NCBI GenBank assembly: GCA_963921795.1 | Contig: OY997657.1 | Span: 26,566,581-26,630,580 of the forward strand | Length of the DNA stretch: 64,000 bases | Direction of reading: 5' to 3' | Origin: Nannobrachium achirus | Taxonomy: Eukaryota; Chordata; Actinopteri; Myctophiformes; Myctophidae | Part shown: positions 1-64,000 of the stretch, in pieces | How the letters are laid out: every line of letters begins with the position of its first letter | Numbering within the stretch: position 1 is the stretch's first letter | Notes under the pieces: generated by a model | Databases searched by the model: none | What the model was told of the DNA's origin: nothing | What the model saw: only the letters and a program-made list of their open reading frames with translations | Translations under genes and position numbers: made by a program

Positions 1-3000
1 GCCATTGGGCAGTGCCACCATCATTTCTACTGGGAAGTTGTACTTCTCCAGATGTAGACGGGCCTTTTCACTCAGCAGAGGATTTTTCTCATCAGCCTGA
101 TAAATCAGAACAGTAATAGGAATTTGAGAATGTGAGTTTGTTTGTTTTAGAGTGATGATTTGAGTATATGGAGGGTACGAAGTCCAACCTTCTGATGTTT
201 AACAACTTGAAACGATATACTGTAATCGTAGAGGTCCCCCAGGGCTCCATACTTTGTCTGTTCCTTGTTCCCTCCCCCTCTACACTAAATATCCTCTGCA
301 AAAATAGGCAAGCTTACAACTCACACAAATGTGACACGTTGTGAGATTGTAGATCTGCAATTTTAGCCCAGAATAGGGATATGGTGCGTTTAAACCCCTC
401 TAGCATTTGTCATTTTGTTGTTAACTTTAAGGGTTACTGTCATGTTTGTTCACCTGCATGTCCTCTAGCTCTTTGACCAGGGACCAGCTGCTGACGAAGC
501 TCTGGTTGAGCAAGGCCAGAACGGGCGAACTTTCCAGGACTGTCTCCCGGAGAGTTCGCCCCGAACCTACACGGAATAAGGAGGGAGAATAGAGATGAAA
601 AGGTCAGGTACAAAAAGTTGACAGGAGCAAACAAAGTTACACAGCAAATCACAGCAAACTGTAGTGTTGTCAGCATATGAGATTTATGCTCCTTTTAAAA
701 TGTGTGTGCAAGACACAATTACAATAACGGCAAACACATTCCCATGGTTGGCGTACACACACACACACATTTAAAAATATTTCTGTAATGAACTCACCTC
801 AGCAGGACTGGTCATCTAATGCACCCCAAAGGAGAATGGAGTGCACTAGCTTACTTTCTGCTTGTGCTTGATTAAAGACTTCATAAAATGGTAGGTACGG
901 CACCTACAGTAAAAGGCAAACACAATGACACAGTTTTGCACTGCAAGTGTACACAAAACAGGATACAGTACAACAACAGTGAAACAGAGTGGTTGTAGAT
1001 AGGGCTTGGGACAAACAATTCAAACCAGACCACAGATGTGGACCAGAAATGTACCTTCTTAAAGGGGTAGAAGGTGACCTCCAGATGTCTAACAGCCTCC
1101 TGGTGGCTGATCTCTGAGGTCCAGTGGATGTCCTCAAAGACAAATTGGATGGGCTCACTCCCTTCGCCCCGGCTGTCGATGATGTTACCCTGCTCATCCT
1201 GGATAAAAGCAGGAGTGGATGGACCAGTGGACTGCAGCTCCAACTATGAATACACACAGATAGCACTGAATGCAACACAACACAATCTCTCCATAGCATT
1301 CATTCTCCACTTAATCGCCTTTACTTGCGCCAGCAGAACAGTACAGCGTCCGGCTGCGTATGTACGTATGTATGCCGGTGTCTGCCTCTACGCCCGTAGC
1401 CCAATCAGGGACCAGCATTTCTGGCAACGTCATCATTAACAGCCAGTGAGAGACCAGCATTCCTGGTGATGCCAGTGATGAGCGCACCTCATGGTGTGCT
1501 CTGCTGGCAGTGCGCAAGTGCAAGTGTACTTGTGCAAGGCGCAAGTTGGCAGAGTGCAGTTCTATTTTATACTGCATTGTATGACAGTGTCACACGAAAA
1601 TAGCTAGATCTACAAGCTCACACCATGTTGCAATGAATGCAATGCACCGTGAGCTTGGATGATGCATATAATGATACCCAAAATAAAGACACCAGGTTTA
1701 AAGTGGTTAAAGCAAGGCAGATGTCATACCACAGGATATAACGCCATTATATATATATACAGCCATTCATCAGAAAGCAGAAATGTGTGGCCATTGCAGC
1801 TTTTACCTGTGGTAGGTAACCGATGTCCACCTCCATGTTGCTACTCTCACTGGCCCCATAGAGCCACTCCATATCCACATTCAAAGACCTGGGAGACCAG
1901 AGGACATGTTACACTTCAATTAGTGGGGTGTCTGCTTCTATGTCAGTGGTTCTCAAAGGTTTTCAAGTCAAGGACCCCCAAATTGATATGTATTGGGTTA
2001 CAGACCCCATTTGAACAGATTTTGTGCCAGTACCTAAGAGGCTACTGACAAGACTAACCTGTCACTGGGGACATAGAGGTGGAAGTGCCGGATATGGGAA
2101 GCATCTCTGGACAGGACAATGTTTCCAGTGAACTGGCCAGGGGTAAACCAGAACGGAAAATCAGGAACGTCGTTCAGTTGGAATTCTGCATGAATCCTGA
2201 GGGATGTAAAATGTGTTGTTACTAAATAGGCCTCCAATGTCCAGTAACAAGACTATCACATGAAGAAATTCATCTGTAATATTGAGGTGTGATACAATAA
2301 ATGCACTTCTCATTCCAATGTCAAGTCAAGTCTGTGAATAAATCAATACTGTCAATTTATACTCCAGCGCACAACAGTGTTGCTTGCCGACAAGAACCGA
2401 CCTTCAGGCTAACAAGCTGAAGACTTGAAGATCAGTAGACACACAAGTCAATGCATTGCTCTCAGGGTGGAAACAATTGGAGTTGGAGAAAGAAAGAAAT
2501 ACACTGGTAGAACCAATCCAAAGACTTTAAGGCTGTCTTTATTGGTGAAAGGATTTGTTTCCAAAGCAGTGGCTGTAGGTTTGTTAGCAGCTGTTCTAGC
2601 AACTACCTATTGTAATAGATAAGGGATAGCTCCTCACCTGAAGACAATGTCATAGTAAAAGTCATTGCTGGCACGAATGCAGGCCACTGTGCCCTGAGGA
2701 GCAAAGCGTGACTTGATGAAAGGCCGAGGGTGGAACATACTCAGCAAGGTGTGGATGAGAACCTGGACAGGTCAGGTAGGGGTAGAAAAAGTTCACTTGT
2801 ATGTAGATATTTAGATATGTATTGTATAACCATGTTCTGGCCAAGTATTAAATAGAACTATGCTTTAAAAAAAATACCTCTTTGCCCTTCGGTGTTGGAG
2901 GGTGGTAACGGTTGTTAGGCAAGTACCCGGTGAAGATATTGAGCTCACTAGGAATCACCCACCAGGTGTCTCCCACATTGACCTTGTTCTTTGGGGGCAA

Positions 3001-5074
3001 GAAGGCCCTAAATTGGCTGGCAGAGAAAGTAGAGGAAGGCACTGCTGGGGTCTTCCATGACCGCAGTCCACTCAGAGAGCTATGAGCAACCTGGTTGAGA
3101 CAGAAGCCAGGAATCACTTACTATAATCAATAGTTTAAAACAAAGATTTTTGAGCGGTGCTCCTGGAACAGGAGCTAAAGCTTACCTAGGCTTTGTCCGG
3201 TCAGAGCCCAATGGGAAAACACACTCAAAAAATTTAAATTGAAGCACTGCTTTCAATTTATGGCCAACATCCTGGCACAAACAGCTCAAAGTTTGTTGTC
3301 TCAGTATTAATTTCTGAGAGTGGTCTATTTTTACACTCTCAGAGTCATGTACAGTAGGATACATGATGGGAGCCGATATGCATAAGCCAGTCTGGTTAGT
3401 AAGGTTTGTTTATTGTCTTACCCCAAGGAACCCATCTTTGCTTTTGGTCATGGTGTCTAGAAGCAGAGGTTCCATTTTGGCCTCCAGTGTCAGACTCTCT
3501 CCATTAGGGTCATGGCTTTCTTCCTCTTCAAACTCCACTGGAGCTGCGAGCCCTGCAGACAGCCAGATATTAAGGACCACAAATCAATGATCAGAGTACA
3601 TGGCTACTCTGAGTATACTTTAGAAAGAGAAATATGGAATTGATGACACTCACACACACAAATGGAGACATAGAGAGATAGAGAGACGTGATGACTATGG
3701 CAAACCTGTGAGTTTCTCAGCAATGGGTTTAAACTCCTCGGGGCTGAGAAACAGGTCATGGTCTGTGTCCAAGGACGAGAACAGAAAGAGCCCCTCTGCA
3801 CCCAGGGCCTTGACACCGTCTTCCTATTGGAGGCAGACACAGAAAAGGATTGTCCTTACTCATTACACATGCTCCACAGAATTTCAATGGCATGTGTCAT
3901 GTCAAAACTAGAGCAAAATGGCCATATTATTGTTAAATAATCTACGCAATGTTTTTGTGCCTGACGAAAAACTATAAATAAGAGGTAACAAACAATGTGC
4001 CAAATAACTGGAGGGCTTATTGAAAAATGGTCAGTGTTGACTGACAAAGCTATAGCTATGGCACTGAGAGGATGTGACCAAATGAGAAATGTGGTACCAA
4101 TCCTCCTCAAAAAATATATTTTCTCAGGTCACATGAGAGGTTTTCGTCTGTTCCATCATGGTATTTTTGTCCAATGCATTTGTATAAGTTCAGATAATTA
4201 CTAAATGCCTTTGAAATTAAATACAAATTTTACACTGAATAATTATTGTTAACATCCCTTAATATAGGCTATAGGCCTATATTGTTTGTAACTATTGGAT
4301 GGGCCCTCTACATCAAAGTTGCCCGCAACCCACCCCTCTAATTTCAAACTGGGGGTCAATGAAATTAGAAGATTTGAGAACCACTGGCCTACTACTGTAC
4401 CAAGTACCCCAGTAGGCCAAGAAAGACGAGCTGTTTTATTGAGAGACCGCCATGTCCCAGCCTGGTCCCAGAACACAGTGACTGCGTGCCTGTTGTAGCT
4501 TGTACAATGGAGGGAAGGGGGAGGTACAGCTAAAACTTCAGGGTAACTTTTGAAGGCTAGTGACTGACGACTCCTGCTGTGGCAGACATCCAGCCCCCTA
4601 ATAAAATATAAAACGCAGGGGGACGGAGTTTGTTCCCCTGACAATTATACGTGGCAAAGTGCCGACGTATGCAGTATTATCTATCGCGTGTGGCGTATCT
4701 TGTAAGCAGAAAATGATACATATCTCTCTACAAATTAACACGATCCACATTTTAAGTTGCCTTGGACAAAAAAACAAACAAACAACAACAACAGTTTAAT
4801 ACACACTGTCACAAAAGGATCCCTCTTGACCTTCACTGAAATAAATAAAGAGATGCGCTCTCACATGGCGTTTAAGGAGCAGCGTGTCTTGGTAATACTT
4901 GATCCCAAATGCAAGGACGGGGACAAAGGCGACCAGCATCAGAGTCCAAAAGAGTCTGTTGATCCAAGATCCTCTAGTGCTCCTGTCTGGAGGTATCCCA
5001 GCACAGTGCTGCTGGTTCTCTGCTGGAATCACATTCTGGTCCTGGGGGATACTCTTATCCACGTCCGCGGCCAT
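1..5074 (-). CDS. selenon: Selenoprotein N, 3' end off window
   Basis: This is an ER membrane selenoprotein involved in calcium handling and redox control in muscle. Eleven coding exons are seen on the minus strand: 5074-4865, 3823-3706, 3552-3422, 3090-2878, 2762-2638, 2196-2059, 1888-1807, 1243-1055, 903-798, 566-454 and 96-1. All have consensus splice sites and joining phases, giving 507 residues. Residues about 41-60 form one membrane segment. Residues 89-100 ([12 protein letters not shown]) match an EF-hand loop. Blocks such as [29 protein letters not shown] and [15 protein letters not shown] are close to human SELENON. Codon 437 is UGA in the context S-C-U-G-S-G-R, the redox motif. The start is the ATG at 5074, just before the membrane segment. 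The final exon or exons and the SECIS element lie outside the window. Introns hold hAT-like fragments near 1941-2010 and 4320-4390. Confidence 0.96.
523..561 (-). promoter_or_regulatory. Selenocysteine redefinition element stem-loop
   Basis: In the exon after the UGA, GGGCGAACT (561-553) pairs perfectly with AGTTCGCCC (531-523) around a 21-nt loop. In the spliced mRNA the stem begins six nucleotides after the UGA, as described for the SELENON redefinition element that aids selenocysteine insertion. Its coding role here (residues after Sec) is retained. Confidence 0.8.
799..801 (-). other. selenon: Selenocysteine UGA codon of selenon
   Basis: On the minus strand the exon reads ...GAC CAG TCC TGC TGA G|gtgagt. 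TGA follows a cysteine codon and is followed after splicing by Gly-Ser-Gly-Arg, exactly the S-C-U-G-S-G-R context of SELENON. The codon ends one base before the exon junction. Confidence 0.95.
1598..1660. repeat. Copy of recurrent palindromic motif
   Basis: The segment reads aaaatagctagatctacaag and continues into gctcaca. It is one arm of a palindromic motif found about 15 times in the window (see findings). It lies in a selenon intron between exons 1888-1807 and 1243-1055. Confidence 0.5.
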
Positions 5075-5436
5075 CCTACCCAGCTATTTAGAGGAAGACA
5101 TGGTAGTCGAATAACGCTAAAAACCGTAACGTTTCTTCCTCGCGTAAAAGGCTAAACTCTCATCCTTTTTGCACGTCGTCTGACTCTGAACTCAAACAGG
5201 CGCCTTTCCCCAGCCGCTTGTCTCTGGCAACAGCTGTAGATGTTACCACACATCCAAACCAAACCCAACAGCAACCCGGGAGAGGACATGTAACCTCTCT
5301 TAAAGGGCCAGTGCATACATACCGGTAGTAGGAATGTGAGTTTGGTTAGTCATCGGACCCAACCATATAATTATGTTATTCCCGAAATATTTCCCCCACA
5401 AAAAACCATACCTCAACTTTAGCGAATAATGTATAC

Positions 5437-5873
5437 CATGGGTCTTCAACAGGTGGTCCGGGACCCCTGGGGGTCCTCAGAGTTACTACAGGGGGACCGG
5501 GGGTCCTCCAAATCTTTGAGTGATAGAAAGTTTTTCTCCTTTTTTATATTTTAATTTTAACCACTTGAACCCTAGCGTCCAAATTCTGAGCGCTTTAGCC
5601 AAAAATGGCAGATCTTCAAGCTCACCTGAGGCGTTGTGAGCTTGTAGATCGGCTATTTTCGGCAAATACCTTTGGTGTAGAGGGAGAAAAGAGCAGACTA
5701 AGTACAGTGTGAAAGGTCAAGTTTATTAAGTATTGACGGTTCAAGTGGTTAAATATCTGAAAACACAAATTGACATGAATCCAAAATAATCTGATGTTTG
5801 TGCTGGAATCTATGATCGTTTGAAGGTTGTGGGGGTGCACGTTTCATCTCTTTCTCAACTAAGAAAACCCCTG
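5437..5873. mobile_element. hAT-type MITE, GGGTCTTCAAC family
   Basis: The ends read catgggtcttcaacagg and aagaaaacccctg, and near-matching 8-bp flanks (atgtatac and ctgtatac) suggest a target duplication. It is related to the elements at 18151-18630, 44690-45270 and 51162-51475. An internal palindrome (about 5604-5660) holds the recurrent agatcttcaagctcac motif. It sits upstream of the selenon start, outside the likely core promoter. Confidence 0.75.
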
Positions 5874-6269
5874 CTGTATACGTAGAATTTAGCTATTTGC
5901 TTCGGATAGAATATTTCAATGGTTTAATGATTAACATTCAAAAACAATAATAATAATGGTGGCAACTTACACTCAATATCTCATTTTAGTTTATTATCAT
6001 GTAGAATTCACATTCTCTACATACAGGTCATATTTACACCTACATGTACAATGTTGCAAAATAACCAAATAACCAAAACAAGGCAAGGTTTTCTTCGTTC
6101 TGGATGGGAGCCCAAGGTCAAGGCACAACATAACTGAGAAGACATATCTATCACAGAAACCATCAAATGAAAGTCACCCATGCATGCACATCTCCACTGG
6201 TGGCTTATTCCAATTTATTAATGTATCTGTGATTGAGTAAATCAGTCCATTCATTGATGTTGTTTGTTC

Positions 6270-8004
6270 TCATTCCATTTCCTCTTCGACAGACTGTGTC
6301 TTCACTTTGGGCCCAACTTTGGGGGCGACGTAGGAACCCATACCTGCTGCTCGCTCTGCTTCTGCCTGGGTATAAGGTTCCTCTCTGAGGTCTTTTAGCC
6401 TGCATGGTGCAAAGAGTGAAAAAATCTTTTGACTCCTCAGTTATTCTTCTTAGAATAAGGGCTGATGCATACTCCACTTTTAAAGCAGTTTAATTCGGTT
6501 TGGCTCTGTGCAAAGTTCCAAACTACAATATGACGCCATTCAGAGGTTCTGGGGGGGGCGGGTACCGTCATCATGACGGCTGCTCTGTGCTGCCGAGATG
6601 TTAACTTGTGACAGCCCGAACCAAATTAAACTTGGCTCTAAAAGTGGAGTATGCATCGGCCCATAGTATATAATAATTATTATTACTATGACTTCAAACA
6701 AGAGTTGTAATTTAATAGAATATACTATATAGTAAATAAATAGGGGATATTACCGTCTTTTGTGCGCTTTAGTTTTAAAGTGCTCTTTCAAGGTTTTCAT
6801 GTCAGCAAAATATCTCCTGCAGGGCATAAAAAACATTTTGTTAACATTTATGTATGCCACATATATGTGGACTCCCTGAAGAAGATCTCGTGTCCTATCA
6901 GGTCGAAAACACTGTTTTCTTATGAATAAATGTAATCTCTGCATATCGTGGCTATGAGTCGTGTCAGACTTCTTTCATTTTTATGCTTTTGCACCATAGT
7001 CAGCACCTCTGCACTATGGTGTGCAGACTGCACATTTCCTGCTTGTTTATTTGCCAACATCTGCTTGTTTTTATGCCACAAAATATTTGAACCCAATATA
7101 AACTTGATGTCAAGAAATGGCTGGACTAGAGGTGCACTTAGGTGCAGATAGTATACCAATATTCAGGAAGCTCTGAGTTATATCTAGCCACAACTTGCAA
7201 CTCTAGATTTTTGGAAATTACTCAACGGTCCTGTGTACCACCTGTTTCGAAAGGACGTTGTGCTATTATTGAATACGAGTGATTCCAAACTACAACACTT
7301 AGAAAAATAATCCCCTGCATGGAATTTATTGTCAGAAAGTAGCTCATAAGATGTCTATGGTGGATTTTTATGAAACAAACACTTTGTAGAAAGAAAGAGG
7401 ATAATTCAAGATTTCCGTACAGCTGCAATGTTGGTGACTATAATGGGGGACTGCCCCATAGGTCGAACTCCCGTTGGGTCGACTGAGGTTAGGATTAGGG
7501 TTAGATTTAGGCATAGTTTTAATGAGGTTAGGGCTAAGGTTAGGTTTAGGTGGTCAGACCAAAGGGAGTTTAACCTAAGGACATGTTACCCTTTAATGTT
7601 GTTTAATACAATCTGATTCTTCTGTTTGGATGTATGGGCTGTCAATGGTTGGTGTTGCAACTCTAGATTCATCATATTAAAAAAGATCTAGAGTTGCAAG
7701 TTGCGGCTAAGATATATCAAAGTAATTTTATATTTAACAGTCGAAAGGATTCCAGAGATATGCCCAAAATAAGGATGCCAGGGTTAACGTGTTTCAATAA
7801 GGAAAACACTTACGCGCAATGTAAACAGTAGTGCTGGGCACATCCTGTCACATCAAAGTCTTCCTCCTGGTTGAGCAGCTTCTTTGCCATCTCAGGCTTC
7901 ATATCAGTGTGGATCTGATCCAAGTCCTTGGTCCTGCGCTTTGTCTTCCATTTCTTAGCATTGGTCTTGGTCTTGTGGTTTCCGGTTTGCTTGGACTTAC
8001 CCAT
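6270..8004 (-). CDS. znf593: Zinc finger protein 593 (Bud20-type)
   Basis: This is a small nucleolar/nuclear C2H2 protein. The family (yeast Bud20) works in maturation and export of the 60S ribosomal subunit. Three coding exons, 8004-7814, 6816-6754 and 6399-6270, join in phase to give 127 residues. The N-terminus [20 protein letters not shown] is basic. One zinc finger follows, with ligands CLHC and the histidines of KEHF and KAHK. The tail [19 protein letters not shown] is the family signature. A non-coding first exon probably ends near 8972, where AAG is followed by gtaagc on the minus strand, and the coding exon opens at an acceptor four bases before the ATG. Length agrees with the human protein (134). 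A MITE lies in intron 2. Confidence 0.94.
6459..6662. mobile_element. MITE with GGGCTGATGCATACTCC ends
   Basis: About 24-bp inverted ends (gggctgatgcatactccact and the matching agtggagtatgcatcggccc) bound a 204-bp element with a GC-rich middle. It lies inside znf593 intron 2, about 60 bp from the start of the last coding exon. Confidence 0.75.
7175..7725. repeat. Inverted-repeat element with telomere-like stretch
   Basis: The sequence tatatctagccacaacttgc near 7180 returns inverted near 7700 (gcaagttgcggctaagatat). Between them, 7480-7560 is rich in variants of ttaggg (aggattagggttagattta), a degenerate telomere-like run. It lies in znf593 intron 1 and shows no coding. Confidence 0.5.
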
Positions 8005-8971
8005 GATTCTAGGTGAGAAAATGAAGTATGAGGCAAAAGACTGATTATTGTGGCACAAGAAGACCATATACTCTTATTCCAATATAATTATTGATTATTG
8101 TTCTTATGTTGTGTGTTTGTCAAATGACTGATTTCCCTGTACCTGTATGGAAATTAAATATTTGTTTGTGAGAAGGAAGAACTGCTAGTTGCTACTAAAT
8201 GGGAACTGGTGAAGCGTTAAGGAAGGATGCTGTCACCTGCGAAGGTTCAGGGGAGGGGTCTGACACTGATCTGAAAGTTGTAATAACTAGATAGAGTTCC
8301 AGGAGGATGCAAAGTCAATCACCCTGATACAGTATTTTGGTCTTCTTCCCCAGTAAAAATCGTGCAACTGACATTCACTCTTTCCAGACATAATCACAAC
8401 ACTGTACTAATGCTAATCATATCATAGCACTAATAGTGAACAGATTCAGACAACAGTCATGCAGAACTAAGTTAGGATATAGCTCAATGAAAGAACGAAT
8501 AATGAAACAGGAATAACATAGAATGTGTTATAGTTACAGTAAACGCCTACTTTAGCCCTAGAATGGCTGACTGTGTTATCGGTAACCCGGGGGAATGCTC
8601 GCCCTAATCTTTCCATAGCTATTCTAGGGCAATGTCTACTAAAATAAGACTGCAAAACCATACTTTTAATACAATTGATCAGGGGACTTTTGTTTTGATC
8701 GAAGTCAGCCACCGATCAATTTCTTGGCTAACTAGTTTGTTAAGCTTTGTAATATACAAATTGCTAAGCTAGTAAAATGATAAACAACGAATTTGCATGA
8801 AGAACGTTACACCAGATCAAACAACACAACACGTCTATAAACGGGATTTTAAAATGTTATAATTCACACTATATTTACAGAACTGTGAGACGCCAAAAAC
8901 ATACCGTTGTTAACTCTTTATTTCAAAATGTAACAGAGGTCTGCTCTGAAATGTGTTTTGGAATTGCTTAC

Positions 8972-9030
8972 CTTCCACACGTGTTTATGAGAAGGATTTA
9001 TTTCCGGGTCAAGAGGAGGAAAAACAAAAA
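8972..9030 (-). promoter_or_regulatory. Likely znf593 5' non-coding exon and promoter
   Basis: On the minus strand a strong donor (AAG|gtaagc) at 8972/8971 ends a short stretch upstream of the znf593 coding exon, whose acceptor is at 8008. The upstream end of the exon is a guess from position only. Confidence 0.45.
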
Positions 9031-9296
9031 CAAGTACGTTTCACGCCTGTAGGGGGCAGCACACACACTATTTGGAATATGAAAACGGCAGAATACAGCA
9101 CTAAATTACAAGTCTTTCTCACACGTTAATTTAACTAGCCCTTACCCGTTCAAAGATATGAGCTCCGAAATAATGTGCAGTGTGTGGGTTATGGGATGTG
9201 CACTGTGCACACAGTATATGAGGGATGGAAAGTAACTTTAACTGGTGCTTGCATGATAATATGTAGGAGCATCAATGTAAGAAATACCCGTTTCGT

Positions 9297-10142
9297 TTAA
9301 TGGCTACAGAGATACTGTGTACCGATCTGCATGATTTTTGGACAAAATCTGTAACAGGGCCAGACAACCTGGCCACCTGGCTTCTTCCTTTTCTGCACTG
9401 GTAACACTTTCTTTGGTCCTGTCTCTTGCATGGAGGAGATGCCCTGTCTCTTGAGATACTCCTCAATCTTCTCTTCGTCAATGGCATCAACTGGAACACT
9501 CCTCCACAGTTTCATCCACCACAAACTGGCAGTGTTTGTCATTGTAGAATAGGACTTTCTTCTTGTCTGGTCTGGTCTGGTCACAAAGATGATCTGATCC
9601 GCTAAAGCCTTAATGGCCTTGGCTGAATTGGGCAGACCCTCCTCCACATCATCCAGCAGGATTCCTCCCAGGCCCAACTGGTCGTGTTTGTCCAGCAGCC
9701 TCAGCAGGGACTTCTTGTCCTTCAGCTTGTATTTAGGCTTAAAGGCATACTTCCCATCCTGCACATCAATCTTTGGATTGTTGACCAAGGCCTCAGAAAT
9801 AAGCCACTGTTTCTGCTTCATCCCGATGTCCAACAGTTTGGTCTCATCCAGCATTTCCTCAAGGGTCAGGAAGTGTGTGTCCCCTCTCTGATGCCTGGTC
9901 TTCATGTAGTTGACGATCTTGGCCAGGCAACCAAACTTGTAGCCAGAGCTACCAGAGAGAGCCTTCAGACTGATGTTGCCATTACTTGAGTCAGCATTGT
10001 GTTTGGACCCTGAGGACCCTTCCTTGTCAACTTTGGCCTTCTTCTTGTGTGAGTCGGAGCCTGTAGGTCTCTTCTCTACAGCTGGAGTGGACAGAGCTCT
10101 CTTCTTGAAGAGCTCCCTCTCCTTCAGTAGAGCAGGATCCAT
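9297..10142 (-). pseudogene. gtf2e2: Processed retrocopy of gtf2e2 (TFIIE beta)
   Basis: An uninterrupted 281-codon frame matches general transcription factor IIE subunit 2 from its first residue ([20 protein letters not shown]). It continues through the winged-helix blocks ([46 protein letters not shown]) to [20 protein letters not shown]. The normal gene has several introns and this copy has none, so it arose by retroposition. Near 9560 a 5-bp tandem duplication (CCAGA) shifts the frame. An apparent 11-bp loss near 9520 restores it, leaving about 20 foreign residues. The last about 25 residues are not TFIIE: the copy stops after KKPGGQ and runs into a repeat also present near 21110 and 21530. 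The basic C-terminus is lost, so it is most likely non-functional although open. Confidence 0.85.
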
Positions 10143-10443
10143 CCTTTCTCTTGGACACTGGTCGACGGTTAACGGTTCAAACTGCTGCCCAAAGTCTCTG
10201 GAACAAGTTGTTTGGAAGAACAGAACAGCTGCAGTGAAACGATGGTGTCAAGTCGATGTGATGATGATGGATGATGATGTCAATGTTTGTATTTATATAT
10301 TTATATGATAATGTTTTATGAAAGATAAACTCAAATTCGTTGGTCACGCTGATAGCTAGGAAATTAAACCTTTAACTCTGAAACATTGTTTGAAAAGGAA
10401 AAGACGCCAGGCCAGATCTCAGGAGGGTAAAAAGTGTTCCTTG

Positions 10444-10836
10444 TGTAGCCCCAGCCAATAAACCGACCCGCAAACGCCCTGCCAATCGAGCTCAGCTCTA
10501 TTGGCACAGTGGTTTGGGTGTCGGACTGGCGAGTGGGAGAGTGGTGTTCGATTCCCGCTCCTGCGCATCACTACAATCTGGCGTTGTCGGCAGGATGAGG
10601 AGCGTGATATCCTTGCGTGAGGGACATGAGGGACGTCGTGTGCGGTGGTCCGCGGCGTGAAGTGTGAAGCGCGAGGACGTGCTTCAAAAGACCGAGGGGG
10701 TGATTGTAGCCCCAGCCAATAAACCGACCCGCAAACGCCCTGCCAATCGAGCTCAGCTCTATTGGCACAGTGGTTTGGGTGTCGGACTGGCGAGTGGGAG
10801 AGTGGTGTTCGATTCCCGCTCCTGCGCATCACTACA
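10444..10836. mobile_element. TRIM-like terminal-repeat mini-retroelement with tRNA-like repeats
   Basis: Two terminal repeats of 132 bp (10444-10575 and 10705-10836) look identical by eye. They begin TGTAG and end CTACA, and they flank a 129-bp internal part with no coding. A 4-bp direct repeat CTTG lies on both sides (10440-10443, 10837-10840). The internal part starts with a primer-binding-like TGGCGTTGTCGGCAGGAT and ends in a purine-rich gaccgagggggtga before the 3' repeat. Each repeat carries a tRNA-like stretch with an A-box-like TGGCACAGTGG and a B-box-like GTTCGATTCC. It looks whole for a non-coding element of this kind and is young, given the identical ends. Which autonomous LTR family mobilised it cannot be seen here. 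Confidence 0.82.
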
Positions 10837-11640
10837 CTTGCATGGTTTATTCAAAGAAGTTCTGCCTAAACACAGTCAGGACATTTACATACTTGAATTA
10901 AGTCCCTCCTCTCCAAGCAGAGGAGAAGACCCCGGCATGATGATTGCAAAGGTTACAGCAATATGACAGACAACAATAGGATCCTGCCCTGGGAACCAAC
11001 CATCTCACACCACTGACTCAAGGGGAACAGTAAACATTTAGGCTACTGTAGGTGACAAAATGACATGCTCATGGCTGCCTCAGAGCAACTGTCTGCATTC
11101 AGGACGATAGAACAGTACTTGATTAAATCAAAGTACTTGAGTAGTTTGAGTTAATAATCACTTGAAATTACCTTGACATTAAACACAAACAAATGATAAA
11201 AATCCTTCCATCACACGCCCAGTTACAAAACAATATTTCTCCCTCTTTTACACAAGTCATGATATGACAAAATAAAGGTGAATGACTGACGTTGGAGTAT
11301 CACTGTATACAATGTATACAATTATGTTGTTCTGATTTATGCTATTTGTACCAAAAAGAGACAGCAAACCCCAGATTCCAGCTATCTGTTTCAAAAAGCT
11401 GTATATCAGATAGCTTAATAAAACTATAAACAGTACATTTTCCCTAAGTTGTCATATGACATAGGCTATAGCTCTGTTTACAGCACACAATGCTGTTTGT
11501 TTCATTGTGTTTTTGACAATTATTGCTTTGGCAATGTAAACCTATGTTTTGTCCGTTGGTATTTATTTTGAAGTCCGTCTACGGGAAGTTGGTCTTTTAT
11601 TGAAGCTGTTTTGACGCCCGCGCGGGGCTTCACATCATCA
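10837..11640. other. Intergenic, nothing recognised
   Basis: This AT-rich stretch lies between the mini-retroelement and the rlf promoter. I see no gene, RNA or clear repeat. Base composition turns GC-rich only from about 11610 near the rlf start. Confidence 0.5.
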
Positions 11641-11692
11641 CATGACGGAAACAGAAAGCTGAGCTGCATACGCGCTGTGGCGGAGTGCGAAG

Positions 11693-13684
11693 ATGGCGGA
11701 GAACAGTGTCGAACCCTCGGATGAGCCCGAGTGGGGCGACCGGGCCCTGGACACCGCCGAGGACACTCTGGTGGCGATGGAGACCTTGCTGGCCACACTG
11801 AAAACGTTCGAAGACGTCCTCAGACAACAAGAAATATCAGCCTTGTCTTCCACCGAATACTGCGACAACTTCTGTCAGGTATGTGTGCATGCTCAGAAAG
11901 CCCGAACAGATGCTAACACTGCCTGCTAGAGCCTGGGCTTTAGTTGCACGGCTGTGTCGTGTCGCGCAGCCGATCTGCAAGCTCACGAACGCGTCGCAGC
12001 GCTACGCGGAGTGATTTGGTAGATCGGCTGTTTTCTGCATAACTCGGGCATAACATTAACCGAGCGGGGTTGTTTCGCTTTCTAGCCTGGAAGCTGCTAC
12101 ACGTCGACGGCCTGTCCGAGCACTTTGGCCCGCTAGCTGGCTGCGATCAACAATAACAACACTTGTTTTTATTTTATGGTTTGCAATGCACATCAAATAA
12201 ATCATGTTTTGCCATGTTTGTTGGGCAAATAAAGAACGTTCATGGCTCATGCATTAGCAGTTAAGCTTACGCAACGCAATGTTGACAATTCTTTTCGAAG
12301 CCCTTTATTTTTGCTCGTTTGCAAAACTGCTAAATGTGCCAAAAATATATATATTTACATTTTTTAAAGTTTAACTTAAGTTAAACTTAATTGGTTTAAT
12401 TATAGACATCTTCTGTTCTTCTATTATTTTAAACCGTGCATGCAAATCAAAATGTGTGTTGTGCAGTGTACTGGAAGAGATGTGCATGTGTGTGGGGCGG
12501 GGCGCACAGTCGCACACACATGCACAAGAAGCTAGTTATCCCTCCAAAACACGTTAGAAATAGTTGTAGTTGTATTGTTATCATTATTACAGTGGTCAGT
12601 TTACTTGATTAGGCCTATATGTGTTTTCCCCTGCAGTATAACCCATTATCATGAATAAGATATTATAGTGTATGCAGTAAAACATGTTAGTTGAACTAGT
12701 TAAAATCGGAAGCATTCCTGTGTGATGTCATACCTCTGGAGGGTCTCTCCACTCCAGAATTAAACCACGTTCGTCAGGTCCCCTGGAGGAAGGCTTGTAT
12801 ATTTAGACTGAGGGGAATTAAAATAGTAGCTGTTATATAGACTCCAAGCTAACCCTGGGCACAGACAGAGGTGTCTGCCACCTGCCAAATGAGACTCTTG
12901 GGATGCTGATGGAGCCATGATGCTTACATTGTCTCATAGGATTGTTTATCTTTTCCTCTCTGTGTAATTGGATATATACATCAGATAAAAGTTTATGTAT
13001 GTATTTAAATGTCTCTATGAATTGAATACACAGCACCACAATGCAAATAAGCCCTCAGGGCTTTTGTGTTATCCTTTTAGTACCATTGTATAATAAATAC
13101 AATACTATAATAAATATCTTTATTTTGCCAGTCATTTCCCTCTATACTAGCAGTTATCAGCCACTGGAGTCATGTGGTCACTCAGGTGGTGCTGAAACAC
13201 ACTGCCCTGTTGCTGTGTATTTGGTGTTTTCACAGTTAGTTTTGGTAGACAGGAATGTTTTCACTGTTCCTTTTGATAGACAGGGACATTTGGGGCTAAA
13301 CGGTGAAAACACCAAAATACACTGAGAGGGGCACAGTGTTTCACACGCTGTAGTCACACACTACTCCATTGGCTGTGTTGACTGCAGGGAAATGATAAGA
13401 AAATGTTTTATATTGTTTTGTTATGTAAACACATGGAAAAGTTACATACTATGACTTAAAAATATGTATTATTTGTAAATGGCACTTAAAAAGTTATTAA
13501 TAACCCACTCCTTTTACACTTGTTAACTTGTGATATGACAAAGTGAAGTTGATTTGAATTGATGACACAATAAAGTGAAGTTGAGTTTTAAGTTCTCCAC
13601 CAAGACTTGTCTGACAGGTTGCGATTCAAACATAACTTTTTCAATATTCAGATGTTTTGTCTGCTCTGTGGGACTGACAGTCTG

Positions 13685-13715
<31 letters not shown>

Positions 13716-13768
13716 CCTTGGAAGCAAAAGGCTCTTAGACAAGAATAAATAAATACAAAATGAAAAAT

Positions 13769-13844
<76 letters not shown>

Positions 13845-15878
13845 CCTCTCTAACCTTTTTACCTTGTTCAGATATGCCTTTTTGTGTTATAGGTCAACAA
13901 GTCCTAAGTACACATTCTCTCAACATTCTCTCAATGACTTTCACTTTCTTTTTTGTTAGAGATAAGACCTCAGTGCATTGATATGCATGAGGTTGAGATG
14001 TGTTTAAAATGGATTGGAAGAATCTCTAACACTCAGTAGTAGAACGTTTGTCACCCTATTTTGGGGGCTTTTTGTGCTTTATTGATAGGTACACAGTAGG
14101 TTGACAGGAAATGGGGGGAGAGGGGGGCGGGTGACACGCAGCAAAGGTCGCCGGGATCGGGACTCTAACCCGCGACAGGCTGCCAGTCTGGATTACCAGC
14201 CTAGGTGCCTGGACCACTACCCTGTGGCCCAAGCCAAACTTGCAACTCTAAACCGTATTTTTCATACCCAATATTATATCTTAAGCTAGTATCTCTAAAT
14301 AGACGTGATCTTCTTCACAAATAAGAACAAAAGTATTTCACAAGAAATATGTTGGCGTAGCCAAGTAACGTTTTTATAGGTTTGGTGTTTTTTGTTTGGA
14401 CTGAAATCATCAAATTAATGTAATACCTTTTATCAGGCAAATCTGGAAAATGCATTCTGCAAACTGAAAATATTTTGTTTTAAATATTTAAACTAAGAGT
14501 TGTTTAAGGACAAAAGCCTTTTTTAAGCTTCTAATAACACTCAAGCCTGCCTGTGTCAGGTGTTTTGGTAGATGCCTTACATTTGAATACCCTCAAGCCC
14601 AATCAGGAGAACCTCACACAAGACAACGTCAGCTGGGAGCAGTTGGGTCTAGACTGGCATCTCTCATGGGTGTCCAACCCCTCTCATCTAATCATATCAT
14701 CTTTGTGACTCTTCATCAGTCATAGATGAACAAATGCAAAGTTCACTAACAAGGTTAAGCGTGTAAAAGCCCTGCTAGCTACATTAAACTGGGCCAAAGT
14801 GTTTTGAATGAACCAACATTGTCATCGTTAGAAGAACTCCATGCTCTCACTAGTGCAGCAAAACACATTGACGGCTGGTGGAGGTTAAGATTTGTATACT
14901 TATGTGGGATTCAGACTGGGTCCGATTGATTCAAACTGTTCCCGAATACTGTTGCCTGGTCCCCGCTGGTCAGCATTCACATTGGTCAAGATTCTTCCAT
15001 ATCCAAGTACACTTCATGCACTGTAATGGTATTTATGTGCTAGAGATAGATAATGTCATGTCAAACTGATCCCAGACTACCTCCCGAGGTGGTCACGGGT
15101 ACGGTGATCCGTTCCAGGGAACGGGTACGCAGTGTTAACACTATCACAACATCTGCCAAGTGGTCCAGGGTGCGCACCGGGACCATAGTCTGAATCCGCC
15201 CTGTAAATAGCACAAGGTGCAGTCAGACTTTTGATCTAAAAGGATAACACAAAAAAGTCTTGTGGACTTGTTTCCATTGTGGGTGGAATGTATTCAATTA
15301 ATCTACATAGCATAACCATAACACAAATACAATATCATCAACACATATAAAATAGTATGTACAGAGTAGAAAAGAAAGGGTGGTGAGTGTTTTTTTTTGG
15401 GGGGGGGGGGGGTGCACTGCCTTTTGCTCAGGAAGTTCAATGGCCCTTTAGATTTTCACATCCTGTCCTGTGGATGAAGGTGCAGAGCATATCGTGTTAT
15501 TGTGACCTTCATCTAGTGATCATACGTCTTGTAGCCACAACACACTAACTGAACTGAACCAGGGAAACTTAAAGCCCAATTATAAGTGAGATTTTCATGA
15601 GTAACTGTTTTAAGATCATTTTGAGGGCTAGATATCAATGACGTTGCTGTTGTTACCTCGTATGTCAAAAATGGTTCCTGTTCCCCCATGGATCCAAAGT
15701 AGTTGCTCTACAAGCTCTTGTTAATGCTTTTCATTGGTTAAATATTTATAAAACCCACAAAGTGAGGTACATTCACTTTCACTTACAATTTGTCTTAGGA
15801 GCTTGTAGATCTTCTATTTTGCTGCTTTTGTGTGACTGTATTATGACAAAGTAGGGCATTAATTTACACACACACACA

Positions 15879-15921
<43 letters not shown>

Positions 15922-18900
15922 GCGCACGCGCGCGCACAGTCACACACACAATAAGTTAAAATATGGAAATACAAGGTTTTTGCCTGACAGCAACGATATA
16001 CTTAATATGTGACAAGTTGGCTGTTGGATTATGACCCAACTCTAATGGCTGTGTTTGTTTACAGGCACTAATGCACTATGCTGGGAGCAGAAACTCAGTA
16101 GAACATGGTCTGCCTCTGCTGGAGGTCTACTGCCTGTCCATAAACTGCTTTGCTGCCGCCAGGAACCACCTCACCCCAGAGTCAGACAGCGTGGCCCTTG
16201 TGTTGAAGAGACTTGCTTTGTGAGTACTAATGAATACTACATTAAACACGGTATCGTCATGTGATGAAATGTACTTTATTGATTTCTGAGAGAATACACA
16301 GAGGTTGCACCACAGCAACCCTGCACACATTATCAATATCAAGGAGTGGCGGGCCACCACAGTAAAACACTGCTGTGGTCAGTGTCTCATGTCTGTACGT
16401 GAGTGAATACATTGCTAAAAGTTGAAGTATGTCCCAGACACTGACTGCAGTCATACATAGACCGTGTGTTTTCAGGATGTATAAACTTATGTGAATTATA
16501 AGTGAACTATGCCCCTGTAGAGTGGTAAAATTGCAGGGGCCATTGACTGGGGACCTAATTATATATGCCTGAGGGAACACATTTTCACTTTTGTGCTTAC
16601 AGGAGCTGTTTTGAATTGCTGCTGTCAGTGCCTGAAAATGACATCCCATATGAAGCTTGGGAACAGTTTCACCATGCTGTTCAGGTAATGTTCTTCAGAA
16701 TGGTAGATTTGAAGAAATCGTGAAGAAAATATTAGTGATGATGTTGCACCGAAATGAAAATTCTTGGTCAAAACCCCAAATAAACACTTGGCCGAATACC
16801 GAAATACTGAATGCATACCGGCAGATTTACTGATCCTGAAATGAAGAAGCGCTTATGAGAAGTACGGTAAATGTAATCCTGCTGCTGTAATAAAACTGAA
16901 TGTGTATACCTCCAAAATATAGGCTATTTTTTCAAACTCCTGCTCTTAACCTAAGCATTACATTCTTTGATAAATAAAATGAGAGGACACTTCAAGCTAA
17001 AGATAAATCCTAGATTTGTATAAATCTATTTGAATAGATCACTACGATGCAGTCCCAACTAATTTGGTAATTAAATTCAAGTGGCATCTCCACGATGCTC
17101 AATATTGTACTGTAGTAAACCACGCATCCATTTGTGTCTCCACACGTTCATAAGTCAATCCAAACTGGCTAAATTAATCAGGTGAGATAACTCAGTTATC
17201 TGCTAACTGCTAAGCCAAGAAATGCATCCAGGATTGCTGATAATTCCAGGGTTAATCTGCTATCTAGGTTTCGTGAAACGGGTCCCTGGCTGTCGCCGCC
17301 CAGGTTAGACAGGAACTCCCCAGCCAACACCCTGGTCAGAAACTGAGAATCAACTGTGGCCATTGATCTGCAAAATGTTCAGGGCAAGGTGCCACTCACA
17401 TCCTAGATTGAGGCGATCAGTCAGAAGAACAGTAGATATAGATTAGATCTATATTAGATATGAGCTACAGCTGTGCACTCTTTATTTGGGTACGGACCCC
17501 TCGCTGTTGTTTAACTAACCGGTAACATTGGGTGACATTGGAACATTTTTGTTGCAAACCTTCCAAACACACTTCGATTGCACCGTGCTGGTTTTTATCC
17601 ATACTAGTTCCAAAATACCTATGTCAAATTCTTTAGGGACCAAATCCTGCATGTGATTGTCAGTCCATCGATTGCTACTGCCACTTTATGATGCACTTAA
17701 TCCTTAATCATTTCAGTATATAATGGCATTGTGATAGTAGCTGCAGTGAGATATGACTTTTGTTATTTGTAACTTGATAAAAAATATAATACATAGCCTA
17801 ATAGGTAAATATCACATATCTATCTCATCCAGTTCACAACAGATGAATTCACATTTGTTTGACCTGATACCATATCAAGTTTAATTTTTAACACTCAGCA
17901 TGATCTTTGCCTCCTGTGTGTTGCAGCTTGCACATGACAACTTGCTGCAGTATGGGAGCACAGACCTCCAAGCCCTGCTCCAAATCACAGGAGAGGGTGG
18001 AGCATGGTGTAACCAAGTCCTTACTGCCCTGTTCACCGGTCAGCATATCAGTCCAGAAGAAGGTTGGTATCTCACTTGAATGCCAAGATTCTGAGATGGT
18101 GTGTGTGGGGGAGGTGTTTGTAGGGGCTGTTGCGTTATTTCATTCTATCCCAGGGGTCTTCAACAGGGGGTCCTCAGAGTAACTACAGGGGGGGCCGCCA
18201 AATCTTTGTGTGATAGGATAATTCTTTTAGATTAACATCTTGAACACTCGCATCCCTATTCTGAGGAGAACTTTGGCCTAAAATAGCAGATCTACAAGCT
18301 TTCAACGCCTCGTAGCGCAAGGCGTTGAGAGCTTGCAGATCGTCTATTTTCGGCAAATAGGTTGGGTGTGGAGGTAAAAAAAAAGAGCAGACCAAGTACC
18401 GAGTGATGGGTCAAGTTTACAAAGTATCGACAATTTAAGTGATTAAATGTCTGAAAAAACACATTAACACGACTCCAACAGCGACGGATGACAGTGCCGT
18501 CAACAAGTCTATAAATCTACCTATGAAATCGATGAAAATCTGCAAAACAGTTTTATACAACATGTAGAGGGGGTCCTTCATCTGTCTCTCAGCTAAGGGG
18601 TCCTTGGCCTGAAAACGTTGACGACCCCTGTTCTATCCCATATTTATCATTGCCTTTTTTTTCTCTTTCCCTAGTTGATGCATACATCAGCTTAGAGGGT
18701 GAGGGATTCATGGAAATGCGAGTGAAGCACCTGGAAAAGATCGGCGAGGTGACCAAGGCAGTAGTGCTTGCTAAAGCGTGTACTGACTGTTGCCTCATCT
18801 CCAACCAAGCCACTTTCCGCCAGACCTACGTTTCCCTGCTATGCGGTCTGCTGCCCAGTGAGGAGGCCATCACAGAGGTATTGATCATTTAGAATGGGAA

Positions 18901-21900
18901 TCATGTAAGGCTGTAACAAATAACCAACCTTTTGAAAATGTTTGCAAAACACTCTTTTATTTTATCAATTAACAATTGCCGGGCCTCCTTTGTCTTCCTT
19001 AAGTTGACAAGGTTCCTTGTTTCACTGACTAACATCTGTTAATGACATACTGCATGATTACTGCCTAACAGATGTTGGGTTAGGCAGTAATCATGAACTT
19101 TGCAGCATTGTAACACCAAGTGTTACTTTAGAGAAAAAAGTACCGTCCCCAAGTAAAACAAGGTAGGGTGGAAGACGGAGGTTCCTGCAATTGTAGATTT
19201 GGCCGTTATCCAGTTTGTTTCCTTTCAACTCTAGTTTTCATATTCAATCGTATGTATTTGCAGTCTGGTAAATTCGTTTTTCCTTATAGAAGTGTTTAAA
19301 GAGCTGTCACTGAACAAAGACACTTGGACAGTGATTACTATCAGAATATGGAGCTTTAGCGTAAATAACCCTTTTTGTTTTAATAAAAATATATCACTTT
19401 GAAGGCATGAGTGGAGAGGAATGACTAAGTTACCCACTGTACTAAACAGCAGTGCTGGTTCTGCAGATGCACATATTTATGGCTACCTTGGCCATCAAAG
19501 GGTATCAAGTCGATTCTGGTTATCTATCTCCGTAACACCAGTCAAGGTTCCCACGGTCATGAAATTCGTGGAAACAATAATAAATAAATAAAACGTATCC
19601 AGGCCCGGAAAAGGTTTAGAATTAATAACATTTTGGGGAAAATGTTTGGCGTTTCATTGCATTGCAATATTACGCTGATCACAATGAGCCTTCTACTCCA
19701 GTGTATTATGCCCTTGGATATGTGATGTAGCAAAAAAATATGTGATGCGTCAACTAACTCTTAAGTCAATGCATTCACGGCAGGACAGCTGCAGCTGATG
19801 ATGTACTTTGACTCATCATTTGAAGAAGATTTAGTTTATTCCAGGAGGGGGCACACTATCTCCATCTATGCCTGCAGCAGCTGTCGGATTGACTTAGTTT
19901 TGTCGTTGGCTGCCAGTATCTCAAGACAGGAGTGAATATTTAGTGTTCTTCAACTGTTCATCCAATTACCCCTGTATCAGGGGGTCTGTAATTCTTGGCC
20001 AACAGTTCTTTTATAGACCTTTTCTACACACAGAACATCACGTAGCTTCTCTCTTATTTTCATCTTGGTCTGGCTTGATCAAATTACCACTAGCATTTGG
20101 AGAACAGGATTACTGAAGAGATGGTGACATGACTCACCTGAGAGAATGTATCAAATCAGCACTGACTGCATTGTTTTAAGGAGTTAGATGTCCTGCCAGT
20201 TATGTAGATGTGGGTTTTTACAATCAAACACCCAAGATGCAAGTAGCCTCTTCCTCCAGTATTGTGCCTATCATCTTTATTCCCCATCGTGTTGTGCAGT
20301 CCTGCGAAATAGGAAGGATGTTAGAATAGGCTAGTAATCCTTCGGGCTGGGGCGGCACCTGTCAGCAATGAGTGTTGGGTGGGAGGAGTAGGGCGAAGGC
20401 TCTACGTACTCCTGATGAAGGCTCCTCGCTGGCAGGTGAGTCAATGCGAACAGCAGTGACAACACAGAAATGTGGGTGGGGAGGAATCAATTGGAATAAC
20501 AGTACAAAACTAATATCCATATTTAATAAACTGCTTCCATGCAGTCCCAAGCAAAATGTTTGAGCGTTAGAAAGTCTTAAACTAACAATGCATTTACTGC
20601 GTAGACTGTAGATTGGGGTCCCAGAGATAAACCAAAAAAGAAATGAACGGGTGTCTTTGGCCTAATATGCATGGCAAACCGGGGGTGCAAAGGTAGATAA
20701 TAACTGCTCTAATGCATACATTAGTTTGTTTTGGCTTTGTGACAGCTGGCTGCGCACTCGTACTGCGAACCCCACTCACTACTGTGGTTTGTTTTGAAGT
20801 GGTTAAAGAGGTGTCTTGTGTTGCCTTGAGTTGCGCATAGAATATGCAGGACATTAAAAAAGCATGTCAAAGAGAACATAAACAATATCAAGATATCTAT
20901 ATACACATTACACATAGGAGTAGAATATTATACAAATACTATTCCTGGTAGATTTGCAGTTCAGTAAAAGGCTTGTTAATGTTAAGTCATACTGTGTGAC
21001 CTTTTCAATTAAACTTTCACTGGTATATTTTCAAGATTTAAAAAATCTTTTGTCATGGACTATTTTTAGCCCTCACATTGGCCATTTTTTTTAGAGTACT
21101 CCTACGGATTTTGTCCAAAAACCACACAAATCGGTAGACACTATCTCTACAGTCATGTCATCAACATTTTTGATTTTCCATATTCCATTCTGATTGGCTA
21201 AGATTGGCTTCCGAAGTTGGCAGGATTGGTCCGTTTTGAACAAAATGCCTCAAATCTTGAACGCAGTATGCAATTTTGGTGACATTTTATACACACATTC
21301 CCACTTGGCCGAGAAAGAAATCCCACTTAATTGTGTTCAAATCAGCCTGATGGTGGTGCTATAACAGCCCGATTTGTGTTTTTACCTATAACTCCACCAA
21401 TCATTGTAAAACTTGGTATGCGCACTCCCTAGAGGCCAAGGAAAAACCTTTGCCTGCATTATTCACATCTACCTTTTATAGAACCACCAATATAGTGTAT
21501 ATATATTTTTTAATCTTTCAGATTTTATCTAGAAATCACGCAAATCGGTACACAGTATCTCTATAGTCAACTGATTAAGACAGACCTGGAACAAAATGCT
21601 TCAAATCATAAATGCAGCATCCGATCCCCGTTAAAGGCAGAGGTAGTCCCCTGGCCTATATTGGCCTATTATAGCGCCACCAAGAGGCTACAATATCTGA
21701 CCTGTGCTTGGAAGAGCACTGCTTCTAGTTACATTTCAAACAATCTATTTTGCTCAACATCTTGTCATTTATGTCTTTGGAAGATCTGTCATCACCAGAT
21801 TATTTTAACTAACTTTGATCACGTAAATCGTTAGACAACACCTCTCCAGTCATGTGATCAAGATTGATCTGTCCGATTTTCCATATTCCAGCCTGATGGG

Positions 21901-24900
21901 CCAAGTTTGGCTTCCAATGTTTGCAGGATTGGTCAGTTTTGAACAAAATGCCTCAAATCATGAACGCAGCTTTCGCGAATGTTTTACTTTCTAGTGTTTA
22001 GGGGGCTCCAGACCAGCAGGTCAAAAACAAACACACAGACAAATGCTCACAACTGCTTCCTATGTCTGTCTCTTGTCTCATAACAGATATCTAGACTTGA
22101 CTGTAAGGATGTGCTGGAGATCACATGCACCTTGGAGACAGAAGGGGAGGAGCATACAGCCTTCATTTTGTGTACCACTTTCCTGACACAACAGCTTCAG
22201 CAGCAAAGCCTTTACTGCTCCTGGTGTGTATAATACTCAGTCATAATAGTCATAATGGGTTTGTGGTCTGTGAAAGCAAGTCAATACATACAGTTTCTAT
22301 GTTTCCTCCATGTTTAAAAAGCCCTAATTTGTTGTATTATGATGCGGAGCTATACAACACTAGTTGCATGTGCTGTGTCGTGTGTGTGCCTAGGGTATTT
22401 ATTTTGTTTTATGACTTTCTCATTAATTCATTCTTTATCGTACCACTAATGTGATTTCCATTTGTTTAATGATAACAGTCCTAGTGCAAAATATAAATGA
22501 AAGCCTGAGTGATACTTTGTTGCACTTCAAGTGATCTCAACACACGCAACATGTTGTGAGCTTATTTTCAGTCCAAAATACCATCATACAACAATGTGTA
22601 AATCGAGCTTAAGCATGTCTGTGTTTTCATCTTGTCAAAAGGGAGTTGATACTGTTGTGGAGTAAGCTTCAGAGAAGTATTGACCCTTCCTTGGAATCTC
22701 TTTTGGAGCGGTGCCTTCAGCTAGGTGCCATTGCCAAAACGGTTGACCATCTGTTGTACCTGGTCCGAGTTATACGAACAGAGGTAAGAATATGAAACTG
22801 TTATTCCATTTTTATATTTTGGTTAAATTATGAAGCACCACCGACTCCTGGGTTATGTTGCAATTTCGGGTGCATCCACAATTCTTTTTTTCTTTTTTTT
22901 TTTTTTCACTTTATTTTTCTTTTTATTAAACAATATGTGGTGCATCCACAATTAAGTGTGTTTCTACAACCCTGGTCCAAACTTTACGCTTGATGTTATC
23001 TATTAACTAAGAAACACTATTCTAGTGTAATGAAATGAATAGGACTTGGTATTTAGTGTCCTGAGTGTAATGACCGTGATAACGGTATGACCATATATTT
23101 CAGTCGTAATAGTTGATGTCTTTGATGTCCGAACTGTTGCTGCCTATTAATATGGTGTCACTCTCTTTTCAGGCTGAATACCTGGGACTAGCATCATCAG
23201 TGGAGCTTTGTGTTAAAGCTCTCCAGCTGCCAAAGCAGAATGACTCTGATACGAGGATCTCTGTCTGCAAGACAGTTTGCGGCCTTCTTCCAGATGACCT
23301 TGAGGTGTTGCGTGCCTGTCAACTCACAGTATTCCTCCTTAGCCCTTGTCAAGAGGTCTTTGGCAGCCTTGAAGAACTGTACCTGCGCCCCGACCAGAAG
23401 TATGACCAGGAAAATGGGATTATCCCAAACTCGCTGCGCTGTGAGCTTCTTCTTGCTCTCAAAGCTTACTGGCCTTTTGACCCTGAATTCTGGGACTGGA
23501 AGACGTTGAAATATCATTGCATCTCCCTCCTAGGGCTGGTGCCTGAGTCAGAGGGAGAGGAGGAGGAGGAGGGTGGTGTGGAACGCTTGACAGGCGTTAA
23601 ACATGAGCTGCTGCAACAAAAACAGGAGATCGTAGAACCTGTGCATCAGAAGGAGTTATGTTATGATGACAACATGGATGTCAAAAATGAATCGTCTGAT
23701 AAGGCAGACCGTTTAGGTGTATCACATCAGACCAAGAAAATGAAGTTATACTGTAAGCTTTGCAAGAAGTTAGTTTCTGATAAGCAAATCATTTCCCATT
23801 CCAGAAGGCATGAAGAAAAATACAGCCACACATGCCCTGTCTGCCTGGACAGGTTTGTCAGCAGAAGGGAGCTCGTTCCTCACTTGAAACAACACATGCA
23901 GCATCCAGACAAGACTTCTAAAAGGAATGGAAAGCAAAAGAGAGATTTGCGTAAACATTTGGATGAGGATGACATTGAGCCAGGCGAGATCAACATTGAT
24001 CCCTCTCTTATGCTTTATTATAAGTCCACGCATGATCCCGATGTGCTGCAACACCTTGTTCAACAAACGAAAAATGTCCATTTGAAACAGGTGGATGATG
24101 ATGAGCATGTAACTTTTGATTACATTTACAGTCACTTTACCTTGCAGAACCGGGATGAATATCCATGCCCAGGCACTCACTGCACAAAGATCTTTAAACA
24201 TTCCAAGTACCTATCTATCCACTTGAAGTCGGAGCACAAGGAGGATGAGAATGTGAAACATTTTCTTGAAATGAAAGATAAACGGGAGAAGTGTGCATTT
24301 TGTAGACGCCATTTCATCTCCGCTTACCACCACCGCAAACATCGCAGAGAGCACGATAGTGATAAACCTTACACGTGTGTGGTTATAGGTTGTGGTGGTC
24401 AGTTTCACACTTCTACTGAACTTGTAACACATAAACAGGAACATGGCTATCAGCTGAACTACCAGTGTGAGCTCAAAGGCTGTTATGTTACTTTTTCTGA
24501 TTTGGGACAGATGTATCACCACGAAGCGCAGCATTTCCGAGATGCAGCATTTAGCTGCACTAGTCCAGGATGCAACCGGTTCTACTTATCCAAAAAAGAA
24601 TTCATCCACCATTTAGCCACACACAGCATTGTTTTCTCTGAAGATGACTTTGAGAAACAAAGAGCTAAACAGAAACTTCTTCAGTCAGTCACTGAGATGC
24701 CTAGCTCCAAGAAGTGTGCGGAATCTAAGACAGAGGAGTTGGTCAATGGTGTCAACCTAACCTCTTACTCAACCAGTTGTGCCTCCTCGTCGCATTCACC
24801 TAGCAGCAATGAGCCCAAGAGTATGATAACCTCAGTGGCTGTGTGTTTTGATGGAAGCAAGTTCACCTGTGGCTTTGAGAAGTGTGGCATGACCTTCTCC

Positions 24901-27900
24901 AGAGCCAGAGATGTCCAGAGACACCTGAAATGTGCCCACCCAGAGCACCTCAAGTTGGAGAACAAAGAACACAAACATGACAAAGAGCGAGGCTCAAAAT
25001 CCAAAAAGATAAAGGCGGAAACTGAGCTGAAAAGTGAGGAAAAGGTCAAATATGAGCTTGCAAATCCATTTCCATCCACTGAGGCCAGGAAAGAAAGAAA
25101 AGTAATCCCTCATCTCAGCCTCAATGAGACCAACACTTCAAACATTGCACACACTGATACTCTAAGGGAGATACTAACTGGACTCAGCAAATTGGACCTG
25201 AACTGTTCTACCGGTCACAATGGCCCATGTGAGCACTCTACCTCAGAGAATAATGTGTTACAAGACTCCCTCCACCAGGCAATCATGGCCAATTCCCCAG
25301 TTGTATTGCTTCCAAAGAAGCCTCCACATGTCGGTGAGGAGAGGGTGAACATAAAATCAGAGCAAGCATCAGAACTTGGCAAAATAAACCATGTTGAATT
25401 GCCCCATATTAAGCCATTTGTCTGTGAGTTTCCAGGCTGTGGCTTGAGTTACAATGATAAATGCAACTTAGCACGTCATTATACCAAAAAACATAGCCGC
25501 ACCAAGGAACAGGCCAAGGAGATGACTTCTTTTAAAAAAACTTCCTTTGCACCATTTGTGTGTCAAATCTGCACTAGGGCTCACACAACATTGCGTTGGT
25601 TGAAGGATCACTATATTAAAGTCCATAAACTTAACAAAGATACTGTGCGCATGGTAAACAATGTGTCTGTAAAGATTGAGGGAAGTAAAACCACAGAGCC
25701 TTCAATGCACAAATCTCCATCTTTAGCAAAAGATAGACATAAAGTGAAGAAAAGAGAGGTTCCAAGCCGGCAGCAGAGCTACAAAATAAGAAGGCCAAGT
25801 TTGAAGAGAAAAAATGGGGAAAACTCAGACAGTCCCTCTGTTGAGGAAGAAGAGGATGAAGCAGAGATGGGGGATGAAGAGCAGGGTAGTGGTGACAGTC
25901 CCTCTGTTGAGGAAGAAGAGGATGAAGCAGAGATGGGGGATGAAGAGCAGGGTAGTGGTGACAGCAGTGAGCAAAAAGGGGAAAATGAGGATGGAACTTC
26001 ATACCACCAGGGCAGAGCAACAAGACGGTTGGTATCTAAAGGCAATTTGTGTTATATATTATCCAAATTCAACAAGCCTTTCCATTGTGTAGTTAAGGAC
26101 TGTGTCGCTGCTTTCTCAAACCAGGGTGGGCTTGTCCGACACCTACAGAGTGTGCATCACTACAATCGCTCACAGCTCTTGCTGGAAAATGACTTGGATG
26201 TAAATCCCCCCTCTGAAGAAAGGAAGGACCCTGCAAAAAAGAGGTCTGTCTTACTCTCAGACGAACCTCAGCCCCAATACAAATGTCGCTTTGCCAACTG
26301 CAATGCGTCTTACCACCTGAAAAGCAGCTTGGTGCGCCACACTCGTGACAGTCACACTCGTAACTTAAATTGCCAGCCACCACAGTCGTTACGATGCAAG
26401 TATGAAGGTTGTATGCGAATGTTCCGTAATGCCAGTGCACTTAAGAAACATCATCGGTTTACCCATTGTGGATATGGATATGACTCACTTGTGTTGCGTC
26501 TGCAGAGCACTCACAAGAAGTCAATCAGTGGATGCCAAAAGAAGCTTATCGTTGAACCTGCTAGTGCCCAGAAAGAAGAACCTCCGTTAAATGGTCTCGA
26601 GTCTGAAAAGGATACCCATTCAGAGGTGACCTGTGAATCGGATGTTGAGGAAAAAGAAATTGTCCCACGTATAAAAAAGAAATCTAAAGGGAAACCCTAC
26701 GACAGTTTTATCTACCGATCACACGAGGAGGCATTACAGATGTGCCAAGATCGAAGTTATAAATACCCATGCATGGTTCAGGATTGTGAATCGGTTGTGA
26801 AGTACTTAAGAAGCATTCAACGTCACTACGAAAGTATTCACCTTATGCATAGGGGTGACATTTCCCGCCATGAGGACAAGCTTGTTTTCACTGCAGAACA
26901 GTTAGAGGAACTGATACAGAGGAAATCAGCACGGTCAACCTCCACTGCAGCATGCACACCCAATGGGGTTCGCAAAATGGAATATCAGGCAGAACCAGAC
27001 AAACCAGGGGGACTACCCAAACCCATGAGCCTACATTCCATCAACACAGACACACTGGATAAGAATAACCATGAGCCATTGGGCTTCCCAGAGGAGGAGC
27101 CACCTCCTGTAGAGAGAAATAATGTCCTGGTTGGTGCTGATGACGTGTTATATGGTGAACCAAGCACTGGTGGGCACACTGAAGAACCTGCTGCCACCAC
27201 ACAAAATGGTTTGATCCGTGCAGAGCGACCAAGACGGCGGAAATCTAGAATGCCTCTTCCTGCTGTCACTGTTGATCTCTCGCCACCATCCTCACTACGC
27301 ATCACTATTGATGAGTGCTTCCAAGGAACATCGGTCAGCAAAGATGGCAGCAATGTGCCCAACCCACCGGTGCGCCAACCGCTGAAACGTAAAAATGACA
27401 TGCCTGAGCAACCCTCTAATCAGAAGGATGCCCAGCCTCACTGCCCCCCACCTCGTCCTTTTGACGTCCTTGCCACCTACAAGCCTATTGGCTTTGAGTC
27501 CTCTTTTCTTGAGTTCATACAAGGTCCTAAGGATAAAGAAATTACACCGCTTAAAATGCGAGACTCTTTCAGACGCAGTTCTGTCAAGGAGAACCAGCTG
27601 AGAATCTCTCTCAACCGCAGCAAACACACTCGGCCCCCTCCATTGAAGGCCCTTGCCATGACTGGGGATTTCACATCAGTTCAAAATCTGAAATCCATTT
27701 TGGACAAAGCCCTGGCCGGGTGTGGGGACCTGGCCATTAAGCAGCTTCAGTACCTCAGGCCTGTGGTGGTCCTCGAGAGACCACCACCACAGGAGGACAG
27801 ACCCGTGGAGAGACCCGTGGTTGTCATGGACAGACCCATGGTGAGACCCGTCGTGGTCTTGGAGAGACCCATCGTGGTCTTGGAGAGACCCGTGGTGGTC

Positions 27901-28050
27901 CTGGAGAGACCCGTGGTGGTCCTGGAGAGACCTGTGGTGGTCCTGGAGAGATCTGTGGTGGTCCTTGAAAGACCTGTGTGCTCCTTGCCCGATCTCTTCC
28001 CTTCAGATACTAACGGTAGCAAACTACTTTATGGAAATGATTTACATTAG
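11693..28050 (+). CDS. rlf: RLF zinc-finger protein
   Basis: RLF (rearranged L-myc fusion) is a large nuclear C2H2 zinc-finger protein of the ZNF292/RLF family that acts as a chromatin and transcription regulator. Eight coding exons join in phase: 11693-11878, 16065-16219, 16603-16684, 17927-18062, 18675-18877, 22087-22223, 22642-22783 and 23173-28050, giving 1972 residues (human 1914). Residues 1-540 are the helical N-terminal region (for example LSCFELLLSV, WSKLQRSIDPSLESLLERC, PNSLRCELLLALKAYWPFDPEFWDWKTLK). About 13-15 C2H2 fingers spread from residue 540 to 1570. The C-terminus keeps KALAGCGDLAIKQLQYLRP and LFPSD. Two features are odd: a perfect 66-bp coding tandem duplication and a VVVLERP repeat expansion near the end. 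The start ATG lies in a GC-rich first exon (gaagATGgcgg). Introns are rich in repeats, and intron 1 is 4.2 kb. Confidence 0.96.
13184..13347. mobile_element. Short MITE in rlf intron 1
   Basis: Inverted ends ggtgctgaaacacactgccc and ggggcacagtgtttcacac enclose a second nested inverted pair (tatttggtgttttcac / gtgaaaacaccaaaata). No target duplication is evident. Confidence 0.6.
13691..13839. repeat. (TTG)n and (CA)n microsatellites
   Basis: A TTG run at 13691-13715 is followed by a CA run of about 65 bp at 13776-13839. Reading frames across it are artefacts of the repeat. Confidence 0.95.
14047..14240 (-). mobile_element. Probable tRNA-derived SINE fragment, inverted
   Basis: The segment 14150-14200 contains gggatcgggactctaaccc, the reverse complement of a B-box-like tRNA promoter element. 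It lies next to a purine-rich ggggggagaggggggcggg typical of fish SINE bodies. The boundaries are approximate. Confidence 0.5.
14904..15201. mobile_element. MITE with GGATTCAGACT ends
   Basis: Ends gggattcagactgggtcc and gggaccatagtctgaatccg are inverted repeats about 300 bp apart in rlf intron 1. No coding is seen. Confidence 0.6.
15390..15414. repeat. Poly-T/poly-G run
   Basis: About nine T are followed by about thirteen G. It is a simple repeat in rlf intron 1. Confidence 0.9.
15866..15950. repeat. (CA)n-(GCAC)n microsatellite
   Basis: CA, GCAC and GCGC dinucleotide runs lie about 110 bp upstream of rlf exon 2. The alternating purine-pyrimidine stretch could adopt Z-DNA. Confidence 0.95.
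18151..18630. mobile_element. hAT-type MITE with perfect 8-bp target duplication
   Basis: The element runs from CAGGGGTCTTCAACAGGGGG to GTTGACGACCCCTG. It is flanked by the perfect 8-bp repeat TTCTATCC (18143-18150, 18631-18638), the hAT hallmark. It contains the recurrent palindromic motif at 18281-18357. It lies in rlf intron 4, 44 bp upstream of exon 5 (18675). Confidence 0.9.
19053..19095. repeat. Perfect 17-bp hairpin in rlf intron 5
   Basis: CATGATTACTGCCTAAC pairs with GTTAGGCAGTAATCATG across a 9-nt loop, nested in a second repeat (aacatctgtt / aacagatgtt). No known RNA family is recognised. Confidence 0.6.
21050..22000. repeat. Dispersed repeat with internal duplication
   Basis: The phrase 'ttgtccaaaaaccacacaaa ... 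tcggtagacactatctc' (21113) returns in variants at about 21525 and 21820. 'gaacaaaatgcctcaaatc' occurs at about 21240 and 21940. The same repeat supplies the false C-terminus of the gtf2e2 retrocopy at 9297-9360. No coding is seen and the family is unnamed. It lies in rlf intron 5. Confidence 0.65.
25828..25959 (+). repeat. 66-bp perfect coding tandem duplication in rlf
   Basis: Two identical 66-bp units (25828-25893, 25894-25959) encode the acidic peptide DSPSVEEEEDEAEMGDEEQG plus SG twice. They lie between finger clusters, about residues 1233-1276. The in-frame identity suggests a recent duplication or a polymorphic site. Confidence 0.93.
27757..27978 (+). repeat. Coding minisatellite VVVLERP near rlf C-terminus
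   Basis: A 21-bp unit encoding RPVVVLE (variants RPVVVMD, RPIVVLE, RSVVVLE) is repeated about nine times from residue 1876 to about 1949. Human RLF has the motif once (YLRPVVVLER), so the conserved terminal motif itself has been multiplied in frame. Confidence 0.92.
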
Positions 28051-28545
28051 CACCTTTTAACATTACTGAAGAAAAGCAGCTTATTTTATCCTACTTTAAT
28101 ATCCTGTCCCATTATTTTTCCCTCCCCCTTTCAAAAATATTAGAGAAATTATCGTATTATTCTACTTTTAAGTTGCCAAACTGAATACAAACTCACACAA
28201 GCAAGTAACATGTATATTTTTAAAATATCATGGCACTGTTGTATTTTTCAAAAGAAAGTGACAAACCTTTTCACATTTCAGTTGGCTCCTAGTTATCAAA
28301 ATAAATAGGCTTACATGTTGTACAAAAGTTCAGATTACTTAGAGAAAAGCAGGTCAGTAGCCTAGCCTATTGGCAATGACTTGTTTGAAAATGTTATTCT
28401 CACTGTACTTGGGGAATATGTTGAATTTCCATTTAACTTTGTATCAAGACAGTGTTTGGGTGCAGTTGGCAAATATTGCCTGAAATGTATTGTATGTAAC
28501 TCTTTATAAAAAATAAAAATAAAAAAAGGTTTGAACATATCCTTC
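28051..28545 (+). other. rlf 3' UTR with poly(A) signal
   Basis: This AT-rich stretch follows the rlf stop. AATAAA-type signals at about 28512-28528 (ataaaaaataaaaataaaaa) mark the likely end. Confidence 0.65.
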
Positions 28546-28642
28546 CTGAATTTATTTAATTTTCTTTGTATGGTTAATACTCATATTTGTTAGGTCGACA
28601 TTATAATAAAGTAAACCGCATTATGCAAAGTTATTTCTCAAT

Positions 28643-28847
28643 GGCTGCGTTTACATGGACCGGTATATTCCACTTCTCATTCACAATAAAAATGTTCATG
28701 TAAACGCCTTTATGAATTGTCATTGGGGTTGAAGGGGTAGTATATGCCGTTTGAATCGGAAAACATTTATTCAGGTTCCATGTAGTTGGGTATGTTCGTA
28801 ATGAGTTCATTTCTGAATGAATAAATATTGTCCATGTAAACGCAGCC
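28643..28847. mobile_element. MITE with GGCTGCGTTTACATG ends
   Basis: Perfect inverted ends ggctgcgtttacatgga and tccatgtaaacgcagcc enclose 205 bp. This end sequence is common in fish miniature transposons. It lies about 100 bp beyond the rlf poly(A) site. Confidence 0.85.
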
Positions 28848-28924
28848 AAAGTATTCAGATTGAATCCATTTCAGACTGTCATCTGCTCCTTCAAGGGCCC
28901 TTTTAGCAGAGGTGTTAATTGAAT

Positions 28925-29390
28925 TTAATTATTTGCCTTAAATTGATATTTCACTTTCTAAGAAACGTTGAGTAATTTTAACAGCTAATCTTTTATGAAC
29001 ACCCAAGACAGTTTTTAAGTTGCTTAATGCAATATTTAGATTAGCTATTTGATATTCATTTTTCAGACACATCCCTTATATCTACCCATTGTAATTAAAC
29101 TCCATTTTAACCATGTTAAATTCATCAAACACCCTTTGGGCAGTGTTCTTTTGATTACCTTTTTCATTCTTTTTTATTGGGAAAGAAAAATGTAATTGAA
29201 AAAAACTTGGCCCCCTCACGTATTAGGAGGACAGAAGAGTCCAGAACAGGACGATGTTTTCGATGAATCATGGTTAAAATGGTGTTTGAAGATTCAATGG
29301 GTTTCTATAGGAAAGGGCATGTCTGATAAACGGAACATCAAATATCCAAATACTGAATCAAGCAACTTAAAAACTGTCCAGTGCTCACAA
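28925..29390. mobile_element. Foldback element, roughly 190-bp arms
   Basis: The left arm (about 28925-29125) and right arm (about 29200-29390) are imperfect inverted copies sharing gacagtttttaagttgctt and cattttaaccatg. The same arms occur in larger form at 51530-51905 and 53340-53705. Confidence 0.7.
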
Positions 29391-30829
29391 AGTTTCATCC
29401 AAACAGCCTATAGTACCATGATGGTCTTTATTGGAGCTGTGTGGAACACAAGCTCCCCTATACGTGGCCGTGTGTGTAGGTATGTGGGTGGGTATGTGGG
29501 TGGGTGGGTGGGTCTGTATGTAGCCTGTATGTAGTAACCCTGGGTGACCAGAGAGGTGCTGTTGAGTCTAGCCTGCCCTGAGCATCAACTGCAATACACA
29601 CACACACACACACACACACAGCTCCACTTCGAACAGAGGTTCGATTTTTTTTAATATAGGTGGTTCTATAAAGAAGAAAATACCCTTAGCTCTGGCAGTG
29701 GTGATATCTTACACATCAAGCTACATACAGTAACACGTTATAATTATATATTTTAATGTTTTCATCCACTATAGACAACACATTTTTATCCTCAGTGCAC
29801 TCAGGTCCTGATAATTCCCATTATATCTGGCCTTTATTCCAGTTATTGCAGGGATTTTGCATACTACCCTTCCAAATAGTCCATTGGCATGAAAGTGGTC
29901 TCTTAATGATTGTGAAACTTCTTTATTTAAATGTTTTTTTCCTTCCCACTAGAGTATATATATGAATCATGTGCAGACTTGCATCCTCTGACAGATAACA
30001 TTTCCAGAGGTTCAGGGTGTTATTACACTGATTGAAGTTATTGGTATATTATTTAACCTTTTGTATTAAGAGTTCAGTTTTAAACAAATGTTCCTTCAAT
30101 GAGTGAATGTTTTCATTGGAGCTAAAAGGAAAGGTTTGTGTGAAACTATTCAGTTAGTGTGACATATATGGCAGTGGTGTTTCAGACATTAAACGGAGAC
30201 ACTTGAATCACTTATGTATTGAGTAGTATGAGATTTGTATGACTGATATTCTGATTTATAGTTTGGCACATGAACTCACAAAAATGTCATCAGTCCCATA
30301 AAAAATATTGAAAGGTGTTATGTAGAGTCAAGAGAGAATCAATATCAGGCAGCAGGAGATAAATGGTGCATTTATATGCAGGAAAATATTGGCCCTCACA
30401 GGTCAGAGACTAAACAAAGGAAGAAAATGTAAATACAGTGTTATGAGAAGAAGACCCAGGTGACCTAAAAATAATGGGGAAACTGAAGTGGCACATGGGT
30501 GACATCTGGTGGCCAGTTCAGGGACACCTAGCACTGCTGTTCATTGCTTGTCCCATTGTTTTTTTAAACCCCCTCAAAATACACCTGGAGGCTGGAGCTG
30601 TACCTAGAGTTTTCAAGGTTTCACTGTAAATTGGGGTCCCAGACCATCCCACAGATGCATATTATTGTGATCCTTGCGATCAAAGGAGATGAGAATGATG
30701 CTTAATGGATACAACCATGGACTGATTGATGTTACAGCTTCTACTAGGATGGCTTTTCTGCCTTTACTGATATAGTTTTTAAGTGAAGACAGGAAAGAGG
30801 GAGAAAGAAAGTGTTACCTTCGCAAACTA
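29391..30829. other. Intergenic with simple repeats only
   Basis: A (GGTG)n-like run at 29478-29515 and a CA run at 29595-29620 are present. Otherwise this is AT-rich sequence without a recognised gene. Short open frames here have no protein-like features. Confidence 0.5.
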
Positions 30830-30837
30830 CTGGACTG

Positions 30838-31170
30838 CAGGGACGTGCAGAGAATTTTAGAGAGGCAGGGGCTGAAATTTCTAAAAGGGCCTTTTGGTGG
30901 AGACATCGAAAATAGCAGACCTCCAAGCTCCAGGCCTCCAACGGTCGGCTATTTTCATTTTTTGAGTGAGTTTCAGAAGAGTTTGGACAAGCCAATTCTC
31001 TTGAATGCTGCCTTCAGGTATGGTATGGCAAGAGATCAAACTCATTTGCATTTCTTTCACAATAGTGAAAACTGCGTTCATGGTCTGAACTCTGGAGAGG
31101 GTACTTTTTACAGACGGATAAAAGGGCAGGGGCTCAAGCCCCCTTTGATGTCTATTTGTGCACGTGCCTG
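30838..31170. mobile_element. hAT-type MITE with 8-bp target duplication
   Basis: The ends are CAGGGACGTGCA and TGCACGTGCCTG. Perfect direct repeats CTGGACTG flank it (30830-30837 and 31171-31178). It contains a degraded copy of the recurrent palindrome (30905-30960). A 179-codon frame across it is incidental. Confidence 0.88.
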
Positions 31171-31481
31171 CTGGACTGAGCAGTGGCATGCTTCAAGTGG
31201 GAGAAGTAGGCTAAATAATCCTCAAATATTTTTCACTCAGATTACATGTGCATACTTTGGCCATATTAGGCTACTCACATTGATAATCTCAGATGAACAT
31301 TTTTTTTTTCTTTTTTTTTATTATAAAACAAAAAATTGGGTTGCCAGGGTGAAACTGGAAAGGTTTCAGAGCTTCGGTTCTTAACTGTGCGTGCAACCAG
31401 TGCACCGCTTGGCGCTGATGCAAAGTATATGTGTCTGCGTCTGGCTGACATAAGTAGCCTATATGCTGTATATTTTATTCT

Positions 31482-32966
31482 TTAGGTTAAAGGCCTGAGA
31501 GTCATGAACTGCTTGACCATGTCATCAGTCACTAGACTTCTTTTCTGTTTGTGTTTATTGATAATTGGCTGCAGGGTTTCAAAGAGAATCTTCTTCAACT
31601 CTCCTGTGAGCAGGGCTCCACGGGTATAGTCCTGTCTGTACTTCTCCAGCTGTTCATCGTCTTCTAGGAAGAAGGTCAGGTACATGAAGGACACATCAAC
31701 ATCTGGGTTACCACCAAGCTTCTTGTGTTCCTCCAACTTTTTCTTCCCTCCAGAGAACGCATGCTCCTTTATCTTCTTCTTGATCTCCTCGGGTGTGTCA
31801 GTGAGGAAAATAGAAGAGTTGGGGTGACTGGCGCTCATCTTTGTCTGAGCCCCCTGCAGGGCCGGAAAGAAGGTGGAGTGCAGCAAGGCTGGCTTTGTAT
31901 AGCCGTACTTTGGGGCTGCATCACGGGTCATTCTGAAATACGGGTCCTGATCTATGGCACAAGGGATGAGACATGGGACGTTCTTTCTGCCTCTGAAGAT
32001 CTGTGGGAAAGAGCTACTGAAGGATGGAGCTGCCTGAATGGCTGGGAAGCCAATCTTTCCTATGCACTCGCTCTCAAATTTAAAGCCAAAGATGCCTCTG
32101 ACTTGGTTGCATGTTACCACCTTTTGGATCTTCACCACGTTTGTATATAACTCCGGTGTCATATTGTTGAGGTTAGAGAAGATGAATGTCTTGTTGACGT
32201 CAAAGCCACAGGCGATGATGTCCTTGGCGTTCTCTACAGTGTAGTGCTGACATTTCTCCAGTGTCAGATCATCCTTCCACAGGTATTTCTCATCGTCCGT
32301 CATCTGGATGACCAGGGGGACTTCAAAGATATCCTGTAGCCATTTGGTGAAGATGAATGGGATGAGATGTCCAACATGCATGGCCTCTGATGAGGGTCCT
32401 CTGCCAGTGTAAATGTAGAAGCACTTGTCTTTCTCATATGCATCCAGCAGTTGATGCATATCTCTGTGGGAGAAAAAGACTCCTCTTCTTAGAAAGCGGT
32501 GTGGCCTCTGCCCTTTGACCTTGCAGATCTTCTCAAAACGGTCCAATAGCTCCTTGTCGATTCTTTTACTACCGAACTTCACTATGAGTTTGTCATAGTC
32601 AACCCCCTTGGCGCTGGTGGTAGACACATTCCATGGGTCAACTGTATCTTCTGTTGTATTCAACTTACAACAGAAGATACAGTTGACCCATGGAATGTGT
32701 CTAGAGACGTTTTTGACAAAGTTTTTGACAAAGTCGAGAGACGTTTTTGACAAAGTGTCTTTTGCTTTCAGTTGAATTCTCTCCTCCTTTGATTTCTTAC
32801 TCTCATCCTTGATGTCTTCCATCTTTGCTTCTTGCAAAGATATCTGGGTCGTAAGGCCAAATATCTTGGGAACTGAATGTAATTTGCTTGAGGTTGGAGA
32901 GTCCTTGAAGATCCGCGATATTCCTGAAGACTTGCTAGTGAGTTGGCGATTCTCTGAATCTACCAT
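31482..32966 (-). CDS. wars1: Intronless wars1 retrocopy, open frame
   Basis: Tryptophanyl-tRNA synthetase charges tRNA-Trp in the cytosol. The 494-codon frame matches WARS1 from about residue 105 ([20 protein letters not shown]) to the end ([11 protein letters not shown]). The class I signatures are intact: HVGH at 197-200 and KMSAS at 376-380. [34 protein letters not shown] and [14 protein letters not shown] are also present. The normal gene has about ten introns and this has none, so it is a retrocopy. It is unbroken over the catalytic region, which argues for selection or youth. The first about 104 residues are not WARS1 and lack the WHEP domain. They include a stretch made by a perfect 38-bp inverted repeat and short tandem repeats. 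Some normally conserved positions differ ([11 protein letters not shown] for SDLDYMG...FY). A TATAAAAG lies about 18 bp before the ATG, so a later start such as Met-49 is possible. Confidence 0.85.
32621..32703. repeat. Perfect 38-bp inverted repeat inside wars1 frame
   Basis: Arms 32621-32658 and 32666-32703 are exact reverse complements around a 7-bp loop. The arm nearer the 3' end of the gene is genuine WARS1 coding (VDPWNVST). The other arm is its inverted copy, read in frame as [11 protein letters not shown]. Confidence 0.95.
32704..32756. repeat. Short tandem repeats next to the inverted repeat
   Basis: gacgtttttgacaaag occurs twice with a partial unit between, encoding [13 protein letters not shown] in the retrocopy. 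It directly abuts the inverted repeat. Confidence 0.85.
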
Positions 32967-33124
32967 GGGAATGCGGACTGCTTTTATACCTGCAGTTTAA
33001 ATTTAGATTTGTTTTCTCAGATTACCATTACCACCATGGTCAAATTGTATAATGCTATATATTCTACACCTGTGCACGTTGCCACAGAATTTGGAAGTGT
33101 ACTTTTTGTACTGCCCAGTGCCCA

Positions 33125-33300
33125 TTGATTGATTGAATAATTTGATTGAAGAATTTATTAGAAGTTTGCAATAGAAAAAAGTACAGTTTCATGACAGTAC
33201 AAATCACTGGTACAAGGTCAACTAAAAGGAGATCCTAGAAAGCCGAGGCTTATTTCCACAGGAACCACACTTTAAGTATCTCATATAATATACTTTGTGC
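33125..33300 (-). mobile_element. LINE 3'-end fragment
   Basis: The sequence closely matches 48196-48355: a gattgattga tail, then acagtttcatgac, actggtacaaggt, aaaaggagatcc and cttatttccacagga. It is the 3' end of a non-LTR element whose coding remnant is seen at 48499-48738. Confidence 0.65.
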
Positions 33301-33915
33301 GTGTTTTCAGCGAGCCCACATTTCTAGTAGTTTCATTAAGCGCCCTGCAAAGCTTGGCCAATGTGACACTGGCCATACATACAAACAGACGTGGGACAAA
33401 CAGACAAAGCCATATGTAGGAGCTGTTAGCACCGATCAAAAACAACCTTGCAATTCAGGCCATTTTATTTTACTGAGTGGTGGCAGTGCAGCTTCCAAAA
33501 TTTGGATATCAGCTGCGCTTCAGATCCACAAGTAAGGCTTCCATTAGTAATTGTTCCCATTGTATGTATGTCTTTCTCCCCCAGGGTATAACCACAACCA
33601 GTAGCAATTTACGTATATTCTCCTGCTTTCCCTATGGGACCTTATCCCTCTGTACCTCCAGGCCATGGAACATATGGCTACCGTATATATCCTCAGGCTC
33701 AGGTGCTGATTTTCCAGTAGGGCCTGTCAGCGCAGCCACCTCTTATTGATGAGGTTTCCAGAATCTTCACACCCAATATAGGAATATGTGAGTCATGAGA
33801 GAAGGGGGGGATACGGATAGACCATTGAGAAGGTAGTAGTGAGAGAAAATGGAGTAATGCCCAGAAGGAGGACCTGAAATCTCACACACCCAGAGGGGGC
33901 CTGCTGCTATGGTGC
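33301..33915. other. Intergenic, no gene recognised
   Basis: A stretch near 33340-33440 (gtaggagctgttagcaccg) resembles 38935-39000 (gtaggagcggttagcaccg), so a dispersed repeat is present. Nothing else is recognised. Confidence 0.4.
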
Positions 33916-34062
<147 letters not shown>

Positions 34063-34289
34063 GAATTTGATATGCACATTTATGAACCCTACTGATTTAG
34101 TTGATCACATTTTCTTTCCTGTGTTTTACATAATGCATAAATGTAAATCACATTTATTCAAAAGCACAATTGAAGCCCCGTTTTCACTGAGTCAAACTTC
34201 TGGAAGTTTTTTCCAAAATGACGGCTATATGATGAGTAACTGTATTTGCACTATGCAAATGCAGAGGATGAACCCATAACCTTCTCAAT

Positions 34290-34400
34290 AGAATATTTGG
34301 TTAACTCTCCATCATTTAGCTGGTGACCACCTGGAACACCCACTGGTGGTGGTCCCCAGACCACAGTGGTTGGAAACCACTAATGGCAATGTATACCACT
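34290..34400. mobile_element. Short hAT-like repeat, inverted relative to 44318
   Basis: ctccatcatttagctggtga, ccacctggaac and ggtggtccccagaccac match 44318-44440 in reverse orientation. Another part lies at about 38520-38575. Confidence 0.55.
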
Positions 34401-34779
34401 AATGGCAATGGATAGAAAGACATTTATCAATCTATTTTATTTAGGGTAATTATATAAATCTAGCCTATATTATATAGGTCCAAAGTTCTTTTTTCTTTCT
34501 TTCCTTTTTTCTTAAAATCATCTATATATTTCACCCTAAACAAGACGATTTAACTTGGCCGCACGTGGCCCCTGTGGCATGTCTATGCGGCCCGTCATGG
34601 TCATCATTTTTGTTTCAGTGTGGACAAATCATTTCTGATGTAATTTTTCAGTTTCTCTCCAAAACATTTATCCAAGACCTTTTTGACTTTTTTGCTATTT
34701 TGTTTGTTCCAAAAGAAGAAACTTCATCATTTCATCATTTGTTAAATGAGGTTTGGCCTTGGCTGTTATCTGTGTGTTT

Positions 34780-35020
34780 CCTTAATTTTTAGACTAGTCA
34801 TGTAGTGTGTTACAAAATCATTCTCTAAACGTCCAAAATACGACCATACTTTTTGCATTTCCTTAATTTTTAGACTAGTCATGTAGTGTGTTACAAAATC
34901 ATTCTCTAAACGTCCAAAATACCCATACTTTTTGCATTTCCTTAATTTTTAGACTAGTCATGTAGTGTGTTACAAAATCATTCTCTGAACTGAACGTCCA
35001 AAATAGGACCATACTTTTTA
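34780..35020. repeat. Three tandem copies of an about 80-bp unit
   Basis: Units of about 81, 78 and 82 bp start at about 34780, 34861 and 34939. Each carries cttaatttttagactagtca, gtagtgtgttacaaaatcat and acgtccaaaatac. They are nearly identical. Confidence 0.9.
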
Positions 35021-35471
35021 GCTTGCGGCCATTGGACTTTTGGTATTTTGCTGAGTGGCCCCTGAACCATCAACCATCTTAAGTTGAGTAGCCCTTTTAA
35101 CTTAATATCCTCACAAATTTGCAGCGGAACCAAAGTCATAGATCCTTGTTTCAATAACGACAGAGTTTTTGTTGCACTTTTCGGTGGAGTCCACATGAAT
35201 GGGCTGAAGGCGAGGCTCTCTGGAATGGGAACTGGACGCAACAGTGACCAAGTTCACACTTTTTGCTAAAGTCTAGAAGTAAAGTGAAGTCAACAGTACT
35301 TTACTTCAACTCAAATCTGTGTGAACTTTGCGTTTGTGTACAAGTCAAGTGGGGAAGCAGCCAAGCAGGCGCTTATTAGCTGCTGGCTAATAAACATTCA
35401 AGCTAGCTAGTGTTAGCTTGGAAAGCTAGCCAACACAGCTTGATTAACATAGGCTCAGAACAGATACAAAG

Positions 35472-38400
35472 ATGATTGAAACTTTATATGACCTACCAGT
35501 GGAGAAACAAATATTTTATGCTGTTTTGGGATTCTCGTGGACGGTATACCTATGGGAGGGATACCTTTCGTACAGACAGGTAAGTTGAAGTTCACTGTCA
35601 AAACATAGTATGCTACTGCTGTTTGATCTTTGACAGTTCATGATGTGATAGCAATTATAAACCACAACAACAAAAACACACTTAGAATCAAATAACTAAA
35701 TGCTGACCAAGCTTTGATCTCGACAAATCAACAAGGGGCATACATTGTGTGCATGTTGTTCCATATGTTATGGTCATCTTATACGTTTATCAGAATGCCG
35801 TTTATTTTGTTTCTGTTAGCCTAAAATTGTAAACATTGAAGCACTTATACATATTGAAAATGAATGAAATATCAACAAATCATTTAACCACTAATGTTAT
35901 TTTATACTTGGAGACACAACAGCATGCAAAGAAATAAAAATAATAATGCTGTCTAGAAGCTCACAAGTCACAACCCGTGACACACAAGCTTGTACTTCTG
36001 CTATTTTCACCTATTCATTTTTGGAAACTTTCATGACATGCCCAAAATAGGGATCCTTTATTCACTATTACATTATTATTATATATGTTATTTTTTAAAG
36101 AAATTCAATCGATTAGTTCGATTAACTGTTGCATCCCTAATTTATTCTCTATCTACCATTTGTAAACATCACAGAGGAAGATATATAGAACAGTCACACA
36201 TGTCCCCCAGGAGCTGGGGAAAATAGTGGACAATGAGACATTTGAGAAGTCACGGCTTTACCAGCTGGACAAGAGCAACTTCAGTTTTTGGTCAGGACTC
36301 TACTCTGAGACTGAAGGAACGGTAAGGTTTGACACGTTTTCAGCTTGTAGATCTACAGTAGGGCTGTCACAATTATGACACTTTACATACGATTAATTGT
36401 CACTCAAATAATTGCGATTAACGATTTAATTGTGTTTTTGTCGTTGACAATTACATTTCTGTTTGGCTTTTAGGCTTTGAAGTTGCACATGGCAGATGCG
36501 ACACATAACCTAAATATACAAATAAATTACTGACATATTTGACAACTTTGTGCTTAAAAAAGAACATTGATAGTGGAAATAGCCAATCTACAAGCTCACA
36601 CGTTGTGAGCTTGTAGATCTGCTATTTCCACTATTTTTGCCTTTTTTTTTTAAACATATAAACATTTTTCAACATGGAAACGATTATGAAAAATAATTGC
36701 GATTATGTCAAATAATCACGATTAGACGATTATGTAATAATTGTGACAGCCCTAATCTACAATGATCCTATCAATTCAAGTTTACAATCGTTTGCCCTCT
36801 TTAGTTTTTTAACTCTCCTGTTCTGTCCTGCAGTTGATTCTGCTCCTTGGAGGAATCCCCCTCCTGTGGAGTGTGGCTGGTTCTGTGACAGCTCAGCTTG
36901 GATTTGGTCCAGAGTATGAGATTACCCAGTCCCTTGTGTTTCTGACCTTGGCCACCCTCTTCAGTGCCTTCACTGGCCTCCCGTGGAGCATTTACAGCAC
37001 ATTCGTCATCGAGGAGAAGCATGGCTTCAATCAGCAGGTAAACTGTCCTTAAACATGTACATTTGACCTCATCCTGGGCTGGCTGTTGCTGCCACATTCA
37101 TTGACTAAGGGCCCGTGCAGACTGGGCCGAGCCCAGGGCCGATTCCCCGGGGCCGATTGTCGGGATGATCCCCCGGGAAAATCGTTCGGTCGGCCCCGGA
37201 CTCGGTCTTGGGTTTGAACGGTACCCCGACACGATCGGATTATGTTAATTAGCTTTTTATGACCTCGGGACTCGTCGGGAGCGCTCCCGATAATATCAAA
37301 AAAGCTTGATATTCTCGGGTCATCGCGTAGGAATCCTTTACAATTATTGTCGTCTGAATGAGCACACGGGATTGCTTCAGATTATATGAAGCCTGCTCCT
37401 CCCTTTTTTTTAGGCTGCGCAGAGTGTAGGCTATTCTGTCACCTCACAATAGAATAGCCTACACTTTTATTATTATTATTAGCCTACTTACTTTTTACTT
37501 TAGCCTACTTTCTCCCTAAAATGTTGTAATCACTTGTTCAAAAACGTTATAGCCTATAGCGTTCTTTTTTTTCTCTTTTTTTATTCTGCGCAGTCATTTG
37601 GCGACAAGGCAGTGTATTCTATCACCTCACGAAAGCCTTTCCCCATATATATATATAATATATTTTTTATATTTATAAAAGATAATACCGTAAATCACCA
37701 TTTGAAACGCCTGTTTCAAATAAGCGCACGGTTCGTGTAAGCGCCTGGGGCGTTATTTCTTATTTGCAATTAAGATTATCCTTATTATGTTTTATATAAG
37801 AGCCCGGGCTATTATTTGTTTGGTTGTTTGGTATTATTTGCTATTTATTCAACTTAACTGGTCATTTATGTTGCATGGCAGTGGTGCGCTGAAAACAGCA
37901 AATCTACAAGCTCACAGCAGTGCTGTGACAGCACGTTGCAAGTGCAACGCACCGCACTCACTGTGCGTCGCTAGGGTCATATGTTGCATGCATGACGGTA
38001 GTGCGCTGAAAACAGCAAATCTACAAGCTCACAGCCCTGTGGACAGACACTTCTAAAAATGTATATGCTGCCCAGCCCAGCCCAGTCAGCCCAGTGCTAC
38101 GCTACTATGACGCGCAGGACGCACTGTGCGTCGGGGAACAGATTGCCAAAGGACTCCAAAAAAAGAGAGAGGAAAAAAGGAGTCTGCTGCTCTCTGCGCA
38201 CTGCTGGATCAGAATAACGAATTACCTGTTGCTGCCTCTTTTTATCCAGTCCGCATTTTGAAGAAGTAATCCATTATTTTGAGGTGCAAGGGGAATGTAG
38301 AAGGCTCAATACCATAATGGTTTAATGTCAGGATAGTGGAGCTGTTCAGTGGTCATGTCAGCGAGTCAGAACACCGCAGCTGCAGGACTTCTGCGCTAAT

Positions 38401-38701
38401 TGGGCTAATTGGCTAGTTGGCTCGTTGACTACAGACCTAGATGCGTCTTTGCTGGCATGCGGTAATTGATTATTTTGGAGAAAGATTCCCTTAGTATAAA
38501 TAATAGTCCATTTGGTTACCATTTGGTCTCCATCATTAAGCTGGGGATCACCTGGAACACCCTCATTGTCAAAACATTAAACAAATGGCAATTAAACTGA
38601 CGTTAGATAGCGAATATTTTGTTTAATTTCGTCATTTTAATATTATAAAATCCACAACCCATTTCCTTAGAATATATGTATGTAGTCGCGTCTCTCATGG
38701 C

Positions 38702-38734
<33 letters not shown>

Positions 38735-41700
38735 AGATCGTGGGTGGCTAGAATCGCGTGGCTAGAATCGCGAGAGAATTATTTAGTAGCCGGATGTATA
38801 GATTAGAATATTAAAAAATGGCACCTGCACAAAATGGTATCAAACACGGCACATGTGCAATTTGTGCATATTTCCTTGTATGGGCCGTGATGTTAGTTAT
38901 CTCCATACATGGAGTTCCACGCTCATACGGACATACTGTGCTCATATGGACACTCATACATACACTAAGCCTGTCGTAGGAGCGGTTAGCACCGCTCAAA
39001 AATACAATTATGTGCATTAGCGCCTCCAAAGTCAGATGAGTCAACGAAATCACTTATTTTATTAATGCTAAGGATTAAATTATGTTCTGATCATCAGACC
39101 GTTGTTGGTTGTTTGAAATAAGCAGGTGGAGAAACTTTCCTTGGAAGGTATGATAATCTTTGTTAGAATGAAAAATCCTTCCTACTCTCTGCTTTTGGTT
39201 TAGCATTTATTTACTGACGTCATTTTGCAGGTCCACCTTCAGCCGGATTGTCGTCCTCATTCAAATTATTATTTTTGCACCGGTTGGACTGCATACTTAA
39301 AGCATCGCTCTTTTTTTGTCCTTTGCTTATTTTCATTTTTCACATTGCTGTATCTTAGACAATGGGGTTCTTCCTGAAGGATGCTGTAAAGAAGTTTGTT
39401 GTCACCCAGTGTATCCTGCTGCCTGTAACATCTCTGCTCCTCTACATCATCAAGATTGGTGGAGACTACTTTTTCATCTATGCCTGGCTCTTTACCTTGT
39501 GTGTTTCTCTGGTTAGTGATACTTTCACCTCACCAGCCTTGATCTTTGAAATGGACATATTATTATGTACAATATTCTACCAAAATCAATCAGATGTTCC
39601 TGAAGCTCTTTTGGAGAAAATGTATGTTATCTGTATGTTTGCGGGTTTGATCAGAATTCTAATAGAACAAAGCAAAGAAAGTATGGCTTTCATGATGTAT
39701 AGATGCTATCATTTGGATATAGTTTAGAAGCTTCTCAATTATGCAAGGTGATGTGCTAGGGGAGAATTTAGAAGGCAACAACACTAACCTTTTCTGTCAA
39801 TCAATACATTCTGGCTTTGTTGTGATATTTTTCCTTTGTTGACAAGACTAGCTATAGAAATCACAAGAACATGCATCAGATTTGCAGTGGATCCATTATA
39901 TTTGCAACTTTGTTTAATATCAGTGGTAAAGGCAAATTATCAACACAATTGATTTGATCTTGTCTGTCTGTTTTTTTTTTTTTTCTTTTTCTCCCAGGTA
40001 CTTGTAACCATCTATGCCGACTACATAGCTCCTCTGTTTGATAAATTCACTCCATTGCCAGACGGGGAGCTGAAAACGGATATCGAAACCATGGCCAAAT
40101 CTATCGACTTCCCCCTCACAAAGGTTTATGTAGTAGAAGGTATACAACCCACAAAACCCCCTTTACACCAGTACACACACAAGGTGCTCCGATTGATCAG
40201 CAGATAGTTCATGTAAATATGTGATCGGGATAATAATGTCTAGTATGAAGCACTTATCTAGTATAAAGGCTTCTCTTTCACAGTTTGCGCTTCACTCTCC
40301 TGCTCGCAAAATAGTGATCAGAGCACCATTAGTACGCACCTATATATAGATGTGAAAAAGTCTTACATCAGGTTTCAACTTTGTTGAACACATTCCAAAT
40401 TCTAAAATGTGTGTAAATGTCTGTTTGATCATCTAACATCCTAAAGTAGGTAGACCTACTCAATGTAGACTAAAACTAAACCACTATTTTCCTTCCAGGT
40501 TCCAAGCGTTCATCACACAGCAACGCCTACTTTTATGGATTCTTCAAGAACAAGCGCATTGTGCTGTTTGACACCCTGCTGGAGGATTACTCTCCTCTGA
40601 ATAAGACTGGAGAACAACAGCCAGACCAGACAGAGGCTGATGACGCACCCAGCGAGCCCAAAGCCAAGCCTAAGGTTACAATGCCAAATAATATATTGTC
40701 ATATTAGTCATCATAAAACTTCTTACTGCAAGACATACTGCACCAGTAACTACAGTAAACACACACAATCAGCGATGGTAATATAACTTATTTCATTGTC
40801 ATGCAGAGGATACACAATTCCTTTTTTGGGTGAACCTTACAAACCTGTCCTGTTGCCATGTAAACAGTATTTCTTATTACCTGGCTGAAACTGAATGGGA
40901 TCATAGCCGGAGAACATAGCCAGCCCTACAACAAAACAGTACACAAAAAGTTAAAACCAATTTGATCATGTTTCTGTTTATATTTATATTTGTTTTGATT
41001 GATATTTTAGTGATACGTTTTATTATTAGTATACCTTATTATTCTGCTTGAATTAACCAATGGCCTGAAAATAAAGGGTAATCTTATTTGATGTATGAAG
41101 TATTTACTACTTGAGTTGAATGTAAATTTTGATTTGCTTTTCTGTCTATAAGAACAAAAAGCAAGGCTGCAACAACGCTGAGATCCTTGCCGTTCTGGGT
41201 CATGAGCTGGGCCACTGGAAGCTTGGCCATACTGTCAAGAATATTGTCATCAGTCAGGTGGGTTTTCAGAATAAAGGGTCCTTAATATTTGTCACTTGAA
41301 ATAAAATGGAACGTATCTTGACTTGTATCGTTGTCAACACATTTTCTGTTGAAAATGTGCTGTCTCCTGTTAGATTCCCAGCCGGTTGGACCATTTTGCT
41401 GCATGTCACTCTTTCTCAGCGTTTTACTGTCCTGCTGTAACAATAACAGTTGTTTCTTTTTCTTATCCGCTTGCACAGATGAATTCCTTTTTGTGCTTCT
41501 TCCTCTTCGCTGCGCTGATTGGACGGAAGGAGCTGTTCCTAGCCTTTGGTTTCCATGACATTCAACCCACCTTAATCGGTTTGATGATCATCTTCCAGTT
41601 CATTTTCTCCCCTTACAATGAGGTAACTTTTGTTCTTCCAATCCTTGTAATTTGTTTCCTAAAATAATTTTAAAGAAAAGAAGCAGTGTTATTTTGCTTT

Positions 41701-42603
41701 TGGCTTCTGTCACCACTATTGAAATATATATTTGATACCACTATTGATATACAGTTGTGCTCGAAATGATTCAACCCCCTCTGAAAAATGTGTTCATTAG
41801 TGTAGCCACTGTTCCTTTGACTTAGAACTTGTGAACTATGCTCAAAGCTGTACTTTTTGGAACATTCAGTGTCTTTGCAATTGTTTTATATCCTTTTCCT
41901 TTTTTGTACAAAACAATAATCTCTTCTCTGAACTTTTCTGACCATTCCTTAGACTTGTTGACCATGTTTCTAACTGCTCTAAACACAGTCAACAAACGTC
42001 TAGTCAGGCCAAATTGCACATCTGATGCAACTATTTAAGCCCTTGATTAGTCGATTGCAGTTGATTTACAGATGTTTTCAGGTGTAATTAAGAGTTGAAT
42101 AATTGAAAGTGAAAGTGGCGTTGAAAGTGGCATTTAGCAATGAATTTGGGGGGGGGGGGGGGCACAACAAATGTTACTTTTGTTGAGCTATTTACATTGT
42201 TCTTGTATGATTTATTTACTTCATTCAGTTGTCAGTTTGTGAATTTAGCCAATAAACCAGATTTGCAGAGGGGGGTTGAATCATTTTGAGCACAACCGTA
42301 TCCGTATATATATATTTATGTATACATACTGTATACATATTGTTGCTCGTAGTTAATTGTCATCATTTTCCTTTGCAGCTGTTGTCATTTTGTCTGACAG
42401 TCCTAAGCCGCAGATTTGAGTTCCAGGCAGATGCTTTTGCACGAGCTATGGGCAAAGCTTCTGAGCTCTATTCTGCCCTCATCAAGCTCAACAAGGACAA
42501 CTTGGGGTTCCCTGTGGCTGACTGGTTGTTTTCCATGTGGCACTATTCCCACCCTCCTCTCCTGGAACGCCTCAGAGCACTGGGCAATGTCAAGCAGGAC
42601 TGA
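35472..42603 (+). CDS. zmpste24: ZMPSTE24 CAAX prenyl protease 1 (FACE-1)
   Basis: This is a zinc metalloprotease in the ER and inner nuclear membranes. It cleaves the farnesylated CAAX end of prelamin A and makes its final maturation cut. Nine coding exons join in phase: 35472-35579, 36175-36321, 36834-37037, 39359-39511, 39998-40139, 40499-40674, 41153-41257, 41479-41622 and 42379-42603, giving 467 residues (human 475). The HELGH zinc motif is at residues 327-331 (41201-41215). The third ligand Glu is in [12 protein letters not shown], residue 407. Several membrane segments are visible, for example [12 protein letters not shown] and [12 protein letters not shown]. The protein opens [20 protein letters not shown], shorter than in mammals. 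It is the next gene after rlf apart from the wars1 retrocopy, the same order as in mammals. Confidence 0.97.
36359..36754. mobile_element. hAT-type MITE TAGGGCTGTCAC in zmpste24 intron 2
   Basis: Ends TAGGGCTGTCACAATTAT and ATAATTGTGACAGCCCTA are flanked by atctacag and atctacaa, an 8-bp target duplication with one change. The middle (36577-36636) holds the best copy of the recurrent palindromic motif, ending in gtagatctgctatttcc. Confidence 0.9.
37104..37335. repeat. GC-rich unclassified segment
   Basis: This G/C-rich block contains repeated ccgggg/cccgg words within an otherwise AT-rich intron (zmpste24 intron 3). It is probably the body of an old repeat, but no ends were identified. Confidence 0.35.
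37860..38045. repeat. Two direct copies with recurrent motif
   Basis: A unit with gcgctgaaaacagcaaatct, then acaagctcacag, occurs at 37887 and again at 38000, spaced about 113 bp. It carries the recurrent motif found elsewhere in MITEs. Confidence 0.75.
38703..38733. repeat. Poly-C run of 31 bases
   Basis: An uninterrupted homopolymer of about 31 C lies in zmpste24 intron 3. Its exact length is doubtful because such runs are hard to sequence. Confidence 0.9.
41752..42298 (-). mobile_element. Tc1/mariner remnant in zmpste24 intron 8
   Basis: The ends are inverted repeats (cagttgtgctcgaaatgatt and the matching aatcattttgagcacaac) flanked by TA. The minus strand at 42019-41822 keeps the transposase N-terminal helix-turn-helix, with [20 protein letters not shown] and [15 protein letters not shown]. 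The DDE catalytic part is absent, so this is a deleted non-autonomous copy of about 550 bp. Confidence 0.9.
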
Positions 42604-44030
42604 CGGGCCCAGAAGGGGGCGTCTTTGTGGCCTCCACCCAAGAGCCGCCGTAGACCACTCCTGGCCCTGTGATGTGCTCTGCTCTTTTCTTTCTTTTTTT
42701 TTTTTCTTTTTTTAAATATAATTTCCCTCTTCTTTTTTGTCTTGTTTTTATTTGATTTTCACACTTGACCATAGTTTTCATACGGTTCCCTTTACAATTT
42801 TATTTGTTTCGAAGAAAACCAAAAACGTAATCGGCACAAGGCAGCCCACAGAAGCTTACCAAACCTGGGATCAAAGTCTCTGCTTTTCCTTAAGGCAAAA
42901 ATGGAGTTCATTTGTACATACATTTGGACATGTATCAGACTATGTGTAAAGGAATGCTTTTGTCAGAGCACGTCAGATTTTACAAAGAGCTCATTTGATT
43001 TATATTAATATAATATTATATTAATATTTGTTCAAGTGGTTTATTGATTGTTTTATTTGTTCAAGGGGGTAATTGATTGTTTTATTTCTCAAAGGGGTTT
43101 ATTTCTCATTCAGTTTTATTTGAATCATTTTTTTCCCCTTTTTTTTTATTAGATACTGAAAAAGAATAATTTAACCTAATACCAGAAATGTTACTTGCAT
43201 GGTGTAGCCATTAGCCTATACAGCCGTCTTGCTTAAGTTGACGCCTTTTCCAATTAAGCATCAGTGTTTTTGATCGGGAACAAATGGACAAGTTCATTCA
43301 TTGTACTGTGCACAAACAAACCAATCAAATCTTTGACTGTAGAGTTGATTGGGTTGTTTTGTGAAAACTAAAAATGAAAAGTGTCCTGTGCGCTTCTCAC
43401 CTACTTGTTACTAGGTTTTGGATTATACAGTCCAGCGTAAAGGGAAATTATCCCAGAACATCCCATGTTTGGTGGTGCTTCTCCAGACAAGCTCAAGCTC
43501 AAATTAATTAGCATACTGATTTCCTAGTATGTTCACACCAAATCCACATCTGGCAGATAGACCACTGCCAATGTTGTAGTGAATTAATTTTGAGTGAGTG
43601 TACATTTCTACAATTGTTAGCTTTTCTGGGCTAGGGAAACATGGCCAAGTATATGACTTTGCACTGTGTTTCTCAAAAGGAATAATTATTGAAACTTTGT
43701 TTTTTTCCTTTGGTTTTTACATTATTTCTTTTTTAATGCACTTAATTATTACCAAGGGCCCAGTCAACCTGTACATGTGTAATTTTGATTAAGAGCATAA
43801 TTCCATGTAACTGAGGTTGGAGAATGAACCGTGGAAATATTGAATGTGGTGTGAAATCTTAAGTTCCTGTTTATTATTGTTTAGTTTCTTCTCTTTGTTT
43901 CGGTGCCTATTTGTGAGCCCAAAGTTGACTTAAGAATCAAAAGATTTAGTACAGTCATTGTTTGGTTTGATAGTAGAGTGGAGCCCATACTTGCAGCAAT
44001 GTGAATAAAAACCCTCAAAGCACCTCTGTT
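42604..44030 (+). other. zmpste24 3' UTR
   Basis: About 1.4 kb follows the stop, ending near a poly(A) signal gtgaataaaaacc (AATAAA 44004-44009). Part of it (from about 43085 to 44110) has a diverged duplicate at 47222-48125 and a weaker one at 62550-63010. Confidence 0.7.
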
Positions 44031-44317
44031 GTTTTCTCTCTAAAGGTAGAAATAATTAAAAATTGGATCTACAGCTATGATTAATTGGCTGCAACTAAAT
44101 TATAGCAGGCATAGTAAAGATACAGTGAACTTTAATGATCCAGGGTTTCTTCCTAATAAAAATAACTAATTCAATTTTTATAATAAAAAAAAATTACTGG
44201 GTTTGGTGATATAGCCTATATATATAGTCTGAATCAGCTGGATGATGCAGCAGCTACAATGTAATCAATGAGGGACATGTTTTTGTTTCTTGCCCTTGCC
44301 CACCAAAGTAACTACAC

Positions 44318-44440
44318 CAGTGGTTCTCAGCCAGTGGTCCGGGTTCCACCAGTGGTCCTTGAGGAGGTTCTAGGTGGTCCCCAGCTAAATGATGGAGAGT
44401 TGATCTAACCAAATGGACCCTTATCTCTAACCTTTACGCT
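44318..44440. mobile_element. hAT-like repeat (cagtggttctcag)
   Basis: It begins ccagtggttctcagccagtg and carries ggtggtccccagctaaatga. It is inverted relative to 34290-34400. Confidence 0.55.
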
Positions 44441-44689
44441 CTCAACAGTTAAATTATTGTTAAACACCTGCATTACTTAATTTACACAATTACACTACAG
44501 CATGTAGAATAATTGTTTAGATCAACATTTGCCTGTCATCCTATGGTACCACATCAACAGATTTTGGAATTGTGGACAAAATCCTATCCAACAATAACAG
44601 AATATATAAGTTTTGGGGTCTGAGAGGCTAAATGTCATCAAATGGTGGTCTGTGGTTCAAATGCCCAATAAATATTAATTGTCTTGTGC

Positions 44690-45270
44690 AAGGGTCTTCA
44701 ACAGGGGGTCCTCCAAATCTTTGTGTGGTAGAAGACAGGTTTACAAGCTCACAACGCCTCACGCTATGTTATGTTATGTTTTATTTATTTGATATGGACA
44801 TCACATTGGACGAAGCAGATGCATTGATATAAGTGATTTTAGCACAAGTACTAATTCTCATCACCTGTCCACAGGAGGCTTTTCTATTTTACAATAGTCA
44901 AATCTAACACCCAATCAAGTACAATAAACTTTAATACTAATCTAAAACACAATCAAGTACAAAAACAATAATACTAATCTAAAACCCAGTCAAGTACAAA
45001 CAAATATAATATGTGTTTACCAATAAGAACTAACATACCACAATCTGACCCTTCAGCTTGTGGGACATACAACATCATAAATAGCCATAAAAGTCACACA
45101 GCAGGTAGAACGCAAGCCGAAGAGCTTGTAGATCTGCTATTTTCGGCAAAGAGATTTGGCATAGAGGGGAAAAAGAGCAGACCAAGTACAGTGTGAAAGG
45201 TCAAGTTTAATAAGTATTGATGGTTCAAGTGGTTAAATATCTGAAAACACAAATTGACATGAATCCAAAA
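44690..45270. mobile_element. Interrupted hAT-type MITE (GGGTCTTCAAC family)
   Basis: gggtcttcaacagggggtcc at 44693 and the typical 3' part at 45120-45270 (cttgtagatctgctattttc, gtgtgaaaggtcaagttta, ggttcaagtggttaaatat) are split by about 350 bp of AT-rich sequence. No clean right end was found. Confidence 0.6.
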
Positions 45271-45623
45271 TACCTTGATATGAAAAGGCAAAAGTGAAAA
45301 CCACTGAACTACTTGCCCTTTAAGACAGTCTGAGACCATACCATTACAGAGAGGGGTAGGTAGGTCTACTGACTTATCAGACACGTTTCACATTGGTCTG
45401 GCTGTTCCCTAAGCGTTTAGAAATGCTAAATAAATATCAAATTACTTTTCAAGATTAGATATTGAATGTTATTTGATTCATTCTTTTATTGGATTATTTG
45501 TTTTCGTTAATATGCTCCCCTCTATAAAAGAAAAATAGGCAGCTCCTTCTGGTGTATCAACGGTAACCTTCATAGCAAGTCAGCCGTCCGAGACAGCAGT
45601 GTTGTTTATTTACGAAAGCAATA

Positions 45624-46655
45624 ATGGCAAGACTATTGAGGCCCAACGTTAGGAACTTTATCAGCACACAGTTAAGAATGGCATCCGACCATCAGGTACA
45701 ATTAACTGCTAAACCAGACTTTATGAATGCTCGTTTTGGCTACCAAAATACTGTTAATTTCAATGAATGGTTGTGTGTTGTTGACACTGGTCCACTTGGT
45801 GGTGGTGGCGACAATAACAATGTCATGTTCTTGATTGGTGAAGGTAATGAACTTGACAATTGGAACCATATGCAGTATCTTTGAACAACATTGTCTATAA
45901 TAGATCAAGATTATCGTAGATTTATTTTATCTTGTCAGTCAGTCTCGATCAAATATAGTCTTTAGGCTAGTCTAATCTTAGATATTATTGATCTCTGACA
46001 AATACATTGAATTGGTTTTCATTTATTTCAATATCTGTGGGAATGTGAATGCATACGTGTTGAACTTGTTCTCAGTTCAGTCTATCATGCATTATAGGGC
46101 TATTGTTGACAAACATTTTGGAATACTCCAAATTGGTATCTGGGTACCTTTTTTTTCATCAAATATTTTCAAATTTGACTTTCAGGATGCTGTTGCACTT
46201 TCAGGATCTACTAGCCTAATGTTACTGGGAAACCTTGCTGTTCTACAGGTGGCAGATAGCTAAATGTCACGTGAGCAAATCAAGAAAGCTATAAAGGTCT
46301 ATCTTCCCTCTTGTCTTAGAAGGGTGATCTGGGTGAAGGTGCAGGAAAAGCAGGTGGATCCATGGTGAAGAAAGTTCAGAAACAGTATACCGAGGAGGAG
46401 ATGTATTTCAGGTATGTTTCCATCTTTTAGACCACTCGCTGTTAACTACTTCATCCAAGTTTTCTTTTCCTCTATCTTGTACTACTCATCCCATTGTCAT
46501 CTCTCCTGCACAGGCGTAAGGAGCAGGAGCAACTTAAGAAGCTGAAGCATCACCACCAAGAGGAAATTGACCACCACAAGAAGGAGATTGAACGTCTGCA
46601 GCGTGAGATTGACCGCCATAAGGGAAAGATCAGGAAACTAAAGCACGATGACTGA
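45624..46655 (+). CDS. atp5if1: ATP synthase inhibitory factor 1, copy 1
   Basis: IF1 is a mitochondrial matrix protein that blocks ATP hydrolysis by F1-ATPase at low pH. Three exons, 45624-45695, 46320-46411 and 46514-46655, join in phase to give 101 residues. [19 protein letters not shown] is an arginine-rich mitochondrial presequence. The C-terminal coiled coil [20 protein letters not shown], then [17 protein letters not shown], is nearly the human sequence and keeps the histidines that sense pH. The minimal inhibitory region is altered: [20 protein letters not shown], then [11 protein letters not shown], lacks the S-x-REAGGA stretch kept in copy 2. A poly(A) signal lies at 46805-46810. 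Exons and introns align with copy 2, so the two are tandem duplicates. Confidence 0.93.
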
Positions 46656-46845
46656 GAAGAAACCACACAGCCCATCCCAGAGTCTCAGTGATTCACAGTG
46701 CCAAAGAACCCTTACTACTCAATAATGTTGCTGCATGCACTGCCTAGCAAGGCCCATTGTTGATATGTGGTTGATTCATGTTCTGTAAATGCTTGATAAT
46801 GCTTAATAAAGGGAGTAATTGTTATAATTGTTGCCATCGAACACA

Positions 46846-47125
46846 TGGAGCGGCAGTGGTTCAGGAGGTAGAGCGGCTGCTTGAAAACCGGAAGTTTCCC
46901 AGTTCGATCCCAGGATCCCCCAGAGTTTGTCGAAGTATCCTTGAGCAAGATGCTGTACCCCTAATTGCTCCCGCGAAGAGCAGGTTGGTGCCTTGCATGG
47001 TTTCCTCCACCATTGGAGTATCATTGTGTGTGTGTGTGTGTGTGAATGGATGAATGTAGGCTAATGCACAATCATTGTAAAGCGTCTTGGATAAAGGTCC
47101 TATATAGTCTACATTTACCATTTTC
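46846..47125 (+). mobile_element. tRNA-derived SINE
   Basis: A tRNA-like head has gcagtggttcaggaggtaga (A box region) and cagttcgatcccagg (B box). It is followed by the fish SINE core 'ccttgagcaagatgctgtac' and a 3' tail 'gtaaagcgtcttggataaag'. It lies just beyond the atp5if1 copy 1 poly(A) signal. Confidence 0.85.
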
Positions 47126-47221
47126 ACATGTTCAGACTGGCCTAGGGAGGTCTACAATTACCCATGTGTACACCATCAATCAACAATAATAAACTTTTAT
47201 ATTGCAATTTAAAATGTATTT

Positions 47222-48125
47222 CTTAAAGGGGTTTATTTTACATTCAGACTGAAGTACATTGACTGAATTCTTTTTTTTATTAAGATTCTGAAAAGAAATA
47301 GTTTAACCTAATACCAGAAATGTTATTCGTATCGTGTAGCTGTTAGCCTTTTACAGCTGTCTTGCTTAAGTTGATGCTGTTTCCAATTATTAAGCATCAG
47401 AGTTTTTAGTGGAGAACAAACAAGTTCATTCTACAGTGTGCAATGCACAAACTAACCAATCAAATCTTTGACTGTAGGTTTAATTGGTTTATTGTGTGAA
47501 AACTAAAAATGAAAAGTGTGCAGTGCTCTTCTCACTTATACCTGTTATTAGGTTTTGGATTATAGTCAGTGTAAATGGAAATTATCCCAGAACATCCCAT
47601 GTTTGGTGGTGCTTCTCCAGACAAGCTGGCCGATGCTGCCACTGCCACTGCTGTAGTGAATTAATTTGGAGTAATTATACATTTTTGCAATGGTTAGCTT
47701 TTCTGGGCTAGGGAAACATGGCTATTTATATGACTTAGCCACCAGTTTCTCTAAAGCAATAATCACGGAAATGCATATTTTTAACTTAACTTTTACAATA
47801 TGTTCTTTTTTAATGCACTTTATAGGCTAACCAGTGTGTAATTTTGATGAAGAACATAATTCCATGTACTGGTTAGAGAATGAACAGTGAATGTTGAATG
47901 TGGTTTGAAATCTGAAGTTCCCACATTAATTTCTTCTCTTTGTTTTAGTGCCTATTTGTGAGCACAAAGTTGACTAGATAGCCCATACCTGCAGCAGTGT
48001 GAATAAAAAAAACTTGGTTAAAACCCCTCAAAGCACCAGTTTTCTCTCTCTAAAGATGAAAATGTTTATCAACAGCTGTTTAATTAAACAGTGTTTAATT
48101 GGCTGCAACTAAATTATAATAGGTA
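47222..48125 (+). repeat. Duplicated zmpste24 3'-UTR segment
   Basis: The segment matches 43085-44110 in order: ggggtttatt, taacctaataccagaaatgt, ccaatcaaatctttgactgt, tcccagaacatcccatgttt, ggtggtgcttctccagacaa, ttgtgagc.caaagttgact and ttggctgcaactaaattata. It lies upstream of atp5if1 copy 2 as the original lies upstream of copy 1. Confidence 0.9.
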
Positions 48126-48136
48126 TAGTAAAGATA

Positions 48137-48738
48137 CTATTCTGGGAACTAAATCATTACCAATAGCTTTCTTCACAAATGTGTTCATAAAGGTTTGATT
48201 GATTGATTGATTGAAGACTATTAGAAGTTTGCAAAGGAAAAGGTACAGTTTCATGACGGTACAGTTCACTGGTACAAGGTCTACTAAAAGGAGATCCATG
48301 AAAAGACTAAGCTTATTTCCACAGGAAACCATTTAAGTATCTCATATAACATTGAATGACATACGAATAGAACACAGTACTATGCAGTAGATATGTAAAG
48401 AAAAGAAAAATGAGAGAACAAAAAAAAGAGTCTAGTAAGTAAGTAAGTATATACAAAGAAGGGGCAGGGGAGGGTAGGGTTGGGCTAGGTTAGTTTTTTT
48501 ACCAGTTGCGAACGGCTGCTGCCTGTAAGTGGTTTTTCAGGGGAATTTTAAAGGATGCACACTCCTTTATGGCCTTCGGTAAGGCTTTCCACATGTTGGT
48601 GGTATAGCAGAAAAAAGAGTTTGACCCTTTGTTGGTTTTGACTCTGGGTTGAAAGTGATCTGTGGCGCTGCCTCTGGTGTTGTAATTATGGACATCCTTA
48701 ATGTTTATAAAGTATTTTGACAGGTACTTGGGTATCAT
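48137..48738 (-). mobile_element. Truncated LINE, 3' end with RT C-terminal remnant
   Basis: The minus-strand frame 48738-48499 includes VHNYNTRGSATDHFQP, GSNSFFCYTTNMWKALPKAI and FKIPLKNHL. This is the motif pattern at the C-terminus of non-LTR reverse transcriptase proteins. A tgat microsatellite tail lies at about 48196-48212. A foldback element adjoins its 5' side, and sequence matching 48140-48190 recurs inverted at 49337-49380. Confidence 0.75.
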
Positions 48739-48811
48739 GGTGGTGTAGTGTATCTTGTACAGGTATCTACTATCACCTCGGAACTTTTACAATCACAACT
48801 CCCTTGAGAAA

Positions 48812-49335
48812 CTTTGTGGGAGCCAATCAAAGTTGGGGGTATCCCATGGGCCTGGCATTAAAAGGGGAAAATTCAAGAATGGCCAATATGAGTGTATGAG
48901 GTGTGTAATTAGGCTATGTTTGGGCTGCTGAGTCCATTCCAACAGTTAATTTTCAGTTAAAATGACTCCTTGGCCATACACTAGGCCACACCTACTTATG
49001 TGTCCATGAGACCCGATCAGGTGGGTAAAGCACACATCATGACACACAGGATAACATGATACAATCTAAGGAACACTCAAACACAGGGTTTAAAACATAG
49101 GGAATAACAGGACATGTGAACTCGAATGACATGATTGGCTAAGCCTTAGCCAATTAGGCCTATTTTATGGCCAAGGAGTCATTTTTACTGATAACTAATG
49201 GTTGGAATGGATTCAGCAGCCCCAAAATACCCTCATTTCACACCTCATATGCTCATATTAGCCATTTTTTATTTCCCCCCCTTTAATCCCAGGCCCTCGG
49301 GATACCCCCAACTTTGATTGGCTCCCACAAAGAAG
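48812..49335. mobile_element. Foldback MITE with roughly 170-bp arms
   Basis: Arms 48812-48976 and 49160-49335 are inverted copies sharing ttgtgggagccaatcaaagt, gggggtatccc and actccttggcc. The loop is about 180 bp and no coding is seen. Confidence 0.85.
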
Positions 49336-49336
49336 A

Positions 49337-49680
49337 ACACATTTGTGAAGAAAGCTAATGATTTAGTTCCCAGATTGGTCCAGCACTTGGCTAACTTTCC
49401 CTTACTAAGAGAGAAGAGATCTACTACTGTACTAACAAGTAACTAAAGGGCAAGCCTGGGCTTCCTGCCCTTTTTGCCTATGTTGTTTAATTGTTTTATT
49501 TCTTTTGCTTGAATGCATGGTTATTTCTTGTTGTAATTATGATAGATCATCTTATTTTCCTTTTTCTTTGAGAATTTTGTTTTTATTATCCTGTTTAATG
49601 TTGTGCAGGACTTTGTGGCTCATGTCTAGAAAGGTGCTATATAAATAAAGTTATTATTATTATTATTATTATTAAGCCAA
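49337..49680 (+). mobile_element. LINE 3' end with (ATT)n tail
   Basis: The end aggtgctatataaataaagt followed by ATT repeats is typical of L2-like fish LINEs. The upstream part (aagaaagctaatgatttagt) matches 48140-48190 inverted. Confidence 0.65.
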
Positions 49681-50026
49681 GCCACGCTCACTGTCTCACT
49701 CCACGTTTTAGCCAGTAGCTACGCAGAGCGTGCGCGCTGAGACCATACCATTACAGAGAGGGGGTAGTCCTACTGACTTGTATCAGTTAGTTAACGTTTC
49801 ACGTTGTTGCTGCTTTCCCCACAATTCCCAGAGCGTTTAGGAATGCAAAAATAAATATCACGCTGCTCGAATTTCTTAAAAATTAGATTTGGGTGAATGG
49901 AATAGATTGTTTGTTTTCGTTAATTTGCTGCTCCCCTCTACCAGAATAGGCACGCTCCTTCAACGGTAACCTTCATAAGTCAGCTGCCTGCCACTGAGGC
50001 AGTCAATGTTCATTTAGAGAGAAATA

Positions 50027-53000
50027 ATGGCAAGACTTTTGAGACCCAACGTTAAGAACTTTATCAGCTCACAGTTAAGAATGGCATCCGATCATCAGGT
50101 AAAATTAACTGCTTGGACCAGACATTAAGAATGTTCGCTTTAGCTACCAAAATACAGTTAATTTCAATGAATGGTTGTGTGTTGTTGACATGGTCCGCTT
50201 GTGGTGGCGTAGGCATAATGTCATGTTCTTGATTGGGAATGGGGAACGCAATGAACTTGACAATGAGTTGCCTACCTGAGACTAATAACTGTCTATTTTT
50301 TTCAATAGCCTATAGATATTTTTATTTACCAGACTGTATGCCACAAACTAGTCATTTTTAATATGTTAAATTGTTAATGCACTCCCCCCTCATTTTGTTC
50401 AATTGTCTGTTTTAATGTTATCTGCTCCCTTTGTCTGCTGAATATTGCTTGTACAGACTTATACTGTTGTTCCACGAACTGTTGGAGAGTGCATTAAGAA
50501 TTTAAAAGATTAAAAACGTCTAGTTTGTGGTTTACAGTCTGGTAAATAAAAAAAATATCTATATTCAACATTTTAAAATATGGACTGTTTTTCGTACTCA
50601 TATTGGAGCCAGTATGGTTGAACAACATTTGTCTATGATAGGCCTAAGACAAATGTTGAATTGATTCTCATTTATTTCAAGTGGACATTTGAACTTTGGG
50701 GCTAATTTGTTTGAAACAAGAGTTCTTCAGGCCTGTCCATGGATACGTGTTGTTCTCAGTTCAGTGTGTATTGTTTCACTGAACATTCTGGATTATTCCA
50801 CAGACCTCTGTGACCTCATGGATGACAACAAAGTAGAATTCCTCTCCTTTTTTCTTTCAAATGAAAAATTACTTTCAGAATGGTGTCACTTTCAGGATCC
50901 ACTATTATATTACTGGGAGACATTGGTGTTCTACAGGTGGCAGATAAGCTAATAATCACTTCAAGCAAATCAAGATATAATAATAATTATACAGGCCTAT
51001 TTCTTCCCTCATGTCATAGATGGGTGATCTGGGGGGAGGTGCAGGAAAAGGTGGAGGAGGTGGTGGGTCTGTCAGAGAAGCAGGTGGAGCCATGGGGAAG
51101 AAACAGGCTGCTGAGGAGGAGATGTACTTCAAGTATGTGTTTCCCTTTTTGACCACTAACTCAGGGGTCTTCAACGTTTTCAGGCCAAGGACCCCCTAGT
51201 TGGGAGAGAGAGATGAAGCAGGGACCCCCACAAGCTTTTCATAGATTCCATATTTAACCACTTGAACCATTAATACTTAATAAACTTAACCTTTCACTAG
51301 GTACTTAGTCTGCTCATTTTCTACTCTACACCAAAGCTCTTTGCCGAAAATGGCTAAAGTTCACAGAAAATGGACACTAGGGTTCAAAAAAAACTTTCTA
51401 TCACTCAAAGATTTGGAGGGCCCCTTGTAGTAACTCTGAGGACCCCCTAGGGGTCCCAGACCCTGAAGACCCATGGCCTACCTCATTTGGTGACTAGGAT
51501 TGTACTACTGGTATAAATGCTTTTTAGTCAGGCGGTAATTCTGAAAAAAGGCCTTCTATAGGTTAGAGGCATTTGGGGGTAAAAGTGGGGAACCAGGTCA
51601 TTTAACATAATTCAAGGGTGCAGAATCTGAAAAACCTGGTTCCCAATCAAAATGTTGAGTTTTTGACCTTCTAATTTGCATAACAAAGTGGCTGCCGAAT
51701 TGTACATTTTCAACTATTTATTCAAGCAATATTTCTCTTTCAAAAAACTTTTCATCATTTTATCATATAATCAGGGTTTTGCTAACACCCAGGACAGTTT
51801 TTGAGTTGCTTGATTCAGTTTAGATTTAGATATTTGATATTCATTTTATCAGACACGCCCCCTTCCTATACAAACCCATTGTAACTTCAAACTCCATTTT
51901 AAACACTAGAAGCTCGGGCGGCCCAGCGTCTAGTCGGCGACCTGGCCAACTCGGAACAATGTAAATAGGGAATGAATGCCCCGCCCTTTAATGCAAACCC
52001 CATTATACCTGTTTTCATAGGACCCGTTTTGACCATCTGTCTGCCTGTGTGCATTTATGCCCATATATGGAGATATCTGTATCTGTCTGTCTGTCTGTCG
52101 GCGTCCATTTTATGTCCATATATGGAGATCACTGCAGTTATAGTTCTGGGTCCATTTTATGCCCATATATGGAGATATCTGTCTATCTGCGTCCATTTTA
52201 TGCCCATATATGGAGTATCTGTCTGTGCCTCCAACTGTGTTGCAGACACAGTGCCGGTCCCCCTTTAATGGAGATCTTTGACCATCTGTTTGCCTCTGTC
52301 CATTTATGTCCATATATGGAGATATCTGTATCTGTCTGTCTGCAATCCATTTTATGCCCATATATGGGGGCATTCATTTTATGCCCATATATGGAGAACG
52401 CGCGTGCCCGTGGGACGAACGGTTCTCGAGATATGCGGATTACATACATACATACACACTCACAGAGATTTTTTGTTGACTCATGTGGCGTACGTGATGT
52501 CAGAGCCTTTTATGAAGTGATGTCACAATGAGTCAGAGCTTTCGCCGATTTCCTCCGGAACAGCCTGATGTCAACAATCAACCCCGCATAAGGAGATTCC
52601 GAACGTTTCGCGCCGGTTCGGGAAAACCGCGCGTCGGGTCGGGTCGAGACCCGGCACTGCACTCCGTGCCGCGGCGGGGAACGCGCGTGCCGAATATGAA
52701 GCCGGTGGGACGAACGGTTCTCGAGATACGCGGATTACAGACACACAGAGACTTCTCGCATTTATAGATAGATGATAGATTTAATGAAAACACCCGTCCT
52801 TTTTTCTGGTGACTCCTGACGCCCTCCTAATACGTGAGCAGGTTGTGTTCTTTCGATAACTCCTTTCATTTATTTTTTATAATTTATTGTTTGTATTTAT
52901 TTATTTTCATTTTCCCAAATAATTATTAAAAATAAACTAAAAAAGTTATCGAAAAAACACTGCCTGTTTGTGTATTAGGAGGGCGTCAGGAGTCACCAGA

Positions 53001-53957
53001 AAAAAGGATGGGTGTTTTCATTGAAGCTATCATGGTTAAATGTTTTTGTATTTAAGTGAAATATCCCTTTTAAATAAAAAGAAAACATTTTAACCATGAT
53101 AGATTCAATGAAAACACCCATCCTTTTTTCTGGTGACTCCTGATGCCCTTCTAATAGACGAATAGGCAGTGTTCTTTCGATAAACTTTTTAGTTTATTTT
53201 CTATAATTATTTTGGAAAATGAAAAAAAATAAATACAATTAAGAAATGATTAAAAATAAACGAGAAATGTTATTGACAAAACACAATCTGCTCACGTATT
53301 AGGAGGATGTCAGGAGTCACCAGAAAAAAGGACGGATGTTGTCATTAAATCTATCATGGTTAAAATGGAGTTTGAAGTTACAATGGGTTTGTATAGGAAG
53401 GGGGCGTGTCTGATAAAATTAATATCAAATATCTAAATCGAAACTGAATCAAACAACTCAAAAACTGTCCTGGGTGTTCCCAAAAGCTTGATAAAATTAC
53501 TAAAGGTTTTTTGAAAGTGAAATATCCCTTGAAGAAATAGTTTAAAATTGACAATTCGGCAGCTATTTTGTTATCCAAATTAGAAGGTCAAAAACTCAAA
53601 ATTTTGCTTGGGAACCATTTTTTTCAGATTCGGCACCCTTGAATTGTGTAAAATAGACTGGTTCCCAACTTTTACCCCAATATGCCTATAACAATCACAT
53701 TTTTCAGAAATTCCACTAGACTATTTAGCTGTTAACTTCCTCATCCAACCTCATCCCTTCTTCCACATTCTTTTTTTTCTTCTTTCATGTCTACCCTTTC
53801 ATCTGTCCTGCACAGGCGTAAGGAGCGGGAGCAACTCGACGCGCTGAAGCAGCACCACCAAGAGGAAATTGACCACCAGAAGAAGGAGATTGAACGTCTG
53901 CAGCGTGAGATTGACCGCCACAAAGGAAAGATCAGGGAACTGAAGCAAGATGACTGA
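50027..53957 (+). CDS. atp5if1: ATP synthase inhibitory factor 1, copy 2
   Basis: Three exons, 50027-50098, 51020-51132 and 53816-53957, join in phase to give 108 residues. The presequence [19 protein letters not shown] is almost the same as in copy 1. The second exon encodes a glycine-rich linker followed by [20 protein letters not shown], the canonical inhibitory region (human [20 protein letters not shown]). The coiled coil [20 protein letters not shown], then [15 protein letters not shown], follows. Intron 2 is 2.7 kb because a large foldback element and a hAT MITE inserted there. A poly(A) signal lies at 54105-54110. It is the better candidate for the ancestral IF1 function. Confidence 0.94.
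51162..51475. mobile_element. hAT-type MITE (GGGTCTTCAAC family) in atp5if1 intron
   Basis: CAGGGGTCTTCAACGTTTTC starts it and ccctgaagacccatgg ends it. The inside shares the family's tcaagtggtt/ctttgccgaaaatgg words. It is inverted relative to the 5437 copy. Confidence 0.75.
51530..53705. mobile_element. Large composite foldback element in atp5if1 intron 2
   Basis: Arms of about 370 bp (about 51530-51905 and 53340-53705) are inverted copies sharing ttttgaccttctaatttg, tgccgaattgt and gacagtttttgagttg. The interior has a CArG-like array (52061-52394), a GC-rich part with a direct repeat of gtgggacgaacggttctcga (52409, 52708), and two hairpins near 52780-53030 and 53090-53360. A smaller relative lies at 28925-29390. 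No transposase is seen. Confidence 0.75.
52061..52394. repeat. Array of seven CCATATATGG words
   Basis: CCATATATGG occurs at 52061, 52116, 52163, 52204, 52310, 52358 and 52385, usually within cattttatgcccatatatgg. The word equals the serum response factor consensus CC(A/T)6GG. It most likely arose from a decaying tandem repeat; binding is not shown. Confidence 0.9.
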
Positions 53958-54414
53958 GATCAAAACCACACAGCCCATCCCAGAGTCTCAGTGATTCAGT
54001 GCCAAAGAAAACCCCTACTACTCAATACTTTTGCTGCATGCACTGCCTAGCCAGGCCCAATGTTGATATGTGGTTGATTCATGTTCTGTAAATGCTTGAA
54101 AGTTAATAAAGGAAGTGCTTGTTATAATTGCTGCCATTGAACACATGTTCAGACATTGGCCTAGGCCCTAGGAGGCCTGCACATTTTGAGAGGACAGTAC
54201 ATACTTTACTGACTACAATTAAAGACGTTCTCTGAATTGTTCAATACTGCACCATCGACAATCAACTTTTATATTGGAATTCATAATGTATAAAAACAAA
54301 CTGCAGAGCTATTTTATTTTACATGTTAAACACCTTGAACAGACACAATACTGTACATTGAAATGGAAATGTAAGGCATCAAATACATTACCTAAAATAT
54401 TATAAAAATCTGCA

Positions 54415-54600
54415 TCAGAATCCATTATTTTTGGTTCCAAACATTCCCTCAGTAATGCAAATGATTTCAAGGTCTCAAACAAAGAAGAGGTTACCTATTT
54501 GGGCTGTATTCTTGACAACAAACTGACAGGTGATGAGGTGAAAGTATGGCATCAAAGGTGATCTCCCAAAGCAAACTGATTTTGATTAGCCTAGGCCCAG
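54415..54600 (+). mobile_element. L2-type LINE reverse-transcriptase scrap
   Basis: The plus strand reads FGSKHSLSNANDFKVSNKEE, then VTYLGCILDNKLTGDE, the conserved 'YLGCILDN' block of fish L2 proteins. A frame change near 54545 then continues as MASKVISQSK. It is truncated on both sides. Confidence 0.7.
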
Positions 54601-55152
54601 GGCAACTTCACTTTTCGGCGTTTGATCCGTCGGGAGCGGAAACCACTTTACATCATGTTGTAGTCCTAGACGGACTACACTTTGGCCGGAACTATCAAAC
54701 TGGATTCAGTTTTAACCTAAAATATTACCCTGCACTCAAGGACATACTGTACTTTTAGGGCCCACCTAATAAACACCTTGATGCAGCGTAGTTTTGCTTT
54801 TGGAAAATGTGTTTGCATCTTTGAGTCCAGCGACTGGCAAGACTACACTAGGCTACTCGAGCATTTTAATAGGGATTGGGGAAACAAACAGGGGGAAACA
54901 AAACAAAGCTACGCCGCTTGTGGTTTCCGCCTAGAATGTATCAACGGCCCGTTGTAAACGAAAACCAGGCTTTCCCCCAAGAAAGGTTAGAGGTTAGATT
55001 TTGACTACTTCTGGGCCTGGCCATGACTCACCTAGTTCCAACACATTTTGCCAGTCTGGGATGGCTCAGGGTAGACAAAATGATTTTTTCTAATTGATTA
55101 GTCACGCCATGGAAACGCAATATTTTTTGTATATGTTGCAAGACAAAAAAAA

Positions 55153-55191
<39 letters not shown>

Positions 55192-56160
55192 AAATGTATT
55201 TACCCCATTGATTCTGAATGGGGACCCAAATGCAAGGCCCTAGATGGGGACCCAAATGCATTTTGGTGAGAATCAATAGGGGTAAATTTACATGACCCTA
55301 AATTACCCCCATTGTTTCTGACCCAAATGCATTTGGGTCCCCATACAGGGCCTTATTTGGATCCCCATTCAGGGCCATGCATTTGGGTCCCCATCCAGAG
55401 TCACTGTGGGTAAATTTACTATTTACTAAAATCCCAGCATTTTTTGCTAGGGGCCAAATTCTAAATGGCGACCGGCGCCATCTCTAAAAATGTACTTTTG
55501 ATCCAGAATCAACCTAGAATCATGTATGAAGACACTTTTTCATTCAAGTCAACCATTGTAATCATAAGACCTCGTTTAATAGACATAGTGCAATGTTTAA
55601 TTAGCATATATTATGCGTATGTAACTCAAAGCAAACACGTGGTCATTTTCGGTTCTGTGTTATTCCAAGTAGGCCTACTTATTTTTACAAATATTCCTGT
55701 AGCCTACATCTGACTGACCACTACTGCTGAAGCAGTTAATATTAAAAGAAAGTGCTCTTTGTTCATGTAATAATAATAAGTTAGTATGTCCATGAAAAAA
55801 TGTTTCTGTATTATGACTAAGATGTTTGGGAAACAATATGGTCACATACCAAACTTTTCACTGTTGATCCCAAGGTAATTTGTCCTGTAGAATCAATTTC
55901 TAATTGTTTGTACTGTGCATATTTAATTAGGCCTAGATAACTTTTGAGCAAATTAGTCTAAATAAACATAATAAATTGTTTAGGCAGACCAATATAAGTG
56001 GTATTAGGGCACAAATAATTTCCCCAGGCTATGCGTGCCTATCCCTGTAACTCCCTGCCTATCCACAGGGTGGCGTTGGAGGGTAATTTTCTAAGACGTA
56101 TGATTTTAGGAAGTAAAGACGTCGTCATGTCCGCTGAACCCCTGCTATAATAAGGGCGAA
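54601..56160. other. Intergenic, repeats only
   Basis: It contains a (TA)n run at 55157-55187. An imperfect inverted repeat at about 55190-55425 is built on ggacccaaatgca / tgcatttgggtcc. No gene is recognised. Confidence 0.5.
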
Positions 56161-56449
56161 CCCCGCGTGAATCTTCCTCTATTCACATCATGGCAAGCCA
56201 CGACAATAAGGTGGGTCCTTTCGTGGCTGAACTGAAAGCCATTATCGATATACTACTACTAATTTACTTTCTCATCGCAGTTTTGCTTGACATGTCTCCC
56301 TGCAAGAATATTTAAGACTTGGATGTTATGTGTAGTTTAGACAGCTACTGTAGTGTTAACTGAGTAGAACCAACTCCATGACTAGAACTGCTTGTTAGCT
56401 GGCTAACGTTATCCATAAGGCCTGACCGCACCAATGCAAATATAGTCGC

Positions 56450-56850
56450 AAATGGTGGAAAAAGTAATATTACTGCAATGTAGAAATACTCTGCTACAGT
56501 GCTACAAGTATAAGTTCGAAATTCAAAATGTACTTGAGTAAAAGTATCATTCAAAATGTACCAAAAGTAGAAGGTACTCGTTATGCAGAATGTGCCATTT
56601 CACAAGATTTCCAATTAATGCAATTTATGAAAAACTGAAAATCCATAAAATATTCTGCTATTTTCAAGTGGCTGAAATGTGTATAGGGCAACTATAGTAC
56701 CTAAAGTTGTCATACAGTGGAGGTACAATATTTGCCTCTTGAGATGTAGTAGAGAAAGTATTGAATTGGAAATACTCAATTTAAGTACAAATACCTCACA
56801 ATTGTCCTAGTACTTAAGTAAATGTACTTGGTTACTTTGCACCACTGGCC
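56450..56850. mobile_element. hAT-like MITE in host-gene intron 1
   Basis: Its ends are atggtggaaaaagtaat and ggttactttgcaccactgg, and the body has repeated 'agtacttaagtaaatgtact' words. This is the common fish 'gcaaagtaaccaagtacatt' element. The ends are approximate. Confidence 0.7.
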
Positions 56851-57586
56851 AGTCCATGCACCAATGCAACTCCTTGCAACTGCCATGGGGGGTTAATTGC
56901 CTAGCCATAGATCACAAGACGGTCATCTCATTATGAGTCCTGTATCAGGGCTATCCTCTGGCCCAGTGTGGATTTTATGTAATGTGTACTGTGGTAACAT
57001 GTCCTTAGGTCGACCATGTATTGTGTGTACAGACCGCAGTGTACACTGACTTTAATGTATCTTTGGCATGTCTTACTTTTCAGCACATAGTGACGGGTGT
57101 CTTGTTTTGTGCATAATGCTGTCGGGTTGTGTTAAAGATGGCTCTGGTCCATAATTAGAAAGAACTAATGCCATGGCTAGATGGGCTAAAGATTCTGTAG
57201 ATGTGCATTCAAAGCTAAAAATTAAGTGTATTAAAGTGTATTGTAATTTAAGGAACATTCAGATTTTTATGTTGGTAAATGCTTTGCTGGCAACCATGTT
57301 CATCAATGAGTGGTATGTCTTTAAGTCTGACAAATGTGTCCTTATTCCATGTAGGTTCTGCTGCTTGATGGCAGACTATTTGGGCATCTTGCTCCTGTGG
57401 GCTGTGGCTAATCGGGGTACAGTGGGGTTTGCTACAAGTACCTGTCCAAAAGAGGATGAACACCAATCCCTGGTGTGGACCATAACACTTCATAGTGAAA
57501 TCTGCCAGAGGTGAGCTTGTAGATATCTAACCTGACTAACCACCTGATACATTTCCTAAACACACTTGCCGTATCTAAAATTGTCT

Positions 57587-57663
57587 GTCAGTGATTACAC
57601 TACTCGCCTTGGTTGAGTTTAACGACCATGAAAAAACCACATGCACTACCATCTGAGACTGAC
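57587..57663 (+). ncRNA. SNORD33-like C/D snoRNA, copy 1
   Basis: The C-like box is cagtgatta, then gaccatgaaaaaaccac and catgcactaccatCTGAgac, with the D box at 57653-57656. The guide atgcactaccat matches human U33 (18S U1326). It ends about 71 nt before the next exon, the normal C/D spacing. Confidence 0.85.
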
Positions 57664-57800
57664 TGTCATCAATAAATGTCAATGGTCTTTTTGTCTATAG
57701 ATCTTTATGTTATGCGTTTCTTCCCTCTCTATAGGCCACAGGGTGGAAGTGGTGAGATATGAGGGCATTAACCTCTTTGTAAACTTCTACCACAATCAAG

Positions 57801-57866
57801 GTCAGTATTATACTATTATTAACCATGAGAATATTTTACATGCACTACCATCTTGGGCATAAGCGT
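57801..57866 (+). ncRNA. Degenerate SNORD32/33-like copy 1
   Basis: gtcagtatta, aaccatgagaat and catgcactaccatcttgggc keep the guide, but the C and D boxes are lost. Probably inactive. Confidence 0.5.
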
Positions 57867-57964
57867 TGCATTCTTAACAAATGCCAATGTTCTGGTCTTA
57901 ACCCTTATAAATTATCTTATCATACCCAAATGGGTATCGCAATCATGACGATTGTCGCTTGCTT

Positions 57965-58041
57965 GACAATGATGAGTCTATCCCGAAACTGATCATCTAT
58001 TGATGAAAAATTACTATCGGATCTGACTACTGAGTTGAGTC
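57965..58041 (+). ncRNA. SNORD50-like C/D snoRNA, copy 1
   Basis: C box aatgatgag, D' CTGA (57989-57992), C' tgatgaa and D CTGA (58030-58033) are all present. Guides tatcccgaaa and atcggatctgacta are complementary to neighbouring 28S sequence, as in U50. Confidence 0.85.
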
Positions 58042-58297
58042 GGACACAATCTTGGCCATACATTTTCATAATAATCATCAACATTTATCCTTTTGGATTT
58101 GTCTTTAAGTGGATTTTCTTTCCTTGTGAGGTTTTGACTTGGCTAATGTTTCCTTTCTTGCCTTCAGACCAGGTACTTTATGCTCCCTCAGAAAATGAAG
58201 TGAGGACAGGCTGGACTAGACAGAATGAAGGTCATCCATGGTGTTCCTCCTCTGTATGACAAGGTGACTTTATCTTCAAATTGTCTGCTGTATCGTT

Positions 58298-58374
58298 TGT
58301 CAATGATTACACTACTCGCCTTGGTTGAGTTTAACGACCATGAAAAAACCACATGCACTACCATCTGAGACTAA
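58298..58374 (+). ncRNA. SNORD33-like C/D snoRNA, copy 2
   Basis: Same boxes and guide as copy 1, with D box CTGA at 58365-58368. It ends 71 nt before the exon at 58445. Confidence 0.85.
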
Positions 58375-58510
58375 CTGTGATCAATAAGTGTCAATCGTCT
58401 TTTTGTCTATAGATCTTTATTTTATGCGTTTCTTCCCTCTATAGGCCACAGGGTGGTAGTGGTGAGATATGAGGGCATTAACCTCTTTGTAAACTTCTAC
58501 CACAATCAAG

Positions 58511-58576
58511 GTCAGTATTATACTATTATTAACCATGAGAATATTTTACATGCACTACCATCTGGGGCATAAGCGT
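58511..58576 (+). ncRNA. Degenerate SNORD32/33-like copy 2
   Basis: The guide catgcactaccatct is kept. The D box is changed (CTGG) and there is no C box. Probably inactive. Confidence 0.5.
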
Positions 58577-58676
58577 TGGTTGCATTATTAACAAATGTCA
58601 ATGTTCTGGTCTTAACCCTTATAATTTATCTAACATACCCAAATGGGTATCGCAATCATGGCGATTGTCGCTTGCT

Positions 58677-58755
58677 TGACAATGATGAGTCTATCCCGAA
58701 ACTGATCATCTATTGATGATAAATTACTATCGGATCTGACTACTGAGTCGAGTCA
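58677..58755 (+). ncRNA. SNORD50-like C/D snoRNA, copy 2
   Basis: C box aatgatgag at 58681, D' CTGA, C' tgatgat and D CTGA at 58743-58746. Both guides match copy 1. Confidence 0.84.
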
Positions 58756-58997
58756 GACACAATCTTGGCCATACATTTTCATAATAATCATCACAACATT
58801 TATCCTTTTGGATTTTCTTTCCTTGTGAGGTTTTGACTAAGCTAATGTTTCCTTTCTTGCCTTCAAACCAGGTACTTGTATGCTCCCTCACAAAAGGAAG
58901 TGAGGGCAGGCTGGACTGGACAGAATGAATGTCCTCCATGGTGTTCCTCCTCTGTATGACAAGGTGACTTTATCTTCAAATTGTCTGCTGTATCGTT

Positions 58998-59078
58998 TGT
59001 CAATGATTACACTACTCGCCTTGGTTGAGTTTAACGACCATGAAAAAACCACATGCACTACCATCTGAGACTGGCTGT
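58998..59078 (+). ncRNA. SNORD33-like C/D snoRNA, copy 3
   Basis: Same boxes and guide as copy 2, with D box CTGA at 59065-59068. It lies about 70 nt before the exon at 59146. Confidence 0.85.
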
Positions 59079-59211
59079 CATCATAAGTGTCAATGGTCTT
59101 TTTGTCTATAGATCTTTATTTTATGCGTTTCTTCCCTCCCTATAGGCCACAGGGTGGTAGTGGTGAGATATGAGGGCATTAACCTCTCTGTAAACTTCTA
59201 CCACAATCAAG

Positions 59212-59275
59212 GTCAGTATTATACTATTAACCATGAGAATATTTTACATGCACTACAATCTAAGCCATAAGCGTT
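59212..59275 (+). ncRNA. Degenerate SNORD32/33-like copy 3
   Basis: catgcactacaatctaagcc keeps a changed guide and has no D box. Probably inactive. Confidence 0.45.
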
Positions 59276-59368
59276 GCATTCTTAACAAATGCCAATATTC
59301 TGGTCTTAACCCTTATAATTTATCTTATACTCAAATGGGTATCGCAATCATGGGGATTGTCGCTTGCT

Positions 59369-59447
59369 TGACAATGATGAGTTTATCCCGAAACTGATCA
59401 TCTATTGATGAAAAATTACTATCGGATCTGACTACTGAGTTGAGTCA
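59369..59447 (+). ncRNA. SNORD50-like C/D snoRNA, copy 3
   Basis: C box aatgatgag (59373), D' CTGA, C' tgatgaa and D CTGA (59435-59438). The D' guide tttatcccgaaa matches the 28S target at least as well as in copies 1-2. Confidence 0.85.
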
Positions 59448-59687
59448 GACACAATCTTGGCCATACATTTTAATAATAATCATCACAACATTTATCCTTT
59501 TGGTTTTCTTTCCTTGTGAAGTTTTGACTAAGCTAATGTTTCCTTTCTTGCCTTCAAACCAGGTACTGTATGCTCCCTCACAAAAGGAAGTGAGGGTAGG
59601 CTGGACTGGACAGAATGAATGTCCTCTATGGTGTTCCTCCTCTGTATGACAAGGTGACTTTATCTTCAAATTGTCTGCTGTATCGTT

Positions 59688-59765
59688 TGTCAATGATTAC
59701 ACTACTCGCCTTGGTTGAGTTTAACGACCATGAAAAAACTCTCATGCACTACCATCTGAGACTGA
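59688..59765 (+). ncRNA. SNORD33-like C/D snoRNA, copy 4
   Basis: D box CTGA lies at 59756-59759. The guide edge differs slightly (actctcatgcactaccat). It ends about 69 nt before the exon at 59834. Confidence 0.82.
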
Positions 59766-59921
59766 CTGTCATCAATAAGTGTCAAATGTTTTTCTTATCA
59801 TGATTTTAAGGCATTTTTGTTCCCTCCCTACAGGCCACAAGGTGGTAGTGGTGAGCTGTGAGGGAATTAACATCTCTGGAAACTTCTACTGCAATAAATG
59901 TCAGTATTATTGCATTCAAAT

Positions 59922-59998
59922 ACTATAGGATGAATCTTGTGTGACCTGCTTACTTAAGTTAACCATGAGAATACTTGCATGCGCTACCATCTGAGGCA
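59922..59998 (+). ncRNA. SNORD32/33-like copy 4, boxes kept
   Basis: Unlike its three relatives, this copy has a C-like box aggatgaat (about 59928) and a D box CTGA (59991-59994), with guide catgcgctaccat. It may be the least decayed of the set. Confidence 0.5.
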
Positions 59999-60119
59999 TA
60001 AGGTTGAATGTGTTAAATAACATAAGGAGGTATGAACCTCTTTTAGTAGACTACCCTTTATATTATTTTTTAAGACTTGACCATTATGGGTATTATGGCC
60101 ACGACGATTGTTCCTTTGC

Positions 60120-60199
60120 TTAACAGTGATGAGTCCTTTATCCCGAAACTGAACCCATTGATGAGAAAAACTTACGGATCTGACTACTGAGTTGAGTCA
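60120..60199 (+). ncRNA. SNORD50-like C/D snoRNA, copy 4
   Basis: C box agtgatgag, D' CTGA (60149-60152), C' tgatgag and D CTGA (60187-60190). The second guide ttacggatctgacta is perfect for 28S auccguaa. Confidence 0.86.
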
Positions 60200-60413
60200 T
60201 GGACACAATCTTGGCCAATAGATATTTTCATAATCTTTGCAACACTTAACCTATTGCATCTATGATGTTTAAGGAAATATTTTAATGTTTCATTTCTTCG
60301 CCTTAAATCCAGGTATGCTGACAGGCTGCACTGGACAGACTGACGGTGTTGATGGTGTCGCCCCTCCATACAAGGTAATTTTAATCAACCAAGAGTGCTT
60401 TATTTAAACCTGT

Positions 60414-60496
60414 GCTGTCTGTGATGTAAATTTTCTTATCCTTACCATGCCTTGTTTGAGTCTTGACTCTGAAACGATACACTACTCTGAGACATG
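60414..60496 (+). ncRNA. SNORD34-like C/D snoRNA, copy 1
   Basis: ctgtctgtgatgtaaa starts it and CTGA (60487-60490) closes it, with ccttgtttgagtct inside. It lies about 62 nt before the exon at 60558, as in rpl13a genes. The guide differs from human U34. Confidence 0.72.
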
Positions 60497-60948
60497 CGAT
60501 TTGCTCTCAAGAGTATCTGCTGTTGGCCACTGTATCTAATGTTTTCCTCTTTCACAGAGGTATGGTCATCCCAGCTGCAAATTGTGCTCTTCAAGCCTCA
60601 CTTGCAAGGTGAGCCAAAACAAAATGCAACTTCCAATTCATGTCAGATGAGTGAGCTCTTGTCACAGCATATCACTTCTGTAGCCAGAAAGGTTTAAACA
60701 AATCCTTTCACTTGTTTTTTGTGAGTTTTTTTTTTTTACATTTAGATCTCATTAGTTTGGGATACTTTTAAGTAGTGTAAATGTTTTGTTAAAGCTGAGA
60801 CTATTTGACCTAAGAAATAGAAATAAAATAAAATTGGTTGCATGCATGGCTGTGATGTATGGAATGTTAATTTGGTAATGAAGCAATGCTTCTTTGCAGT
60901 GTACCCCCATGGTTATTGCCGAAAGGTCATTGTGACTATTGTCCTTGC

Positions 60949-61034
60949 TTAACAGTGATGAGTCCTTTATCCCAAAACTGATAAATCTATTGATGAAAAA
61001 AAATTACGGATCTGACTACTGAGTTGAGTCATGG
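60949..61034 (+). ncRNA. SNORD50-like C/D snoRNA, copy 5
   Basis: C box agtgatgag and D CTGA (61019-61022) are present. The D' guide reads cccaaaa, one change from the other copies, which should weaken that target. Confidence 0.78.
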
Positions 61035-61248
61035 ACAAATATGATATTTTCATATTCTTTTCAGCACTTATCCTATTGCGTTTGAAGGTAATATTTATTT
61101 GTGACCCGAGTTTTTGATATTTACCATCTTCACATTCAATCCACAGGCTGCACTGGACAGACTGAAGGTCTGCAGGCCACCCTCCATATGACAGGTGACT
61201 TAAATTTTCCAACCAGGAAGGACCAAGGGTGTTCTATTTAAACCTGTG

Positions 61249-61326
61249 CTGTCTGTGATGCAACTTTTTATCCTTACCATGCCTTGTTTGAGTTTTGACT
61301 CTGAAACGATACACTTATCTGAGACA
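61249..61326 (+). ncRNA. SNORD34-like C/D snoRNA, copy 2
   Basis: ctgtgatgcaac, cttaccatgccttgtttga and a D box CTGA at 61319-61322. It lies about 64 nt before the exon at 61390. Confidence 0.72.
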
Positions 61327-61734
61327 TGCTATTTGCTGTCAAGAGTATCTGCTGTTGGCCACTGTATCTAATATTTTCCTCTTTCACAGAGAAAACGTGC
61401 TGTGTGGATATCCCTACTGCCGATTGTGCACCTGAAGCCCACTTGCAAGGTGAGTTTAAGGGTGCGTATTGATTAGCCGTATGATAATTCTGGGATGGTT
61501 TACCAGGCTAGGTACTGATAACAAAATACAACTTCATGTATCACATGAGTGAGCGCTTTACTGCATATCACTCTGCCAGAAAAGTTTAGAAACGACTCCT
61601 TTCGTGTGGTAACTAAAAATGTTTCGATTTGGATACTTTTCATTGGTGTAAATGTTGTTGCTGCCGAGACCTTTTGTTCTAACGATACGCCTAAAATGGG
61701 TGTGTGGACCTATGGTCATGACGATTGTCCTTGC

Positions 61735-61818
61735 TTAACAGTGATGAGTCCTTTATCCCGGAACTGATAAATCTATTGATGATAAAAACTTACGGATCTG
61801 ACTACCGAGTTGAGTCAT
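61735..61818 (+). ncRNA. SNORD50-like copy 6, D box changed
   Basis: C box agtgatgag is present, but the usual D box reads CCGA (61805-61808) and the D' guide reads cccggaa. It is probably weakened. Confidence 0.6.
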
Positions 61819-62549
61819 GGACACATTTGATATTTTTGTATAGAGGTTTGAAGGCAATATTTATTTGAGTAGAGTTTAATATTTGCCATGTATCTAATGT
61901 TTGTCTTCCACATAGGAAACACATGGCCATCCCAGCTGCCTTCAAGATTTGTTTGCCTGCTGCCTGAACAACATCTGAGCTGTCTATTGGTTTCACCATC
62001 TGGCACTAATCCCTTCTCCTCTCCTGCAACTGGTGCATATCGCTGTAGAGGGAGAGTGTCCAGCCCGGATATTGTGCCGCTCACGGTGGCCAACTCCTAT
62101 CAGCAGTTATGACATCACCTACGGTGATGGAAAGCATCTGAGCAGTCGTTTGGCCTGCATGACTGTGGACTACATCCTGTGTCACAGCTTCCAGGCCTTC
62201 CATTCCTCCTTCACTGACACTAGCCTCCCCGCAAGGGCTGCCCTGTGATGAGCCTTCCATAATTATGGTTTATTTTACTTGGGAATGTATTAACTTGCAA
62301 CACGACTTCAAATGGGCAAACATAAAGTGAAAATGACTGAATATTCTGATTGAATGGCAGATACAGAAGTCTACAACGCCTTATGATGTTTTGGGGATGA
62401 ATAAGTAAACACCTGATAAAGGCCTAGGGCTGACACGTGGGTTGTATCCCTTTTACCATGTGCTGTTGTGCATTTATATAATATATCTAATAATAAAAGC
62501 TTTAACTTCACCAGAGTTTATGTTTTATGTGTTCCCCTGTTATTGTAAT

Positions 62550-63010
62550 TATATAGATGTGATTTCCAACTATCAAGCATCAGCATCCTACAGTCTACTT
62601 TGCACAAAATAACCGATGAAATCTGACTGGTTAATTGATTTGAACTGTGCTCTCGTTTAAAATTAAACTGGGTTCCAGTTGCAGCTTAATCAAAAATACA
62701 TCTTGCAGATGGACAATTGCTTATGATGTACAATGACTTTTGGAGTGACTACATTTCTATAAGTGGCTTTCCTGGGCTGAGGAATGCTTCTGCATAGTCT
62801 TAATAATGGAGTCCTTGCACTGAGTTTAACTTTATTCAAGCCCATCAAGCTGACCTGTCATTTTCATAAATGGCATGCCGCAGACGGATTAATTTATTTT
62901 GGAACCTGGTTTGAGCCCAAGTTGACAATAAATATTTTAGTTTGATAAGGGCCCATTTCGTACTCTTGCTGACTGAGTCTTGCAGCAATATAAATAAACT
63001 GTCATGTTAT
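62550..63010 (+). repeat. Weak third copy of zmpste24 3'-UTR-like sequence
   Basis: In the same order as 43240-44020 it has ttccaactatcaagcatcag, tttgcacaaaataaccgatg, ctacatttctataagtggct, ttgagcccaagttgacaata and cttgcagcaatataaataaa. Identity is much lower than for the 47222 copy. Confidence 0.5.
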
Positions 63011-63690
63011 AATCCTGGAATCCAGTTGACCCACTATTAGAAATATGGGGAAGAAACTGAGGAACTTGTTTCCCTCTTAGATTGCTGTTCTGTAACTGTA
63101 GGCGTACTGTAATTTGGTCAAACTTTAATTTTATTACATGCTTTAGCTGTTAATTCCATGTTTATTTTCTGTACTAGTACTATATGCATGTTCAAAAATT
63201 CCTTCCTTTGACCTTTGCATCTCTCACCCGCCCACCCTCTTGATCCTGACTAAATACACGAGGCAGACACATTTTTGTAAAGACAAATCACAAATACAAT
63301 ATATGTAAATGCACATACATGACAACATTTTGGCTCAATCACAAAAGTAAATGTGTATTTTTTTTTAAAGTATCATTTATTAGAACTTGGCACACTGCAG
63401 TGCAGACTGGCCAGGATTTGACGATAAATGATTCATTTAAACATAAATCACATCTGACTGACTATAGTTAATTTACAAAGACACACCATTTGCTTATTCA
63501 CACACTGCACGAAAAAGAAAAATCTACTCATAGCACACATGCCCATACAGCACATTTCATATAAAAAGCTTTAAAAAGAGATGGATCCAAAATACAACTA
63601 ATAATAAAAACCCTCTCTGTCTATCCAGAGGGAGGCGTTGTACGATCAATGTATGCTCTATCGACATACTCGAAGAAGTACTCGATGTCG
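63011..63690. other. Intergenic, upstream of rpl13a
   Basis: AT-rich, with no gene seen. From about 63600 it becomes similar to the 56060-56160 region upstream of the snoRNA host. Confidence 0.5.
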
Positions 63691-63754
63691 TCATGTCCGC
63701 CGAACCCCTGCATTATACTGCGGGCGACCCCGTGCATCTTTCTTTTCGGACATC
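63690..63754 (+). promoter_or_regulatory. rpl13a promoter with 5' TOP
   Basis: cgtcatgtccgccgaacccc (63691) matches the block at 56125 upstream of the host gene. The pyrimidine run ctttcttttcgg just before catcATG fits a 5' TOP transcript start, typical of ribosomal protein genes. Confidence 0.7.
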
Positions 63755-63775
63755 ATGGCGGACCGGTTCAATAAG
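63755..63775 (+). CDS. rpl13a: Ribosomal protein L13a (uL13), first exon
   Basis: ATGGCGGACCGGTTCAATAA plus G encodes MADRFNK, the N-terminus of fish RPL13A, followed by a donor gtgtgtg. uL13 is a 60S ribosomal protein, and its gene usually hosts C/D snoRNAs. The remaining exons lie beyond the window. I take this as the functional gene because the upstream paralogue has lost its frame; that is inference. Confidence 0.78.
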
Positions 63776-64000
63776 GTGTGTGACTGCGGAGCAACTATAA
63801 TTCATATATTTGTGCCGCAGCTGGACATACATCTCTCCTTTATGGCTAAACTCAAAACGAGTACTATAATACGTCTCACTGTAGGCGCAGTTTTGCTCAA
63901 CGTGGTTCCTTTCGAGCATTTTCAAGCCGAGGATGTTCTGTGTTGGACAGCGTTGCGTTAACCGAGTACTGCCTGTATCATGGCAGCCCCCTAGCAAGCC

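Follow-up and report, generated by a model that had tools for sequence, protein, structure and literature searches.

Organization of the locus

The window analyzed here, a 64,000-nucleotide stretch of the Nannobrachium achirus genome, holds at 56173-62501 a rearranged tandem duplicate of rpl13a and, as its neighbor in the same orientation, the start of the parent gene. The downstream rpl13a, called functional-looking in the initial annotation, is complete: its 205-codon frame is intact, with the ATG at 63755 and the remainder in the adjoining 3.3 kb, and the closest full-length solved relative of its protein is 7oya, from zebrafish. In blastn, most of the duplicate locus is matched by pieces of the parent, in agreement with the duplicated rpl13a proposed in that annotation. 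The alignment counts below refer to the aligned sequence, i.e., to all but 56423-57335, 60614-60925, 61455-61714, and the part of the terminal exon past 61964. We laid out 14 exons and 13 introns in the duplicate, with one box C/D snoRNA in each of 12 introns and none found in intron 1. In the list, exon-3-, exon-5-, and exon-6-type exons and the terminal exon rest on parent homology and splice sites, and bit scores of snoRNAs are from Rfam.

56051-56189, +, promoter and 5' leader, homologous to parent 63613-63754, with the CTTCCTC tract at 56173-56179 (alignment with the parent promoter)
56173-56210, +, exon 1, ATG at 56190, MASHDNK, GT at 56211, start placed from the pyrimidine tract (parent exon 1 homology)
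57355-57510, +, exon 2, a fusion of what is left of parental exons 2 and 4, TAA at 57409-57411 (blastn to parental exons 2 and 4, splice sites, translation)
57587-57660, +, SNORD32/33-family snoRNA copy 1 (RF00133, 60.8 bits)
57735-57800, +, exon-3-type exon copy 1
57816-57855, +, dead SNORD33 fragment of unit 1, 5' half missing, box D broken (24.1 bits, cut-off 44)
57964-58036, +, SNORD50 copy 1 (RF00278, 63.8 bits)
58173-58263, +, exon-5-type exon copy 1
58299-58372, +, SNORD32/33-family snoRNA copy 2 (59 bits)
58445-58510, +, exon-3-type exon copy 2
58526-58565, +, dead SNORD33 fragment of unit 2, 5' half missing, box D broken (29.9 bits, cut-off 44)
58677-58749, +, SNORD50 copy 2 (62.4 bits)
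58872-58963, +, exon-5-type exon copy 2
58999-59072, +, SNORD32/33-family snoRNA copy 3 (56 bits)
59146-59211, +, exon-3-type exon copy 3
59225-59263, +, dead SNORD33 fragment of unit 3, box D broken (24 bits, cut-off 44)
59369-59441, +, SNORD50 copy 3 (62.8 bits)
59563-59653, +, exon-5-type exon copy 3
59689-59763, +, SNORD32/33-family snoRNA copy 4 (57.4 bits)
59834-59899, +, exon-3-type exon copy 4
59919-60000, +, decayed SNORD33 of unit 4, CTGA retained at box D, most of the 5' half lost or altered (27.8 bits, cut-off 44)
60121-60193, +, SNORD50 copy 4 (58.4 bits)
60313-60374, +, exon-5-type exon, shortened
60418-60495, +, intron-5-type C/D snoRNA copy 1, at the position of human SNORD34 (parent alignment, genome search)
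60558-60608, +, exon-6-type exon copy 1
60950-61025, +, SNORD50 copy 5, one D' guide change (58.6 bits, alignment)
61147-61194, +, exon-5-type exon, shortened
61252-61326, +, intron-5-type C/D snoRNA copy 2 (parent alignment, genome search)
61390-61449, +, exon-6-type exon copy 2
61736-61811, +, SNORD50 copy 6, CCGA at box D, altered D' guide, probably in decay (50.3 bits)
61916-62501, +, terminal exon, exon-6-type start followed by foreign sequence, AATAAA at 62492-62497, presumed 3' end
62039-62226, +, uqcrc1 retrocopy fragment in the terminal exon, crossing an exon junction without its intron (genome search, blastn)
63738-64000, +, first part of the intact parent rpl13a, with the pyrimidine tract beginning at 63738 and the ATG at 63755, continuing in the adjoining DNA to its position 3312

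Coding capacity, promoter, and splice sites

The frame from the first ATG of the duplicate (56190) closes early, as had been claimed, but after 25 codons instead of about 24. The coding exons are indeed riddled with changes, i.e., 96 of 212 exon columns are changed and frameshifts are present. Of the exons in the duplicate, only 3, 5, and 6 entered the substitution count, which amounts to 25 synonymous, 46 nonsynonymous, and 2 stop changes (n = 73), against a random expectation of 27, 70, and 3 percent (synonymous excess, p = 0.19). We rejected coding of RPL13A: with a 25-codon frame, shuffled and frameshifted exons, and neutral-looking substitutions, the duplicate cannot make this protein. 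Its introns are retained and its coding is disrupted, as in an unprocessed rpl13a pseudogene. At 87 codons, the longest ATG frame lies in the range given by shuffled sequence (mean 67, 95th percentile 108), and the duplicate could conceivably encode a small peptide.

The promoter and the pyrimidine tract align with those of the parent; the kept 5' TOP-like start claimed before is putative, its position being predicted from the tract. GT-AG sites are present in 13 of 13 predicted introns, as described initially, and none of 18 inherited splice columns is changed, versus 96/212 exon columns (p = 6e-5, counts entered by hand). The uniform exon lengths noted before hold for exon 3, 66 nt in four of four copies, but not for exon 5 (91, 92, 91, 62, and 48 nt) or exon 6 (51 and 60 nt). 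The distance from the snoRNA to the 3' splice site is kept, being 70-74 nt for the SNORD32/33-family type (parent 76), 62-63 nt for the intron-5 type (63), and 104-136 nt for SNORD50 (127); the 5' distance of the SNORD32/33-family and SNORD50 types differs between duplicate and parent. One correction to the initial annotation concerns the terminal exon, which contains a foreign uqcrc1 fragment, a label that rests on the identity of a related sequence on C10.

snoRNA content

A search of the whole window at the Rfam gathering threshold found 10 snoRNAs, all on the + strand and all in this locus: four of four SNORD32/33-family copies reach gathering for RF00133 (56-60.8 bits, cut-off 44) and six of six SNORD50 copies for RF00278 (50.3-63.8 bits, cut-off 42). 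Together with two C/D copies of the parent's intron-5 snoRNA (60418-60495 and 61252-61326), they make up the 12 intronic snoRNAs counted initially, but these are not all intact: box D CTGA is retained in 11 of 12, the exception being SNORD50 copy 6 (CCGA), and boxes C and D are both intact in five of six SNORD50 copies. Box C is RUGAU-like in all 12, its end being off consensus in the SNORD32/33-family (RUGAUUA) and intron-5 types (GUGAUGU, GUGAUGC), as in the parent. Also to be added to the initial description is a dead SNORD33 remnant in each of the four units. SNORD34 (RF00147) was rejected as the identity of the intron-5 snoRNA, the parent copy scoring 21.4 bits versus a cut-off of 38; neither intron-5-type copy of the duplicate gave an RF00147 match in an Rfam search up to E 5, and the genome's RF00147 match above cut-off sits on C15.

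The D' guide is changed in two SNORD50 copies (5 and 6), and copies 1-3 deviate from the parent at the D-guide edge. Terminal stems of the SNORD50 copies range from -10.1 to -15.5 kcal/mol, compared with -7.8 for the parental stem and -5.7 for that of a copy on C4; the parent SNORD50 is thus weaker in its terminal stem than the duplicate copies, and also in box C (UUGAUGA). Stems of the SNORD32/33-family and intron-5 types (-5.5 to -7.6) fall short of the 5th percentile found for random sites (-8.0), as do those of the parent, and one random site reached -13.9. Good boxes and stems are no proof of expression: in mouse Snhg14, 81/204 non-expressed snoRNAs share a stem stability of -15.7 kcal/mol, with few tissues available (PMC10234308).

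Guide-target scoring used the species' own 18S. The rDNA on C8 and C551 reads N past 5.8S, and two 28S patterns gave no match. The best site for the SNORD32/33-family D guide is GTGGTGGTGCATGG, with a score of 27, the next being 9 and 200 shuffled guides giving at most 23; the guide of copy 4 scores 31, where a shuffled guide reached 28. This predicted target is the U1326 equivalent. In this 18S, the SNORD32/33-family D', intron-5, and SNORD50 guides gave no site beyond the shuffled range.

Selective retention of snoRNAs and internal amplification

Changed columns are fewer in the snoRNAs than in the exons: 3/74 in the SNORD32/33-family versus 14/66 in exon 3, 19/75 in SNORD50 versus 54/86 in exon 5, and 6/76 in the intron-5 snoRNA versus 28/60 in exon 6. 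Pooled, this is 28/225 versus 96/212 (Fisher p = 1.4e-14), in a test that assumes independent columns despite the shared ancestry of the copies and that compares unequal copy numbers (SNORD50 6 vs. exon 5 5; intron-5 snoRNA 2 vs. exon 6 3), the latter imbalance favoring a reading of constraint. Comparisons within the locus, among its four A and two B units, partly lessen these weaknesses: between A1 and A4, the SNORD32/33-family snoRNA is changed in 2/74 columns and the rest in 103/569 (p = 1.8e-4), and between B1 and B2, the snoRNAs in 10/149 and the rest in 52/330 (p = 0.005). The snoRNA columns are less changed than exons and introns, unlike in a pseudogene with no part under constraint. 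The parental SNORD33 is dead in four of four units (remnants below cut-off), and snoRNA retention was therefore selective. An ordinary unprocessed pseudogene array, in which the duplicate is dead and its snoRNAs seem preserved merely because the units are young, would go with the 95-97% identity of A1-A3, the one decaying SNORD50, and the dead SNORD33 remnants; we consider it unlikely, as the snoRNAs are far less changed than exons and introns of the same units, the old pairs A1/A4 and B1/B2 included, and splice dinucleotides are intact in all 13 introns, with 0/18 inherited splice columns changed.

Likeness of the snoRNAs owing to gene conversion by the parent, and not to selection, is conceivable for adjoining genes in the same orientation. 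It is made quite improbable by unit A, whose 74-nt window with the fewest changes coincides with the SNORD32/33-family snoRNA (start 666-668), whereas 33/76 columns are changed in the stretch from this snoRNA to exon 3, and by differences from the parent common to SNORD50 copies in two groups, which recent parental conversion would erase.

The repeat units, four and then two as initially reported, are spaced at ~712, 700, and 690 bp, then at 832 and 786 bp, with 752 bp between the third and fourth SNORD50. The three snoRNA types thereby occur in 4, 6, and 2 copies, versus one each in the parent. Units are 82-97% identical overall; the internal amplification claimed before was therefore stepwise, and an assembly echo is unlikely. 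With gaps uncounted, A1-A3 are mutually 95-97% identical, A4 is 16-18% different from them, and the difference between B1 and B2 is 16%. Assembly error had been named as a possible refutation, outbred animal genomes may give false tandem copies, and the similarity of A1-A3 would be in keeping with this, but differences of 3-18% between units, together with two layouts of unlike exon-snoRNA content, leave it hardly any probability.

A probable non-coding snoRNA host derived from rpl13a

In our view, the rpl13a tandem duplicate lost its protein and was probably kept as a non-coding host of intronic box C/D snoRNAs. Set against the intact parent on the same chromosome, the duplicate gives support to each step: descent from rpl13a, loss of coding, retention of promoter, splice sites, and snoRNAs, and amplification within the locus. 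The earlier proposal of a gene becoming an SNHG/GAS5-type host is thereby supported, with a putative gain in dosage. In GAS5, the exon RNA is degraded by NMD, the start is of the TOP type, and each intron carries one snoRNA. RNA polymerase II would start at the pyrimidine (TOP/TCT-like) tract of the duplicate, the 13 introns would be spliced out, 12 debranched introns would each be trimmed to one snoRNA, and the spliced exon RNA, with its 25-codon frame and a stop in exon 2 of 14, would be degraded by NMD like that of GAS5. SNORD32/33-type RNAs may guide 18S methylation at the U1326 equivalent and SNORD50 may guide 28S sites. Amplification to 4, 6, and 2 copies probably proceeded via unequal crossing over between intronic repeats. 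The old rpl13a duplicate suggests a route from a protein gene to a mere guide-RNA carrier.

Like GAS5, SNHG1, and SNHG5/U50HG, the putative host is non-coding and multi-intronic with intronic snoRNAs; unlike in these hosts, its coding ancestor is recognizable exon by exon and intact next door. A chicken gas5-like host without coding potential has 10 C/D snoRNAs and tandem snoRNA duplication (PMC2653536). As in RPL13A with SNORD32A/33/34/35, known from human and mouse snoRNA clusters (PMC4378963, PMC4234469), SNORD32/33-family snoRNAs lie in homologous introns of parent and duplicate, but intron 4 here carries SNORD50, whose human host is the non-coding U50HG (PMC3753356), and the intron-5 snoRNA is below the SNORD34 cut-off. 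Human RPL32P3, likewise a pseudogene of a ribosomal protein, hosts SNORA7B in an intron, but this snoRNA is of the H/ACA class, and the excerpt mentions no internal amplification (PMC6509762). The IPW-A exons and SNORD116 array of SNHG14 are also tandem non-coding exons hosting intronic C/D snoRNAs, although in an imprinted mammalian locus, for which the excerpt mentions no ribosomal protein gene ancestry (PMC9369261). The lncRNAs of Hezroni 2017 (PMC5577775) similarly arose from degraded coding genes, but there the coding gene is lost and here it persists; that text never uses the word snoRNA. Extra C/D copies are ordinary outside placental mammals, Xenopus and zebrafish for example having four SNORD87 genes each (PMC3349704), whereas the copies here lie within a ribosomal protein gene duplicate that has been degraded and rearranged. 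The excerpts of PMC4792531 and PMC2246290 hold no precedent.

The origin of non-coding snoRNA hosts like GAS5 is poorly documented. In this locus, the derived gene adjoins its parent and includes intermediate units that differ in age, and the order of events, i.e., coding loss, loss of one snoRNA, and amplification of the others, is therefore readable and testable; selection acting on the snoRNAs can moreover be told apart from that acting on the protein.

Genome-wide matches

Among the genome matches found, the duplicate holds 4/6 of the SNORD32/33-family, 6/9 of SNORD50, and 2/3 of the intron-5 type; no SNHG5-type SNORD50 host elsewhere was seen among the 64 scored of 160148 first-look candidates. 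We propose only tentatively, and with more doubt than belief, that most of the supply of these guide RNAs has come to depend on the duplicate, which is relieving the parent of the task. If true, the separation of a non-coding host from a ribosomal protein gene would be seen here in progress, and copy number might still be shifting in the population. Two of the three other SNORD50 matches are changed copies on C4, a related pair amid rpl13a fragments.

Origin and layout of the rpl13a duplicate

The degraded tandem duplicate (window ~56173-62501, the derivative) stems from rpl13a, as the initial annotation had proposed: blastn aligns parts of the parent gene to 56051-61964 in 22 segments, some of which overlap. 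The parent, earlier described as functional-looking, lies downstream and continues into the adjoining DNA (piece L004); its frame is complete, and the intron ends inspected are GT-AG.

Features of the parent gene

Window 63755-63775 and six exons in L004: RPL13A, intact, 205 codons
Intron 2: SNORD32/33-family snoRNA (S32), 60 bits
Intron 3: second SNORD32/33-family snoRNA, SNORD33, 45.5 bits
Intron 4: SNORD50, 57.6 bits
Intron 5: C/D snoRNA below every Rfam cut-off (snoR117 28.5 bits, SNORD34 21.4 bits), the intron-5 type
Intron 6: L004:2565-2633, faint SNORD50-like relic (20 bits, E 1.1), suggestive only

It is possible that the intron 6 relic served as a partner of intron 4 in unequal crossing-over. 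Directly 3' of the parent gene, at L004:3375-3466, a partial repeat of the last exon with a poly(A) signal was seen by eye.

The derivative can be divided into 14 predicted exons and 13 introns, all 13 of which keep GT-AG sites, and a single snoRNA sits in 12 of the 13; both the retained splice sites and the 12 intronic C/D snoRNAs had been claimed from the sequence at first reading.

Order of elements in the derivative

1: promoter, exon 1 and the beginning of intron 1
2: remnants of exons 2 and 4, joined as a single exon
3: four units (A1-A4) of S32, exon 3, SNORD33 remnant, SNORD50 and exon 5
4: two units (B1, B2) of intron-5 snoRNA, exon 6 and SNORD50, separated by a shortened exon 5
5: terminal exon, exon-6-like at its start

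A piece of the terminal exon matches two consecutive exons of a gene on C6, the intervening intron being absent, and also an intronless copy on C10, which comparison with solved structures identifies as uqcrc1. This indicates that the 3' end of the derivative was assembled with a retrocopy fragment.

Loss of coding capacity

Read from the parental ATG, the frame stops after 25 codons, in exon 2; the early closure was therefore correctly called, with a count of 25 in place of about 24 codons. Each distinct change being counted once, exons 3, 5 and 6 carry 73 substitutions (25 synonymous, 46 nonsynonymous, 2 stop), where random substitution of the parent would yield ~27, 70 and 3 percent, respectively; the excess of synonymous changes in these exons falls short of significance (p 0.19). 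After splicing, the longest ATG frame has 87 codons, as can occur in shuffled sequence (mean 67, 95th percentile 108). The short frame and the p value agree with the earlier view that the duplicate is non-coding for RPL13A.

A protein search of the genome (152 query residues) gave seven matches, six of which correspond to exons of either the parent or the duplicate; the only one that is full-length over the query is an intronless copy. This retrocopy, at C16:11940700 (L006:5701-6318), has an intact frame of 205 codons and differs from the parent at 24 positions, 17 of them nonsynonymous, including several lysine to glutamate changes.

Retention of splice sites and selective retention of snoRNAs

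We scored a parental column as changed if at least one copy differs, deletions counted. Changed columns number 3/74 in S32 vs 14/66 in exon 3, 19/75 in SNORD50 vs 54/86 in exon 5 (six vs five copies compared), and 6/76 in the intron-5 snoRNA vs 28/60 in exon 6 (two vs three copies); pooled, 28/225 vs 96/212 (p 1.4e-14), with columns that are not fully independent owing to shared ancestry. In the parent, constraint is expected on snoRNAs and exons alike, so that the contrast is attributable to the derivative. Because of the shared ancestry and unequal copy numbers, the test was rerun inside the locus without the parent. Between A1 and A4, S32 changed at 2/74 columns vs 103/569 for the rest (p 1.8e-4), and both snoRNAs together at 10/144 vs 95/499 (p 3e-4); between B1 and B2, the snoRNAs changed at 10/149 vs 52/330 (p 0.005). 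The least changed 74-nt window of unit A begins at parental 666-668, which is S32. The 5' half of SNORD33 does not align in units 1-3 and has 21/24 columns changed or deleted in unit 4, and box D of the remnants is broken in 3/4 units; this decay is an internal negative control for snoRNA retention.

Inherited splice columns changed at 0/18 vs 96/212 exon columns (p 6e-5; counts entered by hand), a count that omits the exon-6 copy turned terminal, whose 5' splice site was lost by rearrangement. Spacing between the snoRNA and the 3' splice site is also retained: 70-74 nt for S32 (parent 76), 104-136 nt for SNORD50 (parent 127) and 62-63 nt for the intron-5 type (parent 63). The 5' distances of S32 and SNORD50 differ widely from the parent, while those of the intron-5 type are similar (43 and 57; parent 53).

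Terminal stems of the six SNORD50 copies reach -10.1 to -15.5 kcal/mol (parent -7.8, C4 copy -5.7), compared with a mean of -3.6, a 5th percentile of -8.0 and a minimum of -13.9 kcal/mol at 500 random sites in the locus. Read by eye, these stems contain two changes, G-U to A-U in copies 4-6 and G-U to G-C in copy 2. Stems of S32 (-5.5 to -7.6) and the intron-5 type (-6.7, -7.2 kcal/mol) do not pass the random 5th percentile, and are similar to the parent's (-7.7 and -7.4 kcal/mol).

Amplification and copy number

Repeat spacings of ~712, 700 and 690 bp, then 832 and 786 bp, confirm the reported four units of ~700 bp followed by two of ~830 bp. Such an array may be suspected to be an assembly error, as the initial annotation itself cautioned; however, unit identities range from 82 to 97% (gaps excluded: A1-A3 95-97%, A4 vs A1-A3 82-84%, B1 vs B2 84%), which makes an assembly echo unlikely and argues for stepwise amplification.

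Scanned with Rfam at gathering thresholds, the window (64 kb) yields ten snoRNAs. All lie on the + strand within 57584-61811; the SNORD33/32 family accounts for four (56-60.8 bits) and SNORD50 for the other six (50.3-63.8 bits). Across the window's own assembly (1.66 Gb; the window is C20:26566581-26630580), only the best candidates were scored and the counts are lower bounds: at least nine SNORD50 matches (six in the derivative, one in the parent, two on C4), at least six of the SNORD33/32 family (four and two in derivative and parent) and at least three of the intron-5 type (two and one). The two C4 loci, copies of rpl13a intron 4 with SNORD50 at C4:58428517 (L021) and C4:59369706 (L022), are 95% identical to one another across 1467 bases, are surrounded by other rpl13a fragments and repeats, and have an altered box C and guide. 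SNORD50 box C is UUGAUGA in the parent and AUGAUGA or GUGAUGA in the copies; given the weaker parental box, the better SNORD50 copies may by now be those of the derivative. Among the genome matches listed, the one that exceeds the SNORD34 cut-off lies outside rpl13a, on C15 (C15:35197645, L045; 40.3 bits).

Predicted guide targets

Targets were searched in 1931 bases of one of the species' own rDNA copies, containing 18S to its end. The S32 D guide has a single outstanding 18S site, GTGGTGGTGCATGG (score 27; next site 9; 200 shuffled guides ≤23), which we take to be the SNORD33 target U1326. In S32 copy 4 the D guide scores 31 (shuffled guides up to 28). For the S32 D', intron-5 and SNORD50 guides, no 18S site in these 1931 bases scores above the shuffled range, a result compatible with a role as 28S guides but no proof of it.

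Possible function and related hosts

Most likely, a polymerase II transcript would begin at the pyrimidine tract and be spliced, each debranched intron giving one snoRNA, and the spliced exon RNA, with its stop in exon 2 of 14, would probably be an NMD substrate. The derivative may also affect snoRNA dosage. Well-formed boxes and stems are, according to a published study, insufficient as proof of snoRNA expression (PMC10234308).

The layout resembles GAS5/SNHG hosts in the features tested, the start site aside, which is putatively placed at the pyrimidine tract. Several elements are already described: a ribosomal protein pseudogene with a snoRNA, RPL32P3 (PMC6509762), repeated exon-snoRNA units in SNORD116 (PMC9369261), snoRNA duplication in gas5-like hosts (PMC2653536), additional snoRNA copies in non-mammals (PMC3349704), and lncRNAs derived from lost coding genes (PMC5577775). 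Among the papers listed by searches of an open-access library with a limited set of terms, we found none that combines a degraded duplicate of a ribosomal protein gene with selectively retained snoRNAs and amplification inside the locus.

Neighbouring genes

Window 9300-10247, - strand: TFIIE beta
Window 23113-28050, + strand: rlf-like zinc finger protein
Window 42280-42603, + strand: M48 peptidase exon, presumably zmpste24-like

At 31485-32996 on the minus strand, a 504-aa frame, uninterrupted from stop to stop, carries a tRNA-synt_1b domain; it may represent a retrocopied gene for tryptophanyl-tRNA synthetase.
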